64,000 nucleotides of DNA. It comes from Aliiroseovarius lamellibrachiae (GTDB lineage: Bacteria; Pseudomonadota; Alphaproteobacteria; Rhodobacterales; Rhodobacteraceae). Both the position numbers and the translations under genes were made by a program. Under the pieces are notes generated by a model. It saw nothing but the letters and a program-made list of their open reading frames with translations, did not search any database and was not told where the DNA came from. Location: contig NZ_JAHEVJ010000009.1 in assembly GCF_018599245.1 (NCBI RefSeq), positions 62,001 through 126,000 on the forward strand. The letters are read 5' to 3'. Below are positions 1 to 64,000 of this stretch, one piece after another; position 1 is the stretch's first letter; every line of letters begins with the position of its first letter.

Positions 1-700
1 CAGGAACCGGGTTCAAGTTCAGAGCCTGCATCGCGATCCGACCCAGTTGGGTGCCCGTCACGCGGTTTTTCGTGCCAAACAGCTGTTCCAGCTTGGTCAC
101 CGTGGGTTTGTCTTCCCAACCCAGACCCAGTTGAATGCCGCGCAGCTCGCAATGGCTGAACAGGAATTTCAAACCGTGACGCTTTTCAAGCGGATCACGC
201 AGGATGCGCTGTGATTCCGGGCTGTAAAGGAAGTGATACTGTGCCGCACGTCCCGGGAACATATACGCATAGTCCAGAACATTCAGATATGGTGCGCCAC
301 CCGCCGAGTTTTGGGTCGAAGCGGCATAGATGTCGACGATGCCTTGTTGGGTTTTTTCAACACAGGATGTCTGACCACAAATCTGATTGTCGCCAATGAA
401 TTCGATGCGGATCTCACCGTCTGTGCGGCTTTCCAGATCGCGTGCAAATTCCAAAGCGCCAGCGCGTTCAATCAAGAGGTTGCGCGCGTTAAAGCCCGAG
501 GCCCCGAATTTCAGCGTGTGCTTTGCTGGCTTTGAGAAGCGTTTTTCATAGGTCGATTCTGCAGCGCTTGCGAGGTTTGCAAGGCTCATCGCCCCACCAA
601 AACCGCCTGCCGCCAGAAGCGTCGAGCTCATGCCATATCGGCCTGCGACCCGAAATAAGTCGCGGCGTGTGATGCCACTTAAATTGTTAGATGTACTCAC
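1..700 (-). CDS. TRAP transporter substrate-binding protein (partial, 3' end beyond left edge)
   Basis: Periplasmic solute receptor of a tripartite ATP-independent (TRAP, DctP-family) transporter. The reading frame begins with a GTG at 698-700 preceded by a strong GGAGG (707-711), and about 233 residues are visible before the window ends. The N-terminus carries a twin-arginine signal (TRRDLFRVAG) followed by a small hydrophobic Ala/Gly-rich segment and an Ala-rich cleavage region (ASAAE). The mature part shows the DctP-like pattern of an ER-rich helix after the first strand and a GIVDIY segment. It diverges from the GMC dehydrogenase-xsc-tauZ-pta operon, so it probably brings in that pathway's sulfonate. 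Membrane subunits would lie to the left, outside the window. Family call is confident; substrate is inferred from context. Confidence 0.88.
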   Translation of the reverse strand, partial: MSTSNNLSGITRRDLFRVAGRYGMSSTLLAAGGFGGAMSLANLASAAESTYEKRFSKPAKHTLKFGASGFNARNLLIERAGALEFARDLESRTDGEIRIEFIGDNQICGQTSCVEKTQQGIVDIYAASTQNSAGGAPYLNVLDYAYMFPGRAAQYHFLYSPESQRILRDPLEKRHGLKFLFSHCELRGIQLGLGWEDKPTVTKLEQLFGTKNRVTGTQLGRIAMQALNLNPVP

Positions 701-725
701 GTCTTTCCTCCCTTAGTGCAATTAT

Positions 726-742
726 TGAGACTTGCGGTCTCA
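726..742. promoter_or_regulatory. Inverted repeat in divergent promoter region
   Basis: TGAGAC (726-731) and GTCTCA (737-742) form a perfect 6-bp inverted repeat with a 5-bp spacer. A second repeat, AAGGGA (771-776) and TCCCTT (786-791), follows. Both lie between the divergent TRAP binding-protein gene and the GMC dehydrogenase gene, where an operator for both transcripts would be expected. The cognate regulator is not in the window. Confidence 0.4.
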
Positions 743-816
743 TTAATAGTACTTTAGTGAATGGTGACGCAAGGGAAATTTCAACTCCCTTAAAATGCAA
801 CTGGGAGGAACCGTAT

Positions 817-2430
817 ATGTCGCCGAAAACAGCTGATTTTCTGATAGTTGGCGCAGGATCCGCAGGGTGCGTTCTGGCAAACAGATTAAGCGCAGACCCA
901 GCGAATCGGGTGATTCTTCTGGAAGCTGGCGGGCGCGACATCAATCCCTGGATCCACGTACCGGTTGGATATTTCAAGACACTGCACAATCCCAACACAG
1001 ACTGGTGTTACAAGGCTGAACCCGACGAAGGGCTGAATGGTCGTTCACTGGATTGGCCCCGCGGAAAAACGCTTGGCGGGTCGAGTTCCATCAACGGTCT
1101 GCTTTATGTGCGCGGGCAAAAAGAAGACTATGATCGCTGGGCGCAGCGCGGCAACAAGGGCTGGGGATATGACGATGTCCTTCCCCTGTTCAAACGCTCT
1201 GAATCTTATGAAAAGGGCGAGGATGACTACCATGGTGGCGACGGCGGTCTATCGGTGTCTATGATCCGCGCGAAAACTGATATTTCCCAGGCGTTTATTG
1301 AGGCGGCGATGGAAATGGGTGTTCCGCGCAACTACGATTACAATGGCGAAGATCAGGAAGGTGTCAGCTATTTCCACCAAACTGCCCGCAAGGGTTTTCG
1401 GTGCTCAAGCGCCCGCGCCTTTCTTAACCCGGCCAAGAAGCGCCAAAATCTTGAAGTTATCACCCATGCCCACACGGAATCGCTGATATTTGACCCCAAA
1501 GAACCACGCCGCGTGATTGGTGTGCGGTATTCGAAAAAGGGCCAGACACATGAGGTATTCCTTAATCCCGGTGGTGAAGTCATCCTGTCGGCCGGCGCGA
1601 TTGGATCCCCTCAGCTCTTAGAGCTCTCCGGCATCGGTCGGGGGGATGTCCTGCAAAAAGCCGGTGTCGAGGTCAGGCATGAACTTCCCGGTGTGGGCGA
1701 GAACCTACAGGATCATTTGCAAATTCGTCTGATCTATGAGGTCAACGCACAAACGCTGAACGACGCCATAAACCGGTTCGTGCCGCGCATGGGCATTGGG
1801 CTTAACTATGTTCTGTTTCGCAAGGGACCGATGAGTTTGGGTGCCAGCCAAGTCTGTGTTTTTGCCAAATCTATGGAAGGGTTGGACACGCCCGACATTC
1901 AATTCCACTTCCAACCCCTTAGCGCCGATAAGCCAGGTATCGAGATGCATCCGTTTTCGGGAATTACCTCTTCGGTGTGTCAGTTGCGGCCTGAAAGCCG
2001 TGGGCATATTCATATCGCGTCACCAAATGCGATGGATTACCCCAAGATCGTGCCCAATTATCTGTCGGCCACAGCAGATCAGCTTTGTGCCATTCGCGCC
2101 GTCAAATTTGCACGGGCAATGACCAAAACCAAGGCGCTCAGCCCTTACATCGTCCGCGAACATGTGCCGTCAAACAATCCGCAGACGGATGAGGAATTGC
2201 TGCAATGTGCCCGCGACATCAGCCAGACCATTTATCACCCGACCAGCACATGCCGCATGGGCAATGATAGCATGGCGGTTGTTGATGACCGTTTGCGTGT
2301 TCACGGCATCAAAGGGCTGCGGGTCGCGGATGCGTCGATCATGCCCGATATTGTGTCCGGCAACACCAATGCCCCAGCCATCATGATTGGCGAAAAGGCC
2401 AGCGACATGATCCTGGAAGATCGGCGCTGA
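817..2430 (+). CDS. GMC-family FAD dehydrogenase, possible isethionate dehydrogenase (IseJ-like)
   Basis: A 537-residue glucose-methanol-choline oxidoreductase resembling choline dehydrogenase. The ATG at 817 is chosen over upstream in-frame codons because it follows GGGAGGAA (803-810) and places the FAD dinucleotide motif VGAGSAGCVLANRL near residue 10. The PRGKTLGGSSSING signature and the C-terminal catalytic His/Asn pair (YHPTSTCRMG, SGNTNAP) are present. There is no signal peptide. The gene is followed after 54 bp by xsc. Known IseJ-type isethionate dehydrogenases are flavoproteins of this kind and make sulfoacetaldehyde, the substrate of Xsc, so the neighbourhood suggests isethionate oxidation. 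Choline-type or other alcohol specificity cannot be excluded from sequence alone. A paralogue lies at 38890-40497. Confidence 0.9.
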   Translation: MSPKTADFLIVGAGSAGCVLANRLSADPANRVILLEAGGRDINPWIHVPVGYFKTLHNPNTDWCYKAEPDEGLNGRSLDWPRGKTLGGSSSINGLLYVRGQKEDYDRWAQRGNKGWGYDDVLPLFKRSESYEKGEDDYHGGDGGLSVSMIRAKTDISQAFIEAAMEMGVPRNYDYNGEDQEGVSYFHQTARKGFRCSSARAFLNPAKKRQNLEVITHAHTESLIFDPKEPRRVIGVRYSKKGQTHEVFLNPGGEVILSAGAIGSPQLLELSGIGRGDVLQKAGVEVRHELPGVGENLQDHLQIRLIYEVNAQTLNDAINRFVPRMGIGLNYVLFRKGPMSLGASQVCVFAKSMEGLDTPDIQFHFQPLSADKPGIEMHPFSGITSSVCQLRPESRGHIHIASPNAMDYPKIVPNYLSATADQLCAIRAVKFARAMTKTKALSPYIVREHVPSNNPQTDEELLQCARDISQTIYHPTSTCRMGNDSMAVVDDRLRVHGIKGLRVADASIMPDIVSGNTNAPAIMIGEKASDMILEDRR

Positions 2431-2484
2431 TCGCCGAAAACCCGAACCCCATTCTCACATACAATCCTAACAGGAGACGTAATC

Positions 2485-4266
2485 ATGAAGATGACGACCG
2501 AAGAAGCTTTCGTCAAAGTCCTACAAATGCACGGCATCGATAACGCTTTTGGCATTATTGGCTCTGCCATGATGCCTATTTCTGACCTTTTTCCCGCCGC
2601 GGGGATCAAGTTTTTTGACTGCGCCCATGAATGCAACGCGGGTATGATGGCCGATGGGTTCACGCGCGCCTCGGGTGACATGTCGATGATGGTTGCGCAG
2701 AACGGCCCCGGCATCACCAGCTTGGTCACACCGATCAAAACCGCGTATTGGAACCACACGCCGCTTTTGGTGGTGACGCCGCAAGCTGCCAACAAGACCC
2801 TTGGTCAGGGTGGCTTTCAGGAAGTTGAACAAATGGCGCTGTTGGAAGATATGGTCGCCTATCAGGAAGAGGTGCGTGACCCGTCGCGCATGGCCGAAGT
2901 ACTCAACCGAGTGATCCTGCAAGCCAAACGCGCCAGTGCACCGGCGCAAATCAACATTCCGCGTGACTACTGGACACAGGTGATCGATATCGATCTGCCG
3001 GCTGTGGTCGAGTTTGAACGCCCTGCCGGTGGTGAAAACGCCGTGGCTGAAGCCGCCAAACTGCTGTCAGAGGCGAAATTTCCGGTCATTCTGAACGGTG
3101 CTGGCGTGGTGCTGGGGGATGCGATCGGCGACTCGATGGCGCTGGCTGAACAACTGACAGCGCCGGTCTGTGTGGGGTATCAACACAACGACGCCTTCCC
3201 GGGCAATCACCCTCTTTTTGCAGGCCCGTTGGGGTACAACGGATCAAAGGCAGGAATGGAGCTGATCTCGAAGGCTGATGTTGTATTGGCCCTTGGCACC
3301 CGCTTGAACCCATTCTCGACACTTCCCGGATACGGCATTGATTACTGGCCGTCAGACGCCAAGATCATTCAGGTCGACATCAACCCCGATCGGATTGGCC
3401 TTACCAAACGTGTCTCGGTCGGTATTATTGGCGATTCCAAGAAAGTGGCACAGAGCATCTTGGCCCAGCTCGCGGACGGCGCGGGTGATGCCGGGCGGCA
3501 GAAGCGGAAAGACGCCATCGCAGAAACCAAGTCACGTTGGGCGCAGGAACTGACGTCGATGGATCACGAAGACGATGATCCGGGCACCACTTGGAACGAA
3601 CGTGCCCGGGATCGGGAACCCGGAAAAATGAGCCCGCGCATGGCGTGGCGTGCGATCCAATCCGCATTGCCGAAAGAGGCGATTATCTCGTCTGATATTG
3701 GCAACAATTGTGCCATCGGCAACGCCTATCCATCGTTTGAAGAAGGCCGTAAATATCTTGCACCCGGTTTGTTTGGCCCTTGCGGTTATGGGTTCCCCGC
3801 GATCTGCGGCGCAAAGATCGCCTGCCCTGATACCCCTGTGGTTGGGTTTGCCGGTGATGGGGCGTTCGGCATTTCGATGAATGAGATGGTTTCAGTCAAT
3901 CGCGACGACTGGCCCGCAATCACCATGGTGATCTTTCGCAACTACCAATGGGGGGCCGAAAAGCGGAACACCACATTGTGGTTCGACGACAACTTTGTCG
4001 GCACTGAGCTGTCCAAGGAGGTCAGCTATGCCGGTATCGCACGCGCCTGTGGCGTCGAAGGTGTGGCCGTGGCCTCGATGGATGAATTGACAGATGAGTT
4101 GGACAAAGCCGTCAAACGTCAGATGAACGAGGGCAAGACAACCTTCATCGAGATTTTGTTGAACCAAGAACTGGGCGAACCTTTCCGTCGCGATGCGATG
4201 AAAAAGCCAGTCGCGGTGGCGGGCATCAATGCGGCCGATATGCGCCCCAACAACCGCGCGACCTAA
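2485..4266 (+). CDS. xsc: Sulfoacetaldehyde acetyltransferase (Xsc)
   Basis: Thiamine-diphosphate enzyme that converts sulfoacetaldehyde plus phosphate into acetyl phosphate and sulfite. The protein has 593 residues, the usual length. The N-terminal PYR domain starts MTTEEAFVKVLQMHGIDNAF and contains the cofactor-activating Glu in FDCAHECNAGMMADG. The C-terminal PP domain has the GDG...N metal/ThDP motif (GFAGDGAFGISMNE ... FRNYQWGAEK), including the YQWGAEKRN segment typical of Xsc. An AGGAGA box sits 8-13 bp before the ATG. It lies between a GMC dehydrogenase and tauZ-pta, the standard order for C2-sulfonate dissimilation in Rhodobacterales. No taurine-specific genes (tpa, tauXY, tauABC) are adjacent, so sulfoacetaldehyde probably does not come from taurine here. 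Confidence 0.96.
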   Translation: MKMTTEEAFVKVLQMHGIDNAFGIIGSAMMPISDLFPAAGIKFFDCAHECNAGMMADGFTRASGDMSMMVAQNGPGITSLVTPIKTAYWNHTPLLVVTPQAANKTLGQGGFQEVEQMALLEDMVAYQEEVRDPSRMAEVLNRVILQAKRASAPAQINIPRDYWTQVIDIDLPAVVEFERPAGGENAVAEAAKLLSEAKFPVILNGAGVVLGDAIGDSMALAEQLTAPVCVGYQHNDAFPGNHPLFAGPLGYNGSKAGMELISKADVVLALGTRLNPFSTLPGYGIDYWPSDAKIIQVDINPDRIGLTKRVSVGIIGDSKKVAQSILAQLADGAGDAGRQKRKDAIAETKSRWAQELTSMDHEDDDPGTTWNERARDREPGKMSPRMAWRAIQSALPKEAIISSDIGNNCAIGNAYPSFEEGRKYLAPGLFGPCGYGFPAICGAKIACPDTPVVGFAGDGAFGISMNEMVSVNRDDWPAITMVIFRNYQWGAEKRNTTLWFDDNFVGTELSKEVSYAGIARACGVEGVAVASMDELTDELDKAVKRQMNEGKTTFIEILLNQELGEPFRRDAMKKPVAVAGINAADMRPNNRAT

Positions 4267-4273
4267 TCAAAAC

Positions 4274-4314
4274 GTCTGGGCCAATGGCCCAGACCCCTCC
4301 CCCTCAAAAGGGGG
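4274..4314 (+). other. Two tandem intercistronic hairpins between xsc and tauZ
   Basis: GTCTGGGCC (4274-4282), loop AAT, GGCCCAGAC (4286-4294) forms a perfect 9-bp stem. It is followed by CCCCC (4299-4303) and GGGGG (4310-4314) as a shorter stem. No T-run follows either, so they look more like an mRNA-stabilising or partial-termination element that would raise xsc expression over tauZ-pta than a full terminator. Confidence 0.6.
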
Positions 4315-4339
4315 CATCTACTCTATAAAGGTATGACCA

Positions 4340-5380
4340 ATGCCGGCGACAATTGCCTCAAGATACTCACTACCTGCTATAACGGCGTTTGCCCGACTGA
4401 ATGGCCGCGGTTTCCTTGTTTCCGTTGTCCTTGCTGCGGCGGCCAAATTCCTTTCTGAGCATTATGGTGCACCTGCCATGTTGATGGCGCTTCTGCTGGG
4501 GATCGCCTTTCACTTTCTCGCTGAGGAAGACGGCAACAGTTGCAAGCCCGGTATCGAGTTTACCGCCCGAACGGTTCTGCGCATTGGCGTGGCTCTTTTG
4601 GGCGCGCGCATCAGTGTCGAGTTGATGATCGGCCTTGGTCCTCGGTTGATCGCCGTGGTGATTGCCGGCGTTTTCCTGACCATTCTGTTTGGCCTGGCGG
4701 CGGCGCGCCTTTTGGGCCGGGGTTGGCGGTTCGGCCTGTTGACAGGTGGGTCAGTGGCGATTTGCGGGGCATCTGCGGCAATGGCAATATCTGCTGTGTT
4801 GCCCAAGAACGAGCATTCCGAGCGCAACCTCATTTTCACGGTTCTTGCGGTCACGGTGATGTCCACCATCGCCATGATTGTTTACCCGCTGCTGACAGAG
4901 TTTCATGAGTTCAACGACGAAGTGTCCGGCGTCTTTCTTGGTGGCACGATCCACGATGTTGCACAGGTTGTGGGCGCGGGTTTTTCGGTTTCGAACGAGA
5001 CCGGCGAGGTCGCGACGCTTGTCAAACTCATCCGGGTTGCAATGCTGGCCCCCGTGGTGCTGGTGATCTCGGTGCTTGTGCGCCGTCACGTCGAAGAAGG
5101 TGATACAAATGGCAAACGCCCTCCGGTGCTTCCCACCTTCGTGATTGGCTTTCTGATTTTCGCAACGCTGAATTCCCTTGGGCTGATCCCGACCATTGCT
5201 ATCGAAACAATGTCGTCGCTCAGCCGCTGGGCTTTGCTGATCTCAATCGCCGCGGTCGGCATGAAGACCTCGCTTAAGCGGATACTGGATGTCGGCGGTC
5301 AGGCGATTGCCCTGATCGTTGCGGAAACGCTGTTCATCGCCCTGTTTGTCCTTCTTGGCGTCACCCTTTTGGGCCATTGA
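4340..5380 (+). CDS. tauZ: Putative sulfite/sulfate exporter, YeiH/TauZ family
   Basis: A 346-residue integral membrane protein with about ten hydrophobic segments, of the YeiH (Cons_hypoth698, formerly UPF0324) family. Recognisable stretches are the early GIAFHFL segment, the GGSVAICGASAAMA segment in the middle, and the GTIHDVAQVVGAG motif. Members placed between xsc and pta are called TauZ and are thought to export sulfite or sulfate released by Xsc; that role is inferred from context in the family, not shown here. The gene starts 73 bp after xsc, downstream of two hairpins, and ends 10 bp before pta, so it belongs to the same transcript. Confidence 0.88.
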   Translation: MPATIASRYSLPAITAFARLNGRGFLVSVVLAAAAKFLSEHYGAPAMLMALLLGIAFHFLAEEDGNSCKPGIEFTARTVLRIGVALLGARISVELMIGLGPRLIAVVIAGVFLTILFGLAAARLLGRGWRFGLLTGGSVAICGASAAMAISAVLPKNEHSERNLIFTVLAVTVMSTIAMIVYPLLTEFHEFNDEVSGVFLGGTIHDVAQVVGAGFSVSNETGEVATLVKLIRVAMLAPVVLVISVLVRRHVEEGDTNGKRPPVLPTFVIGFLIFATLNSLGLIPTIAIETMSSLSRWALLISIAAVGMKTSLKRILDVGGQAIALIVAETLFIALFVLLGVTLLGH

Positions 5381-5390
5381 AAGGACCAAC

Positions 5391-6389
5391 ATGAAACCCC
5401 TCGAAATGCTCTTGAAAAACGCGGCACGCTCGCAGAAGAAAATTGTCCTGAGCGAGGGCAGCGACCCCCGAGCGGTCCAAGCCGCAATAGATGCGCGCAG
5501 GCATGGCATCGCCAGGATTGTGTTGGTTGGGTCCGAACAGGAAATCCTTAGCCAATACGCCGTTGCCGGTGCTGAACCAGATAAAGGTATCGAGATCCAT
5601 GACCCGGCCACATCGCCGCTTTTGGATGAACTGGCGCGGACATTCTATGAACGCCGCCGGCACAAAGGGGTGTCCCTGGATGATGCGCGTCGCGCAGCGA
5701 AGACGCCTCATGTTTACGCGGCACTTCTGGTCAAGACCGGCCACGCCGATGGCACCGTGGGCGGCGCAGTGGCGACCACTGCCGAAATTGTACGCACCGC
5801 GATCCAGGTGATCGGCACCAAGCCGGATTCCAAACTGGTGTCGTCCTTTTTTCTTATGCTGTTTTGCCAGTCACACCATATCAAAAAGGGCGCTCACGTC
5901 TTCGCTGACAGTGGTCTGGTTGTGGACCCCACGGCTGAGGAAATGGCCCTAATTGCCCAAGCTTCGGCTGACAGCTTTAAGACCTTGACCGGCGAGATCC
6001 CGCGTGTTGCGATGCTATCTTTCTCGACCCACGGAAGCGCAGCGCACGACAAGGTCTCGAAAGTAATTACAGCCACCGCGCTTGCACAAAAGGCCGACCC
6101 ATCGCTGATGATTGACGGAGAGTTGCAATTTGATGCCGCCTTTGTGCCGGATGTCGCGGCGCAAAAAGCCAACGCCTCGCCGCTAGGTGGCGATGCCAAC
6201 GTATTTGTTTTTCCCAACCTCGAAAGCGGCAATATCGCCTATAAAATTGCTCAGCGTGTCGGTGGAGCAATCGCAATCGGCCCTGTCCTTCAAGGGCTGG
6301 AAAAGCCCGCAAATGATCTTTCGCGGGGATGCACCGCAGAAGACATGCTGCACATGATTGCCGTTACAGCCGCTCAGGTAGAGACGTAA
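5391..6389 (+). CDS. pta: Phosphate acetyltransferase
   Basis: Converts the acetyl phosphate made by Xsc into acetyl-CoA. The 332-residue protein is the short single-domain (PTA_PTB) form, without the N-terminal regulatory region of enterobacterial Pta. The start is the ATG at 5391, 10 bp after the tauZ stop with an AAGGA box at 5381-5385; a longer open frame upstream lies inside tauZ and is discounted. Typical segments include IVLSEGSDPRAVQAA, the GTVGGAVATTAEIVRTA region, and the C-terminal ANVFVFPNLESGNIAYK. It closes the xsc-tauZ-pta unit. Confidence 0.95.
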   Translation: MKPLEMLLKNAARSQKKIVLSEGSDPRAVQAAIDARRHGIARIVLVGSEQEILSQYAVAGAEPDKGIEIHDPATSPLLDELARTFYERRRHKGVSLDDARRAAKTPHVYAALLVKTGHADGTVGGAVATTAEIVRTAIQVIGTKPDSKLVSSFFLMLFCQSHHIKKGAHVFADSGLVVDPTAEEMALIAQASADSFKTLTGEIPRVAMLSFSTHGSAAHDKVSKVITATALAQKADPSLMIDGELQFDAAFVPDVAAQKANASPLGGDANVFVFPNLESGNIAYKIAQRVGGAIAIGPVLQGLEKPANDLSRGCTAEDMLHMIAVTAAQVET

Positions 6390-6618
6390 GATATACAATC
6401 AGAATTGCTTTGCTAATTCATCCATATGGCCGTCCTGTTTTCAATAACCCATGCGGTGCTGTCACGTTAGCTTCTTGGCGATTGCCAATAAAGCGAGTTG
6501 GGCTTGGCCGCATGTGATGATAACATCGCCCATGCCCGACAAGCGCCATTGATACCCGCCGGAAATCATTGCCCACGTTGTGTCGCAGTACGTCCGGTTC
6601 AAGTCACCGAACGCTTAG

Positions 6619-7680
6619 TCAGCGCAACCGCTTTTCCGTTTTGGCATCAAAGAACATGCAGTTTTCATCGTCAAAACTGACAATGACGGAACAGCCTTCA
6701 GGCAAGGTATCTTCTTCCCGGTTCTCCACAATGATCTTCTCACCATTCCCCGCGATCAGGTAATCGTAGGAAACGCCCCCCAGCCGTTCACGCAGATCCA
6801 GCACGGCCGCGCCATCACCCGTTTTGATACCAAGATGTTGCGGACGAATACCAACCAGAACGGTACTGCCTTCTGAAGGAAGGGCCACACTGGTGACGAT
6901 TTCGCGCGCGCCCAGAGAGGGCACAATAACCTTGCCGCCCTGCACAATGCCTTTAAGGAAATTCATGCTGGGGGAGCCAATGAATCCAGCTACAAATTTA
7001 TTGTCGGGATTATTGTAAAGTTCCATCGGGCTTCCGACTTGCTCGATCCGCCCTGCACGCAGGACCACGATCTTGTCGGCGAGCGTCATCGCCTCAACCT
7101 GATCATGGGTTACATAAATCATCGTCGCGCCAATTTCCTTGTGCAGCCGAGCAATCTCGACCCGCATGTCCACACGCAACTCGGCATCGAGGTTCGAAAG
7201 CGGTTCGTCAAACAAGAACACTTCGGGTCCACGCACAATGGCCCGACCGATTGCAACGCGCTGTCGTTGACCGCCAGACAGCGCCTTGGGCTTGCGCTTG
7301 AGGTAATCATCCAGCTGCAGGATTCGGCTGGCCTCTCCCACCTTCGCCTGGATTTCGGCCTTGGGGTGACCATTCATCTTCAGGCCAAACCCCATGTTTT
7401 CCTCAACCGACATATGCGGATAAAGCGCATAGGTCTGGAACACCATCGCCACGCCCCGTTCGGATGCATCGATGTGGGTCACGTCGCGGGCGCCGATGTG
7501 AATTTCGCCGTCTGAGGTTTCTTCCAAACCGGCAATCATCCGCAACAGGGTGGATTTGCCACAGCCTGACGGACCGACAAAGACACAGAATTCACCATTG
7601 TCGATTTCAAGGTCGACACCATGAATGACCTGCACATCGCCATAGCGTTTGATGGCCTGATTTAGGGTGACTCCGGACAT
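6619..7680 (-). CDS. Sugar ABC transporter ATP-binding protein (UgpC/MalK type)
   Basis: A 353-residue ATPase of the carbohydrate CUT1 family. Walker A is GPSGCGKST, the signature is LSGGQRQR, and Walker B is [12 protein letters not shown] followed by the D-loop and a switch His (THDQ). A C-terminal OB/TOBE regulatory domain is present. The ATG at 7680 is preferred because GGAGAA precedes it. The gene sits 20 bp downstream of the IclR gene on the minus strand, while the matching binding protein and permeases lie divergently at 8635-11771, so it most likely energises that importer. Separation of the ATPase from its permeases on the opposite strand is slightly unusual but common in Rhodobacterales sugar regulons. 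The 229 bp between it and pta hold no gene I could support. Confidence 0.93.
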
Positions 7681-7700
7681 GTGTTTCTCTCCGTTGGGAT

Positions 7701-8480
7701 TTATGCGGGAAATTGCCAATGCGTGGCTTCGGCCCCGATCTTTTCTGCGGTTTCCAGAAGGGGTGCGCGGAACGCGTCCAGGCCTTCCAGGGTGTGGCGG
7801 GTGGTTGAGGTGGCAATCGACAGCGCGCCAATCACCCGTCCGTTGGAAGACAGGACGGGGGCTGCGATAGAAATGATGCCTTCCTCATGTTCTTCACGGT
7901 CATAGGCGATGCCGCTGACCTGAATTTGCTCCAGCTCATCTTCGAGTGAGGCGACATCAGTGATCGTGGCGGGGGTATATTTAAAATAGGCCTGCTGCAG
8001 CATAGCCAGCTGCAGTCGCTTCGGAGCCAGAAAAGCCAGCATCGCCTTCCCGACGCCGGTGCAATAGGCCGGGGCGATCTTGCCAACCTGGGCTAATGTT
8101 TCAAACCGGTCAGTCGCCTGCAACTTATCAACAAATAGAACCTGCCCCTGATCAATTTGCGCAAGGTGCACGGTTTCGCCCACGTCGGCGACCAACGTCT
8201 CAATGAATGGCCGCGCGATTGGCGCAAGCGACGCGGTTTTCCAGGCCGCATGGGCAAGCCGCATAAGCCGCCCCCCGAGCGAATAAGTCCCATTGCCATC
8301 ATTGAATTCCAGCATGTGCTGATTCGTCAGAGTTTGCAGAAGGCGATAGGACGTCGCCTTTGGATGGGGAGACTTCACAAGAATATCCGTAAAGCGAACA
8401 GGGCGACCAAACTCGGCCACAAGGTCTAGCATTTCCAATGCTTTACCAACTGTCCCATCTGATTTCGTAGCTGCAGTCAT
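7701..8480 (-). CDS. IclR-family transcriptional regulator
   Basis: A 259-residue regulator with an N-terminal winged helix ([29 protein letters not shown]) and the C-terminal IclR effector domain ([36 protein letters not shown]). The ATG at 8480 is chosen since AAGGA lies 7 bp upstream; an in-frame ATG 39 bp further upstream lacks this. It is transcribed away from the galactoside operon and shares a 154-bp promoter region with it, so it is the probable local regulator of both the ATPase and the 8.6-21.6 kb operon. The inducer is likely a galactose-pathway intermediate, by inference only. Confidence 0.93.
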
Positions 8481-8574
8481 TTGCAATTCCTTCCCACCCC
8501 CAAGGGCCTCTCGCCCCATGAGACTGTTGACATCGTTAACTTCTCACGGCAGTATTTTCAATAGTTGAGATTTA

Positions 8575-8591
8575 GTTTCATTATTTGAAAC
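8575..8591. promoter_or_regulatory. Candidate IclR operator (palindrome) upstream of galactoside operon
   Basis: GTTTCA (8575-8580) and TGAAAC (8586-8591) form a perfect 6-bp inverted repeat around TTATT. A looser copy, TTTTCAATAGTTGAGA, lies just upstream at about 8556-8571. Both sit between the IclR gene and the divergent sugar-binding protein gene, 44 bp before its ATG, where an IclR-type repressor would overlap the promoter. Confidence 0.5.
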
Positions 8592-8634
8592 CTGAAGTCA
8601 ACACCGAATTACGCGGAACAAAAGGGAGGAAACC

Positions 8635-9885
8635 ATGTTCCTAAAAGTCACCAAGGCAGTCGCCGCCCTGGCACTGACCACAGGTCTCGTCACGCCAGCA
8701 ATGGCTGAGCTGTCGGGCACACTGCGCATTATCTCGGACATGTCGAACCCAGCGCCACGCGCCATCATGGAAGGGTTGGCCGCCGACTTTGACGCCATGC
8801 ATCCGGACCTAAGTGTTGAGCTGGAAGTGGTTGACCGTGAAGCTTGGAAAAGCCAGATCCGCAATGCTCTCACCGCCAATCCGCCCGACGTTGTGAACTG
8901 GTATGCCGCCAACCGTATGGGGCCTTATGTACGCGCTGGCCTATTTGAAGACATTTCGGATATGTACACAAATGGCGACTTGCAGGGATTGGACAGCGTC
9001 AAGGGCGCTATGACCATGGACGGCAAGCAATATGGCGTGCCTTACACCTACTACCAATGGGGCATTTATTATCGCGAAGACATCTTTAAGGAGCTGGGCC
9101 TGAAAGAGCCCGCCACCTTTGACGAAGAGGTGGCCAATTGCGCCAAAATCGTGGAATCAGGGCGCAAGTGCTATGCAATCGGCACCAAAAATTATTGGAC
9201 CGCCGGTGGCTGGTTCGACTACATGAACATGCGCACCAATGGGTTCGACTTCCACATGAAGCTGGCCACCGGTGAAGCCAAATGGACCTCGGATGAGGTG
9301 CGCGCGACCTTTGCCAACTGGCGCAAGCTGATTGATCTGGGGGGGTTCATTGACGACCACCAAAGCTATAGCTGGCAAGAAGGCCTGCCGCCATTCATCG
9401 CAGGTGAAGCGACAGCGTATCTGATGGGCAACTTCGTGGTTCCCCATCTGCGCAATGCGGGCCTGAGCGACGATCAGATCGACTTTTATCAGTTCCCGAA
9501 GATCGCTGATGTCCCGATGGGGGAAGACGCACCAACCGATACGTTCCACATCGCATCGAACGCACAGAACAAGGAAGCCGCCCGTGCGTTCCTGCAGTTT
9601 GTGACCTCGCCGGATGTTCAATCGAAGATCAACGCTGCTGACGGGTTGGGTCAGCTTCCAGTCAATGCCAATGCAACTGTCGGCGATGACGAGTTCTTGA
9701 AGCAGGGCTTCGACATGCTCTCAAACAACGCCACTGGCGGCATCGCCCAGTTCTTCGACCGTGATTTCCCGGCTGAAATGGCAGCAATCGGCATGGAAGG
9801 TCTACAGGAATTCATGGTGTTCCCGGACAATCTGGACGACATCCTGAACCGCCTCGAAAGCGCGCGTCAGCGGATCTACAAGTAA
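8635..9885 (+). CDS. Sugar ABC transporter substrate-binding protein
   Basis: A 416-residue family-1 extracellular solute-binding protein. A Sec signal peptide (MFLKVTKAVAALALTTGLVTPAMA, cleaved before ELSG) leads into the mature domain. GGGAGG lies just before the ATG. Segments such as FDAMHPDLSVELEV, NPPDVVNWYA and GVPYTYYQWGIYYRED are typical of CUT1 oligosaccharide receptors. It heads an operon with two permeases and galactoside-degrading enzymes, so its ligand is probably an alpha- or beta-galactoside. A stable hairpin follows the stop codon. Confidence 0.94.
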   Translation: MFLKVTKAVAALALTTGLVTPAMAELSGTLRIISDMSNPAPRAIMEGLAADFDAMHPDLSVELEVVDREAWKSQIRNALTANPPDVVNWYAANRMGPYVRAGLFEDISDMYTNGDLQGLDSVKGAMTMDGKQYGVPYTYYQWGIYYREDIFKELGLKEPATFDEEVANCAKIVESGRKCYAIGTKNYWTAGGWFDYMNMRTNGFDFHMKLATGEAKWTSDEVRATFANWRKLIDLGGFIDDHQSYSWQEGLPPFIAGEATAYLMGNFVVPHLRNAGLSDDQIDFYQFPKIADVPMGEDAPTDTFHIASNAQNKEAARAFLQFVTSPDVQSKINAADGLGQLPVNANATVGDDEFLKQGFDMLSNNATGGIAQFFDRDFPAEMAAIGMEGLQEFMVFPDNLDDILNRLESARQRIYK

Positions 9886-9898
9886 CACTCCCTACGGG

Positions 9899-9922
9899 TG
9901 CCCCGGGCTTAGGCTCGGGGCA
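9899..9922 (+). other. Intercistronic hairpin after binding-protein gene
   Basis: TGCCCCGGGC (9899-9908), loop TTAG, GCTCGGGGCA (9913-9922) gives a 10-bp stem with one G-U pair. No U-run follows. Such structures downstream of binding-protein genes commonly protect the upstream mRNA so that the receptor is made in excess over the permeases. Confidence 0.65.
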
Positions 9923-9996
9923 TCTGCCCCTTTACCCTCACGGTATCGGCAAGCCTTGTTCGGGCTTTCCCATGACGTGTCCACGGGAGGAACGAA

Positions 9997-10908
9997 ATGG
10001 CCACCACACATGCCGAGATGAGCTGGGTACGCAGAAACCGGATGACCCTGACGCCCCTTCTGTTTTTGGCGCCGGGTGTGCTGTTTTTTGTGATCTATGT
10101 GATCATCCCGATCCTGCAGAGCTTTAACATCTCACTTTATCAGTGGGACGGGCTGGGGGAGGCCACCTTTGTCGGCATCGGCAACTATCAAGAGCTGATG
10201 ACCGATCGCGCTTTTGAGGTGTCGCTGTGGAACAACGTGAAATGGCTGGCGCTTTATCTTCTGGCAATCCCGGCCGGGCTGTTCATTGCCCTGTTTCTAA
10301 ACCAGACTATTGTGGGGATCAGACTCTACAAGTCCCTGTTCTTCTTTCCCTTTGTGATCAGCCAGGTGGTTGTGGGCCTGGTGTTCAGCTGGTTCTACCT
10401 GCCCCGCGAAGGGCTTTTGAACGCGGTGCTGGGTGTGGTGGGGCTTGGCCCGATCAACGTGTTGGGCGACCCGACCTTGGCCACCTATGGGATCATTGTC
10501 GCAGGCCTCTGGCCACAGACCGCCTATTGTATGATCCTGTATCTCACCGGCCTGAACGCCGTGGACCCGGAACAAATCGAAGCCGGTCGTCTGGATGGCG
10601 CCAAGGGCTGGCGTATGTTGTGGCACATTATCCTGCCGCAACTGAAACCCGCCACCTTCATCGCCTTTGTGGTCACGATCATCGGCGCGCTGCGCTCGTT
10701 TGACCTCATCTCGGTCATGACCAATGGTGGTCCGTTTGGCTCCACCCGTGTTCTGAGCTTCTATATGTTTGAAAAGGCCCTGTCGGAATATGGTTTCCGC
10801 ATGGGTTACGGTTCGGCCATCGCAGTCGTACTGTTCCTGATCATGCTGCTCTTTATCGGCTATTTCCTGTGGTCGATGTATCAAGACGAAAAAGCCGCGC
10901 GGCGTTAA
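9997..10908 (+). CDS. Sugar ABC transporter permease 1 (MalF/UgpA type)
   Basis: A 303-residue inner-membrane permease with six predicted membrane segments. The cytoplasmic EAA loop, EAGRLDGAKGWRMLWHIILP, which docks the ATPase, is clear near residues 196-215. GGGAGG precedes the ATG. It forms a heterodimer with the next gene product, begins 111 bp after the binding-protein gene, and is followed after 14 bp by the second permease. Confidence 0.95.
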   Translation: MATTHAEMSWVRRNRMTLTPLLFLAPGVLFFVIYVIIPILQSFNISLYQWDGLGEATFVGIGNYQELMTDRAFEVSLWNNVKWLALYLLAIPAGLFIALFLNQTIVGIRLYKSLFFFPFVISQVVVGLVFSWFYLPREGLLNAVLGVVGLGPINVLGDPTLATYGIIVAGLWPQTAYCMILYLTGLNAVDPEQIEAGRLDGAKGWRMLWHIILPQLKPATFIAFVVTIIGALRSFDLISVMTNGGPFGSTRVLSFYMFEKALSEYGFRMGYGSAIAVVLFLIMLLFIGYFLWSMYQDEKAARR

Positions 10909-10922
10909 GGAGGAGAGAAACC

Positions 10923-11771
10923 ATGTTCCCGATCCCAATCGAAAAACGCCCCCGCAGCGCGCAGGTCATCTATCAGGCCCTGGTGCCGATCGCCCTGATC
11001 ATGTGGCTACTGCCCCTGATCGCGGTTGCGCTCTTCTCCATTCGGCCACTCACGGATTTCACGAATGGAAACTACTGGGGCCTGCCATCTTCATTCGAGT
11101 TTTTCACCAATTACGGCAAGGTGTTCTTTGAATCGGACATGCCGCAATACATGCTAAACTCGATCCTGATTACGGTCCCTACTGTGGTCGGGGCGGTGGC
11201 CCTTTCCTGCATGACCGGATTTGCTCTGGGAATCTATAGGTTCCGCGGCAATCTGATCATCTTCTTCATGTTCATTGCCGGCAATTTCGTCCCCTTCCAG
11301 ATCCTGATGGTGCCGGTGCGTGACTTAACAGTTTCTGCCGGGCTTTATGACACAAAACTGGGGCTGGTGCTGTTCCACATCGCTTTCCAGACCGGGTTTT
11401 GCACGCTCTTTATGCGCAACTTCATTCGCGCCTTGCCTTTTGAGCTGATCGAGGCTGCTCGCGTCGAAGGCATCGCCGAATGGCGCATCTTCTGGTACGT
11501 GGTGCTTCCGTTGATGAAACCGGCCATCGCCGCCCTGTCCGTGCTGATTTTCACCTTCATCTGGAACGATTACTTCTGGGCGATTGTGCTGACACAAGGA
11601 CCGGATTCGCAACCTGTGACCGCCGGCATCACGTCGTTCAACTCGCAATTTGTGGCCCAATATCACCTAATGAGCGCGGGCAGCATTGTTGCCGCCCTGC
11701 CACCAGTGGCGATGTTTTTCATGATGCAACGCCACTTTATTGCAGGTCTCACCCTGGGAGCCGTGAAATGA
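10923..11771 (+). CDS. Sugar ABC transporter permease 2 (MalG/UgpE type)
   Basis: A 282-residue permease of the MalG type with six membrane segments and the EAA motif EAARVEGIAEWRIFWYVVLP. The ATG at 10923 is selected because AAGGAGGAG lies directly upstream; the longer frame would overlap the first permease. The stop overlaps the start of the alpha-galactosidase gene (ATGA), implying translational coupling of import and hydrolysis. Confidence 0.95.
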   Translation: MFPIPIEKRPRSAQVIYQALVPIALIMWLLPLIAVALFSIRPLTDFTNGNYWGLPSSFEFFTNYGKVFFESDMPQYMLNSILITVPTVVGAVALSCMTGFALGIYRFRGNLIIFFMFIAGNFVPFQILMVPVRDLTVSAGLYDTKLGLVLFHIAFQTGFCTLFMRNFIRALPFELIEAARVEGIAEWRIFWYVVLPLMKPAIAALSVLIFTFIWNDYFWAIVLTQGPDSQPVTAGITSFNSQFVAQYHLMSAGSIVAALPPVAMFFMMQRHFIAGLTLGAVK

Positions 11772-13852
11772 TCCAAACCTGGTCGCTTCAGGACGGGCGG
11801 CAAAGCCTCGTGCTGGCTGCTGAACGTGAACATCTGCCCGAGGTGATCTATTGGGGGCCGCGCCTGCCGGACGGGGAAGATCTGGACGTGCTGGCGCGGG
11901 CGCATCAGATGGATGTGACCGGCGGGATGCTGGACCAGAATCCGGAACTCTCCATCTGCCCCGAAGCCACCCGCACGTTTCCGGGCCAACCCGGCATGAT
12001 CCTACGCGCGGGTGACGGCACACCACTGCTGCCGAAATTCTGTTTCGAAAAGGCCACTAAAGAAGAGAACAGCCTCACCCTCAGCTATCGGGATCAATCA
12101 AACACGCTGACTTATCGGGCGCATTTCGCGATCAACCCGACGTCACACATGATCACCGCGCGCGCTGAAATCGAGTCGGGTGCACCAGTGCATCTGCATT
12201 GGCTGTCCGCCCCTGTTTTCCCTGCCCCGCAGAATTCGGACGACGTGATTGATTTCTCTGGCCGCTGGTGTGGCGAGTTCCAGATGAACCGCACCCCGTG
12301 GTCGGCCGGAATGCGCTATCGCGAGAACCGCACCGGGCGCACCGGGCATGAACATTTCCCCGGTCTGATTGTCCCCTGCCATGGCGCCACCAACACGCGT
12401 GGCCATGCTTATGGCTTCCATTACGGCTGGTCCGGTGGCCATCGCATGATTGCCGAGGAGTTGCCCGACGGGCGTCGTCAGATCCAGTTTGGGGATGCCG
12501 CACGGATCGAGCACACTCCGCAGTGCAAGTTCACCTCGGCGCCGCTTTACGCAATGTTTTCCGATGACGGGATCAACGGTTGCGCCGTATCGTTTCAACG
12601 CCATCTGCGCGACGAGATTGTACAGTTCCCTCACCCTGATCAACCCCGTCCGGTGCACTACAATTGTTGGGAAGCAGTCTATTTCAACCACAACCTGCCC
12701 GAACTGAAAGAAATAGCAGATCGCGCCGCCACCCTGGGTGCAGAACGCTTTGTGCTGGATGATGGCTGGTTCGGCAATCGCGACGACGACACACGCGCAC
12801 TGTCGGATTGGGAAGTGGACCGGCGCAAGTACCCGGACGGATTGGACCCGCTGATTGAGCATGTCCACGGGCTCGGCATGAGCTTCGGCATCTGGTTCGA
12901 ACCCGAAATGATCAATCCCGACAGCGACATCCACCGCGCCCATCCTGATTGGGCCTTGGGGGGTGAGGACCAGATCCTCGGACGCCAGCAGAAGGCGCTG
13001 AACATGGCGCTGCCCGATGTGCAGGATTTCCTCTTTGACCGCATCAGTGCGGTGCTGTCTGCGCATGAGATCGACTATATCAAATGGGACCATAACCGGG
13101 TGCTGCCCATGCCCGACGCGGCACAGACCCGTGGCTCTTACGCGCTGATCGACCGGTTGCGCGCCGCCTTTGCGCATGTGGAAATCGAAAGCTGTGCTTC
13201 GGGCGGGGGGCGGATTGATTTCGGCATTCTCGAACGCACCCAACGAGTCTGGCTTTCCGACAGCAATGACGCGCTGGAGCGGCTGCGCATTCAACACAAT
13301 GCTGCGATTTTCCTGCCCTCGGTGGTGACCGGCAGCCATGTTGGACCGCGCCATTGCCATACATCAGGTCGGGTGATCGACATTCGCATGCGGGCCTGGG
13401 TTGCGGCCCAACGTCATATGGGATTTGAAATGGATCCGCGGGAACTGACCGACGACGAGGCCGAGGTGCTGACCCGCACAACCAAATGGTGGAAAGACAA
13501 TCGCAACTGGATGGCGCGGGCAGATATTCTGCGGCTTGACAGTGCCGATCCGTCGGTGATTGCCGAGCAGCAATTGTCAGAAACGGGGGATCATTTTGTG
13601 GTATTTGCCGGGGTCGCCGATACGTCGCGCCAGATCGCTCCACGTCCCCTTCGCTTAACACGTCTCAGCCCCGATGTGATGTATAGGGTCGACCTGGTCA
13701 ACCGCGACGACGCGCCTGCCCTATCGCGTGGGGCCCCGGCCTTGAAATCCAGTCCGCTTGAACTCAGCGGGCAATACCTCATGAACCATGGGCTTATGCT
13801 GCCATGGCAATTCCCACTGCACATGTGGGTGATCGAAGGAACCAAGATATGA
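11768..13852 (+). CDS. Alpha-galactosidase, glycoside hydrolase family 36
   Basis: A 694-residue cytoplasmic enzyme that removes terminal alpha-galactosyl groups from imported oligosaccharides. It has the GH36 layout of an N-terminal beta-sandwich, a central TIM barrel and a C-terminal beta domain. The nucleophile is Asp441 in IKWDHNR, and the acid/base is probably Asp498 in WLSDSND, preceded by the SCASGGGRID segment. The GWFGNRDDD and WFEPEMINPDSD segments are typical. No signal peptide is present, so hydrolysis takes place after uptake. It overlaps the permease stop and the next start by 4 bp each. Natural substrates could include melibiose-type sugars, floridoside, or digalactosylglycerol from algal galactolipid. 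Confidence 0.95.
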   Translation: MIQTWSLQDGRQSLVLAAEREHLPEVIYWGPRLPDGEDLDVLARAHQMDVTGGMLDQNPELSICPEATRTFPGQPGMILRAGDGTPLLPKFCFEKATKEENSLTLSYRDQSNTLTYRAHFAINPTSHMITARAEIESGAPVHLHWLSAPVFPAPQNSDDVIDFSGRWCGEFQMNRTPWSAGMRYRENRTGRTGHEHFPGLIVPCHGATNTRGHAYGFHYGWSGGHRMIAEELPDGRRQIQFGDAARIEHTPQCKFTSAPLYAMFSDDGINGCAVSFQRHLRDEIVQFPHPDQPRPVHYNCWEAVYFNHNLPELKEIADRAATLGAERFVLDDGWFGNRDDDTRALSDWEVDRRKYPDGLDPLIEHVHGLGMSFGIWFEPEMINPDSDIHRAHPDWALGGEDQILGRQQKALNMALPDVQDFLFDRISAVLSAHEIDYIKWDHNRVLPMPDAAQTRGSYALIDRLRAAFAHVEIESCASGGGRIDFGILERTQRVWLSDSNDALERLRIQHNAAIFLPSVVTGSHVGPRHCHTSGRVIDIRMRAWVAAQRHMGFEMDPRELTDDEAEVLTRTTKWWKDNRNWMARADILRLDSADPSVIAEQQLSETGDHFVVFAGVADTSRQIAPRPLRLTRLSPDVMYRVDLVNRDDAPALSRGAPALKSSPLELSGQYLMNHGLMLPWQFPLHMWVIEGTKI

Positions 13853-15558
13853 GCAAGGAACGCCGCAATCGCGCCTGGTATGGGATGCTCGACAAGGACG
13901 GTTTTATCCGCCGGTCCTGGATGAAAAACCAGGGATTTCCGGACCACGCTTTTGATGGGCGTCCTGTGATCGGCATTTGCAACACATGGTCTGAACTGAC
14001 CCCGTGCAATTCGGGCCTGCGAGAGCTGGCCGAAGGGGTGAAGCGCGGCGTGTGGGAGGCGGGCGGTTTTCCGGTTGAGTTCCCGGTGATGAGCCTGGGC
14101 GAGACCCAGATGAAGCCCACCGCGATGCTGTTTCGCAACCTTCTGGCGATGGACGTGGAGGAAAGCATTCGCGCCTATGGCATGGATGGCGTGGTGCTTT
14201 TGGGTGGATGTGACAAGACCACACCGGGTCAGTTGATGGGGGCGGCCTCGGTGGATCTGCCATCAATTGTGGTTTCTTCCGGGCCGATGCTGAACGGCAA
14301 ATGGAAAGGCCGCGATCTGGGATCGGGCACCGACGTGCGCAAATTCGCGATGGATGTGAAGGCGGGCGATATGACGCTGAAGGATTTCATGGCGACTGAA
14401 AGCGGCATGTCGCGGTCCAAGGGCGTGTGCAACACCATGGGCACGGCTTCCACCATGTCGTCGCTGACCGAAGCGCTGGGGATGTCGCTGCCGACCAATG
14501 GCGCGCTTCCGGCGGTGGATGCGCGGCGCATGGCGCTGGCGCATATGACGGGCAAACGCATTGTCGAGATGGTGGAAGAGGACCTGAAACTGTCGGACGT
14601 CTTGACCAAGGAAAGCTTTGAGAATGCGATCTTGACCAACGCCGCCCTGGGCGGATCGACCAACGCTGTGGTGCATCTTCTGGCGCTGGCGGGCCGGGTT
14701 GGCGTCGACCTGTCCATGGGGGATTTCGAAATCGGTGGTGAGATCCCGCTTCTTGTCAACTGCATGCCCTCGGGTAAATACTTGATGGAGGATTTCTGTT
14801 ACGCAGGTGGCGTTCCCGCGGTGTTAAAGGAAATCGCCCACAAGCTGCGCAAGGCCAACACGGTAATGGGGCGCGACATCTCGCATTATTATGAAGAGGC
14901 GGAATGCTACAATCGCGATGTGATCTATGCGTTTGATGCGCCGTTGAAACCGGCGGCGGGGCTGCGGGTTCTGCGCGGCAACTTGGCGCCGAACGGCGCG
15001 ATTGTGAAACCTTCGGCGGCCTCTGACCACCTGCTTGAACATGAAGGCGAGGCCTATGTGTTTGAAACGATCGAAGAGCTGAAAGCCAATATCGACCGCG
15101 ACGACCTGCCGGTGGATGAAACCACCATCCTCGTGCTGAAAAACTGCGGCCCGAAAGGCTATCCGGGCATGCCCGAAGTGGGCGACATGCCGGTGCCGGG
15201 AAAACTGGTGAAAAAGGGTGTGCGCGACATCGTGCGCGTCTCTGATGCGCGCATGTCAGGCACCGCGTTCGGCACCGTTGTCTTACATGTTGCGCCTGAA
15301 GCCACGGCCGGCGGGCCGCTTGCGCTGGTCAGGACGGGGGACCGGATCCGCCTTTCGGCCCAAAACGGCGTGCTGGAGTTGCTGGTTGATCAGGCCGAGA
15401 TGAACAAGCGCCGCGCCGCCTGGACCGCGCCCGAACCGCATTACACCCGTGGCTATGCCAAAATGTATGTCGATCACGTACTGCAGGCCGACAAAGGCGC
15501 GGATCTGGATTTTCTGGTGGGCAAAGATACCCGCCCTGTCACACGAGAGAGCCACTGA
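13849..15558 (+). CDS. IlvD/Edd-family sugar-acid dehydratase, probable D-galactonate dehydratase
   Basis: A 569-residue Fe-S dehydratase of the IlvD/EDD superfamily. Cluster-ligand regions are visible as CNTWSELTPCN, GGCDKTTPG and GVCNTMGTASTM. It is closest in feel to the L-arabinonate/galactonate-type sugar-acid dehydratases rather than to biosynthetic IlvD (SKERRNRAWYGMLDKDGFIRRSW start). Some family members are known to act on D-galactonate as well as L-arabinonate. The operon encodes every other De Ley-Doudoroff step but no enolase-superfamily DgoD, so this protein probably supplies 2-dehydro-3-deoxygalactonate. ATGA overlap upstream, TGATG overlap downstream. Confidence 0.9.
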   Translation: MSKERRNRAWYGMLDKDGFIRRSWMKNQGFPDHAFDGRPVIGICNTWSELTPCNSGLRELAEGVKRGVWEAGGFPVEFPVMSLGETQMKPTAMLFRNLLAMDVEESIRAYGMDGVVLLGGCDKTTPGQLMGAASVDLPSIVVSSGPMLNGKWKGRDLGSGTDVRKFAMDVKAGDMTLKDFMATESGMSRSKGVCNTMGTASTMSSLTEALGMSLPTNGALPAVDARRMALAHMTGKRIVEMVEEDLKLSDVLTKESFENAILTNAALGGSTNAVVHLLALAGRVGVDLSMGDFEIGGEIPLLVNCMPSGKYLMEDFCYAGGVPAVLKEIAHKLRKANTVMGRDISHYYEEAECYNRDVIYAFDAPLKPAAGLRVLRGNLAPNGAIVKPSAASDHLLEHEGEAYVFETIEELKANIDRDDLPVDETTILVLKNCGPKGYPGMPEVGDMPVPGKLVKKGVRDIVRVSDARMSGTAFGTVVLHVAPEATAGGPLALVRTGDRIRLSAQNGVLELLVDQAEMNKRRAAWTAPEPHYTRGYAKMYVDHVLQADKGADLDFLVGKDTRPVTRESH

Positions 15559-16322
15559 TGACTGCCACATTTCATGACCTCAAAGACGCCTCCATCTTCA
15601 TCACCGGAGGGGGCTCCGGCATTGGGGCGGCACTGACCGAAGGGTTCCTTCGCCAAGGAGCCAAGGTCGGGTTCATTGGCCGCTCGGACGCCTCGGCTTT
15701 TGTCAACCAGATGGAAGATGAGACCGGTAACCGCCCGCATTTCGTGCAGGGTGACATCACCGATATTCCCGCGTTGAAAGCGGCGATGGAAGATTGCGCG
15801 CATCTTAATGGCCCGCTCACCGTGCTTGTGAACAATGCCGCCAATGATCAGCGCCACAGCACCGAAGAGGTGAGCGAAGACTTCTGGGATTGGGCACAGG
15901 CGGTGAATCTGAAGGCCTATTTCTTTGCCTGTCAGGCCGCGATTGCGGGGATGCGCGCCCAAGGCGGCGGGTCAATCATTAACTTCACCTCGATCAGCTA
16001 CATGATGGGCAACACGGGCTATCCTGCTTACACCACTGCCAATTCCGGCATCAATGGGATGACACGGTCCCTGGCCCGCGAGTTTGGCCCCGACAAGATC
16101 CGCGTGAACGCGCTCGCCCCGGGGTGGGTGCTGACGCAAAAGCAGTTGGACATGTGGGCCGAACCTGAAGCCTTGGCGGCCCATCTCGACCGCCAATGCC
16201 TCAAGGAGCATCTTACGCCCGAAGACATCGTCGCCTCGACCCTGTTTCTGGCCTCATCCTCCAGCCGGATGATCACGGGGCAGGCTTTGGTCGTTGATGG
16301 CGGCGTTGTGGTGACGGGGTGA
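15558..16322 (+). CDS. SDR-family oxidoreductase, probable D-galactose 1-dehydrogenase with YxxxN active site
   Basis: A 254-residue short-chain dehydrogenase with the cofactor motif TGGGSGIGAA near residues 15-24 and the NNAA motif. The expected catalytic YxxxK appears as Tyr158-TTA-Asn162 (PAYTTANSGING): the codon at 16041-16043 is AAT, so the canonical Lys is Asn. The rest of the fold, including the C-terminal GQALVVDGG, is intact. Position in the operon predicts oxidation of galactose to galactono-lactone. The substitution may be tolerated with a rearranged active site, or the enzyme may have changed role. It starts within the preceding stop codon. Confidence 0.9.
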   Translation: MTATFHDLKDASIFITGGGSGIGAALTEGFLRQGAKVGFIGRSDASAFVNQMEDETGNRPHFVQGDITDIPALKAAMEDCAHLNGPLTVLVNNAANDQRHSTEEVSEDFWDWAQAVNLKAYFFACQAAIAGMRAQGGGSIINFTSISYMMGNTGYPAYTTANSGINGMTRSLAREFGPDKIRVNALAPGWVLTQKQLDMWAEPEALAAHLDRQCLKEHLTPEDIVASTLFLASSSSRMITGQALVVDGGVVVTG

Positions 16323-17233
16323 CGGCTATGACATCCACTCTCGACTGGATTGCCGTCGACTGGGGCACCACCCATTTGCGGCTCTGGCTGATGGCCAAGG
16401 ATGGGCAGGTGCTCGACCGGCGTGACAGCGATCAAGGGATGGGCAAGCTCATACCTGATCAGTTTGCCCCGACCTTGGCGGCGCTTCTGTCGGACGTGCC
16501 AAATGCCAGCGCCTATCCAGTCATCATCTGTGGCATGGCCGGGGCCCAGCAGGGGTGGGCCGAAGCACCTTACGTGACCACTCCCTGCCCCCCTCCGGGG
16601 GCTGAAATTGCCACACATGCACCTGACACTGACTGGGATGTGCGCATCTTGCCTGGGGTCAAACAGATACACCCGGCAGATGTGATGCGCGGCGAGGAAA
16701 CCCAGATTGCTGGGCTTCTGCTTGAGAATCATGGCTTCGAAGGCACGCTCTGCCTGCCTGGCACCCACAACAAATGGGTGCGTATCAAGGTCGGTCAGAT
16801 CACCGAGTTTCGCACGTTCATGACCGGCGAGCTTTTTGCCCTGATCAGCGGGCAATCCGTGTTGCGCCATTCGGTGGACACAAACGATCACGATCAAGAA
16901 GCGTTTGAGACGGCTTTGGGTGAGGCCATGGCCGATCCATCCGCCCTCGCGGCCAACCTCTTTTCCCTGCGCGCCGAAGGGCTTTTAAACGGCCTGTCCA
17001 CCGCCGCCGCGCGCGCACGCTTGTCTGCCCTGTTAATCGGTGCGGAACTGGCAGCCACACGCGCGTTCTGGCAAGAAGACGAGGTGGTTATCCTCGGCGA
17101 AGGTGACGTGGCCCGGGCCTATGAAACCGCGTTGAAAACAGCGGGCGGTAAAGCACGTTGTGTCGATGCCGAAACACTGACCTTGGCGGGGCTGCGATCC
17201 GCCTACGCACAATTGGGAAAGGCCGCATTATGA
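16319..17233 (+). CDS. dgoK: 2-dehydro-3-deoxygalactonokinase
   Basis: A DgoK-family sugar-acid kinase of about 304 residues, phosphorylating 2-dehydro-3-deoxy-D-galactonate at C6. The N-terminal phosphate-binding motif WIAVDWGTTHLRLWL, the ICGMAGAQQGW segment and the LCLPGTHNKWV segment are diagnostic. The GTG at 16319 overlaps the SDR stop codon; an ATG at 16328 is an alternative start, three codons on. It is the committed phosphorylation step of the galactonate route and is coupled by ATGA to the aldolase gene. Confidence 0.95.
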   Translation: MTAMTSTLDWIAVDWGTTHLRLWLMAKDGQVLDRRDSDQGMGKLIPDQFAPTLAALLSDVPNASAYPVIICGMAGAQQGWAEAPYVTTPCPPPGAEIATHAPDTDWDVRILPGVKQIHPADVMRGEETQIAGLLLENHGFEGTLCLPGTHNKWVRIKVGQITEFRTFMTGELFALISGQSVLRHSVDTNDHDQEAFETALGEAMADPSALAANLFSLRAEGLLNGLSTAAARARLSALLIGAELAATRAFWQEDEVVILGEGDVARAYETALKTAGGKARCVDAETLTLAGLRSAYAQLGKAAL

Positions 17234-17835
17234 GCCGCAATATCATCGCCATCCTACGCGGGATCACCCCGGATGAAACCACCGACATTCTCGACGCGCT
17301 GATCGCCGCCGGGATCACCACAATTGAGGTTCCGCTGAACTCGCCCGACCCGTTCGATAGCATCGAACGCATGGTGAAACACGCGGGCAACCGGGCGGTG
17401 GTGGGTGCGGGGACCGTGTTGGATGTAACCTTTGTGGAACGTCTTGCGGGCATCGGCGCGCAACTGGTTGTGTCACCCGATGCCAATCCGGAGGTGATCG
17501 CGGCCACCAAGTCATATGGGATGGCCTCTTATCCCGGGGTACTGACCCCGACCGAAGCCTTTTCCGCCCTGCGCGCGGGGGCCGACGGGTTGAAGTTTTT
17601 CCCAGCGTTCAAATTGGGGCTCGAGGGTTTCAAGGCGCTTTCAGCGGTCCTGCCTGCGGGTACAAAATCCTATGCGGTGGGGGGCGTCGGCCCGGATGAT
17701 TTTGCAAGCTGGCTCAATGCAGGGATTACCGGATTTGGCATGGGGTCAAACATCTACAAACCCGGATACTCAGCTGATCAGGTTGCAAAGCTCGCAACCG
17801 AGATTGTCGCGGCTTACGACAAGGCCGCGCCATGA
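17230..17835 (+). CDS. dgoA: 2-dehydro-3-deoxy-6-phosphogalactonate aldolase
   Basis: A 201-residue class I aldolase of the KDPG/KDPGal family that splits 2-dehydro-3-deoxy-6-phosphogalactonate into pyruvate and glyceraldehyde 3-phosphate. The Schiff-base Lys lies in ADGLKFFPAF, with the catalytic Glu in TTIEVPLNSPDPF and the GAGTVLD loop. The start at 17230 overlaps the dgoK stop (ATGA); the longer upstream frame lies within dgoK. The SPDP segment and linkage to dgoK favour the galactonate rather than gluconate enzyme. Confidence 0.95.
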   Translation: MSRNIIAILRGITPDETTDILDALIAAGITTIEVPLNSPDPFDSIERMVKHAGNRAVVGAGTVLDVTFVERLAGIGAQLVVSPDANPEVIAATKSYGMASYPGVLTPTEAFSALRAGADGLKFFPAFKLGLEGFKALSAVLPAGTKSYAVGGVGPDDFASWLNAGITGFGMGSNIYKPGYSADQVAKLATEIVAAYDKAAP

Positions 17836-18677
17836 CGGCTGAGGTATTTTCTCATACCGTCTGCACTCTTGGGGAAGGCGCGTTCTGGCATCCGGAACGC
17901 GCGCAGTTTTTCTGGTTCGACATTCTGGGCAGGCGTCTGCTGACCCGAGAAGGCGACAAGGAGCAAACTTGGCAGTTTGACGAATGTGTCTCAGCCGCCG
18001 GTTGGGTGGATCGCAACACGCTGATCATCGCCAGCGCCTCGGCCTTATGGCAGTTCAACATCGGCAGCGGTGCGCGTGAAAAGCTGGTGGATCTGGAGCC
18101 TGAAAATGCCCTCACCCGCTCCAATGACGGGCGCGCGGACTCGCAGGGCGGGTTCTGGATCGGGACAATGGGCTATGATGCCGAACGCGGCGCTGGGGCA
18201 ATTTACCGGTACTATCGCGGAGAGCTGCGAAAGCTCTATGACAAAATCACCATCTCGAATGCGATCTGTTTTTCCCCTGATGGGCACCACGCTTATTTCA
18301 CCGATACAGAAGATGGGCGCGTGATGCGGCAAAGGCTGGATAAGACAGGCTGGCCGGTCGGCACGCCCGAGGTCTTCCTTGATCTGCGCAACCAAGAATT
18401 CGGAGCAGATGGTGCCGTGATAGATGCCTATGGCAATCTCTGGAACGCCCAGTGGGGCGCAGCGCGCATTGCCTGTTATGATCCCTCTGGCAAGCTGATC
18501 GAAAGCCAACCCGTACCAACCCCACAGGCGTCGTGCCCGGCCTTTGGTGGGCTGGATCTGAGTACGCTCTTTGTCACCACCGCAGCAGATGGGATCACGG
18601 GCGACAGCATGGCAGGTAAAACCTTTGCCATCCAAACCAACACCAACGGCCAACCCGAACATCAGGTCATATTGTGA
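17832..18677 (+). CDS. SMP-30/gluconolactonase-family lactonase, probable galactonolactonase
   Basis: A 281-residue six-bladed propeller lactonase. Metal-ligand regions are visible: Glu in TLGEGAFWHPE, Asn and Asp in TRSNDGRADSQGGFWIG, Asn in SNAICFSPDG and Asp in FGADGAVIDAYGNLW. In this operon it would hydrolyse galactono-1,4(or 1,5)-lactone from the dehydrogenase to galactonate. It overlaps dgoA by 4 bp and precedes the GH42 gene by 7 bp. Confidence 0.93.
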   Translation: MTAEVFSHTVCTLGEGAFWHPERAQFFWFDILGRRLLTREGDKEQTWQFDECVSAAGWVDRNTLIIASASALWQFNIGSGAREKLVDLEPENALTRSNDGRADSQGGFWIGTMGYDAERGAGAIYRYYRGELRKLYDKITISNAICFSPDGHHAYFTDTEDGRVMRQRLDKTGWPVGTPEVFLDLRNQEFGADGAVIDAYGNLWNAQWGAARIACYDPSGKLIESQPVPTPQASCPAFGGLDLSTLFVTTAADGITGDSMAGKTFAIQTNTNGQPEHQVIL

Positions 18678-18684
18678 GGCCAAC

Positions 18685-20586
18685 ATGAAACGTACATTGG
18701 GCACCTGTTATTACCCTGAACATTGGCCGGAAGAGATCTGGGCGGATGACGCGCGCCGCATGGTTGAGGCGGGCCTGACCTGGGTTCGGATCGGCGAGTT
18801 TTCCTGGTCCCGCCTGGAACCCACCCCTGGTGATCTGCAGTGGGAGTGGCTGGACCGTGCGATAGAGACCCTTGGCGCGGCCGGGCTGCGCGTGGTGCTG
18901 GGCACCCCCACCGCCACACCGCCGCGTTGGATGATCAACAAACACCCTGACATGCTCGCCGTGGATGCGCACGGGCAACCCCGTAAGTTTGGATCGCGCC
19001 GCCATTACTGTTTCAGTCATTTAGGCTATCGCGAGGAAGGTCGCCGCATCGCCCGGTTGATGGCCGAACGCTATGGGCGAAACCCATACATCGGGGCCTG
19101 GCAGACCGACAATGAATATGGCTGCCACGACACCACCGTTTCCTACTCCAATGCCGCGCGGGATGGCTTTCGGATTTGGCTTGCCGAGCGGTATGGCGAC
19201 ATCCATCGCCTGAACTCTGTGTGGGGCAATATCTTCTGGTCGATGGAATATTGTGCCTTTGACGAGGTGGACCTGCCGAACTTGACGGTAACCGAACCCA
19301 ACCCAGCCCATGTACAGGACTTCCGCCGTTATTCCTCGGATATGGTGGTGTTGTTCAACAAGGTGCAGGTGGAAGAGATCAAGGCCTGCACGTCTGCGCC
19401 CATATCGCATAATTACATGGGGCGGATCACCGACTTTGACCATTTCGCAGTGGGCACGGATCTGGATATTGCCACCTGGGACAGCTATCCGCTGGGGTTT
19501 CTTGAAGACCGGGTGGGGGCAGATGCAGCGCATCAACGTGCTTATGCACGCCAAGGGGATCCCGATTTTCAGGCCTTCCATCACGACCTCTACCGCGCTG
19601 TGGGGCACGGTCGCTGGTGGGTGATGGAACAACAGCCCGGCCCGGTCAATTGGGCGCCTTACAATCCCTCACCGCTGGCTGGCATGGTGCGGCTCTGGAC
19701 GTGGGAGGCTTTTGCCCATGGCGCGGAAGCGGTCTGCTACTTCCGATGGCGACAGGCCCCCTTTGCACAGGAACAGATGCATGCGGGCCTGTTGCGCCCT
19801 GATCGTCAGGACGCCCCCGCGATCCATGAGGCACGCGAAGTGGCGACAGAGCTTTCCGGGGCGCCGGACGTGCAGTTTCACAAAGCTCCCGTCGCCCTGA
19901 TCTTCGACTACGACGCCGATTGGGCCTGGACCACGCAACCACACGGGGCGGGACTGAGTTACTTCTCGCTGGTTTTTGACCATTACAAGGCACTGCGCCG
20001 GGCTGGGCTTTCGGTGGATATCCTTCCCCCTGACCACGAGGATTTCGCGGGGTACAGGTTGGTGCTCGCCCCAGGCATTATGTGTCTGCGCGACGGGTTG
20101 CGGCAGGCCCTGAATGATGCCAAGGGTCATGTGCTTTACGGGCCGCGCACCGGAGCGCGCGACGAAGGGTTTGCCATTCCCGTTCCTCTGCCCCCCGCCA
20201 TCAAAGGGTTGGATGTAACCGTATCACGGGTCGAGAGCTTGCGACCCGACATGCCGGTCACTCTGACTGATGGTGGGGCCGTGACGGGATATCTGGAAGA
20301 GCTTGAAGGGTCTGCGGACGTCCTGATGCAGACGAGCCAAAACCTACCCGTTGCCATGGCAACGGACAACCAGATCTATTGCGGCGCTTGGCTGGATGCA
20401 GCGGGACTTGATGTGATGGTGGCCCTGTTGTGCGATCGCGCCGGTGTTGAGCGTCAGCAGATGCCCGAAGGCGTGCGCACACGCCGGACCGCCACAGAGG
20501 AATTTTGGTTCAACCACACAACGCAAAGCGCGGATACCCCGTTTGGCGCCCTGCCCCCGGCCGGCGTATTGCGGCGCGTGCTGTGA
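18685..20586 (+). CDS. Beta-galactosidase, glycoside hydrolase family 42
   Basis: A 633-residue GH42 enzyme beginning MKRTLGTCYYPEHWPEE. The acid/base Glu is in WQTDNEYGC, and the nucleophile Glu is probably that in WWVMEQQPG. The trimerisation/Rossmann-like middle domain and the C-terminal Greek-key domain are present. A longer upstream frame overlaps the lactonase gene and is rejected; GAGGC sits 5 bp before this ATG. No signal peptide, so it acts on imported beta-galactosides. With the GH36 enzyme, the operon can remove both alpha- and beta-linked galactose. Confidence 0.95.
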   Translation: MKRTLGTCYYPEHWPEEIWADDARRMVEAGLTWVRIGEFSWSRLEPTPGDLQWEWLDRAIETLGAAGLRVVLGTPTATPPRWMINKHPDMLAVDAHGQPRKFGSRRHYCFSHLGYREEGRRIARLMAERYGRNPYIGAWQTDNEYGCHDTTVSYSNAARDGFRIWLAERYGDIHRLNSVWGNIFWSMEYCAFDEVDLPNLTVTEPNPAHVQDFRRYSSDMVVLFNKVQVEEIKACTSAPISHNYMGRITDFDHFAVGTDLDIATWDSYPLGFLEDRVGADAAHQRAYARQGDPDFQAFHHDLYRAVGHGRWWVMEQQPGPVNWAPYNPSPLAGMVRLWTWEAFAHGAEAVCYFRWRQAPFAQEQMHAGLLRPDRQDAPAIHEAREVATELSGAPDVQFHKAPVALIFDYDADWAWTTQPHGAGLSYFSLVFDHYKALRRAGLSVDILPPDHEDFAGYRLVLAPGIMCLRDGLRQALNDAKGHVLYGPRTGARDEGFAIPVPLPPAIKGLDVTVSRVESLRPDMPVTLTDGGAVTGYLEELEGSADVLMQTSQNLPVAMATDNQIYCGAWLDAAGLDVMVALLCDRAGVERQQMPEGVRTRRTATEEFWFNHTTQSADTPFGALPPAGVLRRVL

Positions 20587-21581
20587 GCGTCGAGGCAATT
20601 GCCACCTTGCCAGGCGGCGATGTGATCCTTCGGTTCACGCTGCAATCCAATCAATTGCGCGCCCGGGTACTGAGTTTTGGTGCGGCGCTGCAAAGCCTGT
20701 ATCTGGACGGGTTATCCCATTCTCTGGTGCTGGGATATGACACCCCGTTGAGTTACCTCGCCAACCCGGCCTATCTGGGTGTGATCGTAGGGCGTGTGGC
20801 CAATCGCATATCGGGCGGGCAGTTTTCACTTGATGGTCGGCGCTACGAATTGGACCGGAATGAAAATGGCAAAACCACGCTGCATGGCGGGCGCGACGGA
20901 TGCAGCCACCGGAATTGGGATGTTCTGGACCACGGAACCTCCCATGTGACACTCGGACTATGTCTGCCCGATGGGCATATGGGCTTTCCGGGCAAGATGG
21001 ATCTGACCGTCTCTTATCGCCTTTATGACACCAGTTTGCGGGTTGAGCTGTCGGCCCAAACGGACGCTCCCACGGTTTGTAATCCTGCGCCGCATATCTA
21101 CTTCAATCTCGATGGCAGGCCGAACATTGATGCCCATCTCCTGCAGCTGGAAAGCGATCAGGTCATTCCCGTGGAAAATGGCATTCCGCAGTCTGGCCCG
21201 GTTGCCGCCAGCACCCAAAATCTGGACATCACCCAGCCGCGTCGTGTTCCGCCCGGCCTGGATCATCATTTCTGTTTTTTCCCACACGCAGGGGCCCCTA
21301 GGTTGATGGCCACCGTGTCAGCCTCTGGGATAGCAATGGAGGTGCGATCCACAGCGCCGGGATTGCAGATCTATGATGGCAGCGGTTTAGAGGTCCGTGG
21401 CGAAGGGCTGAATGGGACAAACTATGGTCCGCGCGCAGGTCTCGCACTTGAACCGCATTGCTGGATAGATGCTCCCAATCAGGCCTGGTCGCATCAAGCC
21501 GCCCTAAAACCCGGCGAAATATTTCACACTCAAAGCGAATTCTGTTTCCAGCAGACCACCCCGCATCAACGCATTACATAA
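20583..21581 (+). CDS. Aldose 1-epimerase (galactose mutarotase)
   Basis: A 332-residue mutarotase that interconverts alpha- and beta-galactose so both glycosidase products can enter the dehydrogenase step. The GTG at 20583 overlaps the GH42 stop codon (GTGA) and is preferred to an upstream ATG inside the GH42 gene. Key residues include the GRVANRI region, Arg/His around KTTLHGGRDG, His in NPAPHIYFNLDG and the C-terminal Glu in GLALEPHCW. It is the last gene of the 13-kb operon. Confidence 0.93.
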   Translation: MSVEAIATLPGGDVILRFTLQSNQLRARVLSFGAALQSLYLDGLSHSLVLGYDTPLSYLANPAYLGVIVGRVANRISGGQFSLDGRRYELDRNENGKTTLHGGRDGCSHRNWDVLDHGTSHVTLGLCLPDGHMGFPGKMDLTVSYRLYDTSLRVELSAQTDAPTVCNPAPHIYFNLDGRPNIDAHLLQLESDQVIPVENGIPQSGPVAASTQNLDITQPRRVPPGLDHHFCFFPHAGAPRLMATVSASGIAMEVRSTAPGLQIYDGSGLEVRGEGLNGTNYGPRAGLALEPHCWIDAPNQAWSHQAALKPGEIFHTQSEFCFQQTTPHQRIT

Positions 21582-21945
21582 GCAATTGATACTTGTCCGC
21601 CCGCTTGGCCATTTGACCCAGAGTGGTATCAGTATCGGCTAGGTCACCGGCAGATCCGACACACACCCGCTCAGGCGGTCATTCCATTTGCCCATCGGGT
21701 ATGGCCATTAAAGGCGTTTTAGTCAGACTTCAGTATTCGGGATGAAATGGTTGTGTGATGTTCGCGAGGGCGGTGGTGTTTGATGTTATGCAAGGTCAAC
21801 ACCCAACGGTCAGATGCTCTATGGCGCTTAGGGTTGGGATGCTTATACTGCGAATTTAGACGTTACGGTCGAGTGTTTTCCGAGCTCTGGTGCCCACCAG
21901 GCCAATGTCATTTTCCCCGTGCAAACAGCACTATAGGAGAGAGCA
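21582..21945. other. 364-bp intergenic stretch
   Basis: No convincing gene. A short open frame at 21780-21965 has no family resemblance I recognise and runs into the next gene's start. No clear terminator for the galactoside operon was found. The part around 21757-21900 reads like degraded coding sequence and might be a mobile-element remnant, but I could not identify one. Confidence 0.4.
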
Positions 21946-22929
21946 ATGCCCGTCCCTGCCCCTAACCTTTACCCAGATTTCAATACGATCCGGTTGTCGC
22001 ATATATGCCTGAACGTCAAAGATCTGGCGGCGTCGCGTGTGTTTTATACCGAGATATTGGGGTTCCAGATCACCGACGAAACCGACAGCCGGATCTATTT
22101 GCGCGCAATGGAGGAGCGTGGGCATCACAGTGTGGTTTTGCAAAAATCTGATCAGCCCGGCACGGTTGAGGTCTTGGGATTTAAAACCTATGACGAAGAT
22201 GATCTGGACCGGGCAGCCGCATATTTTCAGGCAAGACACCGCCCGACAGAATGGGTGGATCGCCCGTATCAAGGGCGCACCCTGCTGACCGCTGACAATA
22301 TGGGCATCCCACTTGAGTTTTATCACAAGATGGATCGGTTGGCGCCCATCCACCAGAAATATGCGCTCTATAAAGGTGCGAAACCCCTGCGCATTGATCA
22401 TTTCAATTGCTTTTCAACTGATGTTGATGCCAGCGTTGCATGTTACAGCGATTTTGGATTTCGCGTCACCGAATACACCGAAGATGAGGACAGTAAAAAA
22501 CTGTGGGCCGCATGGTTGCACCGCAAAGGTAGTGTCCATGACATCGCCTTTACCAATGGCACCGGCCCGCGCCTGCATCATGTTGCGTTTTGGGTGCCCA
22601 CACCGCTGAATGTTATTGACCTATTGGACCTGATGGCCACCACCGGCTACGTCGACAATATTGAACGTGGGCCGGGCCGGCATGGGATTTCCAACGCGTT
22701 TTTTCTATATGTCCTCGACCCCGATGGGCACCGGATCGAGATTTATTGTTCTGATTATCAAACGGTTGACCCGGATCTTGACCCCATCAAATGGGATTTG
22801 AAAGACCCGCAACGCCAAACCCTGTGGGGCGCTGCGGCCCCTCAGAGCTGGTTTGAGCATGGCACAAAATTTGTCGGGGTGGATGTCAAAGCCTCTGCCA
22901 TCACCGCGAGTCCAATTATCGCCCCATGA
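21946..22929 (+). CDS. Extradiol dioxygenase, homoprotocatechuate 2,3-dioxygenase (HPCD) type
   Basis: A 327-residue VOC-fold ring-cleaving dioxygenase resembling Fe-dependent 3,4-dihydroxyphenylacetate 2,3-dioxygenase of the Brevibacterium/Arthrobacter type. The 2-His-1-carboxylate metal site maps to His152 (IDHFN), His212 (RLHHVAFW) and Glu265 (HRIEIY). The acid-base His (His198 in VHDIAF) and a Trp (Trp190, AAWLHRKG) are also conserved. A further matching block is IERGPGRHGISNAFFLYVLDPD. AGGAGAG precedes the ATG. No hpaE, hpaF, hpaG or hpaH homologue is nearby, so the downstream pathway is elsewhere or the substrate is a different catechol. It converges on the XRE gene. Confidence 0.9.
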   Translation: MPVPAPNLYPDFNTIRLSHICLNVKDLAASRVFYTEILGFQITDETDSRIYLRAMEERGHHSVVLQKSDQPGTVEVLGFKTYDEDDLDRAAAYFQARHRPTEWVDRPYQGRTLLTADNMGIPLEFYHKMDRLAPIHQKYALYKGAKPLRIDHFNCFSTDVDASVACYSDFGFRVTEYTEDEDSKKLWAAWLHRKGSVHDIAFTNGTGPRLHHVAFWVPTPLNVIDLLDLMATTGYVDNIERGPGRHGISNAFFLYVLDPDGHRIEIYCSDYQTVDPDLDPIKWDLKDPQRQTLWGAAAPQSWFEHGTKFVGVDVKASAITASPIIAP

Positions 22930-22987
22930 GCCGTTAGATGTATGGATTTTCCAATGTCGTGAGGCCGTGACGCGGTTTGCGACCGCG

Positions 22988-23761
22988 CTAAATCTTGAGA
23001 AACGAAACAGGGGCATCGGCAAAAAAGCTTCTGATCACCGGATCAATAGAGGGGCTTTGGGGATCATACAGCCCGCATTGCTTCATCGCCGAATGGAAGT
23101 TGGTTGAATTACGCAATCGCTTCCAAATAATCCGAGAGCTGAATGGGGTACGTTGCGGCCGCCATGCCATCATAAAGGCAAGGCCCGTAATATAGGTCGC
23201 GTTTGTACGTTCCGGCGGCACCAAAATTGTCTGCGCCAAGGCGTCGGATGTTTTCCGATGGCGTTCCAATAAAAACACCCGATCCCCCTGAACCGTCAGC
23301 TGCCCCACAAATTCCGAACGCAGGATCTGTGAACTATGCGGATCGCGCACGCGGCCAACATACCGTGTCGCAACGCCGCCGCCCTGCTCGCGGACCAAAC
23401 ACAATGCCCGCTGAATTCGATTTGGCCACGTCATGTTAATGAAATGCGTATGATAAAGCCCCACATAGGACCGCGCGGCACTTAGGTCGCCCGGGAAAAT
23501 ATCCGCCAAAAGAGAGCGCGGCCCCTGCTTGGGAAGATGATCAAGGCTGGTGTGGTCCATCAAGCTTGACGATCTTTCGATCTCTTTTTCGGTGACCCCA
23601 AAAAACTCGCAAATGCGCAGAAGATTATGCGCCGAGGGACGTGACGTGCCGCGCAGATACCGATCAAATTGGTGACGGTTGATCCCAATTTCGCGGCAAA
23701 CCTGTGAAATGGAGGGGTAGTTTCGGCACAGTGACCGAAGGTTTTCCGATAAAGCTGTCAT
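22988..23761 (-). CDS. XRE-type helix-turn-helix transcriptional regulator
   Basis: A 257-residue regulator with an N-terminal lambda-repressor-like HTH (SISQVCREIGINRHQFDRYLRGTSRPS, about residues 17-43, then LLRICEFFGV). The C-terminal ~170 residues form an uncharacterised domain, presumably ligand-sensing. GAGGG precedes the ATG. It is transcribed divergently from the CocE-type hydrolase and convergently to the dioxygenase, with helically spaced GCACA repeats in the shared promoter region, so it probably controls the hydrolase gene. Confidence 0.82.
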   Translation of the reverse strand: MTALSENLRSLCRNYPSISQVCREIGINRHQFDRYLRGTSRPSAHNLLRICEFFGVTEKEIERSSSLMDHTSLDHLPKQGPRSLLADIFPGDLSAARSYVGLYHTHFINMTWPNRIQRALCLVREQGGGVATRYVGRVRDPHSSQILRSEFVGQLTVQGDRVFLLERHRKTSDALAQTILVPPERTNATYITGLAFMMAWRPQRTPFSSRIIWKRLRNSTNFHSAMKQCGLYDPQSPSIDPVIRSFFADAPVSFLKI

Positions 23762-23796
23762 GCCCTCGCCCCATTTGTTCCATCAAACATCGTAGT

Positions 23797-23832
23797 CGCA
23801 CAAAACCGCACAAGATAGAACAAAGTTGCACA
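23797..23832. promoter_or_regulatory. Helically phased GCACA direct repeats (candidate operator)
   Basis: CGCACAA occurs at 23797-23803 and 23807-23813, exactly 10 bp apart, and TTGCACA follows with its GCACA at 23828-23832, 20 bp further. A fourth GCACA lies at 23865-23869. They are in the 123-bp region between the divergent XRE regulator and CocE-type hydrolase genes. One- and two-turn spacing suggests cooperative binding on one face of the helix. Confidence 0.5.
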
Positions 23833-23884
23833 TTTTTTTTCGGCCCCGCTGGCGGCAATAGTTTGCACAGCACCGGGGGGATAC

Positions 23885-25879
23885 ATGACCAATATTCTTG
23901 AAATCGAAATAGACCACGACCTTGCCATTCCATTGCCGGATGGCACACGCTTATCTGCAAAGGTCTGGCGACCAAAAGAGATGTCTGCCCCCCTGCCCGC
24001 AATTGTCGAATATTTGCCCTATCGTAAAAGCGATGGCACCGCGGCGCGCGACATGCCGATGCATTCACATTTTGCGGCCCATGGATATGTCTGCCTGCGT
24101 GTGGACCGGCGCGGGTGTGGCGACAGCGAAGGATTGTTTGACGACGAATACTCGCCACAGGAATTACAAGATGGCGTCGACATTCTGAACTGGATCGCGG
24201 CTCAGGACTGGTGCACCGGCAAGATCGGAATGCAGGGGATATCCTGGGGCGGCTTTAACGCGCTTCAAATTGCCGCCCTGGCCCCGGAACCGTTGAAAGC
24301 AATCATCACAATTGGCTCGACAGTCGATCGATATGCGGATGATATCCACTATAAAGGTGGCATCCAAGTTGGCGAAAATATCGGTTGGGCCGCGACCTCT
24401 ACATCTTGGTTTTCCATGCCACCAGATCCCGAAATCGTCGGCAAGAGCTGGCGCGAGATGTGGTTGGAACGATTGGAAAACACGCCATTTCTGGCGCGCG
24501 AATGGATGTTGCACCCAACCCGCGATGCCTATTGGAAACACGGATCCATTTGCGAAGCATACTCAGCCATCAAAGCCCCCGTCTTGGCGATGGGTGGATT
24601 GCACGATGGCTATCGCAACACCATGGCACATCTGGTAGAAAATCTATCCAGCCCGGTAAAAGCGATCGCTGGTCCATGGAGCCACAAATACCCACATATC
24701 AGCACAATTGCCCCGTCCATTGATTATTTGGGCGAAGCTTTGCGGTGGTGGGATCACTGGTTAAAAGGCCTGGAAACGGGTGTGGAAAATGATCCGGCCT
24801 ATCGTGCCTATGTCATGGACAGCACCGCACCGGATCCAAGCCTAAGCCATCGAGAAGGGCGTTGGGTGGCAGAAGAGGTCTGGCCCGCGCCCGCCATCAC
24901 GCCCAAGCGGTTTGATCTTGGGGATGGCACGCTGGGACACCCCGCAGCATTCACAACACAAGTGACAACGGATCTAACGGTTGGCAAAAATGCGGGCGAG
25001 TATTTTCCCTTTGGGTTTGGCCCCGGCGAGCTTCCCGATGACCAAACCGAAGACGATGCCCGCTCAACCTGCTTTGACAGTGATATACTGACCGCGCCCA
25101 CTGATATCGTCGGCGCGCCTATGGTCCGGCTCACCCTGTCGTCGGCCCAACCAGAGGCACAAATAATTGTGCGGTTATGTGATTTGCGCCCAGATGGTAC
25201 ATCAGCCTTTATTTCTTTTGGGTTGCTGAACCTGCAATTTCGCGATGGATTTGCAGACGCCAAGCCGCTTGAGCCTGGAAAACCCTATGAGGTGGCGCTC
25301 ACACTTGACCAAACGGCGTATCATTTGCCCGCGGGACACAGGTTACGGGTCGCAGTTTCTGGCAGCTATTGGCCCTATTGCTGGCCCGAAGGCACCCATA
25401 ATACGCTGACGTTAACCGCGGGATCGCTTGAGGTGCCTTGCCGCCCACAAGACGCGCAGGCCGTCGCCAGTTTTTCGCCCCCCCGCACCTTGGGTCCAGC
25501 ACCAACACGACAGATTGAGGTCGGCGAGGAGGCTCGCAGCTACCGCATTGAGGACGGTCAAATTGTGCTGGAGCTTAAGGGCGATCACGGGCGCCAAGAA
25601 GATCTGGACACCGGCTTGGTCACCCAAAGCGCGATGCGCGAAACATGGAAGATCAATCCCGTCGATCCCGCCTCTGCCGAGGTTGAAATTATTTGGAATC
25701 GGGAGCTTACGCGGGGTGACTGGTCGGTATCTTCGCGTGTTGTGACGAATATGTGGGCGTCCCAAACCGAGTTTTTTGTCAAACAAACACTAGAAGCTTT
25801 TGAGCGCGGCGAATTGGTTTTTGAAAAGACCATGCAAGACAGCGTTTCAAGATATCCCAGCCGCGACACAACAACATGA
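23885..25879 (+). CDS. CocE/NonD-family alpha/beta hydrolase (X-Pro dipeptidyl-peptidase-like)
   Basis: A 664-residue serine hydrolase with an N-terminal alpha/beta-hydrolase domain and a C-terminal jelly-roll domain (LDQTAYHLPAGHRLRVAVSGSYWP). The nucleophile is Ser120 in GMQGISWGGFN; the catalytic Asp and His are probably in GLHDGYRN and GPWSHKYP. The family includes cocaine esterase, glutaryl-7-ACA acylases and X-Pro peptidases, so ester or amide substrates are possible. No signal peptide. The binding-protein gene follows after 13 bp, pointing to uptake and hydrolysis of a peptide-like or acylated compound. Confidence 0.9.
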   Translation: MTNILEIEIDHDLAIPLPDGTRLSAKVWRPKEMSAPLPAIVEYLPYRKSDGTAARDMPMHSHFAAHGYVCLRVDRRGCGDSEGLFDDEYSPQELQDGVDILNWIAAQDWCTGKIGMQGISWGGFNALQIAALAPEPLKAIITIGSTVDRYADDIHYKGGIQVGENIGWAATSTSWFSMPPDPEIVGKSWREMWLERLENTPFLAREWMLHPTRDAYWKHGSICEAYSAIKAPVLAMGGLHDGYRNTMAHLVENLSSPVKAIAGPWSHKYPHISTIAPSIDYLGEALRWWDHWLKGLETGVENDPAYRAYVMDSTAPDPSLSHREGRWVAEEVWPAPAITPKRFDLGDGTLGHPAAFTTQVTTDLTVGKNAGEYFPFGFGPGELPDDQTEDDARSTCFDSDILTAPTDIVGAPMVRLTLSSAQPEAQIIVRLCDLRPDGTSAFISFGLLNLQFRDGFADAKPLEPGKPYEVALTLDQTAYHLPAGHRLRVAVSGSYWPYCWPEGTHNTLTLTAGSLEVPCRPQDAQAVASFSPPRTLGPAPTRQIEVGEEARSYRIEDGQIVLELKGDHGRQEDLDTGLVTQSAMRETWKINPVDPASAEVEIIWNRELTRGDWSVSSRVVTNMWASQTEFFVKQTLEAFERGELVFEKTMQDSVSRYPSRDTTT

Positions 25880-25892
25880 TCAGGAGAAGACA

Positions 25893-27479
25893 ATGAGTAA
25901 TGAGCTGAAGTTTTTGGCAGGTTTGACCGCCCGTGGGCAGTTGGATCGTCGTGCCTTTTTGGGGCGTGCGGGGGCTCTTGGCCTGACCGCGACCTTGGCG
26001 AACACCATGTTGGGGTCGGCCGTCCACGCCGCTGGCCCGCAAAAGGGTGGTACAATGAAATTGGCGATGTCGGGTGGGCAATCCTCTGACACATTGGACC
26101 CAGCACTGGCGTCCAACGAAGCTGTCTTTATGGTGGTCAAACATTTCGGCGACACCTTGGTCGAAGTTGCCCCAGACGGCTCGCTTGACATGCGACTGGC
26201 CACAGCGGTGCGCGGCACGCCGGATGCAAAGACCTGGACCTTCACCATCCGCGAAGATGTGAAATTCCACAATGGCGACAAGATGACCGCCGCCGATGTT
26301 GTCGCCACCCTTCGTCGCCACGCGGGTGAAAAATCCCAATCCGGTGCCTTGGGCCAGTTGAAAGCTGTTGAGAAAGTCGAAGACATCGGTGGCGAAGTTG
26401 TCATTACCCTGTCCGAAGGCAACGCCGATCTGCCCTATATCATGTCGGATTACCATCTGGTGATCCAACCCAATGGTGGAATGGACGCCCCTGATGCGGG
26501 TGTCGGCACCGGTCCATACAAACTGACCAGCACGCAGCACGGCATCCGCTATACATTTGAAAAGTTTGCGGACTATTTTGACGACACGCGCGGCCATGCT
26601 GACGCGGTTGAGCTTTTGGTGATCTCGGATGACACCGCCCGCACAGCAGCTTTGCAATCGGGTCAGGTTCATATGATCAACCGCATCCCGCCAAAAATTG
26701 CCGGACTTTTGGGGCGCGCGCCAAATGTCACCATCCACTCAGCAGGTGGGCGTAGTCATTATGCGTTCCTCATGCATTGCAACACGGCGCCTTTTGAAAA
26801 CAACGATCTGCGCCTTGCTTTGAAATACGCCACCGATCGTCAGCAAATGGTCGACAAAATCCTGTTTGGGCATGGGTCATTGGGCAACGATATGCCAATC
26901 AATGCCGCCTATCCGCTGTTTGACGACAGCATCGAACAGCGCGCATATGACCCTGAAAAAGCAGCGATGCACTATAAGGCGTCAGGCCATGAAGGGCCGA
27001 TCATCCTGCGCACCGCTGAAACCGCATTTCCGGGGGCGGTTGATGCCGCGCAATTGTTCCAACAATCTGCTGCGGCGGCTGGGATCAACGTGGAAATCAA
27101 GCGCCTGCCGAATGACGGCTATTGGTCCGAAGTTTGGAACAAGCAACCGTTCTGCACATCCTATTGGGGCGGTCGTCCGACCCAAGACGGCATGTATTCC
27201 ACGGCCTATAAAACGGACGCGGCTTGGAATGACACGCGCTTCTTCTCGGATGAGTTTGACACTAAACTGCTTGCGGCCCGTTCTGAAACAGACACCATGA
27301 AGCGTAAGGGCATCTATAGCGATATGGGGCGTCAGGTGCGCGACACCGGCGGGTTGTTGTGCCCAATGTTTGCCAACTGGGTGGAAGGTACCAATGACAA
27401 GGTTGCCGGTTGGTTCGATGATCCAAGCCAGAACATGATGAACGGTTATGCCACCATCAAATGCTGGTTGACAGCCTAA
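25893..27479 (+). CDS. Peptide-type ABC substrate-binding protein (SBP_bac_5), Tat-exported, orphan
   Basis: A 528-residue periplasmic binding protein of the DppA/OppA family. The ATG at 25893 follows CAGGAGAAG and gives a twin-arginine signal, LDRRAFLGRAGALGLTATLA, with an Ala-rich cleavage region (VHAAGP). The mature protein has the family pattern (FTIREDVKFHNGDKMTAADV, GTGPYKLTS). No permease or ATPase genes are adjacent: an inverted-repeat terminator follows at once. It must borrow membrane subunits from elsewhere. Coupling to the CocE-type hydrolase suggests an amide or peptide ligand. Confidence 0.92.
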   Translation: MSNELKFLAGLTARGQLDRRAFLGRAGALGLTATLANTMLGSAVHAAGPQKGGTMKLAMSGGQSSDTLDPALASNEAVFMVVKHFGDTLVEVAPDGSLDMRLATAVRGTPDAKTWTFTIREDVKFHNGDKMTAADVVATLRRHAGEKSQSGALGQLKAVEKVEDIGGEVVITLSEGNADLPYIMSDYHLVIQPNGGMDAPDAGVGTGPYKLTSTQHGIRYTFEKFADYFDDTRGHADAVELLVISDDTARTAALQSGQVHMINRIPPKIAGLLGRAPNVTIHSAGGRSHYAFLMHCNTAPFENNDLRLALKYATDRQQMVDKILFGHGSLGNDMPINAAYPLFDDSIEQRAYDPEKAAMHYKASGHEGPIILRTAETAFPGAVDAAQLFQQSAAAAGINVEIKRLPNDGYWSEVWNKQPFCTSYWGGRPTQDGMYSTAYKTDAAWNDTRFFSDEFDTKLLAARSETDTMKRKGIYSDMGRQVRDTGGLLCPMFANWVEGTNDKVAGWFDDPSQNMMNGYATIKCWLTA

Positions 27480-27499
27480 CGCCTAAACACAGTGAAAAT

Positions 27500-27526
27500 C
27501 GCATGGGCGCCCCCCGCGCCCATGCG
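27500..27526. terminator. Bidirectional intrinsic terminator-like hairpin
   Basis: CGCATGGGCGC (27500-27510), loop CCCCC, GCGCCCATGCG (27516-27526) is a perfect 11-bp stem between the convergent binding-protein and AsnC genes. On the minus strand it is followed by a T-rich ATTTTC stretch, so it can end both transcripts. Confidence 0.8.
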
Positions 27527-27529
27527 AAA

Positions 27530-27979
27530 TCAAAGCACATCAAGCGACACTTTCACCCTGTCCATGACCACCGAAGTTTTGAACCGGCTGATGTTTGAGG
27601 CGTCAAAAAAGTAAGTCTGTGTAAACTCTTCGTATTCCTGAATATTTTCGACATTCAGGATAAGGATGAAATCACCCTCGCCGGTCGTGTAATAACATTG
27701 CTGCACACAGGGCGCACCGCGCATGCGACGCTTGAACGCATCCAAAGACGCGCGGTTTTCACGTTCTAAAATGACTTCGACAATGATGGTCATCTCGCGC
27801 CCCAATTTGGCAGGGGACAACACCGCGATGTCACGCTCGATCACACCATTTGCTCGAAGCTTTTGCAGGCGCTTTTGCACGGTCGGTGCAGACAAGCCAA
27901 CATCTTGACTGATCACTTCAGCCGTCAGGCGCGCATTGGATTGCACCATCCGCAAAATTTCTCGATCCTTGTCGTCCAT
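27530..27979 (-). CDS. Lrp/AsnC-family transcriptional regulator
   Basis: A 149-residue feast/famine regulator with an N-terminal winged HTH (DKDREILRMVQSNARLTAEV, then LSAPTVQKRLQKLRANGVIERD) and a C-terminal RAM ligand domain. It diverges from the M20-DpaL-M24-EutA-like cluster across 121 bp. Ectoine catabolic operons are also often controlled by an AsnC-type regulator (DoeX), so this is the presumed local control protein responding to an amino-acid-like intermediate. Confidence 0.92.
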   Translation of the reverse strand: MDDKDREILRMVQSNARLTAEVISQDVGLSAPTVQKRLQKLRANGVIERDIAVLSPAKLGREMTIIVEVILERENRASLDAFKRRMRGAPCVQQCYYTTGEGDFILILNVENIQEYEEFTQTYFFDASNISRFKTSVVMDRVKVSLDVL

Positions 27980-28100
27980 TTCCGAATCACATCTACTATT
28001 TGCCGAACCACGATGAATTTAGTCACAAAACACCAAATATCCTATCACATCTTGCTTCACTTCCCCATGATCTTGTTACCACACCGCCCATGAGGACCCC

Positions 28101-29252
28101 ATGACCGACTTTCACGACAAGCTGATCGCGATGCGTCGCGATTTTCATCGCCACCCCGAGCTTGGCTTTCACGAAGCCCGCACCAAATCTGTGGTTGCGG
28201 ATCATTTGCGCGCGCTTGGGTTAGAGGTGCATGAAGGCGTCGGCGTTGTCGGGGTTCTAAAGGCTGGCCAAGGCAATCGCGCGATTGGGTTGCGCGCGGA
28301 TATGGACGCGCTGCCCATTCACGAAACATCTTCGCATGATTATGTTTCTGTGGACGCGGGCAAAATGCACGCCTGTGGGCATGATGGCCATATGACAATG
28401 TTGCTCGGGGCCGCTGAAAAGCTGTCGCAGGATCCAGATTTTGACGGGACTGTCGTGTTCATTTTCCAACCCAATGAGGAACATGGGCTTGGGGCGAAAG
28501 CGATGATCGACGAGGGGGTGCTTGCGCGTTTTCCGATCGAAGAAGTTTATGCAATCCATAACCTGCCCGGCGCGCCAGAGGGCCAGATCTCATCCCGGAC
28601 CGGTCAGATTTGCAACAGCGAAAGCCTGTTTGAAATCACCATTCACGGCCAAGGCGGACATGCCTCGATGCCGCAGGTCGGCGTGGATGCCATCACGGTT
28701 GGCGCGGAGATGGTGCAAGCTTTGCAGACCATCGTGGCACGTAAACTCGCGCCCGGATCTGGTGCTGTGGTGTCTGTGACCGAATTTCTGACCGATGGGC
28801 AACGCAATGTGCTTCCTGGACGCGCGACCTTAAAGGGCGACGTGCGGGCCCGATTGCCGGAAGATCGCAAAGAAATTGAACGTCATATGCGTCAGATTGC
28901 CACAGGCGTGGCCCTTGCGCATGGGATCACAGCCGATGTGTCTTTTGTGACCGAGTTCATTGAGACCATCAACAGCGCAGGCCCGGTCGAAGCGGTTTAC
29001 CGCGCGGGGGAAAGCGCCGGGTGCGAGGTTGTCAAAAACCGCCCGCCAATGAGTTTTTCTGAAGACTTTGCGCATTTCTCAGACGCGGTTCCCGGATGTT
29101 TCCTCCTTCTTGGCAATGGGACCACTGGTCCAAACAGCCAACCGCTTCACGCTGCAGATTATGATTTTAACGACGCGCTTTTGCCCATTGGGGCCGCGTT
29201 TTGGGTGCAATTGGTCAAAGACCGTTTGCCCGCACGAAAGGACAGAGGATGA
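28101..29252 (+). CDS. M20-family amidohydrolase (N-acyl amino acid / YgeY-like)
   Basis: A 383-residue dizinc M20 hydrolase of the hippurate-hydrolase type. Metal-site segments are HACGHDGH (about residues 93-100) and QPNEEHGLGAKAM; the dimerisation domain carries GQGGHASMPQVGVD. These enzymes free an amino acid from an N-acyl or N-carbamoyl group. The next gene, overlapping by 4 bp, encodes diaminopropionate ammonia-lyase, which parallels the ygeX-ygeY pairing in enterobacteria, so the expected product is 2,3-diaminopropionate or a relative. Confidence 0.9.
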   Translation: MTDFHDKLIAMRRDFHRHPELGFHEARTKSVVADHLRALGLEVHEGVGVVGVLKAGQGNRAIGLRADMDALPIHETSSHDYVSVDAGKMHACGHDGHMTMLLGAAEKLSQDPDFDGTVVFIFQPNEEHGLGAKAMIDEGVLARFPIEEVYAIHNLPGAPEGQISSRTGQICNSESLFEITIHGQGGHASMPQVGVDAITVGAEMVQALQTIVARKLAPGSGAVVSVTEFLTDGQRNVLPGRATLKGDVRARLPEDRKEIERHMRQIATGVALAHGITADVSFVTEFIETINSAGPVEAVYRAGESAGCEVVKNRPPMSFSEDFAHFSDAVPGCFLLLGNGTTGPNSQPLHAADYDFNDALLPIGAAFWVQLVKDRLPARKDRG

Positions 29253-30442
29253 CTGATGTTTACGCCGCCGCGACGCTAGAACACGTTTCGGGAAACCCGA
29301 CTTTTGGCGATGCCGCCACACGCGTTTTGTCACCGAAAGATTTTGCAGACGCCTGGGATGAGATCACCGCATGGGACGGATATGCCCCAACACCGCTGAT
29401 CAATCTTGCGGGGATGGCGAAGCATATTGGCGTGGCCCGTTTGGATTACAAACACGAAGGTCCGCGGTTTGGATTGGGCAGCTTCAAGGCGCTTGGCGGG
29501 TCTTATGCGGCGATGCGGGTGCTTGGCCGCGAGCTGTCAAACCGATTGGGGCACGACGTCACATTGGCCGACATCCGCACCGGAAAATACGCAGATGACT
29601 GCGCCAAGATCACCTTGGTGTCCGCCACCGATGGCAACCACGGCCGCTCCCTTGCCTGGGGATGCCAACGCGTTGGCGCCCCTTGTCGAATTTACATTCA
29701 CGCCGAAGTCAGCGAAGGGCGCGCGCAGGCCATGCGCGATTTGGGCACAGAGGTTATTCGGATTGATGGCGACTATGACGCCTCTGTTGCATTGGCACGG
29801 GAAGAGGCCGATACCAATGGCTGGTTTGTTGTTTCCGACACCTCTTGGGAAGGATATTCCGAACCGCCGCGTGACGTGATGGCAGGCTACGGCGTGATGA
29901 CAACAGAGGCCTGTGAAGCCTTGGATCAAGCCCCCACACATGTGTTTTTACAAGGTGGCGTTGGCGGATTGGCCGCGTCAGTAGCGGCCCTTTTGCGCCA
30001 ATACTGGGGCGCGGATGCCCCACGCGTTGTCATCGTGGAACCTGATCTTGCCGCCTGCCTTTTTGAAAGCGCACGGGCGGGTGCGCCGACCACCGTCAAC
30101 ATTGCCGAGGAAACCATTATGGCCGGGCTTTCATGCGGTGAACCTTCGGAAATGGCGTGGGAAATTCTAACCGAAGAGGCCAGCGATTTCCTGACGATGC
30201 CCGACAGCATCGTTGGCCCAACCGTGCGCGGATTGGCCCGGCCAGAATTTGGCGACCCTGTGATTGAAGCCGGGGAAAGCGCCGTGGCTGGTTTGGCGGC
30301 GGTGATTGCGGCGCGCACATCAGATGCGCTTTCAACAAAGCTGGGCTTGAACGACACATCACGCGTGCTGTTTATTGGATCAGAAGGGGTCACCGACCCT
30401 GACATTTTTGCTATGATCATGAGCGGGAAAGACCATGTCTGA
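29249..30442 (+). CDS. dpaL: Diaminopropionate ammonia-lyase
   Basis: A 397-residue PLP fold-type II lyase that degrades 2,3-diaminopropionate to pyruvate and two ammonia. The Schiff-base Lys is in FGLGSFKALGGSYA; SATDGNHGRSLAWG and VVSDTSWEGYSEPPRDVMAGYG are hallmark segments of DpaL/YgeX and distinguish it from threonine dehydratase and from ectoine-cluster EutB. The ATG at 29249 overlaps the M20 stop (ATGA); an earlier start lies inside the M20 gene. The product end overlaps the M24 gene by 8 bp. Confidence 0.93.
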   Translation: MTDVYAAATLEHVSGNPTFGDAATRVLSPKDFADAWDEITAWDGYAPTPLINLAGMAKHIGVARLDYKHEGPRFGLGSFKALGGSYAAMRVLGRELSNRLGHDVTLADIRTGKYADDCAKITLVSATDGNHGRSLAWGCQRVGAPCRIYIHAEVSEGRAQAMRDLGTEVIRIDGDYDASVALAREEADTNGWFVVSDTSWEGYSEPPRDVMAGYGVMTTEACEALDQAPTHVFLQGGVGGLAASVAALLRQYWGADAPRVVIVEPDLAACLFESARAGAPTTVNIAEETIMAGLSCGEPSEMAWEILTEEASDFLTMPDSIVGPTVRGLARPEFGDPVIEAGESAVAGLAAVIAARTSDALSTKLGLNDTSRVLFIGSEGVTDPDIFAMIMSGKDHV

Positions 30443-31613
30443 TACGAAGGCAAACGCCCCAGATCGCGGATTTTCAGAGGCCGAATTTGCAGCCCGCACA
30501 GCCAATGCACAGGCGCTTATGGCCAAGCGTGGCCTCGCGGGGATGCTGCTTTTGACCGAACCCGACGTGCGGTATTTCAGCGGGTTTCAGACGCTCTTTT
30601 GGCAAAGCCCCACGCGACCTTGGTTTTTATTTGTGCCCGCAAGCGGCAAGCCAATTGCGATCATTCCAGAAATTGGGGCAGCCTTGATGCGACAAACCTG
30701 GGTGGAGGATATCCGCACCTGGAGCGCCCCTGCCCCTGAAGATGACGGGATCAGCTTGCTGACCGAATTGTTGTCACCTCTCGCGAACGCCGACGCAACA
30801 ATTGGGGTGATGAAAGGCCACGAAACCGCGTTGCGCATGCCGCTTGGCGATTACGAACGGTTGATCGCGGGGCTGCCCGGTCTGACCATCGCAGATGCCA
30901 CCGGAATTCTGCGCGATTTGCGGATGGTGAAATCCGAGGCCGAGATCACCAAGCTGCGCCATATCTGCGCCATCGGGTCCCAGACCTTTGCGCGCGTGCC
31001 CGAGTTTTCCCAAAGCGGACAGCCCTTTGAAGAGGTTTTTCGCGCCTTTCGCAGGGAAGCTTTGGCACAGGGTGCTGACGATGTTCCGTATTTGGTTGGG
31101 GGGGCCGATCAGGGTGGATATCACGATGTAATCTCGCCTCCCACACGCAGGCCACTTGCCACGGGCGACATCATGATGCTCGATACTGGTGCCACATGGG
31201 ACGGGTATTTTTGTGACTTTGATCGCAATTGGGCAATTGGTCAGGCGGATGATATGTCTCGTCGGGCCTATGATGTTTTATGGCGCGCGACCGAGGCAGG
31301 TATTGCCGCCGCACGTCCCGGCACCACCTGTCGCGAGCTGTTTCAGGCGATGCAAAATGTGATCTGCGAGTTGGACAATCAGGGTGGCGATGTCGGTCGC
31401 CTTGGGCATGGCTTGGGCATGCAGCTCACCGAATGGCCCTCTCATGCTGCTTTTGATGATACGGTGATCAAAGAGGGCATGGTGCTGACGTTGGAACCCT
31501 CTTTGGGGTACGGCGATGGGCGCATTATGGTGCATGAAGAAAACATCGTTGTGCGCACTGGCGGTGCAGAATTGCTGACCACCCGCGCCGCACCAGAGTT
31601 ACCTGTGATCTAA
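30435..31613 (+). CDS. M24-family metallohydrolase (Xaa-Pro peptidase / ectoine hydrolase DoeA-like)
   Basis: A 392-residue pita-bread-fold protein with a creatinase-like N-terminal domain. All five metal ligands can be placed: Asp in LDTGATWDGYF, Asp in CDFDRNW, His in RLGHGLGMQ, Glu in LTLEPS and Glu in VHEENIV. The family includes Xaa-Pro dipeptidases, creatinase and ectoine hydrolase (DoeA/EutD). Placement after an AsnC regulator, an N-acyl hydrolase and beside an EutA-like protein favours ring or amide hydrolysis of a diamino-acid derivative rather than general peptide turnover; that is inference. Confidence 0.9.
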   Translation: MSDTKANAPDRGFSEAEFAARTANAQALMAKRGLAGMLLLTEPDVRYFSGFQTLFWQSPTRPWFLFVPASGKPIAIIPEIGAALMRQTWVEDIRTWSAPAPEDDGISLLTELLSPLANADATIGVMKGHETALRMPLGDYERLIAGLPGLTIADATGILRDLRMVKSEAEITKLRHICAIGSQTFARVPEFSQSGQPFEEVFRAFRREALAQGADDVPYLVGGADQGGYHDVISPPTRRPLATGDIMMLDTGATWDGYFCDFDRNWAIGQADDMSRRAYDVLWRATEAGIAAARPGTTCRELFQAMQNVICELDNQGGDVGRLGHGLGMQLTEWPSHAAFDDTVIKEGMVLTLEPSLGYGDGRIMVHEENIVVRTGGAELLTTRAAPELPVI

Positions 31614-31622
31614 GGGGACGAT

Positions 31623-32369
31623 ATGAAGCTTGATTTTCAAACGGATGACGGGATCGGCACCCGCGCCAACATGGGTGTGATTGTCCTTGAAACAGACGAG
31701 ACGCTAGAGCATGAATTTGCCCAGATGATGGATCTTGATGGGGTCGCCCTGTACCATTCGCGCATCCCAATGGTCGCGGAAATCAAACCCGAAACATTGG
31801 CCCAAATGGAAGCTGATTTGCCGGCATCCGCACGGCTTTTGCCGAAATCCCTGTCTTTTGACGTGATCGGATATGGCTGCACCTCCGCCTCAACCGTGAT
31901 TGGATCGGACAAAGTGGCCGCGGCAATCAGGTCGGTTTGTCCCACCGCCCAAGTGACAGATCCGCTGGCCGCGATCATTGCCGCCGGGAAACATTTGGGG
32001 GCGCAAAAGCTGGGCTTTGTCACGCCATACGTGGCAGAGGTTTCCGCCCAGATGCGAGGCAAGCTGGAGGACGCGGGATTTGAAATCACCGGGTTTGGCT
32101 CTTTCGAGGAAGGCAATGATCAAGTGGTGGCCCGCATCACCGAAGCCTCAATTGTTAACGCGGCAGAGCGCGTCGCCAAGATGGCCGATTGCGATGCGCT
32201 GGTCATTTCCTGCACAAATTTACGTTGCTTGAACATCATTGATGACATCGAGGCCCGAACGGGCGTTGCCGTGATTTCCAGCAATCAAGCGTTGGCGTGG
32301 CACATGCAAAAGCTTGCCGGGCTCACCACGTCCCGCAAGGGCATGGGAAGGCTCTACACCGCAGAATAG
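31623..32369 (+). CDS. Maleate isomerase / arylmalonate decarboxylase family protein (EutA-like)
   Basis: A 248-residue Asp/Glu-racemase-superfamily protein. The two catalytic-type cysteines lie in IGYGCTSASTVIG and VISCTNLRC, with the motif NQALAWHMQKLAG near the C-terminus. Family members include maleate isomerase, arylmalonate decarboxylase and EutA of ectoine-utilisation clusters, whose exact step is not well established. It starts 9 bp after the M24 gene, clearly in the same transcript, and ends 20 bp before a convergent gene. Confidence 0.9.
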   Translation: MKLDFQTDDGIGTRANMGVIVLETDETLEHEFAQMMDLDGVALYHSRIPMVAEIKPETLAQMEADLPASARLLPKSLSFDVIGYGCTSASTVIGSDKVAAAIRSVCPTAQVTDPLAAIIAAGKHLGAQKLGFVTPYVAEVSAQMRGKLEDAGFEITGFGSFEEGNDQVVARITEASIVNAAERVAKMADCDALVISCTNLRCLNIIDDIEARTGVAVISSNQALAWHMQKLAGLTTSRKGMGRLYTAE

Positions 32370-32389
32370 AGCCTTTTCTGTGGCGATTG

Positions 32390-34366
32390 TCAGATTTTCA
32401 GTCCCGCAACCCGGCCATCATAAATCGCATAGGCCGCGTTACGCGGCGCATGTGCATCCCCAAGCAATTTGGCCGCAACCCCCAGCTGTGACAGCTCTGT
32501 CCACAACGTCGTATCCGCATGATTGACCGTGGCCAAAACCAAGGACTGCGCTGCGATTTTTTCCGACTTCCCGGTTAAAAGCGACACGACCTCGGCCCCA
32601 TCACCGCCCCAGTTTGTGATGGCGCTTTCCGTCACGAAACGCACACCCAACTGTGCCAACCGCTTGCGAAGTGGGGCGTCTGTGGCAGAGCGCAGCAGCT
32701 CTTTCCCCACCACCGGATCTGGGGTCACAAGGGTAACATCATGCCCTTCTTCAGCCAAAAGCCATGCCGTGCCGCAGCCTTTCCAGTGCCCCCCTTCATC
32801 CAACACAATCACCTGTTTTCCCAATCGCGCCGCGCGTCCCATCACATCTGCGGCTGACCAAACCTGAGCGTTCAATCCGGGGAGTTCTGGCACATGGGGC
32901 AGCGCCTTTTGAAACCCCGTTTCTGGGGGCAACGACCCGGTTGCCAGGATCACCTGGTCCGCACCAATGGCCGCGATTTCATCGGCATCAAGATAGCTGT
33001 TGTATCGAAGGTCCACGCCAAGCTGTGTCAACTGACGCTCGTACCACGCCAGCAAATCCAGAATTTGCGCCCGACGTGGTTGAAGGCCTGCCAATCGAAA
33101 CTGTCCGCCAAGATCAGAGGAGGCCTCGGCCAAAATCACTGTGTGACCACGTTCCGCTGCGACACGCGCCGCTTCCAAACCGGCGGGACCCGCGCCGACA
33201 ACAAGCACTTTCTTTGCCACTTTCGCAGGAACAAACCGATCCCCACCCCAAAGATGCTCGTGACCTACAGAAGGGTTGATGAGACAAGAAATATAGTAAT
33301 CACGCCCCCGGCGCCCCCAACATTGTTGATTACACGACAAACACCCCCGAATATCTTCGACACGACCTGTCAGCGCCTTGGTCATCAAATGTGGATCAGC
33401 GATTTGGCCACGCACGATCGACACCAGATCCGCGCCCCCTGCCCCCAGCACGGTGTTTGCATTCTCGGCTGTCCGAATGTGGCTTTCCGCGGTGACAACA
33501 GCATGCTGCACCACAGATTTTAGGCGGGTGGCCAAATCAACACCAAGGTTTTCGGCATACTGAAAGCTAGGGATCAGCGTGTAGAAATCAAAATAGCTAC
33601 CGGACCCAACCGTGACATAATCCATCAAGGTCTCTTGGTCGTGCAATGCGATGATCTCGGCCATATCCTCTCGCCCCAACGCGGCCTCAACCCCGGGTTC
33701 GTCATTCACGGAAAGTCCGATAATAAAGTCAGGGCCACAGGCGTCGCGGATACGGCGCAAAATCTCGCGACTTAACCGGGTGCGATTTTCAAGCGAGCCG
33801 CCCCAATTGTCGTCACGCGTATTGGAAAAGGGCGTCCAGAACTGATCGAGCAAACTGTGATAGGCGGCCCAAACCTCTACCCCATCAAACCCAGATTTCT
33901 GGCAACGCTTTGCGGCCTCGACAAAGGCGTCAATCGTTTCTTCGATTTCCGCTGCGCTCATTTCATGGCTGCCATCACTGTCATGATAACTCGGCCCCCC
34001 AGAGGGCGACCACGCGGCATGAAAACTGTTGTCTTGATCCCCATGCGCGCCCACATGATAAAGCTGTTGGATCATCACCGTCCCATGCGCCTGACAGGCC
34101 GACGTAAGGCGCGCAAAAGGCTCTATCACCTCATCACTGGAATGGCGAAAGTTGCCCCGCGTCAGAACGGCGGCGGGATGCACGGGCATTGGTTCAACCA
34201 CAATCATCGCCGCCCCGCCGATGGCACGTTCCAGATAATAGGCAAGATGCTGATCCCCGGGCATGCCCTGTTGCGCCATATTCGTGGTATGCGCCCCGAA
34301 CACCACCCTGTTTTTCAGTGTCTTATGACGCAGTTTTAGGGGGTTGGTCAGATGGGGGAAGCTCAT
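32390..34366 (-). CDS. FMN/FAD/4Fe-4S oxidoreductase (N-methylproline demethylase / trimethylamine dehydrogenase family)
   Basis: A 658-residue enzyme of the old-yellow-enzyme-plus-flavin-disulfide architecture. An N-terminal TIM barrel binds FMN (LTNPLKLRHKTLKNRVVFGAHTTNMA; VEVWAAYHSLLDQFWTPFSN). The 4Fe-4S site is the CLSCNQQCWGRRG segment plus a Cys eleven residues later. An ADP/FAD domain follows (VLVVGAGPAGLEAARVAAERG). Relatives demethylate N-methylproline, oxidise trimethylamine or histamine, or reduce dienoyl-CoA. The FGAHTTNMA segment favours the N-methyl amino acid demethylase branch. GAGGTG precedes the ATG. It is convergent to the diaminopropionate cluster, so a shared pathway is possible but not shown. 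Confidence 0.87.
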   Translation of the reverse strand: MSFPHLTNPLKLRHKTLKNRVVFGAHTTNMAQQGMPGDQHLAYYLERAIGGAAMIVVEPMPVHPAAVLTRGNFRHSSDEVIEPFARLTSACQAHGTVMIQQLYHVGAHGDQDNSFHAAWSPSGGPSYHDSDGSHEMSAAEIEETIDAFVEAAKRCQKSGFDGVEVWAAYHSLLDQFWTPFSNTRDDNWGGSLENRTRLSREILRRIRDACGPDFIIGLSVNDEPGVEAALGREDMAEIIALHDQETLMDYVTVGSGSYFDFYTLIPSFQYAENLGVDLATRLKSVVQHAVVTAESHIRTAENANTVLGAGGADLVSIVRGQIADPHLMTKALTGRVEDIRGCLSCNQQCWGRRGRDYYISCLINPSVGHEHLWGGDRFVPAKVAKKVLVVGAGPAGLEAARVAAERGHTVILAEASSDLGGQFRLAGLQPRRAQILDLLAWYERQLTQLGVDLRYNSYLDADEIAAIGADQVILATGSLPPETGFQKALPHVPELPGLNAQVWSAADVMGRAARLGKQVIVLDEGGHWKGCGTAWLLAEEGHDVTLVTPDPVVGKELLRSATDAPLRKRLAQLGVRFVTESAITNWGGDGAEVVSLLTGKSEKIAAQSLVLATVNHADTTLWTELSQLGVAAKLLGDAHAPRNAAYAIYDGRVAGLKI

Positions 34367-34475
34367 TTCTACACCTCAAAATTTTGCGCCTGATCTTGAG
34401 AAAATCAGAGCACATTCCCCCCGTCTGGCGCAAATACGGCATGTGAGGCGTCGTTTATTAAGGTTCGGAAAACGA

Positions 34476-34514
34476 AAATCGGGCCTGCTCAGCAACGCTG
34501 AACGGACCCGATTT
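34476..34514 (-). terminator. Intrinsic terminator of cytochrome b gene
   Basis: Read on the minus strand, AAATCGGG and CCCGATTT (34507-34514 and 34476-34483) close a stem with an inner TTCAGC/GCTGAG-type pairing, followed by a T-rich TTTTCGTTTTCC. It lies 17 bp after the stop of the cytochrome b gene. Confidence 0.7.
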
Positions 34515-34530
34515 CCCGTCGTAAATGTGA

Positions 34531-35022
34531 TCACTCTTCTGCGGTTTTCATCCGGGCAATCAAATTTGTCTTCAGCACAAACTGATGAAACAGCGCAGCC
34601 AACACATGCAGCACCACCAAAACCAAAAGCGGCAGCTTCAGAATATTATGCACAATGGCACCCAGTTCCACATCGCCAAACCACGCCAATGCCCCGCTGA
34701 GCGGCATGAGGATCATCAATGCATATAAGGTCCAATGGGTAAGATGAGCCGCAAGTTTCAGCATTGGTGCCTCTTGTTCAGGCGGCAGGGGCGCACCGCG
34801 TGTCGCCCGAAGTCTCAAGCGCCAAAGAGTGAAGGCAAGGATCAACACACCCGCGAGGACATGCGCCAAGACGAGCGGGTCAAACGAGATTTCCAGCCCT
34901 TTTGTATAAGCGCGCCAAGCCTGCCCGATGGCGTCATTGAACAGATATTGTGTGACAATTAAGGCCGCGACCACCCAGTGAAGGCGGATTTGGCTAAGGG
35001 AATACCCTTTCGGTGTGTTCAT
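34531..35022 (-). CDS. Cytochrome b561-family membrane protein
   Basis: A 163-residue four-helix dihaem cytochrome b of the bacterial CybB type. Candidate haem-ligand histidines are in RLHWVVAALI, LAHVLAG, HLTHWTLYALM and VLHVLAALFHQF. The ATG at 35022 follows AGGATC; a longer frame upstream has no ribosome-binding site. It could pass electrons between quinone and a periplasmic partner, but no partner gene is adjacent. A short divergent region of 234 bp separates it from the GAPDH-like gene. Confidence 0.88.
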   Translation of the reverse strand: MNTPKGYSLSQIRLHWVVAALIVTQYLFNDAIGQAWRAYTKGLEISFDPLVLAHVLAGVLILAFTLWRLRLRATRGAPLPPEQEAPMLKLAAHLTHWTLYALMILMPLSGALAWFGDVELGAIVHNILKLPLLVLVVLHVLAALFHQFVLKTNLIARMKTAEE

Positions 35023-35256
35023 TTGATCCTCGCATACATCAGGCACGTCCATGTGCCGAAATTCCGTTTTGCCCAGTTTCTGGACCATTCCTGAGTAGAA
35101 CGAATAGGGATGGATTTTCCGTCGCGCGTTTTAAACTTCAATGCTGTTTTACGCATCCTGACCTGCGATATTGCCCGCCGCATAACGCATATTTCCCTTG
35201 CACCCCACGACCGTCTGGCGTTCTGTGGGCCGGTTGCCACTACCTAGGAACCAGCA

Positions 35257-36282
35257 ATGACACAGCCTCGGAAAATCAGAATTGGACTGAATGGTTTTGG
35301 CCGGATCGGCCGTTCTATCCTGCGTATCCTAATGGCGGGGCCATCAGATTTTGAGGTGGCCTTTATCAATGACATCGAGCCGCTTGAAACCTGTGCCTAT
35401 CTGTTCAAATACGACAGCGTGTTTGGTCCTTGGGCGGGCGAGGTCGAGGCCCTAGACCATGGGCTACGGGTCGGCGAACAGATCATCCCATTTCACGCCT
35501 TGCCCGATATCTCGGTCATGGATCTGTCCGATGTGGATGTGGTTCTGGAATGCACCGGGATGGCGGGTACACGGCCGATGGCAGAGCGCGGATTGGCGGC
35601 TGGCGCAAAACATGTGCTGATTTCCGGCCCCTCGAATGAGGCGGACATCACGGTGGTTCTGGGCGCCAATGATGCCGACCTGAAAAACCAAAAAATCATC
35701 TCTAATGCCTCTTGCACAACAAATGCCCTCGCCCCGCTATTGGCCGTCTTGGACCGCGAATGGGGGTTGAACGGTGGGCATATGACCACCGTTCACTGCT
35801 ATACCGGCAGCCAGCCCACCGTTGATAAACCCCGCGCCAATCCGGCACGGTCACGGGCGGCGGGTTTGTCGATGGTCCCCACCACAACCTCGGCGCACCA
35901 GTTGGTTGGAAAAGTATTGCCACATTTGGCTGACCGGATCGAGGCGCGTGCCATTCGGGTCCCAACCGCTTCGGTCAGCTGTATCGACTTGGTTGTGGAT
36001 CTGGACAGAGCCCCGAATGCAAATACTGCGCGCGCGCGCCTGTACGAAATCGCGACAGAAAGCCCGGTTCTGGGTTGGACCGATGAACCGCTTGTCTCCA
36101 GTGATTTGCGTATGCGCCCAGAAAGCCTGGTCTTGTCTGGCCCCGAACTGTCTGTCAGCCAAGGCGGACTTTTGCGCGTGTTTGGCTGGTATGACAACGA
36201 ATGGGGCTTTTCCAACCGGATGCTCGACATGGCCCGAATGATCAGTCAGTCTGGTGAAAATGAATGCGCCCAAACGGGGTGA
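35257..36282 (+). CDS. Divergent glyceraldehyde-3-phosphate dehydrogenase family protein
   Basis: A 341-residue type I aldehyde dehydrogenase of the GAPDH fold with NAD motif [10 protein letters not shown], an Asp in FINDIEP that favours NAD, catalytic Cys153 (NASCTTN) and His180 ([10 protein letters not shown]). The phosphate-binding loop, normally SSTGAAKAVG, is [10 protein letters not shown] here, so the Gly and Lys are replaced. It may be a GAPDH, an erythrose-4-phosphate dehydrogenase or a dehydrogenase for another phosphorylated or unphosphorylated aldehyde. It is followed 20 bp later by 5-hydroxyisourate hydrolase, an uncommon pairing. Confidence 0.85.
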
Positions 36283-36302
36283 TTTTCAAACAGGAGTTCC
36301 CG

Positions 36303-36656
36303 ATGTCCGGTTATTTGACCACTCATGTACTTGACACCGCGCGCGGCTGTCCCGCCAGCGGTCTAACGATCGACCTTTACCGCATCGAGGGCGACACCCG
36401 CACGCATCTGCGCAGTCTGGTCACCAATTCGGATGGGCGCACGGATGAACAGATTTTACCCGCGGAAGAGTTTTCCTTGGGCACATATGAGCTTGTGTTT
36501 CATGCAGGCACCTATTTGGATGCCATCGGCACCCCGCCCGAAGAACCAAGGTTTCTGGATGTTATTCCGCTTCGGTTTGGGATGTCAGAAGCAGCGCATT
36601 ATCATGTGCCGCTTCTGCTTTCACCATTTGGCTATTCCACCTATCGCGGCAGCTGA
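36303..36656 (+). CDS. 5-hydroxyisourate hydrolase (transthyretin-like)
   Basis: A 117-residue HIUase that hydrolyses the product of uric acid oxidation. The catalytic signature is complete: N-terminal THVLDT with His, Arg in SDGRTDE, His in HYHVPLL, and the C-terminal YRGS tetrapeptide. The ATG at 36303 follows CAGGAG. No uricase, OHCU decarboxylase or allantoinase is visible, so it is separated from the rest of the purine pathway. Its stop codon ends at 36656, immediately abutting the convergent bioY stop at 36657. Confidence 0.93.
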
Positions 36657-37205
36657 TCAGCTTCGCGATAACACACTGGCTGGGCGCGCTTTGTAAATTG
36701 CACCTGTCACCAAACCTGCCAATACGGCTTTGATCACATCACCCGGCATAAAGGGCAGCATCGCGGCAACGAGCGCTTCGCCCAATCCTGCGGGTTTCAT
36801 CAGCATGTAATAGGGCACGGCGATCAGATAGAGCGCGCCAATCCCACCGACAACTGCGGCAACACCCGCCACCAGCGAGACCTTGTCAGACCGCCAGTTT
36901 TCCATCACCAGACCCGTCACAAATGCAGCCACTGGAAAGCCAAACAAAAAGCCCGCCCATGGTGTCGAAAATACGCCCAGACCACCACGGCCCCCGGCCA
37001 AAAGCGGCAGACCAGCAGCAACCAGAACCAAAAACAACACCACCGCAAGCGCGCCGCGCTTTGCGCCCAGAATAGTGCCACACAACATGATGCCCATGCT
37101 TTGTGCGGTGATAGGAATCCCCGTTGCCAGGGTGATCTTTGGGATCAGACCCAGCGCTGCAATCAAAGCAGCAAATAGGGCAATCATCGTTACATTTCGT
37201 TCCAT
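36657..37205 (-). CDS. bioY: Biotin ECF transporter S component
   Basis: A 182-residue six-helix membrane protein that binds biotin. It has the BioY pattern GIPITAQSMGIMLCGTILGAKRGALAV and the G-rich PLLAGGRGGLGVFSTPWAGFLFGFP segment. The ATG at 37205 is chosen over a GTG 9 bp upstream. It is the third gene of a bioM-bioN-bioY operon on the minus strand, starting 21 bp after bioN. Confidence 0.95.
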   Translation of the reverse strand: MERNVTMIALFAALIAALGLIPKITLATGIPITAQSMGIMLCGTILGAKRGALAVVLFLVLVAAGLPLLAGGRGGLGVFSTPWAGFLFGFPVAAFVTGLVMENWRSDKVSLVAGVAAVVGGIGALYLIAVPYYMLMKPAGLGEALVAAMLPFMPGDVIKAVLAGLVTGAIYKARPASVLSRS

Positions 37206-37226
37206 ACGTCTCACTCTCTTATATTT

Positions 37227-37841
37227 CTATTTCTGTTGGTTTTCGGTGATCCCGCCGCGCGCGCGCAGGGCGTCTGCAATATGATCGGCATCGTCAAGGG
37301 CAAGGATCGTAAACGGAAAGATGATCCGCCATCCGGGGCGCCGTGCGGATCGGGCCCGCCAAGCTTGCGCCAACCCCTGCCCTTTTTCCACAAGCACGGG
37401 TGTGAAGCGGATGACCAGCGCGATCGCAATCTCCAACGCTTCGGTCGGCAGGCCAAGCCGCTTGAGGGGGCGTGTTAACCAGCGGATCACCGCGATAAAC
37501 TCAGAAAGCTGCGTGGTCATTGTGACGAGATTGGCAAGCCCAACAGCCGTCACCATACGCAACACAATCACGGCGCCTTCATAAGGGGTGCGGGTGACAA
37601 TGTGCCAGATCGCGATGATCACGACGAACATCCAAATCACCTTGACCGCCCGCCATCCAGCCGCCGCAAAGTCGCGTCCGGGGGCAAGATACAGCGCGAG
37701 GGTTGCGACAAATGCAATCAAGTGGAGCGACAGAGTTTCGATCTGAAACAAAACAAGTGTCGCCAAACAAAGCGCCCCTAACTTGGCACCTGCGGGCCAG
37801 CCATGCGCGCGGGTTTTAATCGGAGAGGTCAGTGAGATCAT
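37227..37841 (-). CDS. bioN: Biotin ECF transporter transmembrane component (EcfT)
   Basis: A 204-residue T component linking the ATPase to BioY. Several membrane segments are followed by the cytoplasmic coupling region carrying the paired short motifs of EcfT proteins: the ARR-type sequence AWRARSARR (near residue 165) and the C-terminal ADALRARGG. Its start overlaps the end of bioM by 26 bp. Confidence 0.92.
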   Translation of the reverse strand: MISLTSPIKTRAHGWPAGAKLGALCLATLVLFQIETLSLHLIAFVATLALYLAPGRDFAAAGWRAVKVIWMFVVIIAIWHIVTRTPYEGAVIVLRMVTAVGLANLVTMTTQLSEFIAVIRWLTRPLKRLGLPTEALEIAIALVIRFTPVLVEKGQGLAQAWRARSARRPGWRIIFPFTILALDDADHIADALRARGGITENQQK

Positions 37842-38586
37842 TGCCCTCGCCTTTCTTGGTCATTTCACCCACGAACGCAGCCAAGACATCAGCCGACGCA
37901 CCGGATCCGGCGACACGCCCTTGGTCAAGCCAAACGACATGATCGTAGCCCGCTAAATCTTCGGGGGCGTGGGTAACATGAACCAATGTCCCTTGATACC
38001 GCGCCAACCGCCGGGACAATTGCGCGCGCGTTGGCAAATCCAGGCCGGAAAAGGGTTCATCCAACAAAAGAACCTTGGGCTGCATGGCCAGCACCGATAT
38101 CAAACAAACGAGCTGCTTTTGCCCTTGCGACAAGCGGGCAACAGATGCCTCAGCCCAATGGGCGACACCATAGTCTGTCAGCCAGGTTAGAGCCTCTTTT
38201 TCCGCATCTAAATGATCATGCCCCATTTGTTTCAGACCAAAACTGATCTCTTCGATGACCGTCGGGAAAATAATTTGGTGATCGGGGTTTTGAAACAGAA
38301 TGCCAACGGTGGAAAGCGCCCCTTTTCGGTCACGCGCTGGATCAATTCCGGCCACCGAAACACGGCCTTTTTCCGGCTGAGCCAACCCAGCAATCACCCG
38401 CGACAAGGTGGTTTTCCCAGACCCATTTCGCCCAACAATTCCCACACGTCGGGCACAAAAGGACACCGAGATATCCTCTAGAATTACCCGCCCTTCACGC
38501 CCAAATGTGACGTGATCCAATGCGATCTCCGGCAAATGTGTTGGCGTGGTCAAGCGGGCGTCCTTTGCACTTTCTCGTCGCGGCAT
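37816..38586 (-). CDS. bioM: Biotin ECF transporter ATP-binding component
   Basis: A 256-residue ATPase with Walker A VGRNGSGKTT, signature LSQGQKQ, Walker B VLLLDEPFSGLD and switch His in VTHAPED. The only in-frame ATG (38586) has no good ribosome-binding site; a TTG at 38553, preceded by AAGGA at 8 bp, would give a start nearer the usual family N-terminus and may be the real one. First gene of bioMNY. I saw no BioR-type box upstream. Confidence 0.92.
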   Translation of the reverse strand: MPRRESAKDARLTTPTHLPEIALDHVTFGREGRVILEDISVSFCARRVGIVGRNGSGKTTLSRVIAGLAQPEKGRVSVAGIDPARDRKGALSTVGILFQNPDHQIIFPTVIEEISFGLKQMGHDHLDAEKEALTWLTDYGVAHWAEASVARLSQGQKQLVCLISVLAMQPKVLLLDEPFSGLDLPTRAQLSRRLARYQGTLVHVTHAPEDLAGYDHVVWLDQGRVAGSGASADVLAAFVGEMTKKGEGNDLTDLSD

Positions 38587-38889
38587 GTTTCACACCAACC
38601 GCGGCAGATTCGCATCTTTCCTGCTTGTAAAAGGTTTGCCCAAAGAGCGCTGCAAGAAAATGCAGCTCCCTTTACCCTACGTAACGGAATATCCGGGCAT
38701 CCTTGCGCAAAGCCCCCTACCCTGTGCCATCATGTAGCACGGCAACTTGCCCAATCCAGTGCTGGCCCGGACGGCTTGCAGATGGGCCTGCACCCTGATC
38801 ATTGATAAACAACGGCTGATGAATATCGGTCATTTACTTACCACGCCTCAAACGCAATCTTATGCAAAAGACAAAACAGGGTGAGCAGA
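38587..38889. other. 303-bp divergent intergenic region
   Basis: Lies between bioM (minus) and the second GMC oxidoreductase gene (plus) and must hold both promoters. I see no open frame with family resemblance, no clear inverted repeat and no TTATCTATAA-like BioR box. Confidence 0.5.
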
Positions 38890-40497
38890 ATGAAAGATCT
38901 AGGCGATTTTGACTATATTATCGTTGGGGCTGGTTCCGCCGGATCTGTTTTGGCCAATCGTCTGTCAGAAGACACAAGCAAAACCGTTCTGCTGCTTGAA
39001 GCGGGCGGGCGCGACACGTACCACTGGATTCATATTCCTGTCGGATACCTTTATTGCATCGGCAATCCTCGCACAGATTGGTGCTATCACACCCAAGAAG
39101 AAGCCGGGTTAAATGGCCGCGCGATTGGATACCCCCGCGGTCGTGTCCTGGGGGGCTGTAGTTCAATCAATGGCATGCTTTACCTACGTGGACAGGCCCG
39201 CGACTATGACATCTGGCGACAGATGGGCAATAATGGGTGGGGCTGGGATGATGTCCTGCCATATTTCAAAAAATCCGAAGACCATTTTGCCGGTGCCGAT
39301 GACATGCATGGCGCTGGCGGCGAGTGGAAAGTGCGTAAGCCACGGTTAAGTTGGGAGATTTTGGACGCGTTTTCCAATGCGGCACAGGCGGTGGGCATCC
39401 CAAAATCCGACGATTTCAATCGCGGGGATAATGAAGGGGTCGGATATTTTCAGGTCAATCAGAACAACGGATGGCGCTGGAGCACCGCAAAAGGGTTCTT
39501 GCGCCCCGCAAAATCTCGGCCAAATCTGCGCATCGAGGTGCACGCCCAAGTGGATCGGCTGGTGCTGGACGGAAAACGCGTGACGGGTGTGGAATTCACC
39601 CAAGACGGAACGCAGGTTGCCGCCCGATCAAGAGGCGAAGTGATCTTATCTGCAGGGGCGATCAATTCCCCCCAGATCATGATGCTTTCTGGGATTGGGC
39701 CAGCGGCCCATTTGGCGGATCACGGCATTGACGTCGCGCATAACCTGCCCGGCGTGGGACAAAACCTGCAGGATCACCTGCAACTGCGCTGCGCCTATAA
39801 GGTAACAGGTGTGAAGACCTTGAACCGAATGGCCGCGACATGGTGGGGGCAAGCAAAGATTGGTCTCGAATACGCCCTGAAACGTTCTGGCCCCATGTCG
39901 ATGGCCCCAAGCCAACTTGGGGCTTTTGCAAAATCGGACCCATCTGTAGCGACCGCAGATCTGGAATTTCATGTGCAGCCATTGTCCCTGCCAAAGTTCG
40001 GCGAAGACCTCGATCCATTCCCGGCATTTACGGCAAGCGTTTGCCCATTGCGCCCGGAAAGCCGCGGGGAAATTCGCCTGCGGTCGGCCACGCCCACCGA
40101 TAAGCCGGTGATCGCGCCCAATTATCTATCCACCGAAGCGGATCGTTTGACCGCAGCGCGCGCGATCCGCCTGACGCGGAATATTGTCGCTCAATCCCCA
40201 TTGGCAAAATATCGACCAGAGGAGCTTCGCCCCGGCCCCGGCTTTGACGATAGCGATGCGGCTTTGGCCAATGCCGCGGGTGACATCGGCACCACAATTT
40301 TCCACCCTGTTGGCACCGCGAAAATGGGATCAGACCCCATGGCGGTGGTTGACGATCAGCTCCGGGTACGGGGGATTGTGGGGCTTCGGGTTGTTGACGC
40401 CTCTGTCATGCCGAATATCACGTCGGGAAACACCAATTCTCCGGTGATCATGATTGCCGAAAAGGCCGCGGATATGATGAAGGCGGGTCAGGGTTAA
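38890..40497 (+). CDS. GMC-family FAD oxidoreductase (choline dehydrogenase-like), second copy
   Basis: A 535-residue paralogue of the protein at 817-2430, sharing the [17 protein letters not shown] motif, [22 protein letters not shown] and the C-terminal catalytic pair in [10 protein letters not shown] and SGNTNSP. ATG at 38890 is used; a GTG 9 bp earlier is possible. No signal peptide. Its neighbours (biotin transporter, AsnC regulator) do not reveal the alcohol substrate. It ends one base before the convergent AsnC gene. Confidence 0.9.
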
Positions 40498-40498
40498 C

Positions 40499-40963
40499 CT
40501 ACTCCCGCCGCGAAATACCCGTATAGGATTTTACGCTGCGCAGAATGACATTGGTTTGCGCGCTTGCCACCGCCGGCAAGCGAAACAACACCTCTTCCAA
40601 GAACCGATTGTACGCCTCAAGATCGGACACAATGACCCGCAGATGATAATCCGCCTGACCTGTGGTTGCGTAACATTCAACCACCTCGGGCCTGGTTTCT
40701 ATCACGCGAATGAACTCGGCCAGTTTCTCGGGGTCGTGACGGGTCAATTGCACATGCACCATGGCCTGAAACCCCATCCCCACACGGGCCGGATCCAACA
40801 CAGCCGCATAGCGTTGGACCAACCCTGCCTCCTCAAGCGCCCGAACGCGCCGCCAGCAAGAAGAGGCGGACAAGCCAGCAGCCTCGGCCAGACCCGCATT
40901 TGAAATGCGGCAATCTTTTTGCAAAAGGGTCAGAAGTTGCCAGTCAAAATCATCGAGATCCAT
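40499..40963 (-). CDS. Lrp/AsnC-family transcriptional regulator
   Basis: A 154-residue regulator with winged HTH (DDFDWQLLTLLQKDCRISNA, LSASSCWRRVRALEEAGLVQRY) and C-terminal RAM domain (YHLRVIVSDLEAYNRFLEEV). It is divergent, over 136 bp, from the indolepyruvate:ferredoxin oxidoreductase gene. An amino-acid-sensing regulator fits an enzyme of aromatic or other amino acid breakdown, so it probably controls that gene. Confidence 0.93.
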   Translation of the reverse strand: MDLDDFDWQLLTLLQKDCRISNAGLAEAAGLSASSCWRRVRALEEAGLVQRYAAVLDPARVGMGFQAMVHVQLTRHDPEKLAEFIRVIETRPEVVECYATTGQADYHLRVIVSDLEAYNRFLEEVLFRLPAVASAQTNVILRSVKSYTGISRRE

Positions 40964-41099
40964 TTGGTCTGTATTTCCTATTATTTGCGTATATTCGGAC
41001 AGCTTACCCCAAGATTAGCAATTTTTGCCATGTTTTTGGTCACATTACTCGGCGTAAGTGAATGATTATGGGGAAACCCAAACCAAGGCGCGATCCCCT

Positions 41100-44000
41100 A
41101 TGACCCAGCCACTTGCCACCTATCAACTTTCTGATCGTTACACCCGCACAGAGGGGCGTGTGTTTCTGACCGGCACACAAGCATTGGTGCGGATCATGTT
41201 GGACCAAGCGCGGCGCGATCGGTCGGCCGGCCTGGCCACCAGCGGATTTATCTCGGGGTATCGCGGCTCGCCCCTTGGCGCCGTTGATCTAGAGTTGTGG
41301 CGCGCCCGCGACATCGTAGACAAGAACCAGATCACATTCATGCCCGCCGTGAACGAAGATCTGGGGGCAACCGCCGTTTTGGGGGCGCAACAAGCAACTC
41401 TTGACCCAGATTGCCAGGTCGAAGGCGTCTTTTCGATGTGGTATGGAAAAGGCCCCGGCGTGGATCGATCCGGGGATGCCCTAAAACACGGCAACGCTTA
41501 TGGCTCTGCACCCAAAGGCGGGGTTCTGGTGGTGGCTGGGGATGACCACGGATGCGTCTCGTCCTCGATGCCACACCAATCAGACGTCGCATTCATGTCG
41601 TGGTTCATGCCCACATTGAACCCGGCCAGCGTCGCCGAATTTTTAGAGTTCGGTGAATACGGCATCGCCATGTCCCGGTTCTCTGGCACTTGGGTCGGTT
41701 TCAAAGCGATTTCAGAGACCGTCGAAAGCGGCCAATCCGTAGAGTTGGGCCAAGATAGGGACTTTCAGTACCCAGACGTTACCATTCCACCCGGCGGCTT
41801 GCACATTCGTCCATCCGACCTCCCCAGCCCAGAAATCGAAACGCGGCTGGAGTACAAATTGGCCGCCGTCGAGGCCTTTGCCGACGCCAACCCAATCGAC
41901 AAACGCATCTATAATACTCCCAACGCTGTGTTTGGTTTTGTCACCACGGGCAAGGGACATCTTGACCTGATGGAGGCGCTGCGACTGTTGGGGCTGGACG
42001 CGACCGCCTGTCAGCGACTTGGCATTGATATTTACAAGGTTGGGATGGTCTGGCCCTTGGCCCGTCGTGATGCGCTGGGTTTCGTGCGGGGCAAGCGCGA
42101 GGTTATGGTGATCGAAGAGAAACGCGGCATCATCGAGAGTCAATTCAAAGAGTATTTTTATGACTCGCCCGGCGAAAAACCCGAGAAAATGGTTGGCAAA
42201 CACCGTGCCGCTGGTGACCCATTGCTGCCTTGGACAGGCGAGCTGTCCCCTCTGACTTTGGTGCCATTCATTGCTGAACGGTTAGATGCGTTTTTCCCAG
42301 ACGAAGGTCTGGCAGAGAAGGCGCGCAAATTGACCGCCCCACCCAAGCTAGAGCTAAGCGTTCCGGGGGCCAAGCGTACCCCGTATTTCTGCTCGGGTTG
42401 TCCGCACAATACCTCAACAAAACTGCCCGAAGGATCAACCGCTGCATCAGGAATTGGGTGTCATGTTATGGCCAGTTGGATGGACCGTAACACAGGCGGA
42501 TATGCACAAATGGGTGGCGAAGGTGTGCCCCATGTCGTTGCCTCTCAATTCAATGGCGGAAAGCATATTTTTCAGAATCTCGGCGAAGGGACATGGTATC
42601 ACTCGGGTTCTTTGGCAATCCGGCAAGCCGTCGCGGCCAAGGCCAATATCACCTATAAAATCCTCTATAACGATGCCGTGGCGATGACCGGCGGGCAACC
42701 CGTTGATGGGCCTGTTTCCGTGCATGGGATCGCCGCCACCTGCCGCGCGGAAGGGGTGCAGCGCATTGCATTGGTGTCGGATCACATCGAAAAGTTCCGG
42801 CACAGCGATTTCCCGTCAGGTACCAGCTTTCATGACCGCGTGGCGCTTGACAGCGTACAGCGTGAATTGCGCGAGGTGGCAGGGGTAAGTGTGATTATTT
42901 ATGAGCAAGTCTGCGCCACAGAAAAACGCCGGCGCCGCAAACGCGGAACCATGGACGATCCCCAAAAGTTTGTGGTCATTAACCCATCCGTTTGCGAGGG
43001 CTGCGGCGATTGTTCAATCGCGTCCAATTGCCTAAGCGTGGAACCGTTGGAAACGCCCTTCGGCCGAAAACGTAAGATAAACCTGTCGACCTGCAACAAG
43101 GATTTTTCCTGTCTCGAAGGGTTTTGCCCAAGCTTTGTCACGGTTGAGGGGGCCGTGCGGCGTAAAAAAACCGGCACAAATGTGGATCTTCCGCCCCTTG
43201 TTGCCACCCTGCCCAGCCCAACCCTGCCGCCGCTGTCCAAGCCGTTCGATCTGTTGGTGACTGGTGTTGGCGGTACGGGCGTTGTCACCGTTGGGGCCTT
43301 GATCACGATGGCCGCCCATCTGGAGGGGAAGGGATCAAGCGTGCTTGACTTCACCGGGTTTGCACAGAAATTCGGCACCGTGCTCAGTTACATCCGTCTT
43401 GGTGCGCGCCCCGCTGACATCCATCAAGTGCGGATTGATCAAAGTGCAGCCGACGCTGTGATTGGCTGTGATATCGTGGTGTCCTCTTCCCCCAAAGCAT
43501 CAGCCCATTACCATCGCGGCACAAAAATTGTATTGAACCACGCCGAAATGCCCACAGGCGATGTTGTTCTAAACCGGGACGCGGATCTGAAGGCCAAGCA
43601 TCGCCAACGGGTGATTGAAGATGCTGTTGGCGCCGGGAACCTCGACGGGTTTGATGCAAATCTGGCCGCAGAAACTCTGTTGGGGGATAGTGTTTTCGCA
43701 AATGTCATGATGCTGGGATTTGCCTGGCAAAAAGGATTGGTCCCGGTCAGCGAAGAGGCTTTGAAACACGCCATTTCTCTAAATGGTGTCGCCATTGCAC
43801 AAAACAATCAAGCCTTTGATTTGGGGCGAATTATGGCGGAGGACCCAAAGGCATTCGCACCGTCTACCAGCGACCCTGCCCCCACAGGCTTCGAAGCAAC
43901 CATCAACCACCGCGCCGCATTTTTGCGCGACTATCAAGATGGGGCCTATGCAGAGCAATTTAGAAAATCCATCGAAACATTCCGCTCTCGCATGCCGCGC

Positions 44001-44525
44001 GCACATCGCGATGCCTTGGCGGAACTGGCCGCAAAGTCGCTCTTTAAGTTGATGGCCTACAAAGACGAATACGAAGTGGCCCGGCTTCACAGAGATCCTG
44101 CATTTTTGGCAGAACTAGAGACTGAATTTGAACCGGGGTTTACGGTGAAATACCACCTTGCCCCACCTCTTTTGTCGCGTGGAACCGACAGTCGCGGACG
44201 ACCGCAAAAGAAAAGCTTTGGCCCGTGGATGACCTATGTTTTTGCGCTGCTTACGTCTTTGAACCGCGCACGAGGAAAATGGTTTGATCCTTTTGGAAAA
44301 ACCGCCGAACGCCAAATGGAAAGAGACCTGATAGCTTGGTTTGACCAGGTTTTGACGACCCTGCCCGCCCCGGCGACCGACGAAGACCTGAAGAAGACCC
44401 AAACCATCCTGTCTGCTCCTCTGGAGATGCGCGGATTTGGTCCAGTGAAACATGCCGCCGTGGTGAAAAATCAAACCCATGCAGACGCGCTTTTGGCAAC
44501 CCTAGGCGTTACCCGCCCAGCGTAA
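41100..44525 (+). CDS. Indolepyruvate ferredoxin oxidoreductase, fused alpha-beta form
   Basis: A 1141-residue 2-oxoacid:ferredoxin oxidoreductase that decarboxylates aryl- or branched 2-oxoacids from transaminated amino acids to acyl-CoA. Order of domains: N-terminal pyrimidine-type region (TGTQALVRIMLDQARRD, SGYRGSPLGAVD), ThDP region (CSGCPHNTSTKLPEGSTAASGIGCHVMA), an Fe-S region near residues 635-690 (CEGCGDCSIASNC, then CNKDFSCLEGFCP), and a gamma domain (VTGVGGTGVVTVGALI). Archaeal enzymes split this over two genes; the fused form is usual in Proteobacteria. ATG at 41100 is used; a GTG 42 bp upstream is possible. The 3' end overlaps the convergent ynjD end by 17 bp. Confidence 0.93.
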   Translation: MTQPLATYQLSDRYTRTEGRVFLTGTQALVRIMLDQARRDRSAGLATSGFISGYRGSPLGAVDLELWRARDIVDKNQITFMPAVNEDLGATAVLGAQQATLDPDCQVEGVFSMWYGKGPGVDRSGDALKHGNAYGSAPKGGVLVVAGDDHGCVSSSMPHQSDVAFMSWFMPTLNPASVAEFLEFGEYGIAMSRFSGTWVGFKAISETVESGQSVELGQDRDFQYPDVTIPPGGLHIRPSDLPSPEIETRLEYKLAAVEAFADANPIDKRIYNTPNAVFGFVTTGKGHLDLMEALRLLGLDATACQRLGIDIYKVGMVWPLARRDALGFVRGKREVMVIEEKRGIIESQFKEYFYDSPGEKPEKMVGKHRAAGDPLLPWTGELSPLTLVPFIAERLDAFFPDEGLAEKARKLTAPPKLELSVPGAKRTPYFCSGCPHNTSTKLPEGSTAASGIGCHVMASWMDRNTGGYAQMGGEGVPHVVASQFNGGKHIFQNLGEGTWYHSGSLAIRQAVAAKANITYKILYNDAVAMTGGQPVDGPVSVHGIAATCRAEGVQRIALVSDHIEKFRHSDFPSGTSFHDRVALDSVQRELREVAGVSVIIYEQVCATEKRRRRKRGTMDDPQKFVVINPSVCEGCGDCSIASNCLSVEPLETPFGRKRKINLSTCNKDFSCLEGFCPSFVTVEGAVRRKKTGTNVDLPPLVATLPSPTLPPLSKPFDLLVTGVGGTGVVTVGALITMAAHLEGKGSSVLDFTGFAQKFGTVLSYIRLGARPADIHQVRIDQSAADAVIGCDIVVSSSPKASAHYHRGTKIVLNHAEMPTGDVVLNRDADLKAKHRQRVIEDAVGAGNLDGFDANLAAETLLGDSVFANVMMLGFAWQKGLVPVSEEALKHAISLNGVAIAQNNQAFDLGRIMAEDPKAFAPSTSDPAPTGFEATINHRAAFLRDYQDGAYAEQFRKSIETFRSRMPRAHRDALAELAAKSLFKLMAYKDEYEVARLHRDPAFLAELETEFEPGFTVKYHLAPPLLSRGTDSRGRPQKKSFGPWMTYVFALLTSLNRARGKWFDPFGKTAERQMERDLIAWFDQVLTTLPAPATDEDLKKTQTILSAPLEMRGFGPVKHAAVVKNQTHADALLATLGVTRPA

Positions 44526-45156
44526 TCACCTCGCCACCGGCCGCCGCCGCATCTTCGCCATCATGGGTCACCATCAAAACCGGAAGGTTTTGTGCTCGCG
44601 CCTGTTCAAAGACCAATTTCCTGATCTTTGTTCGCAGTGCCGCATCCAGTCCGGAAAATGGCTCGTCAAGCAGCAAGGCTTGAGGTTTGGCCAAAAGCGT
44701 GCGCATGAGCGCGACCCGCGCACGTTGCCCGCCAGACAAGGTCGCGGGGTCACGATCGGCGAACCCCTCCAGACCGACTTTCGCGAGCGCCAGATTGACC
44801 CGCTCCCTGCGTTCCGCCCGGGTCCCGCCGCTCGCCAAACCGAATGCCAAATTCGCGCCAACGGACATATGCGGAAACAGCAGTGTTTCTTGAAACAAAA
44901 TGCCAACGTTTCTTTGATGTGGCGGCAGGTTTGTGATGATTTGGCCATTCAGGAAAATTTCGCCCAAAAGTCGAAATTCCGGTGAAAGAGTGCCTATTAC
45001 GGCTGACAAAAGCGTTGATTTCCCAACCCCAGAGGGGCCCATTAGCGTCAGAACCTCACCGGGCGCAATCTCATGGTTGAGCGCGACAAGACGTCTATCG
45101 CCATGACAGATTTCAAGCCCTTCCAATCGTAATCCCAGCTTGCTTTGATCAGCCAT
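44509..45156 (-). CDS. ynjD: ABC transporter ATP-binding protein, YnjD type
   Basis: A 215-residue ATPase with Walker A GPSGVGKST, signature LSGGQRARV and Walker B ALLLDEPFSGLD. It is short, with no regulatory domain, as in YnjD and ThiQ. It overlaps the ynjC permease end by 8 bp and is the last gene of the ynjF-ynjB-ynjC-ynjD operon. The ynjBCD system has been suggested to carry thiamine or a related compound, without firm proof. Confidence 0.92.
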   Translation of the reverse strand: MADQSKLGLRLEGLEICHGDRRLVALNHEIAPGEVLTLMGPSGVGKSTLLSAVIGTLSPEFRLLGEIFLNGQIITNLPPHQRNVGILFQETLLFPHMSVGANLAFGLASGGTRAERRERVNLALAKVGLEGFADRDPATLSGGQRARVALMRTLLAKPQALLLDEPFSGLDAALRTKIRKLVFEQARAQNLPVLMVTHDGEDAAAAGGEVITLGG

Positions 45157-46846
45157 GACGAAGGCCCTTTCTATTGCGCCAGATCACTGCGGGAACCACC
45201 AATGCGATCGCAAAGGGTAAAAGTGCCGCCGCGGTTTGCAACAACCCAAAAACACCGATCGCGCGGCGGTCCCCCCCTGATGCCAGAGCGACGGCCTCTG
45301 TGGTTAATGTTTCAACCCGTCCTCCGCCAATCAAAAGCGTCGGAAGATACTGGCCCACGGAAACAGCGACCCCCACAGCGATCGCCGTTAGGATCGGTGC
45401 CAACAGCATTGGCAACCGCACCCGCCAGAAAATCCTCCGTGGCGAAGCGCCCAATGCTGCAGAGCTTACCGCCTGACGACGGTCCCATTGCATCCAGGGA
45501 TCCTGTAGCGACAGACGCAAATAGGGCAATACAAACACCAGATGTGCTAGAATAACCGCGCCCCTGCCCGTCTCTAACCCGAAATTCAGCAGCAAGGTCT
45601 GCAGTCCCGGTATAAATGCCGTCTGCGGCACCAACAGAGGCAGATATAACAGCCACATTCCTTTGCTGGTCAGGCGCAGATTGTGGCGCTCTTCCGCCTC
45701 GAGACACCCCAACGTCAGCACGATGCCAAGGGTCACGACACATCCAGCAATCAGGGCGGTTTCCGTCAAGGCGTCAAAGCTGCCAGCGCTATGTCGTTGC
45801 CAGCTCCGTAGGGTGAATTGTTGTGGCAAGAGGTCTGGAAAGCTCCAAAAACCGGCAAAAGACCACAAAACAAGCCCGAGCAGCCCCAGAATGAGGGCGA
45901 GAGAGACCGTTCCGGCAAGTCCGGCCCCTACCCCCCTTAAAACCCGATCCCGCGCATGACGCCGCCCCATATGAAAATACCGCTTGCTCAGCTGCACGAG
46001 GGACCATTCCGCGGCAGTCCAGACCAAAAGTGCAACGATCACAAGCCCAAGCTGGACCAATGCCGCCGCCGCCGCTTGTAGCCGAAAGGTCAGATCGGGG
46101 TCTGACATCCAGCGCACAATCTGAACTGACAAGGTGGATGGCGTGGACGGGCCCAAAATTACCGCGACGTCGACCACCGACATCGACCACGCCAACACCA
46201 CCAGAACAGGGAGCCGGATACGCACATAAATCGCCGGAAAGACAACGGCCAGCCAGCCAGCAACGCGCCCGTAACCAAGGCTTTGGGCCACAGCCAGCTG
46301 TTTTGCCCCCCCCACCTGCCCCATCGCAGAAATGGACATCAGCAACAAAAAGGGAACTTCCTTCACGACCAATCCAGCAATCAGCGAAAGGCCCAATGGA
46401 TCTTGCAAGATAAGGACGTCTGGCGGTCGTTCCCACCCGGTAAGCCACGGCGAAAAGAGCCGCACCACCCAACCGGACGGCGCGATGAGAAATGCCAAAC
46501 CAAAGGCCGCTGCGGCGTGGGGAACCGACAGGAGCGGCGAAAGCAGACGCTCGACCCAGCGAAACGCCCGCGTCCCGGACCAACCCGCCAAGATCAGCGC
46601 CACGACTGAAAGCGATAAGAAGGCCGCGCCAATTCCCGTTACCATCGAAAGGCGCACGGACGGCAAGAAACCCGGCCAAGCCAGCAGGCCTCGGAATGGA
46701 TCCAGTGAAGGGCCGGACAGTCCGGCAGCCGGCAAATGCCCAAATGCCGGCAGAAGTGTGCCGTACAGCCCCCCAACAACAGGCCCTAACAAGGCCAAAA
46801 GCGTAAGGGCCGGCAAAAAGGGCAGAAATGTGTGTTGTGTTTGCAT
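45149..46846 (-). CDS. ynjC: Double-length ABC permease, YnjC type
   Basis: A 565-residue permease with two fused binding-protein-dependent transport domains, about twelve membrane segments; two EAA-like loops are visible (KQLAVAQSLGYGRVAGWLAVVFP and SSAALGASPRRIFWRVRLP, each ending in a Pro). ATG at 46846 is preferred to a GTG at 46855 because the only AGGG is at the end of a large hairpin just upstream, at about 10 bp from this ATG. This suggests that translation is controlled by the hairpin. Confidence 0.9.
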   Translation of the reverse strand: MQTQHTFLPFLPALTLLALLGPVVGGLYGTLLPAFGHLPAAGLSGPSLDPFRGLLAWPGFLPSVRLSMVTGIGAAFLSLSVVALILAGWSGTRAFRWVERLLSPLLSVPHAAAAFGLAFLIAPSGWVVRLFSPWLTGWERPPDVLILQDPLGLSLIAGLVVKEVPFLLLMSISAMGQVGGAKQLAVAQSLGYGRVAGWLAVVFPAIYVRIRLPVLVVLAWSMSVVDVAVILGPSTPSTLSVQIVRWMSDPDLTFRLQAAAAALVQLGLVIVALLVWTAAEWSLVQLSKRYFHMGRRHARDRVLRGVGAGLAGTVSLALILGLLGLVLWSFAGFWSFPDLLPQQFTLRSWQRHSAGSFDALTETALIAGCVVTLGIVLTLGCLEAEERHNLRLTSKGMWLLYLPLLVPQTAFIPGLQTLLLNFGLETGRGAVILAHLVFVLPYLRLSLQDPWMQWDRRQAVSSAALGASPRRIFWRVRLPMLLAPILTAIAVGVAVSVGQYLPTLLIGGGRVETLTTEAVALASGGDRRAIGVFGLLQTAAALLPFAIALVVPAVIWRNRKGLRHG

Positions 46847-46856
46847 TTGTGTCACG

Positions 46857-46897
46857 CCCTATCTCGCCAGAAACCATGCATTTCTGGTGAGATAGGG
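46857..46897 (-). promoter_or_regulatory. Long hairpin between ynjB and ynjC covering the ynjC ribosome-binding site
   Basis: CCCTATCTCGCCAGAAA (46857-46873) and TTTCTGGTGAGATAGGG (46881-46897) pair over 17 bp with a single G-U and a 7-base loop. It lies 16 bp after the ynjB stop. On the minus strand its 3' arm holds the AGGG serving as Shine-Dalgarno for ynjC. No T-run follows, so it is more likely a stability or translation-control element than a terminator. Confidence 0.75.
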
Positions 46898-46913
46898 ACT
46901 GTTTTCCCGGCGT

Positions 46914-48122
46914 CTATTGCGCCACCCCATAGCGTTTTTGCCAGTCATCAGCAATCCGCGTCATCCAGCTTGGATGAGGCTCCGCCTGCGCGCGACCCAA
47001 TTCAGCAGGGGAAAGGGTGGCAATGCCAAGATCAAGCGAGTCAAAGCGCTTTTTATCTTCCTCCGGCAAGCCAGCTACATCCAAAACTGTACCATATCCC
47101 AGCACATTAGGGTCTTGTGCATTGGCTTGTGCTTCCGCTGACAAGAGGAAGTTAGCGAGCACCATTGCCCCCTCTTTGGCGCTGGAATTGTATGGAATGG
47201 CCACATAAGACGCATTTCCAATCGTGCCTTTATCAAGAACGAATGTACGCACGGTATCTGGAAGTTCATAATTGGCAATTGCGGTCGACGCAGCACCCGG
47301 GCTGAAAGAGATCGCAAGATCAAGCTCACCGTCGTTCATCAATTGAATTTGACGTGTCCCAGATGGCGGGTATGCGCGCCCTTCTCGCCACAGAACCGGT
47401 GTCAATTCCGCCAAATAGTCCCACAATGGCGCCGTAACGGCGTCATAGTTGTCATCAGTCGCTGGCAGCGCCAATTCCTCTGAATTGTCGATCAACTCAA
47501 CCAGCATTTGCTTTAGGAACGTTGTACCCAAGAAATCAGGGGGCTGCGGATAGGTGTACCTACCCGGGTGCGCCTTGGCCCAATCTAAAATTGCATTGGC
47601 CGATGGCAACGGGTCTGCGATATCAGCCGTGTCATACATGAACACGACCTGCGCCATCGCCCAGGGGCTTTCAAACCCCTCAACAGGCACGGTGAAATCG
47701 GACTGAACAGATTTCCCAACGACATCGACATGGCGCCAGCCAGGCAGATCTTCAGCCCAAGGGCCAAAAAGGAGCTCAGCATCTTTCATCGATGCGAAAT
47801 TTGCACCATTGATCCAGATTAGGTCGATGGCGCCTCCCTGATCCTTATCCACCTCTTTTTCTGACAACACCCGGGTCACAGCATCAGCCGTGTCTGTCAG
47901 TTTCACATGTTCAACGGTTACACCAAACTCTTCTTTAACACGATCCCCGGCCCATTCTATGAATGCGTTGGTCGTAGGGGATCCGCCCCAGGCGTTCCAA
48001 TAGACCGTTTGCCCCTGCGCCTTTTCCAAAACCAGATCCCAGTTCTTCGGGTCTGTGTCGGCCCAACTTGTCAGCGGTACAAGCGCACCAAGAACGGCGA
48101 TTTTCAACCAATGCGTTTTCAT
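46914..48122 (-). CDS. ynjB: ABC transporter substrate-binding protein, YnjB type
   Basis: A 402-residue periplasmic binding protein with a Sec signal peptide (MKTHWLKIAVLGALVPLTSWA). The mature part begins with WDLVLEKAQGQTVYWNAWGG, typical of YnjB, and has the family's DLIWINGANFASMKDA segment. It overlaps ynjF by 4 bp and precedes the hairpin before ynjC. The ligand is not established for this family. Confidence 0.93.
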   Translation of the reverse strand: MKTHWLKIAVLGALVPLTSWADTDPKNWDLVLEKAQGQTVYWNAWGGSPTTNAFIEWAGDRVKEEFGVTVEHVKLTDTADAVTRVLSEKEVDKDQGGAIDLIWINGANFASMKDAELLFGPWAEDLPGWRHVDVVGKSVQSDFTVPVEGFESPWAMAQVVFMYDTADIADPLPSANAILDWAKAHPGRYTYPQPPDFLGTTFLKQMLVELIDNSEELALPATDDNYDAVTAPLWDYLAELTPVLWREGRAYPPSGTRQIQLMNDGELDLAISFSPGAASTAIANYELPDTVRTFVLDKGTIGNASYVAIPYNSSAKEGAMVLANFLLSAEAQANAQDPNVLGYGTVLDVAGLPEEDKKRFDSLDLGIATLSPAELGRAQAEPHPSWMTRIADDWQKRYGVAQ

Positions 48123-48751
48123 GCTTTCTCCTCATGAATGGTAATTTTCCCAAAGGTCTGGTGTGCACCAATAACCCGCAGACCCGCGGTCACGAAACAA
48201 AGTACGCCAAAGCCCCAAGCCAAAAGGGGAAACATAGCTGGCCAGAGACAAATGACAGAAAACAGCGCAATCGTCTCTGAACCTTCCAGTAACCCATTGG
48301 AATAATACAATGATTTTGGGCCCTGCGCATCGGTTTTCATTCCACTTTTTTCCGCCAAGATTGCATAGCCTAGGAAGCTCGCCCCATTGACATAAAAAGC
48401 CAACAGCAGAAATGCCCCGGGAAGCGCGTTCGTCGCAGGATCAACAACGATAAAGGCAAACGGAACGACACCGTAGAAAAAAAAGTCGCTCGCAATATCA
48501 AGATACCCGCCAAAATCCGACTTGTGACTGGCCCTCGCGACGGCACCGTCCAGGCCATCTGCGATCCGAGATAGGGCAATAAAAATGAGACCGATGCCAA
48601 ATCCCCCCAACGAGATGGAAACAGCAGCCAGAGGCGCCATGAGAAGTCCAAAGAGTGTGACGGAGTTTGCCGTCACCCCCCGTTTTGCCAATGAGACCCC
48701 GACAAAGTTAAGTGGCGGGTCAATCAGTTTTCGCACGGCCCTGTCGAGCAT
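48119..48751 (-). CDS. ynjF: CDP-alcohol phosphatidyltransferase family protein, YnjF type
   Basis: A 210-residue membrane enzyme with the CDP-alcohol phosphotransferase signature DGAVARASHKSDFGGYLDIA followed by Ser-Asp, with all Asp ligands in place, and about five hydrophobic helices. Such enzymes join CDP-activated lipids to an alcohol. Its linkage with ynjBCD, also seen in enterobacteria, suggests that the imported compound may be the alcohol acceptor or otherwise linked to phospholipid synthesis; this is inference. First gene of the operon. Confidence 0.92.
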   Translation of the reverse strand: MLDRAVRKLIDPPLNFVGVSLAKRGVTANSVTLFGLLMAPLAAVSISLGGFGIGLIFIALSRIADGLDGAVARASHKSDFGGYLDIASDFFFYGVVPFAFIVVDPATNALPGAFLLLAFYVNGASFLGYAILAEKSGMKTDAQGPKSLYYSNGLLEGSETIALFSVICLWPAMFPLLAWGFGVLCFVTAGLRVIGAHQTFGKITIHEEKA

Positions 48752-48893
48752 ATTATCAGTCCTTTAGGCTGGCTTACGCAGTGATGCGATAGACCCTTTA
48801 TTGGATCTATGACCTACGGTTTTGCCGGCGTCCATCGTCCATACGAAAACGTGACCATGCGTTAGTTTCGCCGACCTACCCAACATAGAAACC

Positions 48894-48910
48894 GGTTTCG
48901 CGGCGAAACC
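48894..48910. promoter_or_regulatory. Candidate parS site 1
   Basis: GGTTTCGC-G-GCGAAACC is a perfect 8-bp inverted repeat around one base, 12 bp beyond the 3' end of parB. Near-identical 15-bp sequences occur at 49944-49958 and 51504-51518. Confidence 0.65.
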
Positions 48911-48922
48911 CCCTGCCCTGCT

Positions 48923-50020
48923 TTAGTCTTTTAGCAGCCGCTGCAGCCCTGCCAGAACCTCTTCCATAAACATGCGATCTACCGGCCCCCCTTCAAACCG
49001 AACCAGATGGCCCCGCTTATCCTCGGCATGATGAACGGAAATGGATTTGCCCGCGCGCGTCAGCTCAAAATGCGCGCCAGTCCGCTCTGAATTCGAAGCA
49101 GCCCTTGGCCGCCCACCGCGACTGTTGTCTTTTGGCCCTTCCTCAAAGGCTTCGAGAACAGGAAGCACCGCAAGCCATTCACCAGCCGCATCTATCGCAG
49201 CTTGCGTTGCCAACGCCTCGCGCAACTCCTGCACGCCGCCCATTCTTAATCCCGCCGCCAATCGCAGGCCCTGCTTCTCTGTGAGGCTCTCTGCATATTT
49301 CAGCATATCGCCGAGTTCTTCGAACACTTGCGCAAAAGAGCGGACCTTGGAGCGTTTGGCCTTGGATGCTGAAGAAAACAATTTTGCAACCGCCTCCTCG
49401 ACCGATGCAAATGCACCATTTTGCGTTGAGATGACTGCGATGCGGCCGCGCTCAAAATGGCTTAATTGAGAACGGATTTCATTTTCTTCTACCATCGCCA
49501 CAAACGCGTCGGGAATGGTCTCTATTGGCTTGATTAGAGCCTTTACCGTTGAAAACCCTACCTCACCGGTTTCCTCTTTCAGGGTCTTGATGGCCATAAT
49601 TCTGCGGTAACCCGAAACGACACCGTATTTGACGCCTCCCTCGGCCGCCTTCAGCACATAAAGCTCGACCGGCAATCTTAGACCATTCGCCTGAATAGAG
49701 ACCTTAAGCTCTTCAAGCTCCGAACGATCCAGGGTCACCCGATCCCGGATCATGTCATCAAGATCGATCTGATCCAACGGAACCTCCGCCATGACCAGAC
49801 CCTTACCCAACGCATCTCGCAGCACCTCTGCATCAGCGGTGTCCTTTGCCATCTGCTCACGGGCTTCTGTAGTTACCACTGGGCTTTGCATCGCCGCGTC
49901 GGCCGCCACTTGGGCAATGGGGGCCATCGCATTTCTCATCGGGGTTTCGCTGCGAAACTCTTGTTCCAAGCGGTTCATATCTTCGGCACTTGGGGCTTCT
50001 AGCTTACGTCTGCGCGCCAT
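48923..50020 (-). CDS. parB: ParB/RepB-like plasmid partition protein
   Basis: A 365-residue centromere-binding protein. The ParB N-terminal nuclease-like domain (VPLDQIDLDDMIRDR ... GLRLPVELYVLK ... VVSGYRRIMAIKTL) is followed by an HTH region (RSQLSHFERGRIAVI) and a basic C-terminus. ATG at 50020 follows a strong AAGGAGG; an upstream in-frame start lies in parA. It starts one base after the parA stop, forming a classic parAB operon. A putative parS lies inside its own coding region near the 5' end. Confidence 0.92.
   Translation of the reverse strand: MARRRKLEAPSAEDMNRLEQEFRSETPMRNAMAPIAQVAADAAMQSPVVTTEAREQMAKDTADAEVLRDALGKGLVMAEVPLDQIDLDDMIRDRVTLDRSELEELKVSIQANGLRLPVELYVLKAAEGGVKYGVVSGYRRIMAIKTLKEETGEVGFSTVKALIKPIETIPDAFVAMVEENEIRSQLSHFERGRIAVISTQNGAFASVEEAVAKLFSSASKAKRSKVRSFAQVFEELGDMLKYAESLTEKQGLRLAAGLRMGGVQELREALATQAAIDAAGEWLAVLPVLEAFEEGPKDNSRGGRPRAASNSERTGAHFELTRAGKSISVHHAEDKRGHLVRFEGGPVDRMFMEEVLAGLQRLLKD
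49944..49958. promoter_or_regulatory. Candidate parS site 2 (inside parB)
   Basis: GTTTCGCTGCGAAAC keeps the GTTTCG...CGAAAC arms of the other two sites with a 3-bp core CTG. It lies within the first part of the parB coding sequence. Confidence 0.6.
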
Positions 50021-50021
50021 C

Positions 50022-51410
50022 TTATGCCTCCTTCTCTGCATCTACCATCTGAAGATCACGCCACCAGCATCCCAGCACAATCTCCTTCACCTCAGCCCAG
50101 GTTCTGTCAAATGTTTCCCGGCCTCGGACATAGGTGTCGCGGTTAAATTCGCGGTAATCCGCTTCGTAAATGCCGTTCACTTGCTCGCCGGCTTGGCCAA
50201 CCATGGCGGTCACTTCCTGACGGTATGTCGTCATAAAGTCGCCAAAATACGCTTGGATTACATTCGCAAGGTCTGTCTGTTGCGCGGCATCGAACCGCGT
50301 AATGAGCGCGCGGACGGCGTCCCATTCAAACCTTATTTCGTCCAATCCATGCTGCCGCCTCAAGGTGTTTTCCCCCTCTTCGATCGAGGCAAACGTCGAG
50401 TACAACATGTCAAAAAACCGGCCTGTAGAGTCGAATTCCAAGAATGATGCCCCTAGTGGAATTAGCAAAATATCTGCCGCTGCGAGGGCGTTGATGGTCA
50501 GATATCCGAGAGCAGGTGGCGTATCCAGCAGGATGATGTCGTAGTCATCTAGCAGGCCCTCGGTTTCCATAAACCCGGTCAAAGCATCCCAAAGTGGCCA
50601 AGATCGCAGTTGCATTCGCCAGACAGGCACCTGGAATTCAGCCCAGTACAGGTTAAGCTGGGCACCGATCAAATCAATGTTGGGCCAATGGGTCGGTTGA
50701 ATGACGCGCTTTGCATCAAAATCCAATGCTTCTTTAAGCGTTTCATCTAGCGGCAGGGGGGGCTGACCTGCGGCGGACCGCACCCTGTTTTCTTTCTCTA
50801 GAAACTGGGCGTAATGCTTTGCCATAAGCGGGAAGGCGGTTTGCCATTCATCCTCAACTTGGCCGCCCATAATAGACGTCATGGACCCCTGACTGTCGAG
50901 GTCAATAACGAGAACTTTATACCCATCTAGCGCGGCTGACATCGCCAAGTGTGCTGCCGTCGATGTTTTGCCGACACCGCCTTTAAAGTTGGCCACAGCA
51001 ATTACTTTTGCGTCCAAACCTTCTGGTCGCCAGGGACGGTATTCACGGGTGGCAACACCCTCTGCCGCGAAATAGTCACGAAGTTTTAGAACGTCGTCTA
51101 ACGTAAACCATTTTGATCCACCTTCGCCTTCGCCTTGGGGAAGATCTGGATTCTGCTTTAGGACGCGTCTGAAATGGGCGGCTGCCACCGGGATAAGATA
51201 CTTGCAAATCTCCCAGACGGAAAAACGTCTTAGGCGCTTGCGACCGTCCGGGGCATAACCGCGCTTGGCCAAGTCATCGCGACCGCGCGCTGCGAAGCTC
51301 GCTGCCTTTGCGAATCGTGCCGTGTTGATTGGGTCGGAAAGTTTCTTTGCGGCTTCCTCTGGATTAATATTAAAGTAGGGCGGGGGTGGGGTCTGAGCTG
51401 CTCTTGCCAT
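50022..51410 (-). CDS. parA: ParA/RepA-like partition ATPase
   Basis: A 462-residue type Ia ParA. An N-terminal HTH region (RRFSVWEICKYLIPVAAAHF ... FTLDDVLKLRDYF) precedes the deviant Walker A NFKGGVGKTSTAAHL, the Walker A' VLVIDLDSQGS and the Walker B-like IILLDTPPALG. The N-terminal DNA-binding part is typical of plasmid ParA that autoregulates its operon. It diverges from the replication initiator over a 502-bp origin-like region. No repC follows parB, so this is not a repABC cassette. Confidence 0.94.
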   Translation of the reverse strand: MARAAQTPPPPYFNINPEEAAKKLSDPINTARFAKAASFAARGRDDLAKRGYAPDGRKRLRRFSVWEICKYLIPVAAAHFRRVLKQNPDLPQGEGEGGSKWFTLDDVLKLRDYFAAEGVATREYRPWRPEGLDAKVIAVANFKGGVGKTSTAAHLAMSAALDGYKVLVIDLDSQGSMTSIMGGQVEDEWQTAFPLMAKHYAQFLEKENRVRSAAGQPPLPLDETLKEALDFDAKRVIQPTHWPNIDLIGAQLNLYWAEFQVPVWRMQLRSWPLWDALTGFMETEGLLDDYDIILLDTPPALGYLTINALAAADILLIPLGASFLEFDSTGRFFDMLYSTFASIEEGENTLRRQHGLDEIRFEWDAVRALITRFDAAQQTDLANVIQAYFGDFMTTYRQEVTAMVGQAGEQVNGIYEADYREFNRDTYVRGRETFDRTWAEVKEIVLGCWWRDLQMVDAEKEA

Positions 51411-51912
51411 GGGTTTCCCAATATGTGCGCTGTTTTTGTAGTTATTAGGTAAACCATCTCACATCATGTTGGCAAATGAAACATGACACTGACTTTCTGC
51501 GGAGTTTCGCGACGAAACCATAAATATAGGCCACAGCTAAGCTTTTTTATTTTTAGGATCTTTAAGATCTTTGTGTGTGAATACCGGATGTAAAACAATG
51601 AGTTACCGCAACTTGGGGACCCGTATACAGGTGGATGGGTGCCTGAAAACGGGGCGTAGGGTGTCTTGATGCGGGGTGAAGGACTCCGATTCGCGGTAAA
51701 CAGGGTGCCAGAGTCCGGTAACTTGGGATAACTGGCCCAAATTGGGGATAACTTTGTCTATTTGGTCGGGCCCCTTCCTGTATCTGGGCCCCTTTAGCTT
51801 CTTGAGGCACCTGTCTCCGGTAAGGAATTCTTGCGCGTTAGGAACCTTACTGTGCCTTGAATGTGGGTCCCTTACATGCGATTGTCTGACTACTTAACAG
51901 AGGTCGAGCAGA
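51411..51912. other. Putative replication origin / divergent regulatory region
   Basis: A 502-bp non-coding region between parA and the initiator gene. It holds an AT-rich stretch at about 51541-51580 with a GATCTTTAAGATC near-palindrome, two copies of TTGGG(G)ATAACT at 51723-51733 and 51742-51753 (about 19-20 bp apart) and a related AACTTGGGGA at 51610-51619, and a TAAGG...CCTTA dyad near 51821-51849. These are iteron- and DUE-like features expected for a Rep_3-type origin; function is inferred. Confidence 0.55.
51504..51518. promoter_or_regulatory. Candidate parS site 3 (parA upstream region)
   Basis: GTTTCGCGACGAAAC, with the same GTTTCG and CGAAAC arms as the sites at 48895-48909 and 49944-49958. 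It lies 94 bp upstream of the parA start and could serve for both partition and autoregulation. Confidence 0.6.
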
Positions 51913-53100
51913 ATGGACCCGATTCCCAATAAACGCCTTACCGGCGCGTTGCGGCGCGAGAGCGTCAAAAAGAACGTTGCAGCGATCCACGTTTCTGGCA
52001 AGTTGTCTTTGCTGCAACGTAAGTTGTCAAACGTGCTGTTGTTAAACGCATATGACACGTTGACCACCCAACCCAGCCACCGGATTGATGCACGCACCCT
52101 GTGTACGATGATTGGGTATAACTCGAACGATTTTGACACGCTGAAGGCGTCGCTGCGCGGGCTGGCAGAGACTGTTGCAGAATGGGATATGCTGGATGCC
52201 GCGGGGCGCCAAGAGTGGGGGGTGTCGGCATTGCTGTCATATGCGAAGCTGAAGGGGGGGATCTGTGAATATGCTTATTCTCCGGCGCTCGCAGAGAAGC
52301 TTCATGACCCAAAGGTTTTTGCGCTTATCAACTTGAATATCCAACGCCAATTTACGGGCGGGCATGCTCTTGCGCTGTATGAAAACTGTTTTCGCTTTAT
52401 TAATACCGGGTCAACCGGGTGGTGGTCGTTGGAGATTTTTCGCCGCTTAATGGGGGTGGATGACAGCGAATACTATAAGAGCTTCAAGCATCTTAACGCG
52501 AAAATCATCAAGCCCGCAGTGGCCGAAGTGAACAAAGTCAGTGATATTATCGTAACGCCGGAAACGCGGAAAATGGGTCGTTCGGTCACGGATATTCGGT
52601 TTTTGATCGAGCGCAATCCTCAGCTGACAATTCTGGATATGGATGACGGCGAAGGGCTTCGAACCACCAAAACCTATGGGCGCTTGGTCAAGCTTGGCGT
52701 AAGCGACAGGTTGGCGCGCCAGTGGATCGCCCAGCATGGTGATAGCTATGTGTCCGAAAAGGTGGATTTGGTTGAAACTCGCGATGGCGTGAAGAGCCCG
52801 GTGAAGTATCTGTCGGCTGCGATCTCTGAAGATTATCAACCGGCCGAGGCGGGGCAGGGGGGGCGTGTTATGACGCCCGAGACGCGTCGCCGAGCCGCAA
52901 TGTTGGGGAAGGTGTTGGGCCTTGTTTCCAGCCGCAGCCCCACGCAAAAAGATGCCGACCGGCGTTTGTTTATGGGTCAGCTTGCGGATCCGGATGCGCG
53001 GGATGATTTTGAGCGGCATGGGTGGACCTCTGCATTAAATGCAGAAGCCATATTTGTTTTCTGGAGCGATCTGGAGCCAGAGTTGTTTGATGGTGTTTAA
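51913..53100 (+). CDS. Plasmid replication initiator protein (Rep_3/RepB type)
   Basis: A 395-residue initiator resembling the winged-helix Rep_3 family that binds iterons. The N-terminal part has the pattern KLSLLQRKLSNVLLLNAYD and a second winged-helix-like region around GWWSLEIFRRLMGVDDSEYY. GAGG lies upstream of the ATG. It diverges from parAB, the arrangement of Roseobacter-group RepB-type plasmids; a repABC-type or DnaA-like replicon is excluded by gene content. A strong terminator follows the stop. Family assignment rests on pattern, so RepA-type cannot be wholly ruled out. Confidence 0.85.
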   Translation: MDPIPNKRLTGALRRESVKKNVAAIHVSGKLSLLQRKLSNVLLLNAYDTLTTQPSHRIDARTLCTMIGYNSNDFDTLKASLRGLAETVAEWDMLDAAGRQEWGVSALLSYAKLKGGICEYAYSPALAEKLHDPKVFALINLNIQRQFTGGHALALYENCFRFINTGSTGWWSLEIFRRLMGVDDSEYYKSFKHLNAKIIKPAVAEVNKVSDIIVTPETRKMGRSVTDIRFLIERNPQLTILDMDDGEGLRTTKTYGRLVKLGVSDRLARQWIAQHGDSYVSEKVDLVETRDGVKSPVKYLSAAISEDYQPAEAGQGGRVMTPETRRRAAMLGKVLGLVSSRSPTQKDADRRLFMGQLADPDARDDFERHGWTSALNAEAIFVFWSDLEPELFDGV

Positions 53101-53108
53101 GGGGAAAT

Positions 53109-53142
53109 TGGTCTCTATTCCGCGTGTTAGAGACCAGTTTTT
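53109..53142. terminator. Intrinsic terminator after the initiator gene
   Basis: TGGTCTCTA (53109-53117) and TAGAGACCA (53128-53136) form a perfect 9-bp stem with a 10-base loop, followed by GTTTTT on the plus strand. It lies between convergent genes and can act for both. Confidence 0.85.
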
Positions 53143-54130
53143 AGGCAGCGGTACAGGTGTATGACGTTTGACGCAGCATGCAGGGGGTCTTTTCATAGAC
53201 CGTTTTAAACCATCGTGTCAGGTTCGATGTTGCCCCAAACCCGGTTGCAATCGAGATTTCGCGCAGCGACATGCTGGTCAGCGTGATCAATTGATACGCG
53301 CGCTCTAACCGCAAATTGCGATACACAGCCAGCGGCGTTTCACCCGTTAGATCCATAAATCGCCGTTGCAGTTGGCGCGATGAAATGCGGTGGCGATCAG
53401 CCAATTCTTCAATGGCGAGAGGTTGCTCCAACTCGCTCATCATTGTCTCTAATGCCGCACAAACCAACCGATCCCCGCCGGATTTCTGTCGAATGGCGAG
53501 GGCAAATTTGCTTTGCGAACGCTCAACGCCGGTGTCTAAACCAATGTAATCCCGTAAGGCGCCGACCACATATTCGCCATGTTGGCGGGCGAATTGGTCG
53601 AGGATCAGGTTCAGCGCCGCAAAACTGCTGATGGCGCTGTCAATTCGGTCTGATGAGGAGAATTTACGACCATCATTGTCACAGGTCAGCCCTTCCTCCT
53701 CCGCGGCCGCGATGAAGTTGGGATGGATCGCGAGGGGCAGGTCCATGGATTGTCCTGACTGACACACCAGAAAAATGGCGCCACCGACCAAGATGCTACG
53801 CCTGGACAGCCGCAGAATCTGTTGCGCTCGGGCGCGTTCTTCGCGCGAAAATGACCATCTCGAGCGGATATCCCCCAAAAACAGGACGCAACGTTCGCGC
53901 CAATACAGCGGATCACTGGAATGACTCTCCGGCAGGCTATGGGTTTCGACCACATAACGGGCATCGCCGACGAGCTCATTGGCGGCGGCGAATATGTCAA
54001 TAAACATCTGGGCGTTGGCCGAACTGGCGCCTTCAGGAATGATGATATTTACATGCTGTACCAAAATCTGGTCGCGCAGGATGGGCAATGCAGAGTTGTG
54101 GGCCGCAGCGGCGGGAGAAAACTGGTTCAT
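53141..54130 (-). CDS. GlxA-family (AraC-type) transcriptional regulator
   Basis: A 329-residue regulator with an N-terminal DJ-1/PfpI-like domain (QHVNIIIPEGASSANAQMFIDIFAAANEL) and a C-terminal AraC-type double HTH (LAIEELADRHRISSRQLQRRF ... SLREISIATGFGATSNLTRWF). Relatives in Pseudomonas (GbdR, SouR, CdhR) govern glycine betaine, sarcosine and carnitine use. It lies directly downstream of the gcv operon terminator on the same strand, so a role in glycine or methylated-glycine control is plausible. AGGAGA precedes the ATG. Confidence 0.9.
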   Translation of the reverse strand: MNQFSPAAAAHNSALPILRDQILVQHVNIIIPEGASSANAQMFIDIFAAANELVGDARYVVETHSLPESHSSDPLYWRERCVLFLGDIRSRWSFSREERARAQQILRLSRRSILVGGAIFLVCQSGQSMDLPLAIHPNFIAAAEEEGLTCDNDGRKFSSSDRIDSAISSFAALNLILDQFARQHGEYVVGALRDYIGLDTGVERSQSKFALAIRQKSGGDRLVCAALETMMSELEQPLAIEELADRHRISSRQLQRRFMDLTGETPLAVYRNLRLERAYQLITLTSMSLREISIATGFGATSNLTRWFKTVYEKTPCMLRQTSYTCTAA

Positions 54131-54151
54131 GGAATGTCTCCTGCAGGAAGA

Positions 54152-54175
54152 CCCCCGCCAGCGAGCCGGCGGGGG
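54152..54175 (-). terminator. Terminator hairpin of the gcv operon
   Basis: CCCCCGCC (54152-54159) and GGCGGGGG (54168-54175) make a perfect 8-bp GC stem with an 8-base loop, 13 bp after the gcvP stop on the minus strand. The following sequence has only a short T-containing stretch. Confidence 0.7.
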
Positions 54176-54188
54176 AGGGGTTTATGAT

Positions 54189-57047
54189 TTACTCAGCTGC
54201 GTCCTCGTAGTCCTCCATCGGAGGACAGGTGCAGACGAGATTCCGGTCGCCGTAGGCATTGTCGACGCGATTAACCGGAGACCAATATTTGTCCACGCCC
54301 AAGGAACCGGCTGGGAAGCAGGCCTCTTCGCGGGTGTAGGGACGGTCCCAATCACCCACCAGATCGCGCACCGTGTGGGGGGCGTTCTTAAGTGGGTTGT
54401 TTTCGGCGTCAATTTTGCCGTCGATGATGTCCTGCGCCTCTGCACGGATCGACAGCATGGCGTCGCAGAAGCGATCCAGCTCATCCTTGGGCTCCGATTC
54501 TGTCGGCTCGACCATCAAGGTGCCAGCCACAGGCCAAGACATGGTTGGGGCGTGGAACCCGCTGTCGACCAAGCGCTTGGCAATATCGTCCACCGACACA
54601 TGAGCAGCCTCGTCCAAGGGACGCGTGTCCAAGATGCATTCATGCGCAACACGACCGGTTTTGGACGTGTAAAGCACGGGGAAAGCATCTTTCAAACGGG
54701 CCGCAATATAGTTGGCGTTCAGGATCGCAACTTTGGTTGCTTGGGTCAGGCCAGCGCCCCCCATCAAGAGCACATAAGCCCAAGATACGGGAAGGATTGA
54801 AGGCGAGCCAAAGGGCGCGGCTGATACCGGACCAATTGCTTGGTTCAGCTCTGGGTGACCGGGCAAATGTGCTTCAAGATGCGCACGTACACCGATCGGA
54901 CCCATGCCGGGGCCGCCCCCGCCGTGTGGAATGCAAAAGGTTTTGTGCAGGTTCAGGTGGCTGACGTCTCCGCCGATTTTTCCCGGCTGTGCAAGGCCCA
55001 CCATCGCGTTCATATTGGCGCCATCGATGTAAACCTGACCGCCGTGATCATGAGTGATCTTGCAAACCTCTTGCACGGTTTCTTCAAATACGCCGTGGGT
55101 CGATGGATAGGTGATCATGCAGGCGGCCAGATTGTCCGAATGCTTCACGGCTTTTTCAGTGAAGTCTGCGATGTCGATGTTGCCATCCTCATCCGCCTTC
55201 ACCGGGACCACTTGATACCCAACCATATGCGCCGACGCGGGGTTGGTCCCGTGGGCTGAGGTTGGGATCAGACAGACATTCCGATGCCCTTCGCCACGGC
55301 TGGCGTGGTAGTTGCTGATCGTCAACAGACCGGCATATTCACCCTGCGCGCCCGAGTTTGGTTGCATTGAAATCGCATCATAGCCAGTGATTTGACACAG
55401 CTTGTCGCTGAGATCGTCAATCATCTCGTAATAACCAGCAGCCTGATCCACAGGAACAAACGGGTGCAGGTTGGCAAATTCTGGCCATGTGACCGGGATC
55501 ATCTCAACCGTCGCGTTCAGTTTCATGGTGCAGGACCCAAGCGGGATCATTGCGCGGTCAAGCGCCAGATCGCGGTCTGCAAGACGACGCATATAACGGG
55601 TCATCTCGGCCTCAGCCCGGTTTTTGTGGAAAATCGGGTGGGTCAGATATTCACTTTCGCGCAGCGCATAATCGGGCAGGCGATAGGCGCGGTTTTTCAC
55701 GCTATCGTCTTTTTTGTCGATGCCAAAGGCGCCCCAAACTGCCTCGATGGTCTCGGCGCGGGTTTGTTCATCCAGCGAGATACCGATGTGATCGTCGCCG
55801 ACTTTGCGCAGGTTCACACCGCGCGCCACAGCCGCTTCCATAACGGTTTTCTGCAGTGGGCCAACCTCGACGGTGATGGTGTCAAAGAACACCTCTGGCG
55901 AGACTTTAAAGCCAGCTTCTTCCAAACCAGCAGCAAGGCGAGAGGTTTTGCGGTGCACCGATTGGGCAATTGCTTTGATGCCGTCAGGACCATGATAAAC
56001 AGCATACATAGACGCCATAACCGCCAGCAAAGCCTGTGCGGTGCAGACGTTAGAGTTGGCTTTTTCACGGCGGATGTGCTGTTCGCGGGTTTGCAGCGCC
56101 AAACGGTACGCTTTGTTGCCACGGCTGTCGATCGACACGCCAATAATCCGTCCAGGCATCGAGCGTTTCAGCTTGTCGGTGGTTGCCATATAAGCGGCGT
56201 GTGGACCACCAAAGCCCATCGGAACACCGAAACGCTGGGTCGAACCGATGGCAATATCGGCGCCCATTTCGCCCGGGGATTTCAACAGGGCCAGCGCCAG
56301 AATGTCAGCGGCGACAATGGCAATGCCTTTGTGTTCATGCATCGCGGCGATTTCAGCGGTATAATCACGAACATGGCCGTATGTGCCGGGGTATTGGAAA
56401 ATAGCACCAAAATACGCACCGGGCTCCAGCTCGGATGGATCAGCAACCGTAACTTCAACACCCAGCGGCTTTGCGCGGGTTTTGATCACGGCGATGGTTT
56501 GGGCGTGACAGTTTTGGTCGACGAAAAACGACGATGCATTTGACTTTGATTTGCCAGCGCGTTTGGCCATTGCCATTGCTTCGGCCGCCGCGGTTGCTTC
56601 GTCCAGAAGCGAGGCGTTTGAAACGGGCAGGCCGGTGAAATCAGAAACCATGGTTTGGAAGTTCAGAAGGGCTTCCAAACGACCTTGGGAAATTTCTGGC
56701 TGGTAGGGCGTGTAAGCCGTGTACCACGCCGGATTTTCCAGAATGTTGCGCAGGATCGGCGCAGGTGTGGTGGTGCCGTAGTAGCCTTGACCAATCAACG
56801 AGGTCAGCACTTCGTTTTTCGCGGCGATTTCCTTCATGTGGAAAAGCGCATCGCGTTCGGTCATCGCTTCGCCCCAGTCCAGGGATTCGTCTTGGCGAAT
56901 AGCTGGGGGAACAGTGGCATCGATCAATTCGTCGAGTGTTTTGAACCCGATCACCTTGAGCATCTCGGCCATTTCTTGCGGCGAGGGGCCAATGTGGCGG
57001 CGGTTGGCGAAATCATAAGCTTCGTAGTCGGTCAGTTTGAACGCCAT
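54189..57047 (-). CDS. gcvP: Glycine dehydrogenase (decarboxylating), P protein
   Basis: A 952-residue PLP-dependent P protein of the homodimeric single-chain type. It decarboxylates glycine and passes the aminomethyl group to the lipoyl arm of GcvH. The start [22 protein letters not shown] and the PLP-Lys segment [20 protein letters not shown] are clear. AAGGA precedes the ATG. It is the last gene of the uspA-gcvT-gcvH-gcvP transcript, separated from gcvH by a 74-bp GC-rich spacer. The long antisense open frame at 55392-56543 is a codon-bias shadow. Confidence 0.97.
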
Positions 57048-57121
57048 GTTCAGATCCTTTTGCGGGGGGCACCGTCCCGCCGGGGCAGGGGCCGCCGACG
57101 GGAGTTAAGTTAGGGGGTCGA

Positions 57122-57487
57122 TTAGCCGATGAACGCTTTGTACGCGTCAAGATCCATCAGATCCTCAAGCTGTGAGGGGTTCGACAATTTGACCTTGTAG
57201 ATCCAGGCGTCGGCCTCGGGGCTTTCGTTCAGCGAGCCGGGAGCACCTTCGAGTGTGTCATTGGCTTCAACCACAACACCATCAACCGGGGCGTAAATCT
57301 CCGATGCGGCTTTTACCGACTCGATCACACCAATCTCATCGCCTTTTTCAAATTCATCGTCTGCTTCTTTTTGCTCGATGAAAACCACTTCACCCAGCTG
57401 GTCTGCCGCGTGTTGTGTGATGCCGACGGTGGCGATGTCGCCCTCGACGGTGATCCATTCATGCTCTTCGGAATAATAGGTGGTCAT
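57122..57487 (-). CDS. gcvH: Glycine cleavage system H protein
   Basis: A 121-residue lipoyl carrier protein. The lipoylated residue is Lys59 in IGVIESVKAASEIYAPVDG, and the acidic surface typical of GcvH is evident. It shuttles the aminomethyl group from GcvP to GcvT. AAGGA lies upstream, and it follows gcvT by 17 bp. Confidence 0.97.
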   Translation of the reverse strand: MTTYYSEEHEWITVEGDIATVGITQHAADQLGEVVFIEQKEADDEFEKGDEIGVIESVKAASEIYAPVDGVVVEANDTLEGAPGSLNESPEADAWIYKVKLSNPSQLEDLMDLDAYKAFIG

Positions 57488-57504
57488 GATGACATTCCTT
57501 ACGT

Positions 57505-58602
57505 TTAGCGTTTGTAGTTTTGTTTGACGAAGGGCAGGGCAACAATCTCTGCTGGTTGTGCCTTGCCGCGAATGATCAGGTTCACTTGCTCGCCCGGTTC
57601 CCCGTGGCCCTTGGCAACGTAGCCCATTGCGACGGGGCCGCCAACCGTTGGGCCAAAGCCGCCGGATGTGATCTCGCCGATGGTGTTGCCCTCAGCGCAT
57701 TGAATTTCAACATGCGCACGGGCCGGGGCGCGGCCAACGGGCTTGATGCCAACCAGTTTCTTGGCGGCGCCTTCGGCGATTTCACGTTGGATGCGGGCCG
57801 CCCCAGGGAAACCGCCATCTTCGCGGCGGCGTTTCTGAATGGCCCAGATCAGTGACCCTTCGATCGGCGAGGTTGTGTCGTCGATGTCGTTGCCATAAAG
57901 GCAAAGACCGGCCTCAAGTCGCAGACTGTCGCGGGCGCCAAGGCCAGCGGCTTCGCAATCTTCATGGGCCAGAAACGCGCGGGCAATCTCTTCGGCGTTG
58001 GCCTCGGGGATCGAAATTTCGTAGCCGTCTTCGCCGGTGTAGCCCAGACGCGAAATGCGGCATTCGACACCGTTGATATCCGCCAGTGTGGTTTCCATGA
58101 ATTTCAATTCACGCGCGGCAGGGCAAAGGGTGCCAACGACGTTTTCGGCGGCGGGCCCTTGAACGGCAACCAACGCGCGGTCGAAAATCTCGGTGACTTC
58201 GACGCCGTCCAGGTTGGCCGCCATATGCGGGATGTCCTGATGGCGCATCGAGGCGTTGACGACGACAAAGAAATGGTCGCCTGCGTTTGAGACAATCAGG
58301 TCATCCATGATGCCGCCGGCGTCATTTGTGAAGAACCCGTAACGTGCCTTGCCCTCTTTCAGAGCGGCAAATGCCTGGGGGCACAACGCTTCGAGTTTTT
58401 CGCCCACATTGTCGCCCTTGAGGATCACCTGACCCATGTGGCTGACATCAAAAAGCGCGGCCTTTTCGCGGCATTGCTTATGCTCGCCCATAATCCCCAG
58501 CGGGTATTGAACGGGCATGTCCCAGCCAGCAAAATCAACAATTTTTCCGCCAAGTTCGACGTGCAGATCATAAAGCGGGGTGCGTTTGGGGGCATCGGTC
58601 AT
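57505..58602 (-). CDS. gcvT: Aminomethyltransferase, T protein
   Basis: A 365-residue folate-dependent T protein releasing ammonia and producing 5,10-methylene-tetrahydrofolate. The N-terminal region LYDLHVELGGKIVDFAGWDMPVQY and the catalytic Asp region in ALFDVSHMGQVI are diagnostic; a C-terminal barrel follows (TSGGFGPTVGGPVAMGYV). It starts only 20 bp after uspA, so the stress-protein gene and the gcv genes probably share a transcript. Confidence 0.96.
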   Translation of the reverse strand: MTDAPKRTPLYDLHVELGGKIVDFAGWDMPVQYPLGIMGEHKQCREKAALFDVSHMGQVILKGDNVGEKLEALCPQAFAALKEGKARYGFFTNDAGGIMDDLIVSNAGDHFFVVVNASMRHQDIPHMAANLDGVEVTEIFDRALVAVQGPAAENVVGTLCPAARELKFMETTLADINGVECRISRLGYTGEDGYEISIPEANAEEIARAFLAHEDCEAAGLGARDSLRLEAGLCLYGNDIDDTTSPIEGSLIWAIQKRRREDGGFPGAARIQREIAEGAAKKLVGIKPVGRAPARAHVEIQCAEGNTIGEITSGGFGPTVGGPVAMGYVAKGHGEPGEQVNLIIRGKAQPAEIVALPFVKQNYKR

Positions 58603-58622
58603 TAGATTGCCTTTCTCTTAGA

Positions 58623-59036
58623 TTAGTCGCGGACCACGGTGACAGTGCAATGTGCATTGCGCACCACACGGGCCAGATTTGGGCCAATTTCATAATTGGG
58701 GAATTCGCCTTTGTTTGAGGCGATAATAATCAAGTCAACGCCGCTTTTGTGGGCCAATTTCAAAATTTCGCGATACACGCTGCCCTCTGGGATATGCACC
58801 GTCACATCGGCGGCTCCGCCAGCGGCCAAAATCGCGTTGACCTTGCCGCGCACATATTCTTTTGCGCCCGACCCGTAGCCTTCAGGCAGGTTCGGCAATT
58901 TGATGATTTCAGGAACAACTTCAACAACGTGAAGCTCGGCGCCGTAAAACTTGGCCTGTTCCAATGCATATGGAAGCGCCTTCTTCCACGAGCGGTCATC
59001 GGTGTGGTCAATCGTCAGCAGGATTTTTTTAGCCAT
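58623..59036 (-). CDS. Universal stress protein (UspA family)
   Basis: A 137-residue UspA-domain protein beginning MAKKILLTIDHTDDRSWKKALPYALEQAK. The ATP-loop region, usually G-2x-G-9x-G(S/T), appears here as a non-canonical IIASNKGEFPNYEIGPNLARVVRNA, so ATP binding is uncertain. It precedes gcvT by 20 bp and follows agcS by a terminator-containing spacer, so it heads the gcv unit. Its role beside glycine cleavage is unknown. Confidence 0.88.
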   Translation of the reverse strand: MAKKILLTIDHTDDRSWKKALPYALEQAKFYGAELHVVEVVPEIIKLPNLPEGYGSGAKEYVRGKVNAILAAGGAADVTVHIPEGSVYREILKLAHKSGVDLIIIASNKGEFPNYEIGPNLARVVRNAHCTVTVVRD

Positions 59037-59064
59037 CTGACATCTCCGGTAAAATAAGAGGGAA

Positions 59065-59085
59065 GGGGGCCGGGTGCCGGCCCCC
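59065..59085 (-). terminator. Intrinsic terminator of agcS
   Basis: GGGGGCCGG (59065-59073) and CCGGCCCCC (59077-59085) form a perfect 9-bp stem with a 3-base loop just after the symporter stop. On the minus strand it runs into TTCCCTCTTATTTT, a T-rich tail. Some read-through into uspA-gcvTHP is possible. Confidence 0.8.
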
Positions 59086-59093
59086 AGGTTTGT

Positions 59094-60452
59094 TTATTCG
59101 GCTGCTTGTGCCGCGCTGCGTTTGGCAAAGTATTCTTTGGTCAGTTTCCCAACAATTGGGCTGAGCAGTGCCAAAGCGATCAGGTTCGGGATCGCCATCA
59201 TTGCGTTCAGCGTATCCGCCAGCAACCAGATGAAGCCCAGATCAGCGGTGGCGCCAAAGTAAATCGCCACGATCCACAGGATCCGGTACGGCATCAACGC
59301 TTTTGCACCGAAGAAGAAGCCGACGCATTTCTCGCCATAAAACGACCAGCCAAGAATGGTGGTGAAGGCAAAGATCGACAGCGAGATGGCGATCAGCGAC
59401 CCGCCAATACCGGGCAAGGATGTTTCAAACGCCAGCGAAGTCAAGGCCGCACCACTTTCGCCAGATGTCCACGCGCCGGACGAGATGATGGCAAGGCCGG
59501 TAATCGAACATACGATGATCGTGTCGATAAAGGTGCCCAGCATCGCAACCAGGCCTTGATTTACAGGGCTGTCATTTGAGGCTGCTGCGTGTGCAATCGG
59601 CGCAGACCCCAGACCCGCTTCGTTTGAGAACACGCCGCGTGCCACACCAAAACGGATTGCTGCCATGACCGCCGCACCTGCAAATCCACCGGTCGCAGCC
59701 GACGGGGTGAAAGCATAGGTGAAGACCATAGAGATCGCGTTGCCAATCTCGCTTGCGTTGATCAACAGAACCAACAGGCCCGCGAGGATATAGCTGACGG
59801 CCATAAAGGGCACCAGTTTACCGGCAACAGCGCCAATGCGCGAAATGCCACCCAAGATTACTGCGGCGGTCAGAACCATCAAGATCACGCCGGTCACAGA
59901 GGTGTTGATGCCAAAGTTGCTGTCGAGCACCTGTGCCACGCCATTGGCCTGAACCCCGTTCCCGATGCCGAATGCTGCGATTGCTCCAAACAGGGCAAAG
60001 GCGGGCGCCAGCCAGTACCACTTGGGTCCAAGACCGTTTTTGATGTAATACATCGGACCGCCAACATAGTTGCCCAGCTCGTCTGTTTCACGGTATTTCA
60101 CCGCCAAAACGGCCTCGGCATATTTGGTGGCCATCCCCACAAGGGCGGTCATCCACATCCAGAAAAGCGCGCCGGGGCCACCAAGGAAGACAGCCGTTGC
60201 AACGCCTGCGATGTTCCCGGTGCCGATGGTGGCGGACAGCGATGTCATCAACGCGTTGAACGGGCTGATTTGCCCTTCGCCTTGGTTTTCGCGACCTTCA
60301 AACAACAACTTAAAGCCTGTGCCGACCCGCAGGATTGGCATGAATTTCAAAAAGACCTGCAAAAACAGGCCCACTCCCAAAATAAGGATGAGCATTGGCC
60401 ATCCCCAAACGACGCCATTAATGGCCCCTACGATATTGTTAAGCGCTTCCAT
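59094..60452 (-). CDS. Sodium:alanine/glycine symporter (AgcS family)
   Basis: A 452-residue AgcS-family transporter with about ten to eleven membrane segments, including the family segment GGPMYYIKNGLGPKW and the GNIAGVATAVFLGGPGALFWMW region. GGAGGAAACC precedes the ATG. It imports alanine or glycine with sodium. Location upstream of uspA-gcvTHP and divergent from an HTH-cupin regulator makes glycine the likely substrate, feeding the glycine cleavage system. Confidence 0.95.
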   Translation of the reverse strand: MEALNNIVGAINGVVWGWPMLILILGVGLFLQVFLKFMPILRVGTGFKLLFEGRENQGEGQISPFNALMTSLSATIGTGNIAGVATAVFLGGPGALFWMWMTALVGMATKYAEAVLAVKYRETDELGNYVGGPMYYIKNGLGPKWYWLAPAFALFGAIAAFGIGNGVQANGVAQVLDSNFGINTSVTGVILMVLTAAVILGGISRIGAVAGKLVPFMAVSYILAGLLVLLINASEIGNAISMVFTYAFTPSAATGGFAGAAVMAAIRFGVARGVFSNEAGLGSAPIAHAAASNDSPVNQGLVAMLGTFIDTIIVCSITGLAIISSGAWTSGESGAALTSLAFETSLPGIGGSLIAISLSIFAFTTILGWSFYGEKCVGFFFGAKALMPYRILWIVAIYFGATADLGFIWLLADTLNAMMAIPNLIALALLSPIVGKLTKEYFAKRSAAQAAE

Positions 60453-60480
60453 GGTTTCCTCCCCACGCGTTCTTCACCTC

Positions 60481-60510
60481 TGCGCCAAACAAGACTTGCC
60501 ATTTGGCGCA
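60481..60510. promoter_or_regulatory. Inverted repeat in agcS leader
   Basis: TGCGCCAAA (60481-60489) and TTTGGCGCA (60502-60510) make a perfect 9-bp inverted repeat with a 12-base loop, 29 bp upstream of the agcS start. It may be an operator or a leader RNA hairpin. It does not match glycine riboswitch core sequence. Confidence 0.5.
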
Positions 60511-60584
60511 ATATTATCTGTGTGCCTGTCGCAATCGGGTCCAAGAGCGGCGTCTTGCCGTTACGTTATAAGGCACAATTCCCT

Positions 60585-60629
60585 TATAGGAAACAAATCC
60601 ACTATAGGCAACATTTGTCTATATATAGG
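60585..60629. promoter_or_regulatory. Three TATAGG direct repeats (candidate operator array)
   Basis: TATAGG occurs at 60585-60590, 60603-60608 and 60624-60629, in the context CTTATAGGAAACAAAT, ACTATAGGCAACATTT and TATATAGGGATTTT. Starts are 18 and 21 bp apart. They lie in the 233-bp divergent region between agcS and the HTH-cupin regulator, 57 bp upstream of the latter, and probably form its binding sites. Confidence 0.55.
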
Positions 60630-60685
60630 GATTTTGACATATGTAGGAAGCGTGGATAAGCTATAAGAAAACAGGGAGAAACGCG

Positions 60686-61303
60686 GTGATGGAATGGGTT
60701 CCTCATGAGGAAAACACCCCGATTGCAGAGGGGACCGAGGCCCCTGATGGGGAAGTTTTGGGAAAAATGATTCGCGAAGCGCGTAAGGATATGGGTCTGA
60801 CTTTGGAAGAAGCGGCTGGGAGTGCGGGCATCGGGCGCTCGACGCTTTCCAAGATCGAAAACAACCAAACCCGCCCCAGTTTTGATATCATCCGCCGCCT
60901 GATGCAAACCCTGAATCTGGAAACGCCGCAGCTTTTTGTGCAATCCGCGAAATCAGACATTTCCGGGCGCCGCGACTTTACGCCCTCCGGGCTTGGCGAG
61001 CATAAAGAAACCCAGACCTATGACCATGAGTTGTTGTGCAATGAGCTGACGTCAAAGCGCATGGTGCCCTATATCTCGACAATCAAAGCCCGTGAGGTGG
61101 CAGAGTTTGAAAACTGGGTGCGCCATAGTGGTGAGGAATTTATGTTCGTAATTTCAGGCGAGCTGACGCTGCACACCGAACATTATCGTCCGCTCAATAT
61201 GAAAGCGGGGGATTCCGTGTATTACGACAGTGGTATGGGGCATGGCTGCGTTTCAACCGGCGAAGAAGATGCCAAGGTGCTGTGGGTGTCGCTGCAGGTG
61301 TAG
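60686..61303 (+). CDS. XRE-family HTH regulator with C-terminal cupin domain
   Basis: A 205-residue regulator. The N-terminal HTH_3 domain (LGKMIREARKDMGLTLEEAAGSAGIGRSTLSKIENNQTRPSFDIIRRL) is followed by a cupin_2 domain (GEEFMFVISGELTLHTEHYRPLNMKAGDSVYYDSGMGHG) likely to bind an amino acid or metal. The GTG at 60686 is 7 bp from GGGAG; an ATG directly after it (60689) is an alternative. Members often regulate amine or amino acid use. It is divergent from agcS, its most likely target. Confidence 0.9.
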   Translation: MMEWVPHEENTPIAEGTEAPDGEVLGKMIREARKDMGLTLEEAAGSAGIGRSTLSKIENNQTRPSFDIIRRLMQTLNLETPQLFVQSAKSDISGRRDFTPSGLGEHKETQTYDHELLCNELTSKRMVPYISTIKAREVAEFENWVRHSGEEFMFVISGELTLHTEHYRPLNMKAGDSVYYDSGMGHGCVSTGEEDAKVLWVSLQV

Positions 61304-61631
61304 CGCCGTACTGTATCCACTCCGCGATCCAGTCCATTCAATTTACCGTCACGCCCCGGTGTCGCCAAATCAGGTTCGCCCGAGTTTTTATGCCGCCACA
61401 ATGCGTTTTCCGTTTGGGCCGGACACTGGGTATCTGGGGTCGGCCAAAACTGCGGAGGTTAGGTTTTCGTAAAAACGTTCGCCCAAATCCTTACGGATTT
61501 GGGCCTTGCCTAGAAAGGCAAATGCGCGGGCCCATATGTGGTGATCAACTTGGGGGCCAGCCCATCCGTCCGTCGCGGGTTTGCGGGAATTGTCTCTTGT
61601 TGTTCTGGGGCAAACGGGTCAATGTCTGCAC
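61304..61631. other. 328-bp upstream region of the molybdate operon
   Basis: No credible gene. It holds two tandem hairpins (61481-61521) and must also carry the modABC promoter. No match to a typical ModE box was recognised. Confidence 0.5.
61481..61521 (+). promoter_or_regulatory. Two tandem hairpins upstream of modA
   Basis: GCCCAAATCC (61481-61490), loop TTAC, GGATTTGGGC (61495-61504) is a perfect 10-bp stem. Two bases later TTGCCT (61506-61511) and AGGCAA (61516-61521) form a second stem with an AGAA loop. No T-run follows. They lie 110 bp before modA. They could terminate the regulator transcript poorly, act in the mod leader, or be DNA-binding sites. Confidence 0.6.
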
Positions 61632-62396
61632 ATGTTCAAGCGGCTTCTTTGTGTTCTAATCGTTGCGGTTATGATGGGGCCGCAGGTCGCCCCTGCCCAG
61701 GCGGAGCAGGTTACGGTTTTTGCTGCGGCCAGCATGAAGACCGCGCTGGAGAAAATCATCGATGATTTCGAAAAGGCTTCTGGAATTGATGTAACTTTGT
61801 CGGTCGCAGGCTCTTCGGTATTGGCCCGCCAAATCGAATATGGGGCGCCCGCGGATGTGTTTATCTCTGCGAACTCCGACTGGATGGACCACTTGGAAAA
61901 CGCCGGACGGATTTCAGGTGAAAGCCGCGTGGATTTGGTTGGAAATACTCTGGTTCTGATTGGACGAGAGGGCGGGCAGGTCGAAGTCTCTGAAAACCTC
62001 AATCTTTTGCAATTGCTGGGGTCAGGGCGTTTGGCGATGGCGCTGGTCGAGGCGGTGCCTGCGGGGATCTATGGAAAAGCGGCGTTAACATCGCTTGGGT
62101 TGTGGGACGATGTGCAAACCAAAGTCGCGCAGGTGGACAATGTGCGCGCCGCCCTTGCATTGGTTGCGCAGGGCGCCGCGCCAATTGGGATTGTCTATGC
62201 CAGCGACGCGCACGCTGATCCTCGTGTTGTGGTCTTGGGCCAATTTCCAAAAATGAGCCACCCCCCCATTCACTATCCTGCGGCTGTTGTGACGGGGCGC
62301 ATGACGAACGGTGCCCTTTCTTTTCTGAACTATCTACAATCCCAACCCGCACGCGCCATTTTTGGCGCACAAGGGTTTCAGGTGTTGGAGGATTAG
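61632..62396 (+). CDS. modA: Molybdate ABC transporter substrate-binding protein
   Basis: A 254-residue periplasmic molybdate receptor. ATG at 61632 gives a Sec signal peptide (FKRLLCVLIVAVMMGPQVAPAQA). The mature part, EQVTVFAAASMKTALEKI, SVAGSSVLARQIEYGAPADVFISAN and PIGIVYASDA, is characteristic of ModA. Ribosome-binding sequence is weak; a start 51 bp upstream would lack a clean signal peptide. First gene of modABC. Confidence 0.95.
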   Translation: MFKRLLCVLIVAVMMGPQVAPAQAEQVTVFAAASMKTALEKIIDDFEKASGIDVTLSVAGSSVLARQIEYGAPADVFISANSDWMDHLENAGRISGESRVDLVGNTLVLIGREGGQVEVSENLNLLQLLGSGRLAMALVEAVPAGIYGKAALTSLGLWDDVQTKVAQVDNVRAALALVAQGAAPIGIVYASDAHADPRVVVLGQFPKMSHPPIHYPAAVVTGRMTNGALSFLNYLQSQPARAIFGAQGFQVLED

Positions 62397-62398
62397 GC

Positions 62399-63094
62399 GT
62401 GGATTGGTTGGGCCCCGAGGAATGGCAGGCCGTGCGCCTTTCGCTGAAAGTTGCGTTTTGGGCGACGGTATTTTCCCTGCCTCCGGGCATTTTGGTAGCC
62501 CATCTTTTGGCGCGGGGTGAGTTTGCGGGGAAGCAGGTCCTGAACGGTTTGGTGCATCTGCCACTGGTCCTGCCGCCTGTTGTAACCGGGTATCTGTTGC
62601 TGGTGGGCTTTGGTCCCAACGGCCCACTTGGCGCGCCCCTTTCTGTGCTTGGGATAAGCTTTGCGTTTCGGTGGAGCGGGGCTGCCCTGGCCGCCGCAAT
62701 CATGGGTTTTCCGCTTATGGTTCGTGCTATCCGCCTGTCGATCGAAACGGTGGATCCAAAACTTGAACAAGCAGCTGCCACATTGGGGGCCTCTCGGTTC
62801 TGGGTTTTTGCCACAGTCACTTTACCGATGATCTTGCCCGGTATTCTGGCCGGGGCCATCCTCGCTTTTGCTAAAGCGATGGGCGAATTTGGTGCGACCA
62901 TCACGTTTGTGTCCAATATCCCGGGGCAAACCCAGACACTTCCATCCGCGATCTATTCCTTTTTGCAGGTGCCGGGCGGGGAAGGGGCGGCCCTTCGGCT
63001 GGTTGTCGTGTCGATTATGATTGCGATGACGGCACTGATCACCTCTGAAATATTGGCGCGAAAACTCAGCAAGCGGATCGGGGGTGGGTCATGA
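62399..63094 (+). CDS. modB: Molybdate ABC transporter permease
   Basis: A 231-residue five-to-six-helix permease. The EAA loop is EQAAATLGASRFWVFATVTLP, and LPLVLPPVVTGYLLLVGFGPNG is a typical ModB segment. It begins with GTG two bases after the modA stop, with GGAGG before it, and overlaps modC by 4 bp. Confidence 0.95.
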   Translation: MDWLGPEEWQAVRLSLKVAFWATVFSLPPGILVAHLLARGEFAGKQVLNGLVHLPLVLPPVVTGYLLLVGFGPNGPLGAPLSVLGISFAFRWSGAALAAAIMGFPLMVRAIRLSIETVDPKLEQAAATLGASRFWVFATVTLPMILPGILAGAILAFAKAMGEFGATITFVSNIPGQTQTLPSAIYSFLQVPGGEGAALRLVVVSIMIAMTALITSEILARKLSKRIGGGS

Positions 63095-64000
63095 TCGATG
63101 TGACATTGCGCCACCAATTCGGGGAAACAAATCTGGATGTCCGCTTTGACGCCCCCGCGGGATTGACCGTGCTTTACGGGGCGTCGGGGTCTGGCAAAAC
63201 CAGTGTGATCAATGCGGTGGCCGGATTGCTGCACCCTGATCAGGGGCGCGTGGTCGTGGGTGGGAACGTGCTTGGTGACACGGCGCAAAATATTTGGCTG
63301 CCGCCGCATAAGCGCGGCCTTGGGTATGTGTTTCAAGAAGCGCGCTTGTTTCCTCATCTGACCGTGCGCCAGAACCTTGCGTTTGGCGAATGGTTTGCCC
63401 GTGCGCGTGCGCCTGTTGCCAGCTTTGACCATGTGGTTGAGATGCTGGGTATTGGCCCATTGTTGTCACGCCGCCCCGGCACGTTGTCTGGCGGGGAAAA
63501 ACAGCGCGTTGCGATTGGCCGCGCGTTGTTGGCGCGACCCAGATTGCTGTTGGCGGATGAGCCGCTGGCCGCCTTGGATGAGGCGCGCAAGGCCGAGATC
63601 CTCCCTTATTTTGAACGGTTGCGCGATGAGGTTGCGCTGCCGATCCTTTACGTCTGCCACGCCCCGGCCGAAGTGGCGCGCTTGGCGACAACAGTGGTTG
63701 CGTTGGACCACGGCAAGTTGATGCGCGTTGGGCCGGCCGAAGATGTGTTGGGTGACCCGAGTTTTTCCCCGCAAGGTCCACGCGCCGTGGGGGCCGTGTT
63801 GCACGCCACGATCGCGCGTCATCATGATGATGGGTTGACCGAACTGAATGCGGGCGGCGTGTCGTTGTTTGTTCCGCATATTCCCCACCCGGTCGGTCAA
63901 AACCTTCGGCTGCGGATCGCTGCACAAGACGTTATTCTGGCGCGTGACGTGCCAAAAGAAATGTCAGCCTTGAACGTGATGCCCGGACATGTGAATGACA
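63091..64000 (+). CDS. modC: Molybdate ABC transporter ATP-binding protein (partial, cut by right edge)
   Basis: About 303 residues are visible. Walker A GASGSGKTS, signature LSGGEKQR, Walker B LLLADEPLAALD, then the start of the C-terminal TOBE molybdate-binding domain (LHATIARHHDDGLTELNAGG) that regulates ModC. The ATG overlaps the modB stop (ATGA). No in-frame stop occurs before the window ends. Confidence 0.95.
   Translation, partial: MIDVTLRHQFGETNLDVRFDAPAGLTVLYGASGSGKTSVINAVAGLLHPDQGRVVVGGNVLGDTAQNIWLPPHKRGLGYVFQEARLFPHLTVRQNLAFGEWFARARAPVASFDHVVEMLGIGPLLSRRPGTLSGGEKQRVAIGRALLARPRLLLADEPLAALDEARKAEILPYFERLRDEVALPILYVCHAPAEVARLATTVVALDHGKLMRVGPAEDVLGDPSFSPQGPRAVGAVLHATIARHHDDGLTELNAGGVSLFVPHIPHPVGQNLRLRIAAQDVILARDVPKEMSALNVMPGHVND

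Follow-up and report, generated by a model that had tools for sequence, protein, structure and literature searches.

A conserved, AsnC-flanked gene unit of Rhodobacteraceae that probably serves the breakdown of a 2,3-diaminopropionate derivative

In a 64,000-nucleotide stretch of the Aliiroseovarius lamellibrachiae genome (the window), genes for an M20 amidohydrolase, a 2,3-diaminopropionate (DAP) ammonia-lyase (DpaL), an M24-family metallohydrolase and an EutA-like protein lie next to a divergent AsnC regulator gene. The grouping of these genes is beyond chance, and sequence comparisons give good support for their forming a conserved unit. We consider it reasonably probable that the unit is an AsnC-flanked catabolic operon that feeds an N-substituted DAP derivative (N-acyl, ureido or cyclic amidine/ureide) into central metabolism. 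All five genes, first recognized in a sequence-only reading, were found in place by ORF and family calls:

27530..27979, minus strand: AsnC/Lrp-family regulator (ORF; best NCBIfam match Lrp, 72 bits, cut-off of 233 not reached)
27980..28100, no strand: divergent control region (alignment of 31 distinct such regions)
28101..29252, plus strand: M20D amidohydrolase / N-acyl-amino-acid deacylase (PF01546 and M20_dimer)
29249..30442, plus strand: 2,3-diaminopropionate ammonia-lyase, DpaL (PALP; NF006058, 465 bits, cut-off 276)
30435..31613, plus strand: M24-family metallohydrolase of a distinct subfamily, neither DoeA nor typical prolidase (PF00557 and Creatinase_N)
31623..32369, plus strand: EutA-like protein of the Asp/Glu racemase - maleate isomerase - AMDase superfamily (PF17645 Amdase; TIGR02990, 178 bits)

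The intergenic distances from M20 through DpaL and M24 to the EutA-like gene are -4, -8 and +9 bases, and 121 bases separate AsnC from M20. Being on the minus strand, AsnC is divergent from the operon and outside its co-transcription. A scan of 15-40 kb for RNA families gave no match at the gathering score. The upstream SBP, CocE/NonD and HpaD-like genes and the downstream OYE-type reductase gene were not conserved alongside the unit in the searched loci; their matches in relatives were scattered and of low identity, and they were dropped as members.

Conservation of the unit was assessed in 100 genomes drawn from the family, one for each genus, with thresholds placed at gaps in the match lists (close DpaL, ≥64% identity; close M24, ≥66%). 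A close M24 was present in 10/10 genomes with a close DpaL and in 3/90 without it (Fisher P = 1.7e-11). With looser matches (DpaL, E ≤ 1e-60; M24, E ≤ 1e-90), M24 occurred in 16/18 DpaL genomes versus 34/82 others. We also examined 80 named loci found by M24 alignment alone, the best 80 of at least 534 relatives and mostly from Rhodobacteraceae. Within 3.5 kb of M24, these best 80 carried an EutA-family gene in 66 cases, DpaL in 46, AsnC in 43, M20 in 41 and a DpaL-like PALP protein of 345 residues in 14. The commonest contiguous run was M20>DpaL>M24>EutA (21/80), and a further 15 loci had DpaL>M24>EutA without M20. The co-occurrence in both samples supports the earlier proposal that the five genes act as one functional unit.

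The neighborhood search called for by the sequence-only reading showed that the unit recurs across Rhodobacteraceae. The same layout, AsnC included, was found in three genera of another family (M24 identity, 50-52%) and in a gammaproteobacterial MAG. Other arrangements occur: a Vibrio plasmid has DpaL and RidA divergent from M24-BCCT transporter-M20 (L159), and two rhizobial plasmids have AsnC and DpaL-M24-amino-acid ABC transporter-Zn hydrolase (L157, L161). No EutA gene was annotated near M24 in these three loci or in L158, where DpaL was also missing near M24. One locus has M20, DpaL and EutA with no M24 between them, and another has a stop inside the M24 reading. None of the five labelled partners lay within 3.5 kb of M24 in 9 of the best 80 named loci and 15/40 class-wide loci; some of these loci sit at a contig end or have diverged beyond the reach of the search.

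Transporters of the Ehu, OpuAC/ProV, PotA or BCCT type are present in a minority of relatives; Ehu-type genes lay near M24 in 6 and OpuAC/ProV genes in 5 of the best 80 of at least 534 loci (≤9 kb, identity ≥45%). An oxidase-GcvT protein (8/80) and a PhyH protein (9/80) were seen in the same best-80 set, placing N-methyl chemistry in a minority only.

The M24 protein is the most distinctive member. In a tree with DoeA, creatinase and prolidase rows, it fell into its own clade apart from all three (support, 100/100). This clade joined DoeA plus creatinase rather than the prolidase rows (88/85), of which there were only six, on long branches that drew long-branch warnings; they included E. coli PepQ, YpdF and PepP and two PepQ-like rows, with the own-genome APP row left out. 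Five metal ligands (D250, D261, H325, E354 and E368, mapping onto PepP D260, D271, H354, E383 and E406) are kept in 21/21 M24 rows. The column of PepP H361 is T, and that of H243 is D, Q, E or S, in all 21 rows of the clade, whereas both are His in 6/6 prolidase rows. The window protein has D at the H243 column and a nonconserved His one residue before it. The N-domain residues F55-W56, S58 and R61-P62-W63 are invariant in 37 rows. The ligand set is well supported by sequence and makes M24 a predicted dinuclear metallohydrolase of a distinct M24 subfamily.

An identity of M24 with DoeA/EutD was ruled out by its separate clade, its metal ligands and its score of 48.9 bits against the DoeA model TIGR02993 (cut-off of 613 not reached). 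In 12 DoeA rows the metal-ligand positions are replaced by E, P or T, Y, M and T, and the histidine of PepP H243 is kept. The source genome also carries a separate doeA. The view that the core enzymes of an ectoine cluster had been exchanged here thus finds no support, with an M24 from outside the DoeA clade, metal ligands that DoeA lacks and a genome that keeps its own doeA. Because M24 forms a separate clade and co-occurrence is frequent, the result differs from the outcome named beforehand as fatal to the earlier proposal, namely, M24 among Xaa-Pro dipeptidases together with rare co-occurrence.

DpaL exceeds the cut-off of NF006058; against the narrower model TIGR03528 it scores 314 bits (cut-off of 532 not reached). 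Over 346 residues it shares 40% identity with E. coli YgeX, and K80, D128 and D197 are present in 12/12 close rows, window included. K80 and D128 sit in motifs matching Lys77 and Asp120 of E. coli DpaL, named as potential catalytic residues in a passage of PMC4000059. A DAP-lyase step by DpaL is well supported by these comparisons, and it is probably the last step of the route. In other clusters, M24 and EutA stand beside a PALP protein with Ala for the catalytic Asp (12/12), so M24 and EutA are not paired for DAP exclusively.

In the M20 enzyme, H90, C92, H94, E126/E127, H153 and H350, which we take to be its metal site, are identical in 11/11 rows, window included. Its best NCBIfam match is the DoeB2 model NF038260 (316 bits, cut-off of 550 not reached). 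All 100 family genomes have such a match at E ≤ 1e-60 and none exceeds the cut-off (321-358 bits among the matches listed); the likeness is therefore generic and was rejected as support for ectoine chemistry. Nor does an M20 deacetylase by itself mark a departure from ectoine clusters, as had been claimed, since the DoeB2 model is itself of the M20 type.

The EutA-like protein scores below the TIGR02990 cut-off of 318. Its C86 and C197 are present in 38/38 rows, and in racemases of this superfamily the position of AMDase Gly74 is taken by a second Cys, as stated in PMC4996985. A quick tree of 43 EutA-family proteins grouped it with M24-adjacent ones (95 SH-aLRT). Membership in the two-cysteine class is well supported by this conservation, and a racemase or epimerase function is probable.

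In many loci, relatives of AsnC (60-86% identity) hold the corresponding divergent position, and the operon is probably under AsnC control. Across the 31 distinct control regions, that of the window among them, two conserved half-sites with the consensus GnTccGAAatTcaTCgca-N14-GCAAtnaatTTCgTc lie within the 50 bases nearest AsnC. The copy in the window is degenerate; read as a palindrome, the window's control region has 8/15 matches versus a shuffle mean of 8.8 and does not beat the shuffles, and 4/31 sequences beat all 30 of their own. The motif may be a weak candidate for an AsnC operator, visible across relatives and faint in single sequences.

From these assignments we infer a substrate, a catabolic direction, an order of steps and a bond for M24 to cut. 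The EutA-like enzyme would invert the α-carbon, either in the substrate itself or in an early intermediate, making both enantiomers usable. M24 would then cut a C-N bond to free or open the DAP skeleton, M20 would strip the remaining N-acyl-type group, and DpaL would split D- or L-DAP into pyruvate and two ammonia. E. coli DpaL is described in PMC12507026 as equally active on the L and D isomers; if EutA serves this route as a racemase, its step would thus precede that of DpaL.

The analogy with ectoine clusters drawn at the outset holds for the layout (AsnC, M24, a deacylase, a PLP fold-II enzyme and an EutA-like protein) and fails for M24, which is not of the DoeA type. In an ectoine-like route, M24 would open a cyclic amidine such as 2-methylimidazoline-4-carboxylate, M20 would deacetylate N-acetyl-DAP and DpaL would finish. 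The parallel extends to the AsnC, EutA and Ehu transporters that ectoine clusters carry according to a portion of PMC5924519, to the Ehu-type and OpuAC/ProV genes of a few relatives, to one locus with PALP345>M24>EutA>DoeA (L156) and to the joining of M24 with DoeA plus creatinase in the tree. For the predicted fold of M24, the top matches are DoeA 6yo9 (Z 39.3) and Xaa-Pro dipeptidase 5cde (Z 39.1), a tie that cannot choose between DoeA and prolidase. We nevertheless regard this route as unlikely, given the differing catalytic site and DoeA-model score of M24. Neither DoeA (11/13 close-M24 genomes versus 57/87 others, P = 0.22) nor EutC (3/13 versus 21/87, P = 1) is significantly linked to M24, and open-licence papers searched for imidazoline-4-carboxylic acid together with ectoine gave no match. 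The five-membered ectoine analogue proposed as substrate is one candidate, a guess, and nothing in the analysis bears out a cyclic substrate.

A ureide route like reductive urate breakdown also seems unlikely. Here EutA would racemize a cyclic or open ureido-DAP compound (such as ureidomethylhydantoin, diureidopropionate or albizziin), and M24 and M20 would release DAP for DpaL. E. coli ygeW, ygeX (DpaL), ygeY (M20) and hyuA are adjacent, rhizobial relatives have a Zn-dependent hydrolase beside DpaL-M24, sections of PMC12507026 report ureidomethylhydantoin to albizziin and albizziin to pyruvate in vitro, and EutA's superfamily includes hydantoin racemases (PMC4996985, in part). However, the known hosts of the urate pathway, which is reductive, are anaerobic or facultative bacteria, and the partners searched for are rare here: across 168 loci from partly overlapping sets, YgeW and YqeA were found in 0, HyuA in 1 and YgeY in 4 (E ≤ 1e-15). 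The window M20 is not YgeY either (28.9 bits, cut-off of 321 not reached; best BLAST E, 8.7).

We give still less weight to scavenging of peptides or acyl-amino acids by a Xaa-Pro-type dipeptidase (M24), a generic aminoacylase (M20) and a clean-up lyase (DpaL), with no dedicated pathway. M24 keeps the prolidase metal ligands, its profile matches dipeptidases best among PDB sequences (4ege, 156 bits; creatinase 1chm, 95; DoeA, 73), and M20 proteins matching DoeB2 at this level or above are common in the family; but H243 and H361 of PepP are replaced throughout the clade, and scavenging leaves the DpaL-M24 co-occurrence and the EutA partner unexplained. It is very unlikely that EutA and DpaL/PALP stand in for EutABC downstream of the host's own ectoine hydrolase in 5-hydroxyectoine use, as the DoeA directly downstream in L156, a source genome with doeA and no EutC match (E ≤ 1e-80) and a hydroxyl inversion by EutA for EutB (proposed in part of PMC5924519 without biochemical test) might suggest, given that the catalytic Asp of DAP lyases is retained in DpaL, that one genome scored 100% complete has the DpaL/M24 unit and no DoeA match at E ≤ 1e-100, and that M24 and EutC show no mutual exclusion in the family draw, where the idea that M24 units replace EutBC found no support.

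Within the preferred reading of a DAP-derivative operon, we raise as a speculative and rather doubtful extension that this is the first described route for a so far unrecognized DAP-based betaine or compatible solute of the sea (an N-methylated or acylated DAP, or a cyclic ectoine analogue with a five-membered ring). Some hosts would import it through transporters of the ectoine/betaine type, and a new metal-dependent M24 branch without the usual active-site histidines would open it. Although the unit is found repeatedly in marine Rhodobacterales and relatives, M24 is annotated as a peptidase ("Xaa-Pro peptidase family protein" in public plasmid records). If the preferred reading is true, a DAP-based marine metabolite would be common enough to sustain a dedicated operon, and the M24 family would gain a branch with its own active site. 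The results also advise caution in calling EutA/M24 neighborhoods ectoine utilization. Few assays are needed and the genes are sharply delimited, which makes the question directly testable.

No description of the gene set was found in titles and abstract openings of open-licence papers, and the main text of a 2026 survey of ectoine clusters (PMC13188858) contains neither "diaminopropionate" nor "M24." The ectoine/5-hydroxyectoine clusters (eutABCDE / doeABX) share with the unit an AsnC-type regulator, an M24-fold hydrolase, a deacylase, a PLP fold-II enzyme, an EutA-family protein and, in a few relatives, an Ehu-type transporter. They differ in that the unit's M24 belongs to another clade and has a metal site, DpaL takes the place of EutB, the M20 scores below the DoeB2 cut-off, EutC has no match and the genome keeps doeA separately; the EutC criterion is weak because many known ectoine clusters lack parts of eutABC, as portions of PMC13188858 and PMC5924519 indicate.

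Xaa-Pro dipeptidase and aminopeptidase P (M24B) share the fold and all five metal ligands with M24, which differs in the replaced PepP histidines and the invariant N-domain residues. Hydantoin racemase - hydantoinase - carbamoylase systems combine an Asp/Glu-superfamily racemase, a ring or amide hydrolase and an M20-family N-acyl hydrolase. The unit follows the same logic, except that M24 replaces the cyclic amidohydrolase and DpaL is added. The reductive urate cluster (E. coli ygeW-ygeX-ygeY-hyuA ...) differs in having HyuA in the place of M24, an unrelated M20 branch and no EutA, and YgeW, YqeA and, in all but one locus, HyuA were not found near the unit. Its DpaL likewise comes last, after a ring hydrolase and M20 strip the DAP skeleton, and a DpaL-ending route with ring opening and M20 removal of N-substituents is already described for urate in part of PMC12507026. 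This characterized pathway of ring hydrolase, M20 and DpaL is the nearest functional parallel to the unit.

Five genes of the window, M20, DpaL (2,3-diaminopropionate [DAP] ammonia-lyase), M24, EutA-like and AsnC, form a unit:

27530-27979, minus strand: AsnC, divergent from the other four genes
28101-29252, plus strand: M20 (Pfam and NCBIfam)
29249-30442, plus strand: DpaL (NF006058, 465 bits against a cut-off of 276)
30435-31613, plus strand: M24 (Pfam and NCBIfam)
31623-32369, plus strand: EutA-like (Pfam and NCBIfam)

The spacing between M20 and DpaL, DpaL and M24, and M24 and EutA-like is -4, -8 and +9 bases, respectively. Pfam and NCBIfam bore out the gene names proposed by the sequence-only reading. 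When the EutA protein was used as a query against 149 family genomes, 86 contained a match at E<=1e-20, and 12 besides the source genome contained a protein at least 61% identical to that of the window; 40 neighbourhoods were then inspected. M20>DpaL>EutA with no M24 between DpaL and EutA was found once in 12 close family loci (L040, 9714-12815).

An M24 alignment used as the query against named genomes yielded at least 534 relatives, the best 80 loci of which, a taxonomically narrow set, were kept. Leisingera and Ruegeria strains are among the relatives with the unit. Within 3.5 kb of M24, these 80 loci contained a EutA-family gene in 66 cases, DpaL in 46, AsnC in 43, M20 in 41 and PALP345, a DpaL-like PALP of 345 residues, in 14; nine had none of the five labelled partners. 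The five-gene neighbourhood picked out by the sequence-only reading proved recurrent, with the full M20>DpaL>M24>EutA order contiguous in 21 of these best 80 loci and a DpaL>M24>EutA run in another 15. In a class-wide set of 385 genomes, 53 other genomes had a match, and 40 of these were taken. Near M24, the 40 loci held EutA (20), DpaL (11), PALP345 (7), M20 (4) and AsnC (4), and 15 carried M24 without any of the five labels. Three of these 40 loci, from three genera of one other family (L241, L243 and L248), match the window in having AsnC, M20, DpaL, M24 and EutA and in their arrangement, with M24 proteins 50-52% identical to that of the window.

Co-occurrence was evaluated in 100 genomes drawn from the family, with thresholds placed at gaps in the match lists (at least 64% identity for DpaL and 66% for M24). 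Close DpaL was found in 10 of the 100 genomes, and close M24 was present in 10/10 of these as opposed to 3/90 of the remainder (Fisher p 1.7e-11, kinship ignored). The two genes lie on different contigs in one of the ten (G079). With all listed matches counted, M24 was found in 16/18 genomes with DpaL versus 34/82 without.

The sequence-only reading viewed the unit as an ectoine-like cluster with exchanged core enzymes, perhaps serving a cyclic DAP-based analogue of ectoine. Such an analogue is an unlikely substrate. Across the family draw of 100, close M24 had no significant link to the ectoine hydrolase DoeA (11/13 genomes with close M24 versus 57/87 without) or to EutC (3/13 versus 21/87), and EutC had no match in the source genome. 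Among relatives, a DoeA gene directly follows PALP345>M24>EutA in L156, and in the cluster type of L119, L123 and L132, EhuA of L132 and EhuC of L123 exceed their cut-offs, with EhuB of L119 just below. The unit as the ectoine cluster itself was rejected: its M20, M24 and EutA-like proteins fall below the NCBIfam cut-offs for DoeB2 (316 versus 550 bits), DoeA (48.9 versus 613) and EutA (178 versus 318), and the genome's own doeA (623.7 bits, above the cut-off of 613) resides on contig C18, beside a divergent AsnC-like gene and DoeB-like and aminotransferase genes, as judged by eye.

The sequence-only reading had also proposed comparing M24 with DoeA/EutD and with Xaa-Pro peptidases. In a tree of 44 rows, including 12 DoeA, 4 creatinase-like and 6 prolidase-type, the 21 window-type rows formed one separate clade (support 100/100) with the prolidase rows outside; it grouped with DoeA and creatinase rather than with prolidases (88/85, the prolidase branches being long). 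All five metal ligands are kept in the window protein (D250, D261, H325, E354 and E368, equivalent to D260, D271, H354, E383 and E406 of PepP, E. coli aminopeptidase P). The same columns read E, P (T in one), Y, M and T in the 12 DoeA rows, and N, A, H, E and H in the 4 creatinase-like rows. Two PepP histidines that are not metal ligands, H243 and H361, have been lost from the window-type rows. The PepP H243 column holds His in all DoeA (12/12), creatinase-like (4/4) and prolidase (6/6) rows, versus D in 17 and His in none of the 21 window-type rows; T occupies the H361 column in 21/21. As a counterpoint, a His lies one residue ahead of the H243 column in the window protein, but any nearby His occurs in only 3/21 rows. 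Given this ligand and histidine pattern, M24 is, as judged by its active-site residues, neither DoeA nor an ordinary prolidase. Its sequence appears to place it in a subfamily of its own. In structure comparison, the AlphaFold2 model (mean pLDDT, 88.5) came as close to Xaa-Pro dipeptidase (Z 39.1) as to DoeA (Z 39.3), and the nearest PDB chains by sequence profile were dipeptidases. Beside an Ehu-type gene set, L113 (14969-19443) carries a second triad of M24-like, EutA-family and 490-residue CysK-like PALP proteins, the first of which has lost all five metal ligands.

A Lys and an Asp were named as potential catalytic residues in one account of E. coli DpaL (PMC4000059); the window enzyme keeps both, plus D197. 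In PALP345 of related clusters, Ala replaces the catalytic Asp in 12/12 rows, so clusters with PALP345 may handle a different substrate. For the same reason, the name diaminopropionate ammonia-lyase, the best match of these ~345-residue proteins with a score near the cut-off (e.g., L049, 9132-10169), is doubtful. The conserved M20 residues are intact in the window protein. Both active-site cysteines were present in 38/38 EutA-family rows, including the ectoine type; such a pair is described as a mark of racemases, not AMDases (PMC4996985). SPO2196 of Ruegeria pomeroyi DSS-3, annotated as diaminopropionate ammonia-lyase, is listed elsewhere as a predicted small-RNA target (PMC4809877).

No conserved transporter adjoins the unit in the window. 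Within 9 kb of M24, at a minimum of 45% identity to reference proteins, the best 80 of at least 534 loci contained transporters of PotA type (7/80), Ehu type (6/80) and OpuAC/ProV type (5/80), as well as creatinase (5/80), oxidase-GcvT (8/80) and PhyH (9/80). Plasmid relatives carry an amino-acid ABC transporter and Zn hydrolase (rhizobia), BCCT, M20, DpaL and RidA (Vibrio) or Ehu genes (Roseovarius); the annotation of the rhizobial and Vibrio stretches includes no EutA. Such neighbours suggest a small zwitterionic nitrogen compound as the type of substrate, without naming it.

In L116, L137, L150, L236 and L237, the M24 unit has a creatinase-like gene and a PotA/SBP8-type transporter in its vicinity, which suggests guanidino or amine compounds in these islands. 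GntR or PhyH genes lie near M24 in L109, L119, L130, L132, L135 and L145, most of which also have an oxidase-GcvT (dimethylglycine-dehydrogenase-like) gene together with a second EutA-family gene; there is a hint of N-methyl chemistry in these clusters. By eye, BioMNY-like ECF transporter genes occupy 36657-38586 of the window, and biotin synthesis genes and BioY flank the M24 unit on plasmid L162 of Aliiroseovarius crassostreae; the neighbourhood is therefore partly shared. At 8635-21581, also by eye, a one-run galactoside/galactonate-like island combines a sugar ABC transporter with alpha-galactosidase-like, dehydratase, SDR, DgoK-like kinase, KDPGal-aldolase-like, SMP30, GH42-like and epimerase genes.

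Overall, we somewhat favour a dedicated DAP-directed catabolic unit. No description of this gene set was found in the open-licence literature searched. The ygeW-ygeX-ygeY-hyuA genes of E. coli belong to the reductive pathway of urate breakdown, where DAP arises through the action of a ring hydrolase and an M20 enzyme and is then turned into pyruvate by YgeX, according to two reports (PMC12507026; PMC12990295). Since DpaL is the only part of the window unit clearly homologous to that cluster (40% identity), the unit is a second gene grouping, unrelated to the first, that shares its final step.
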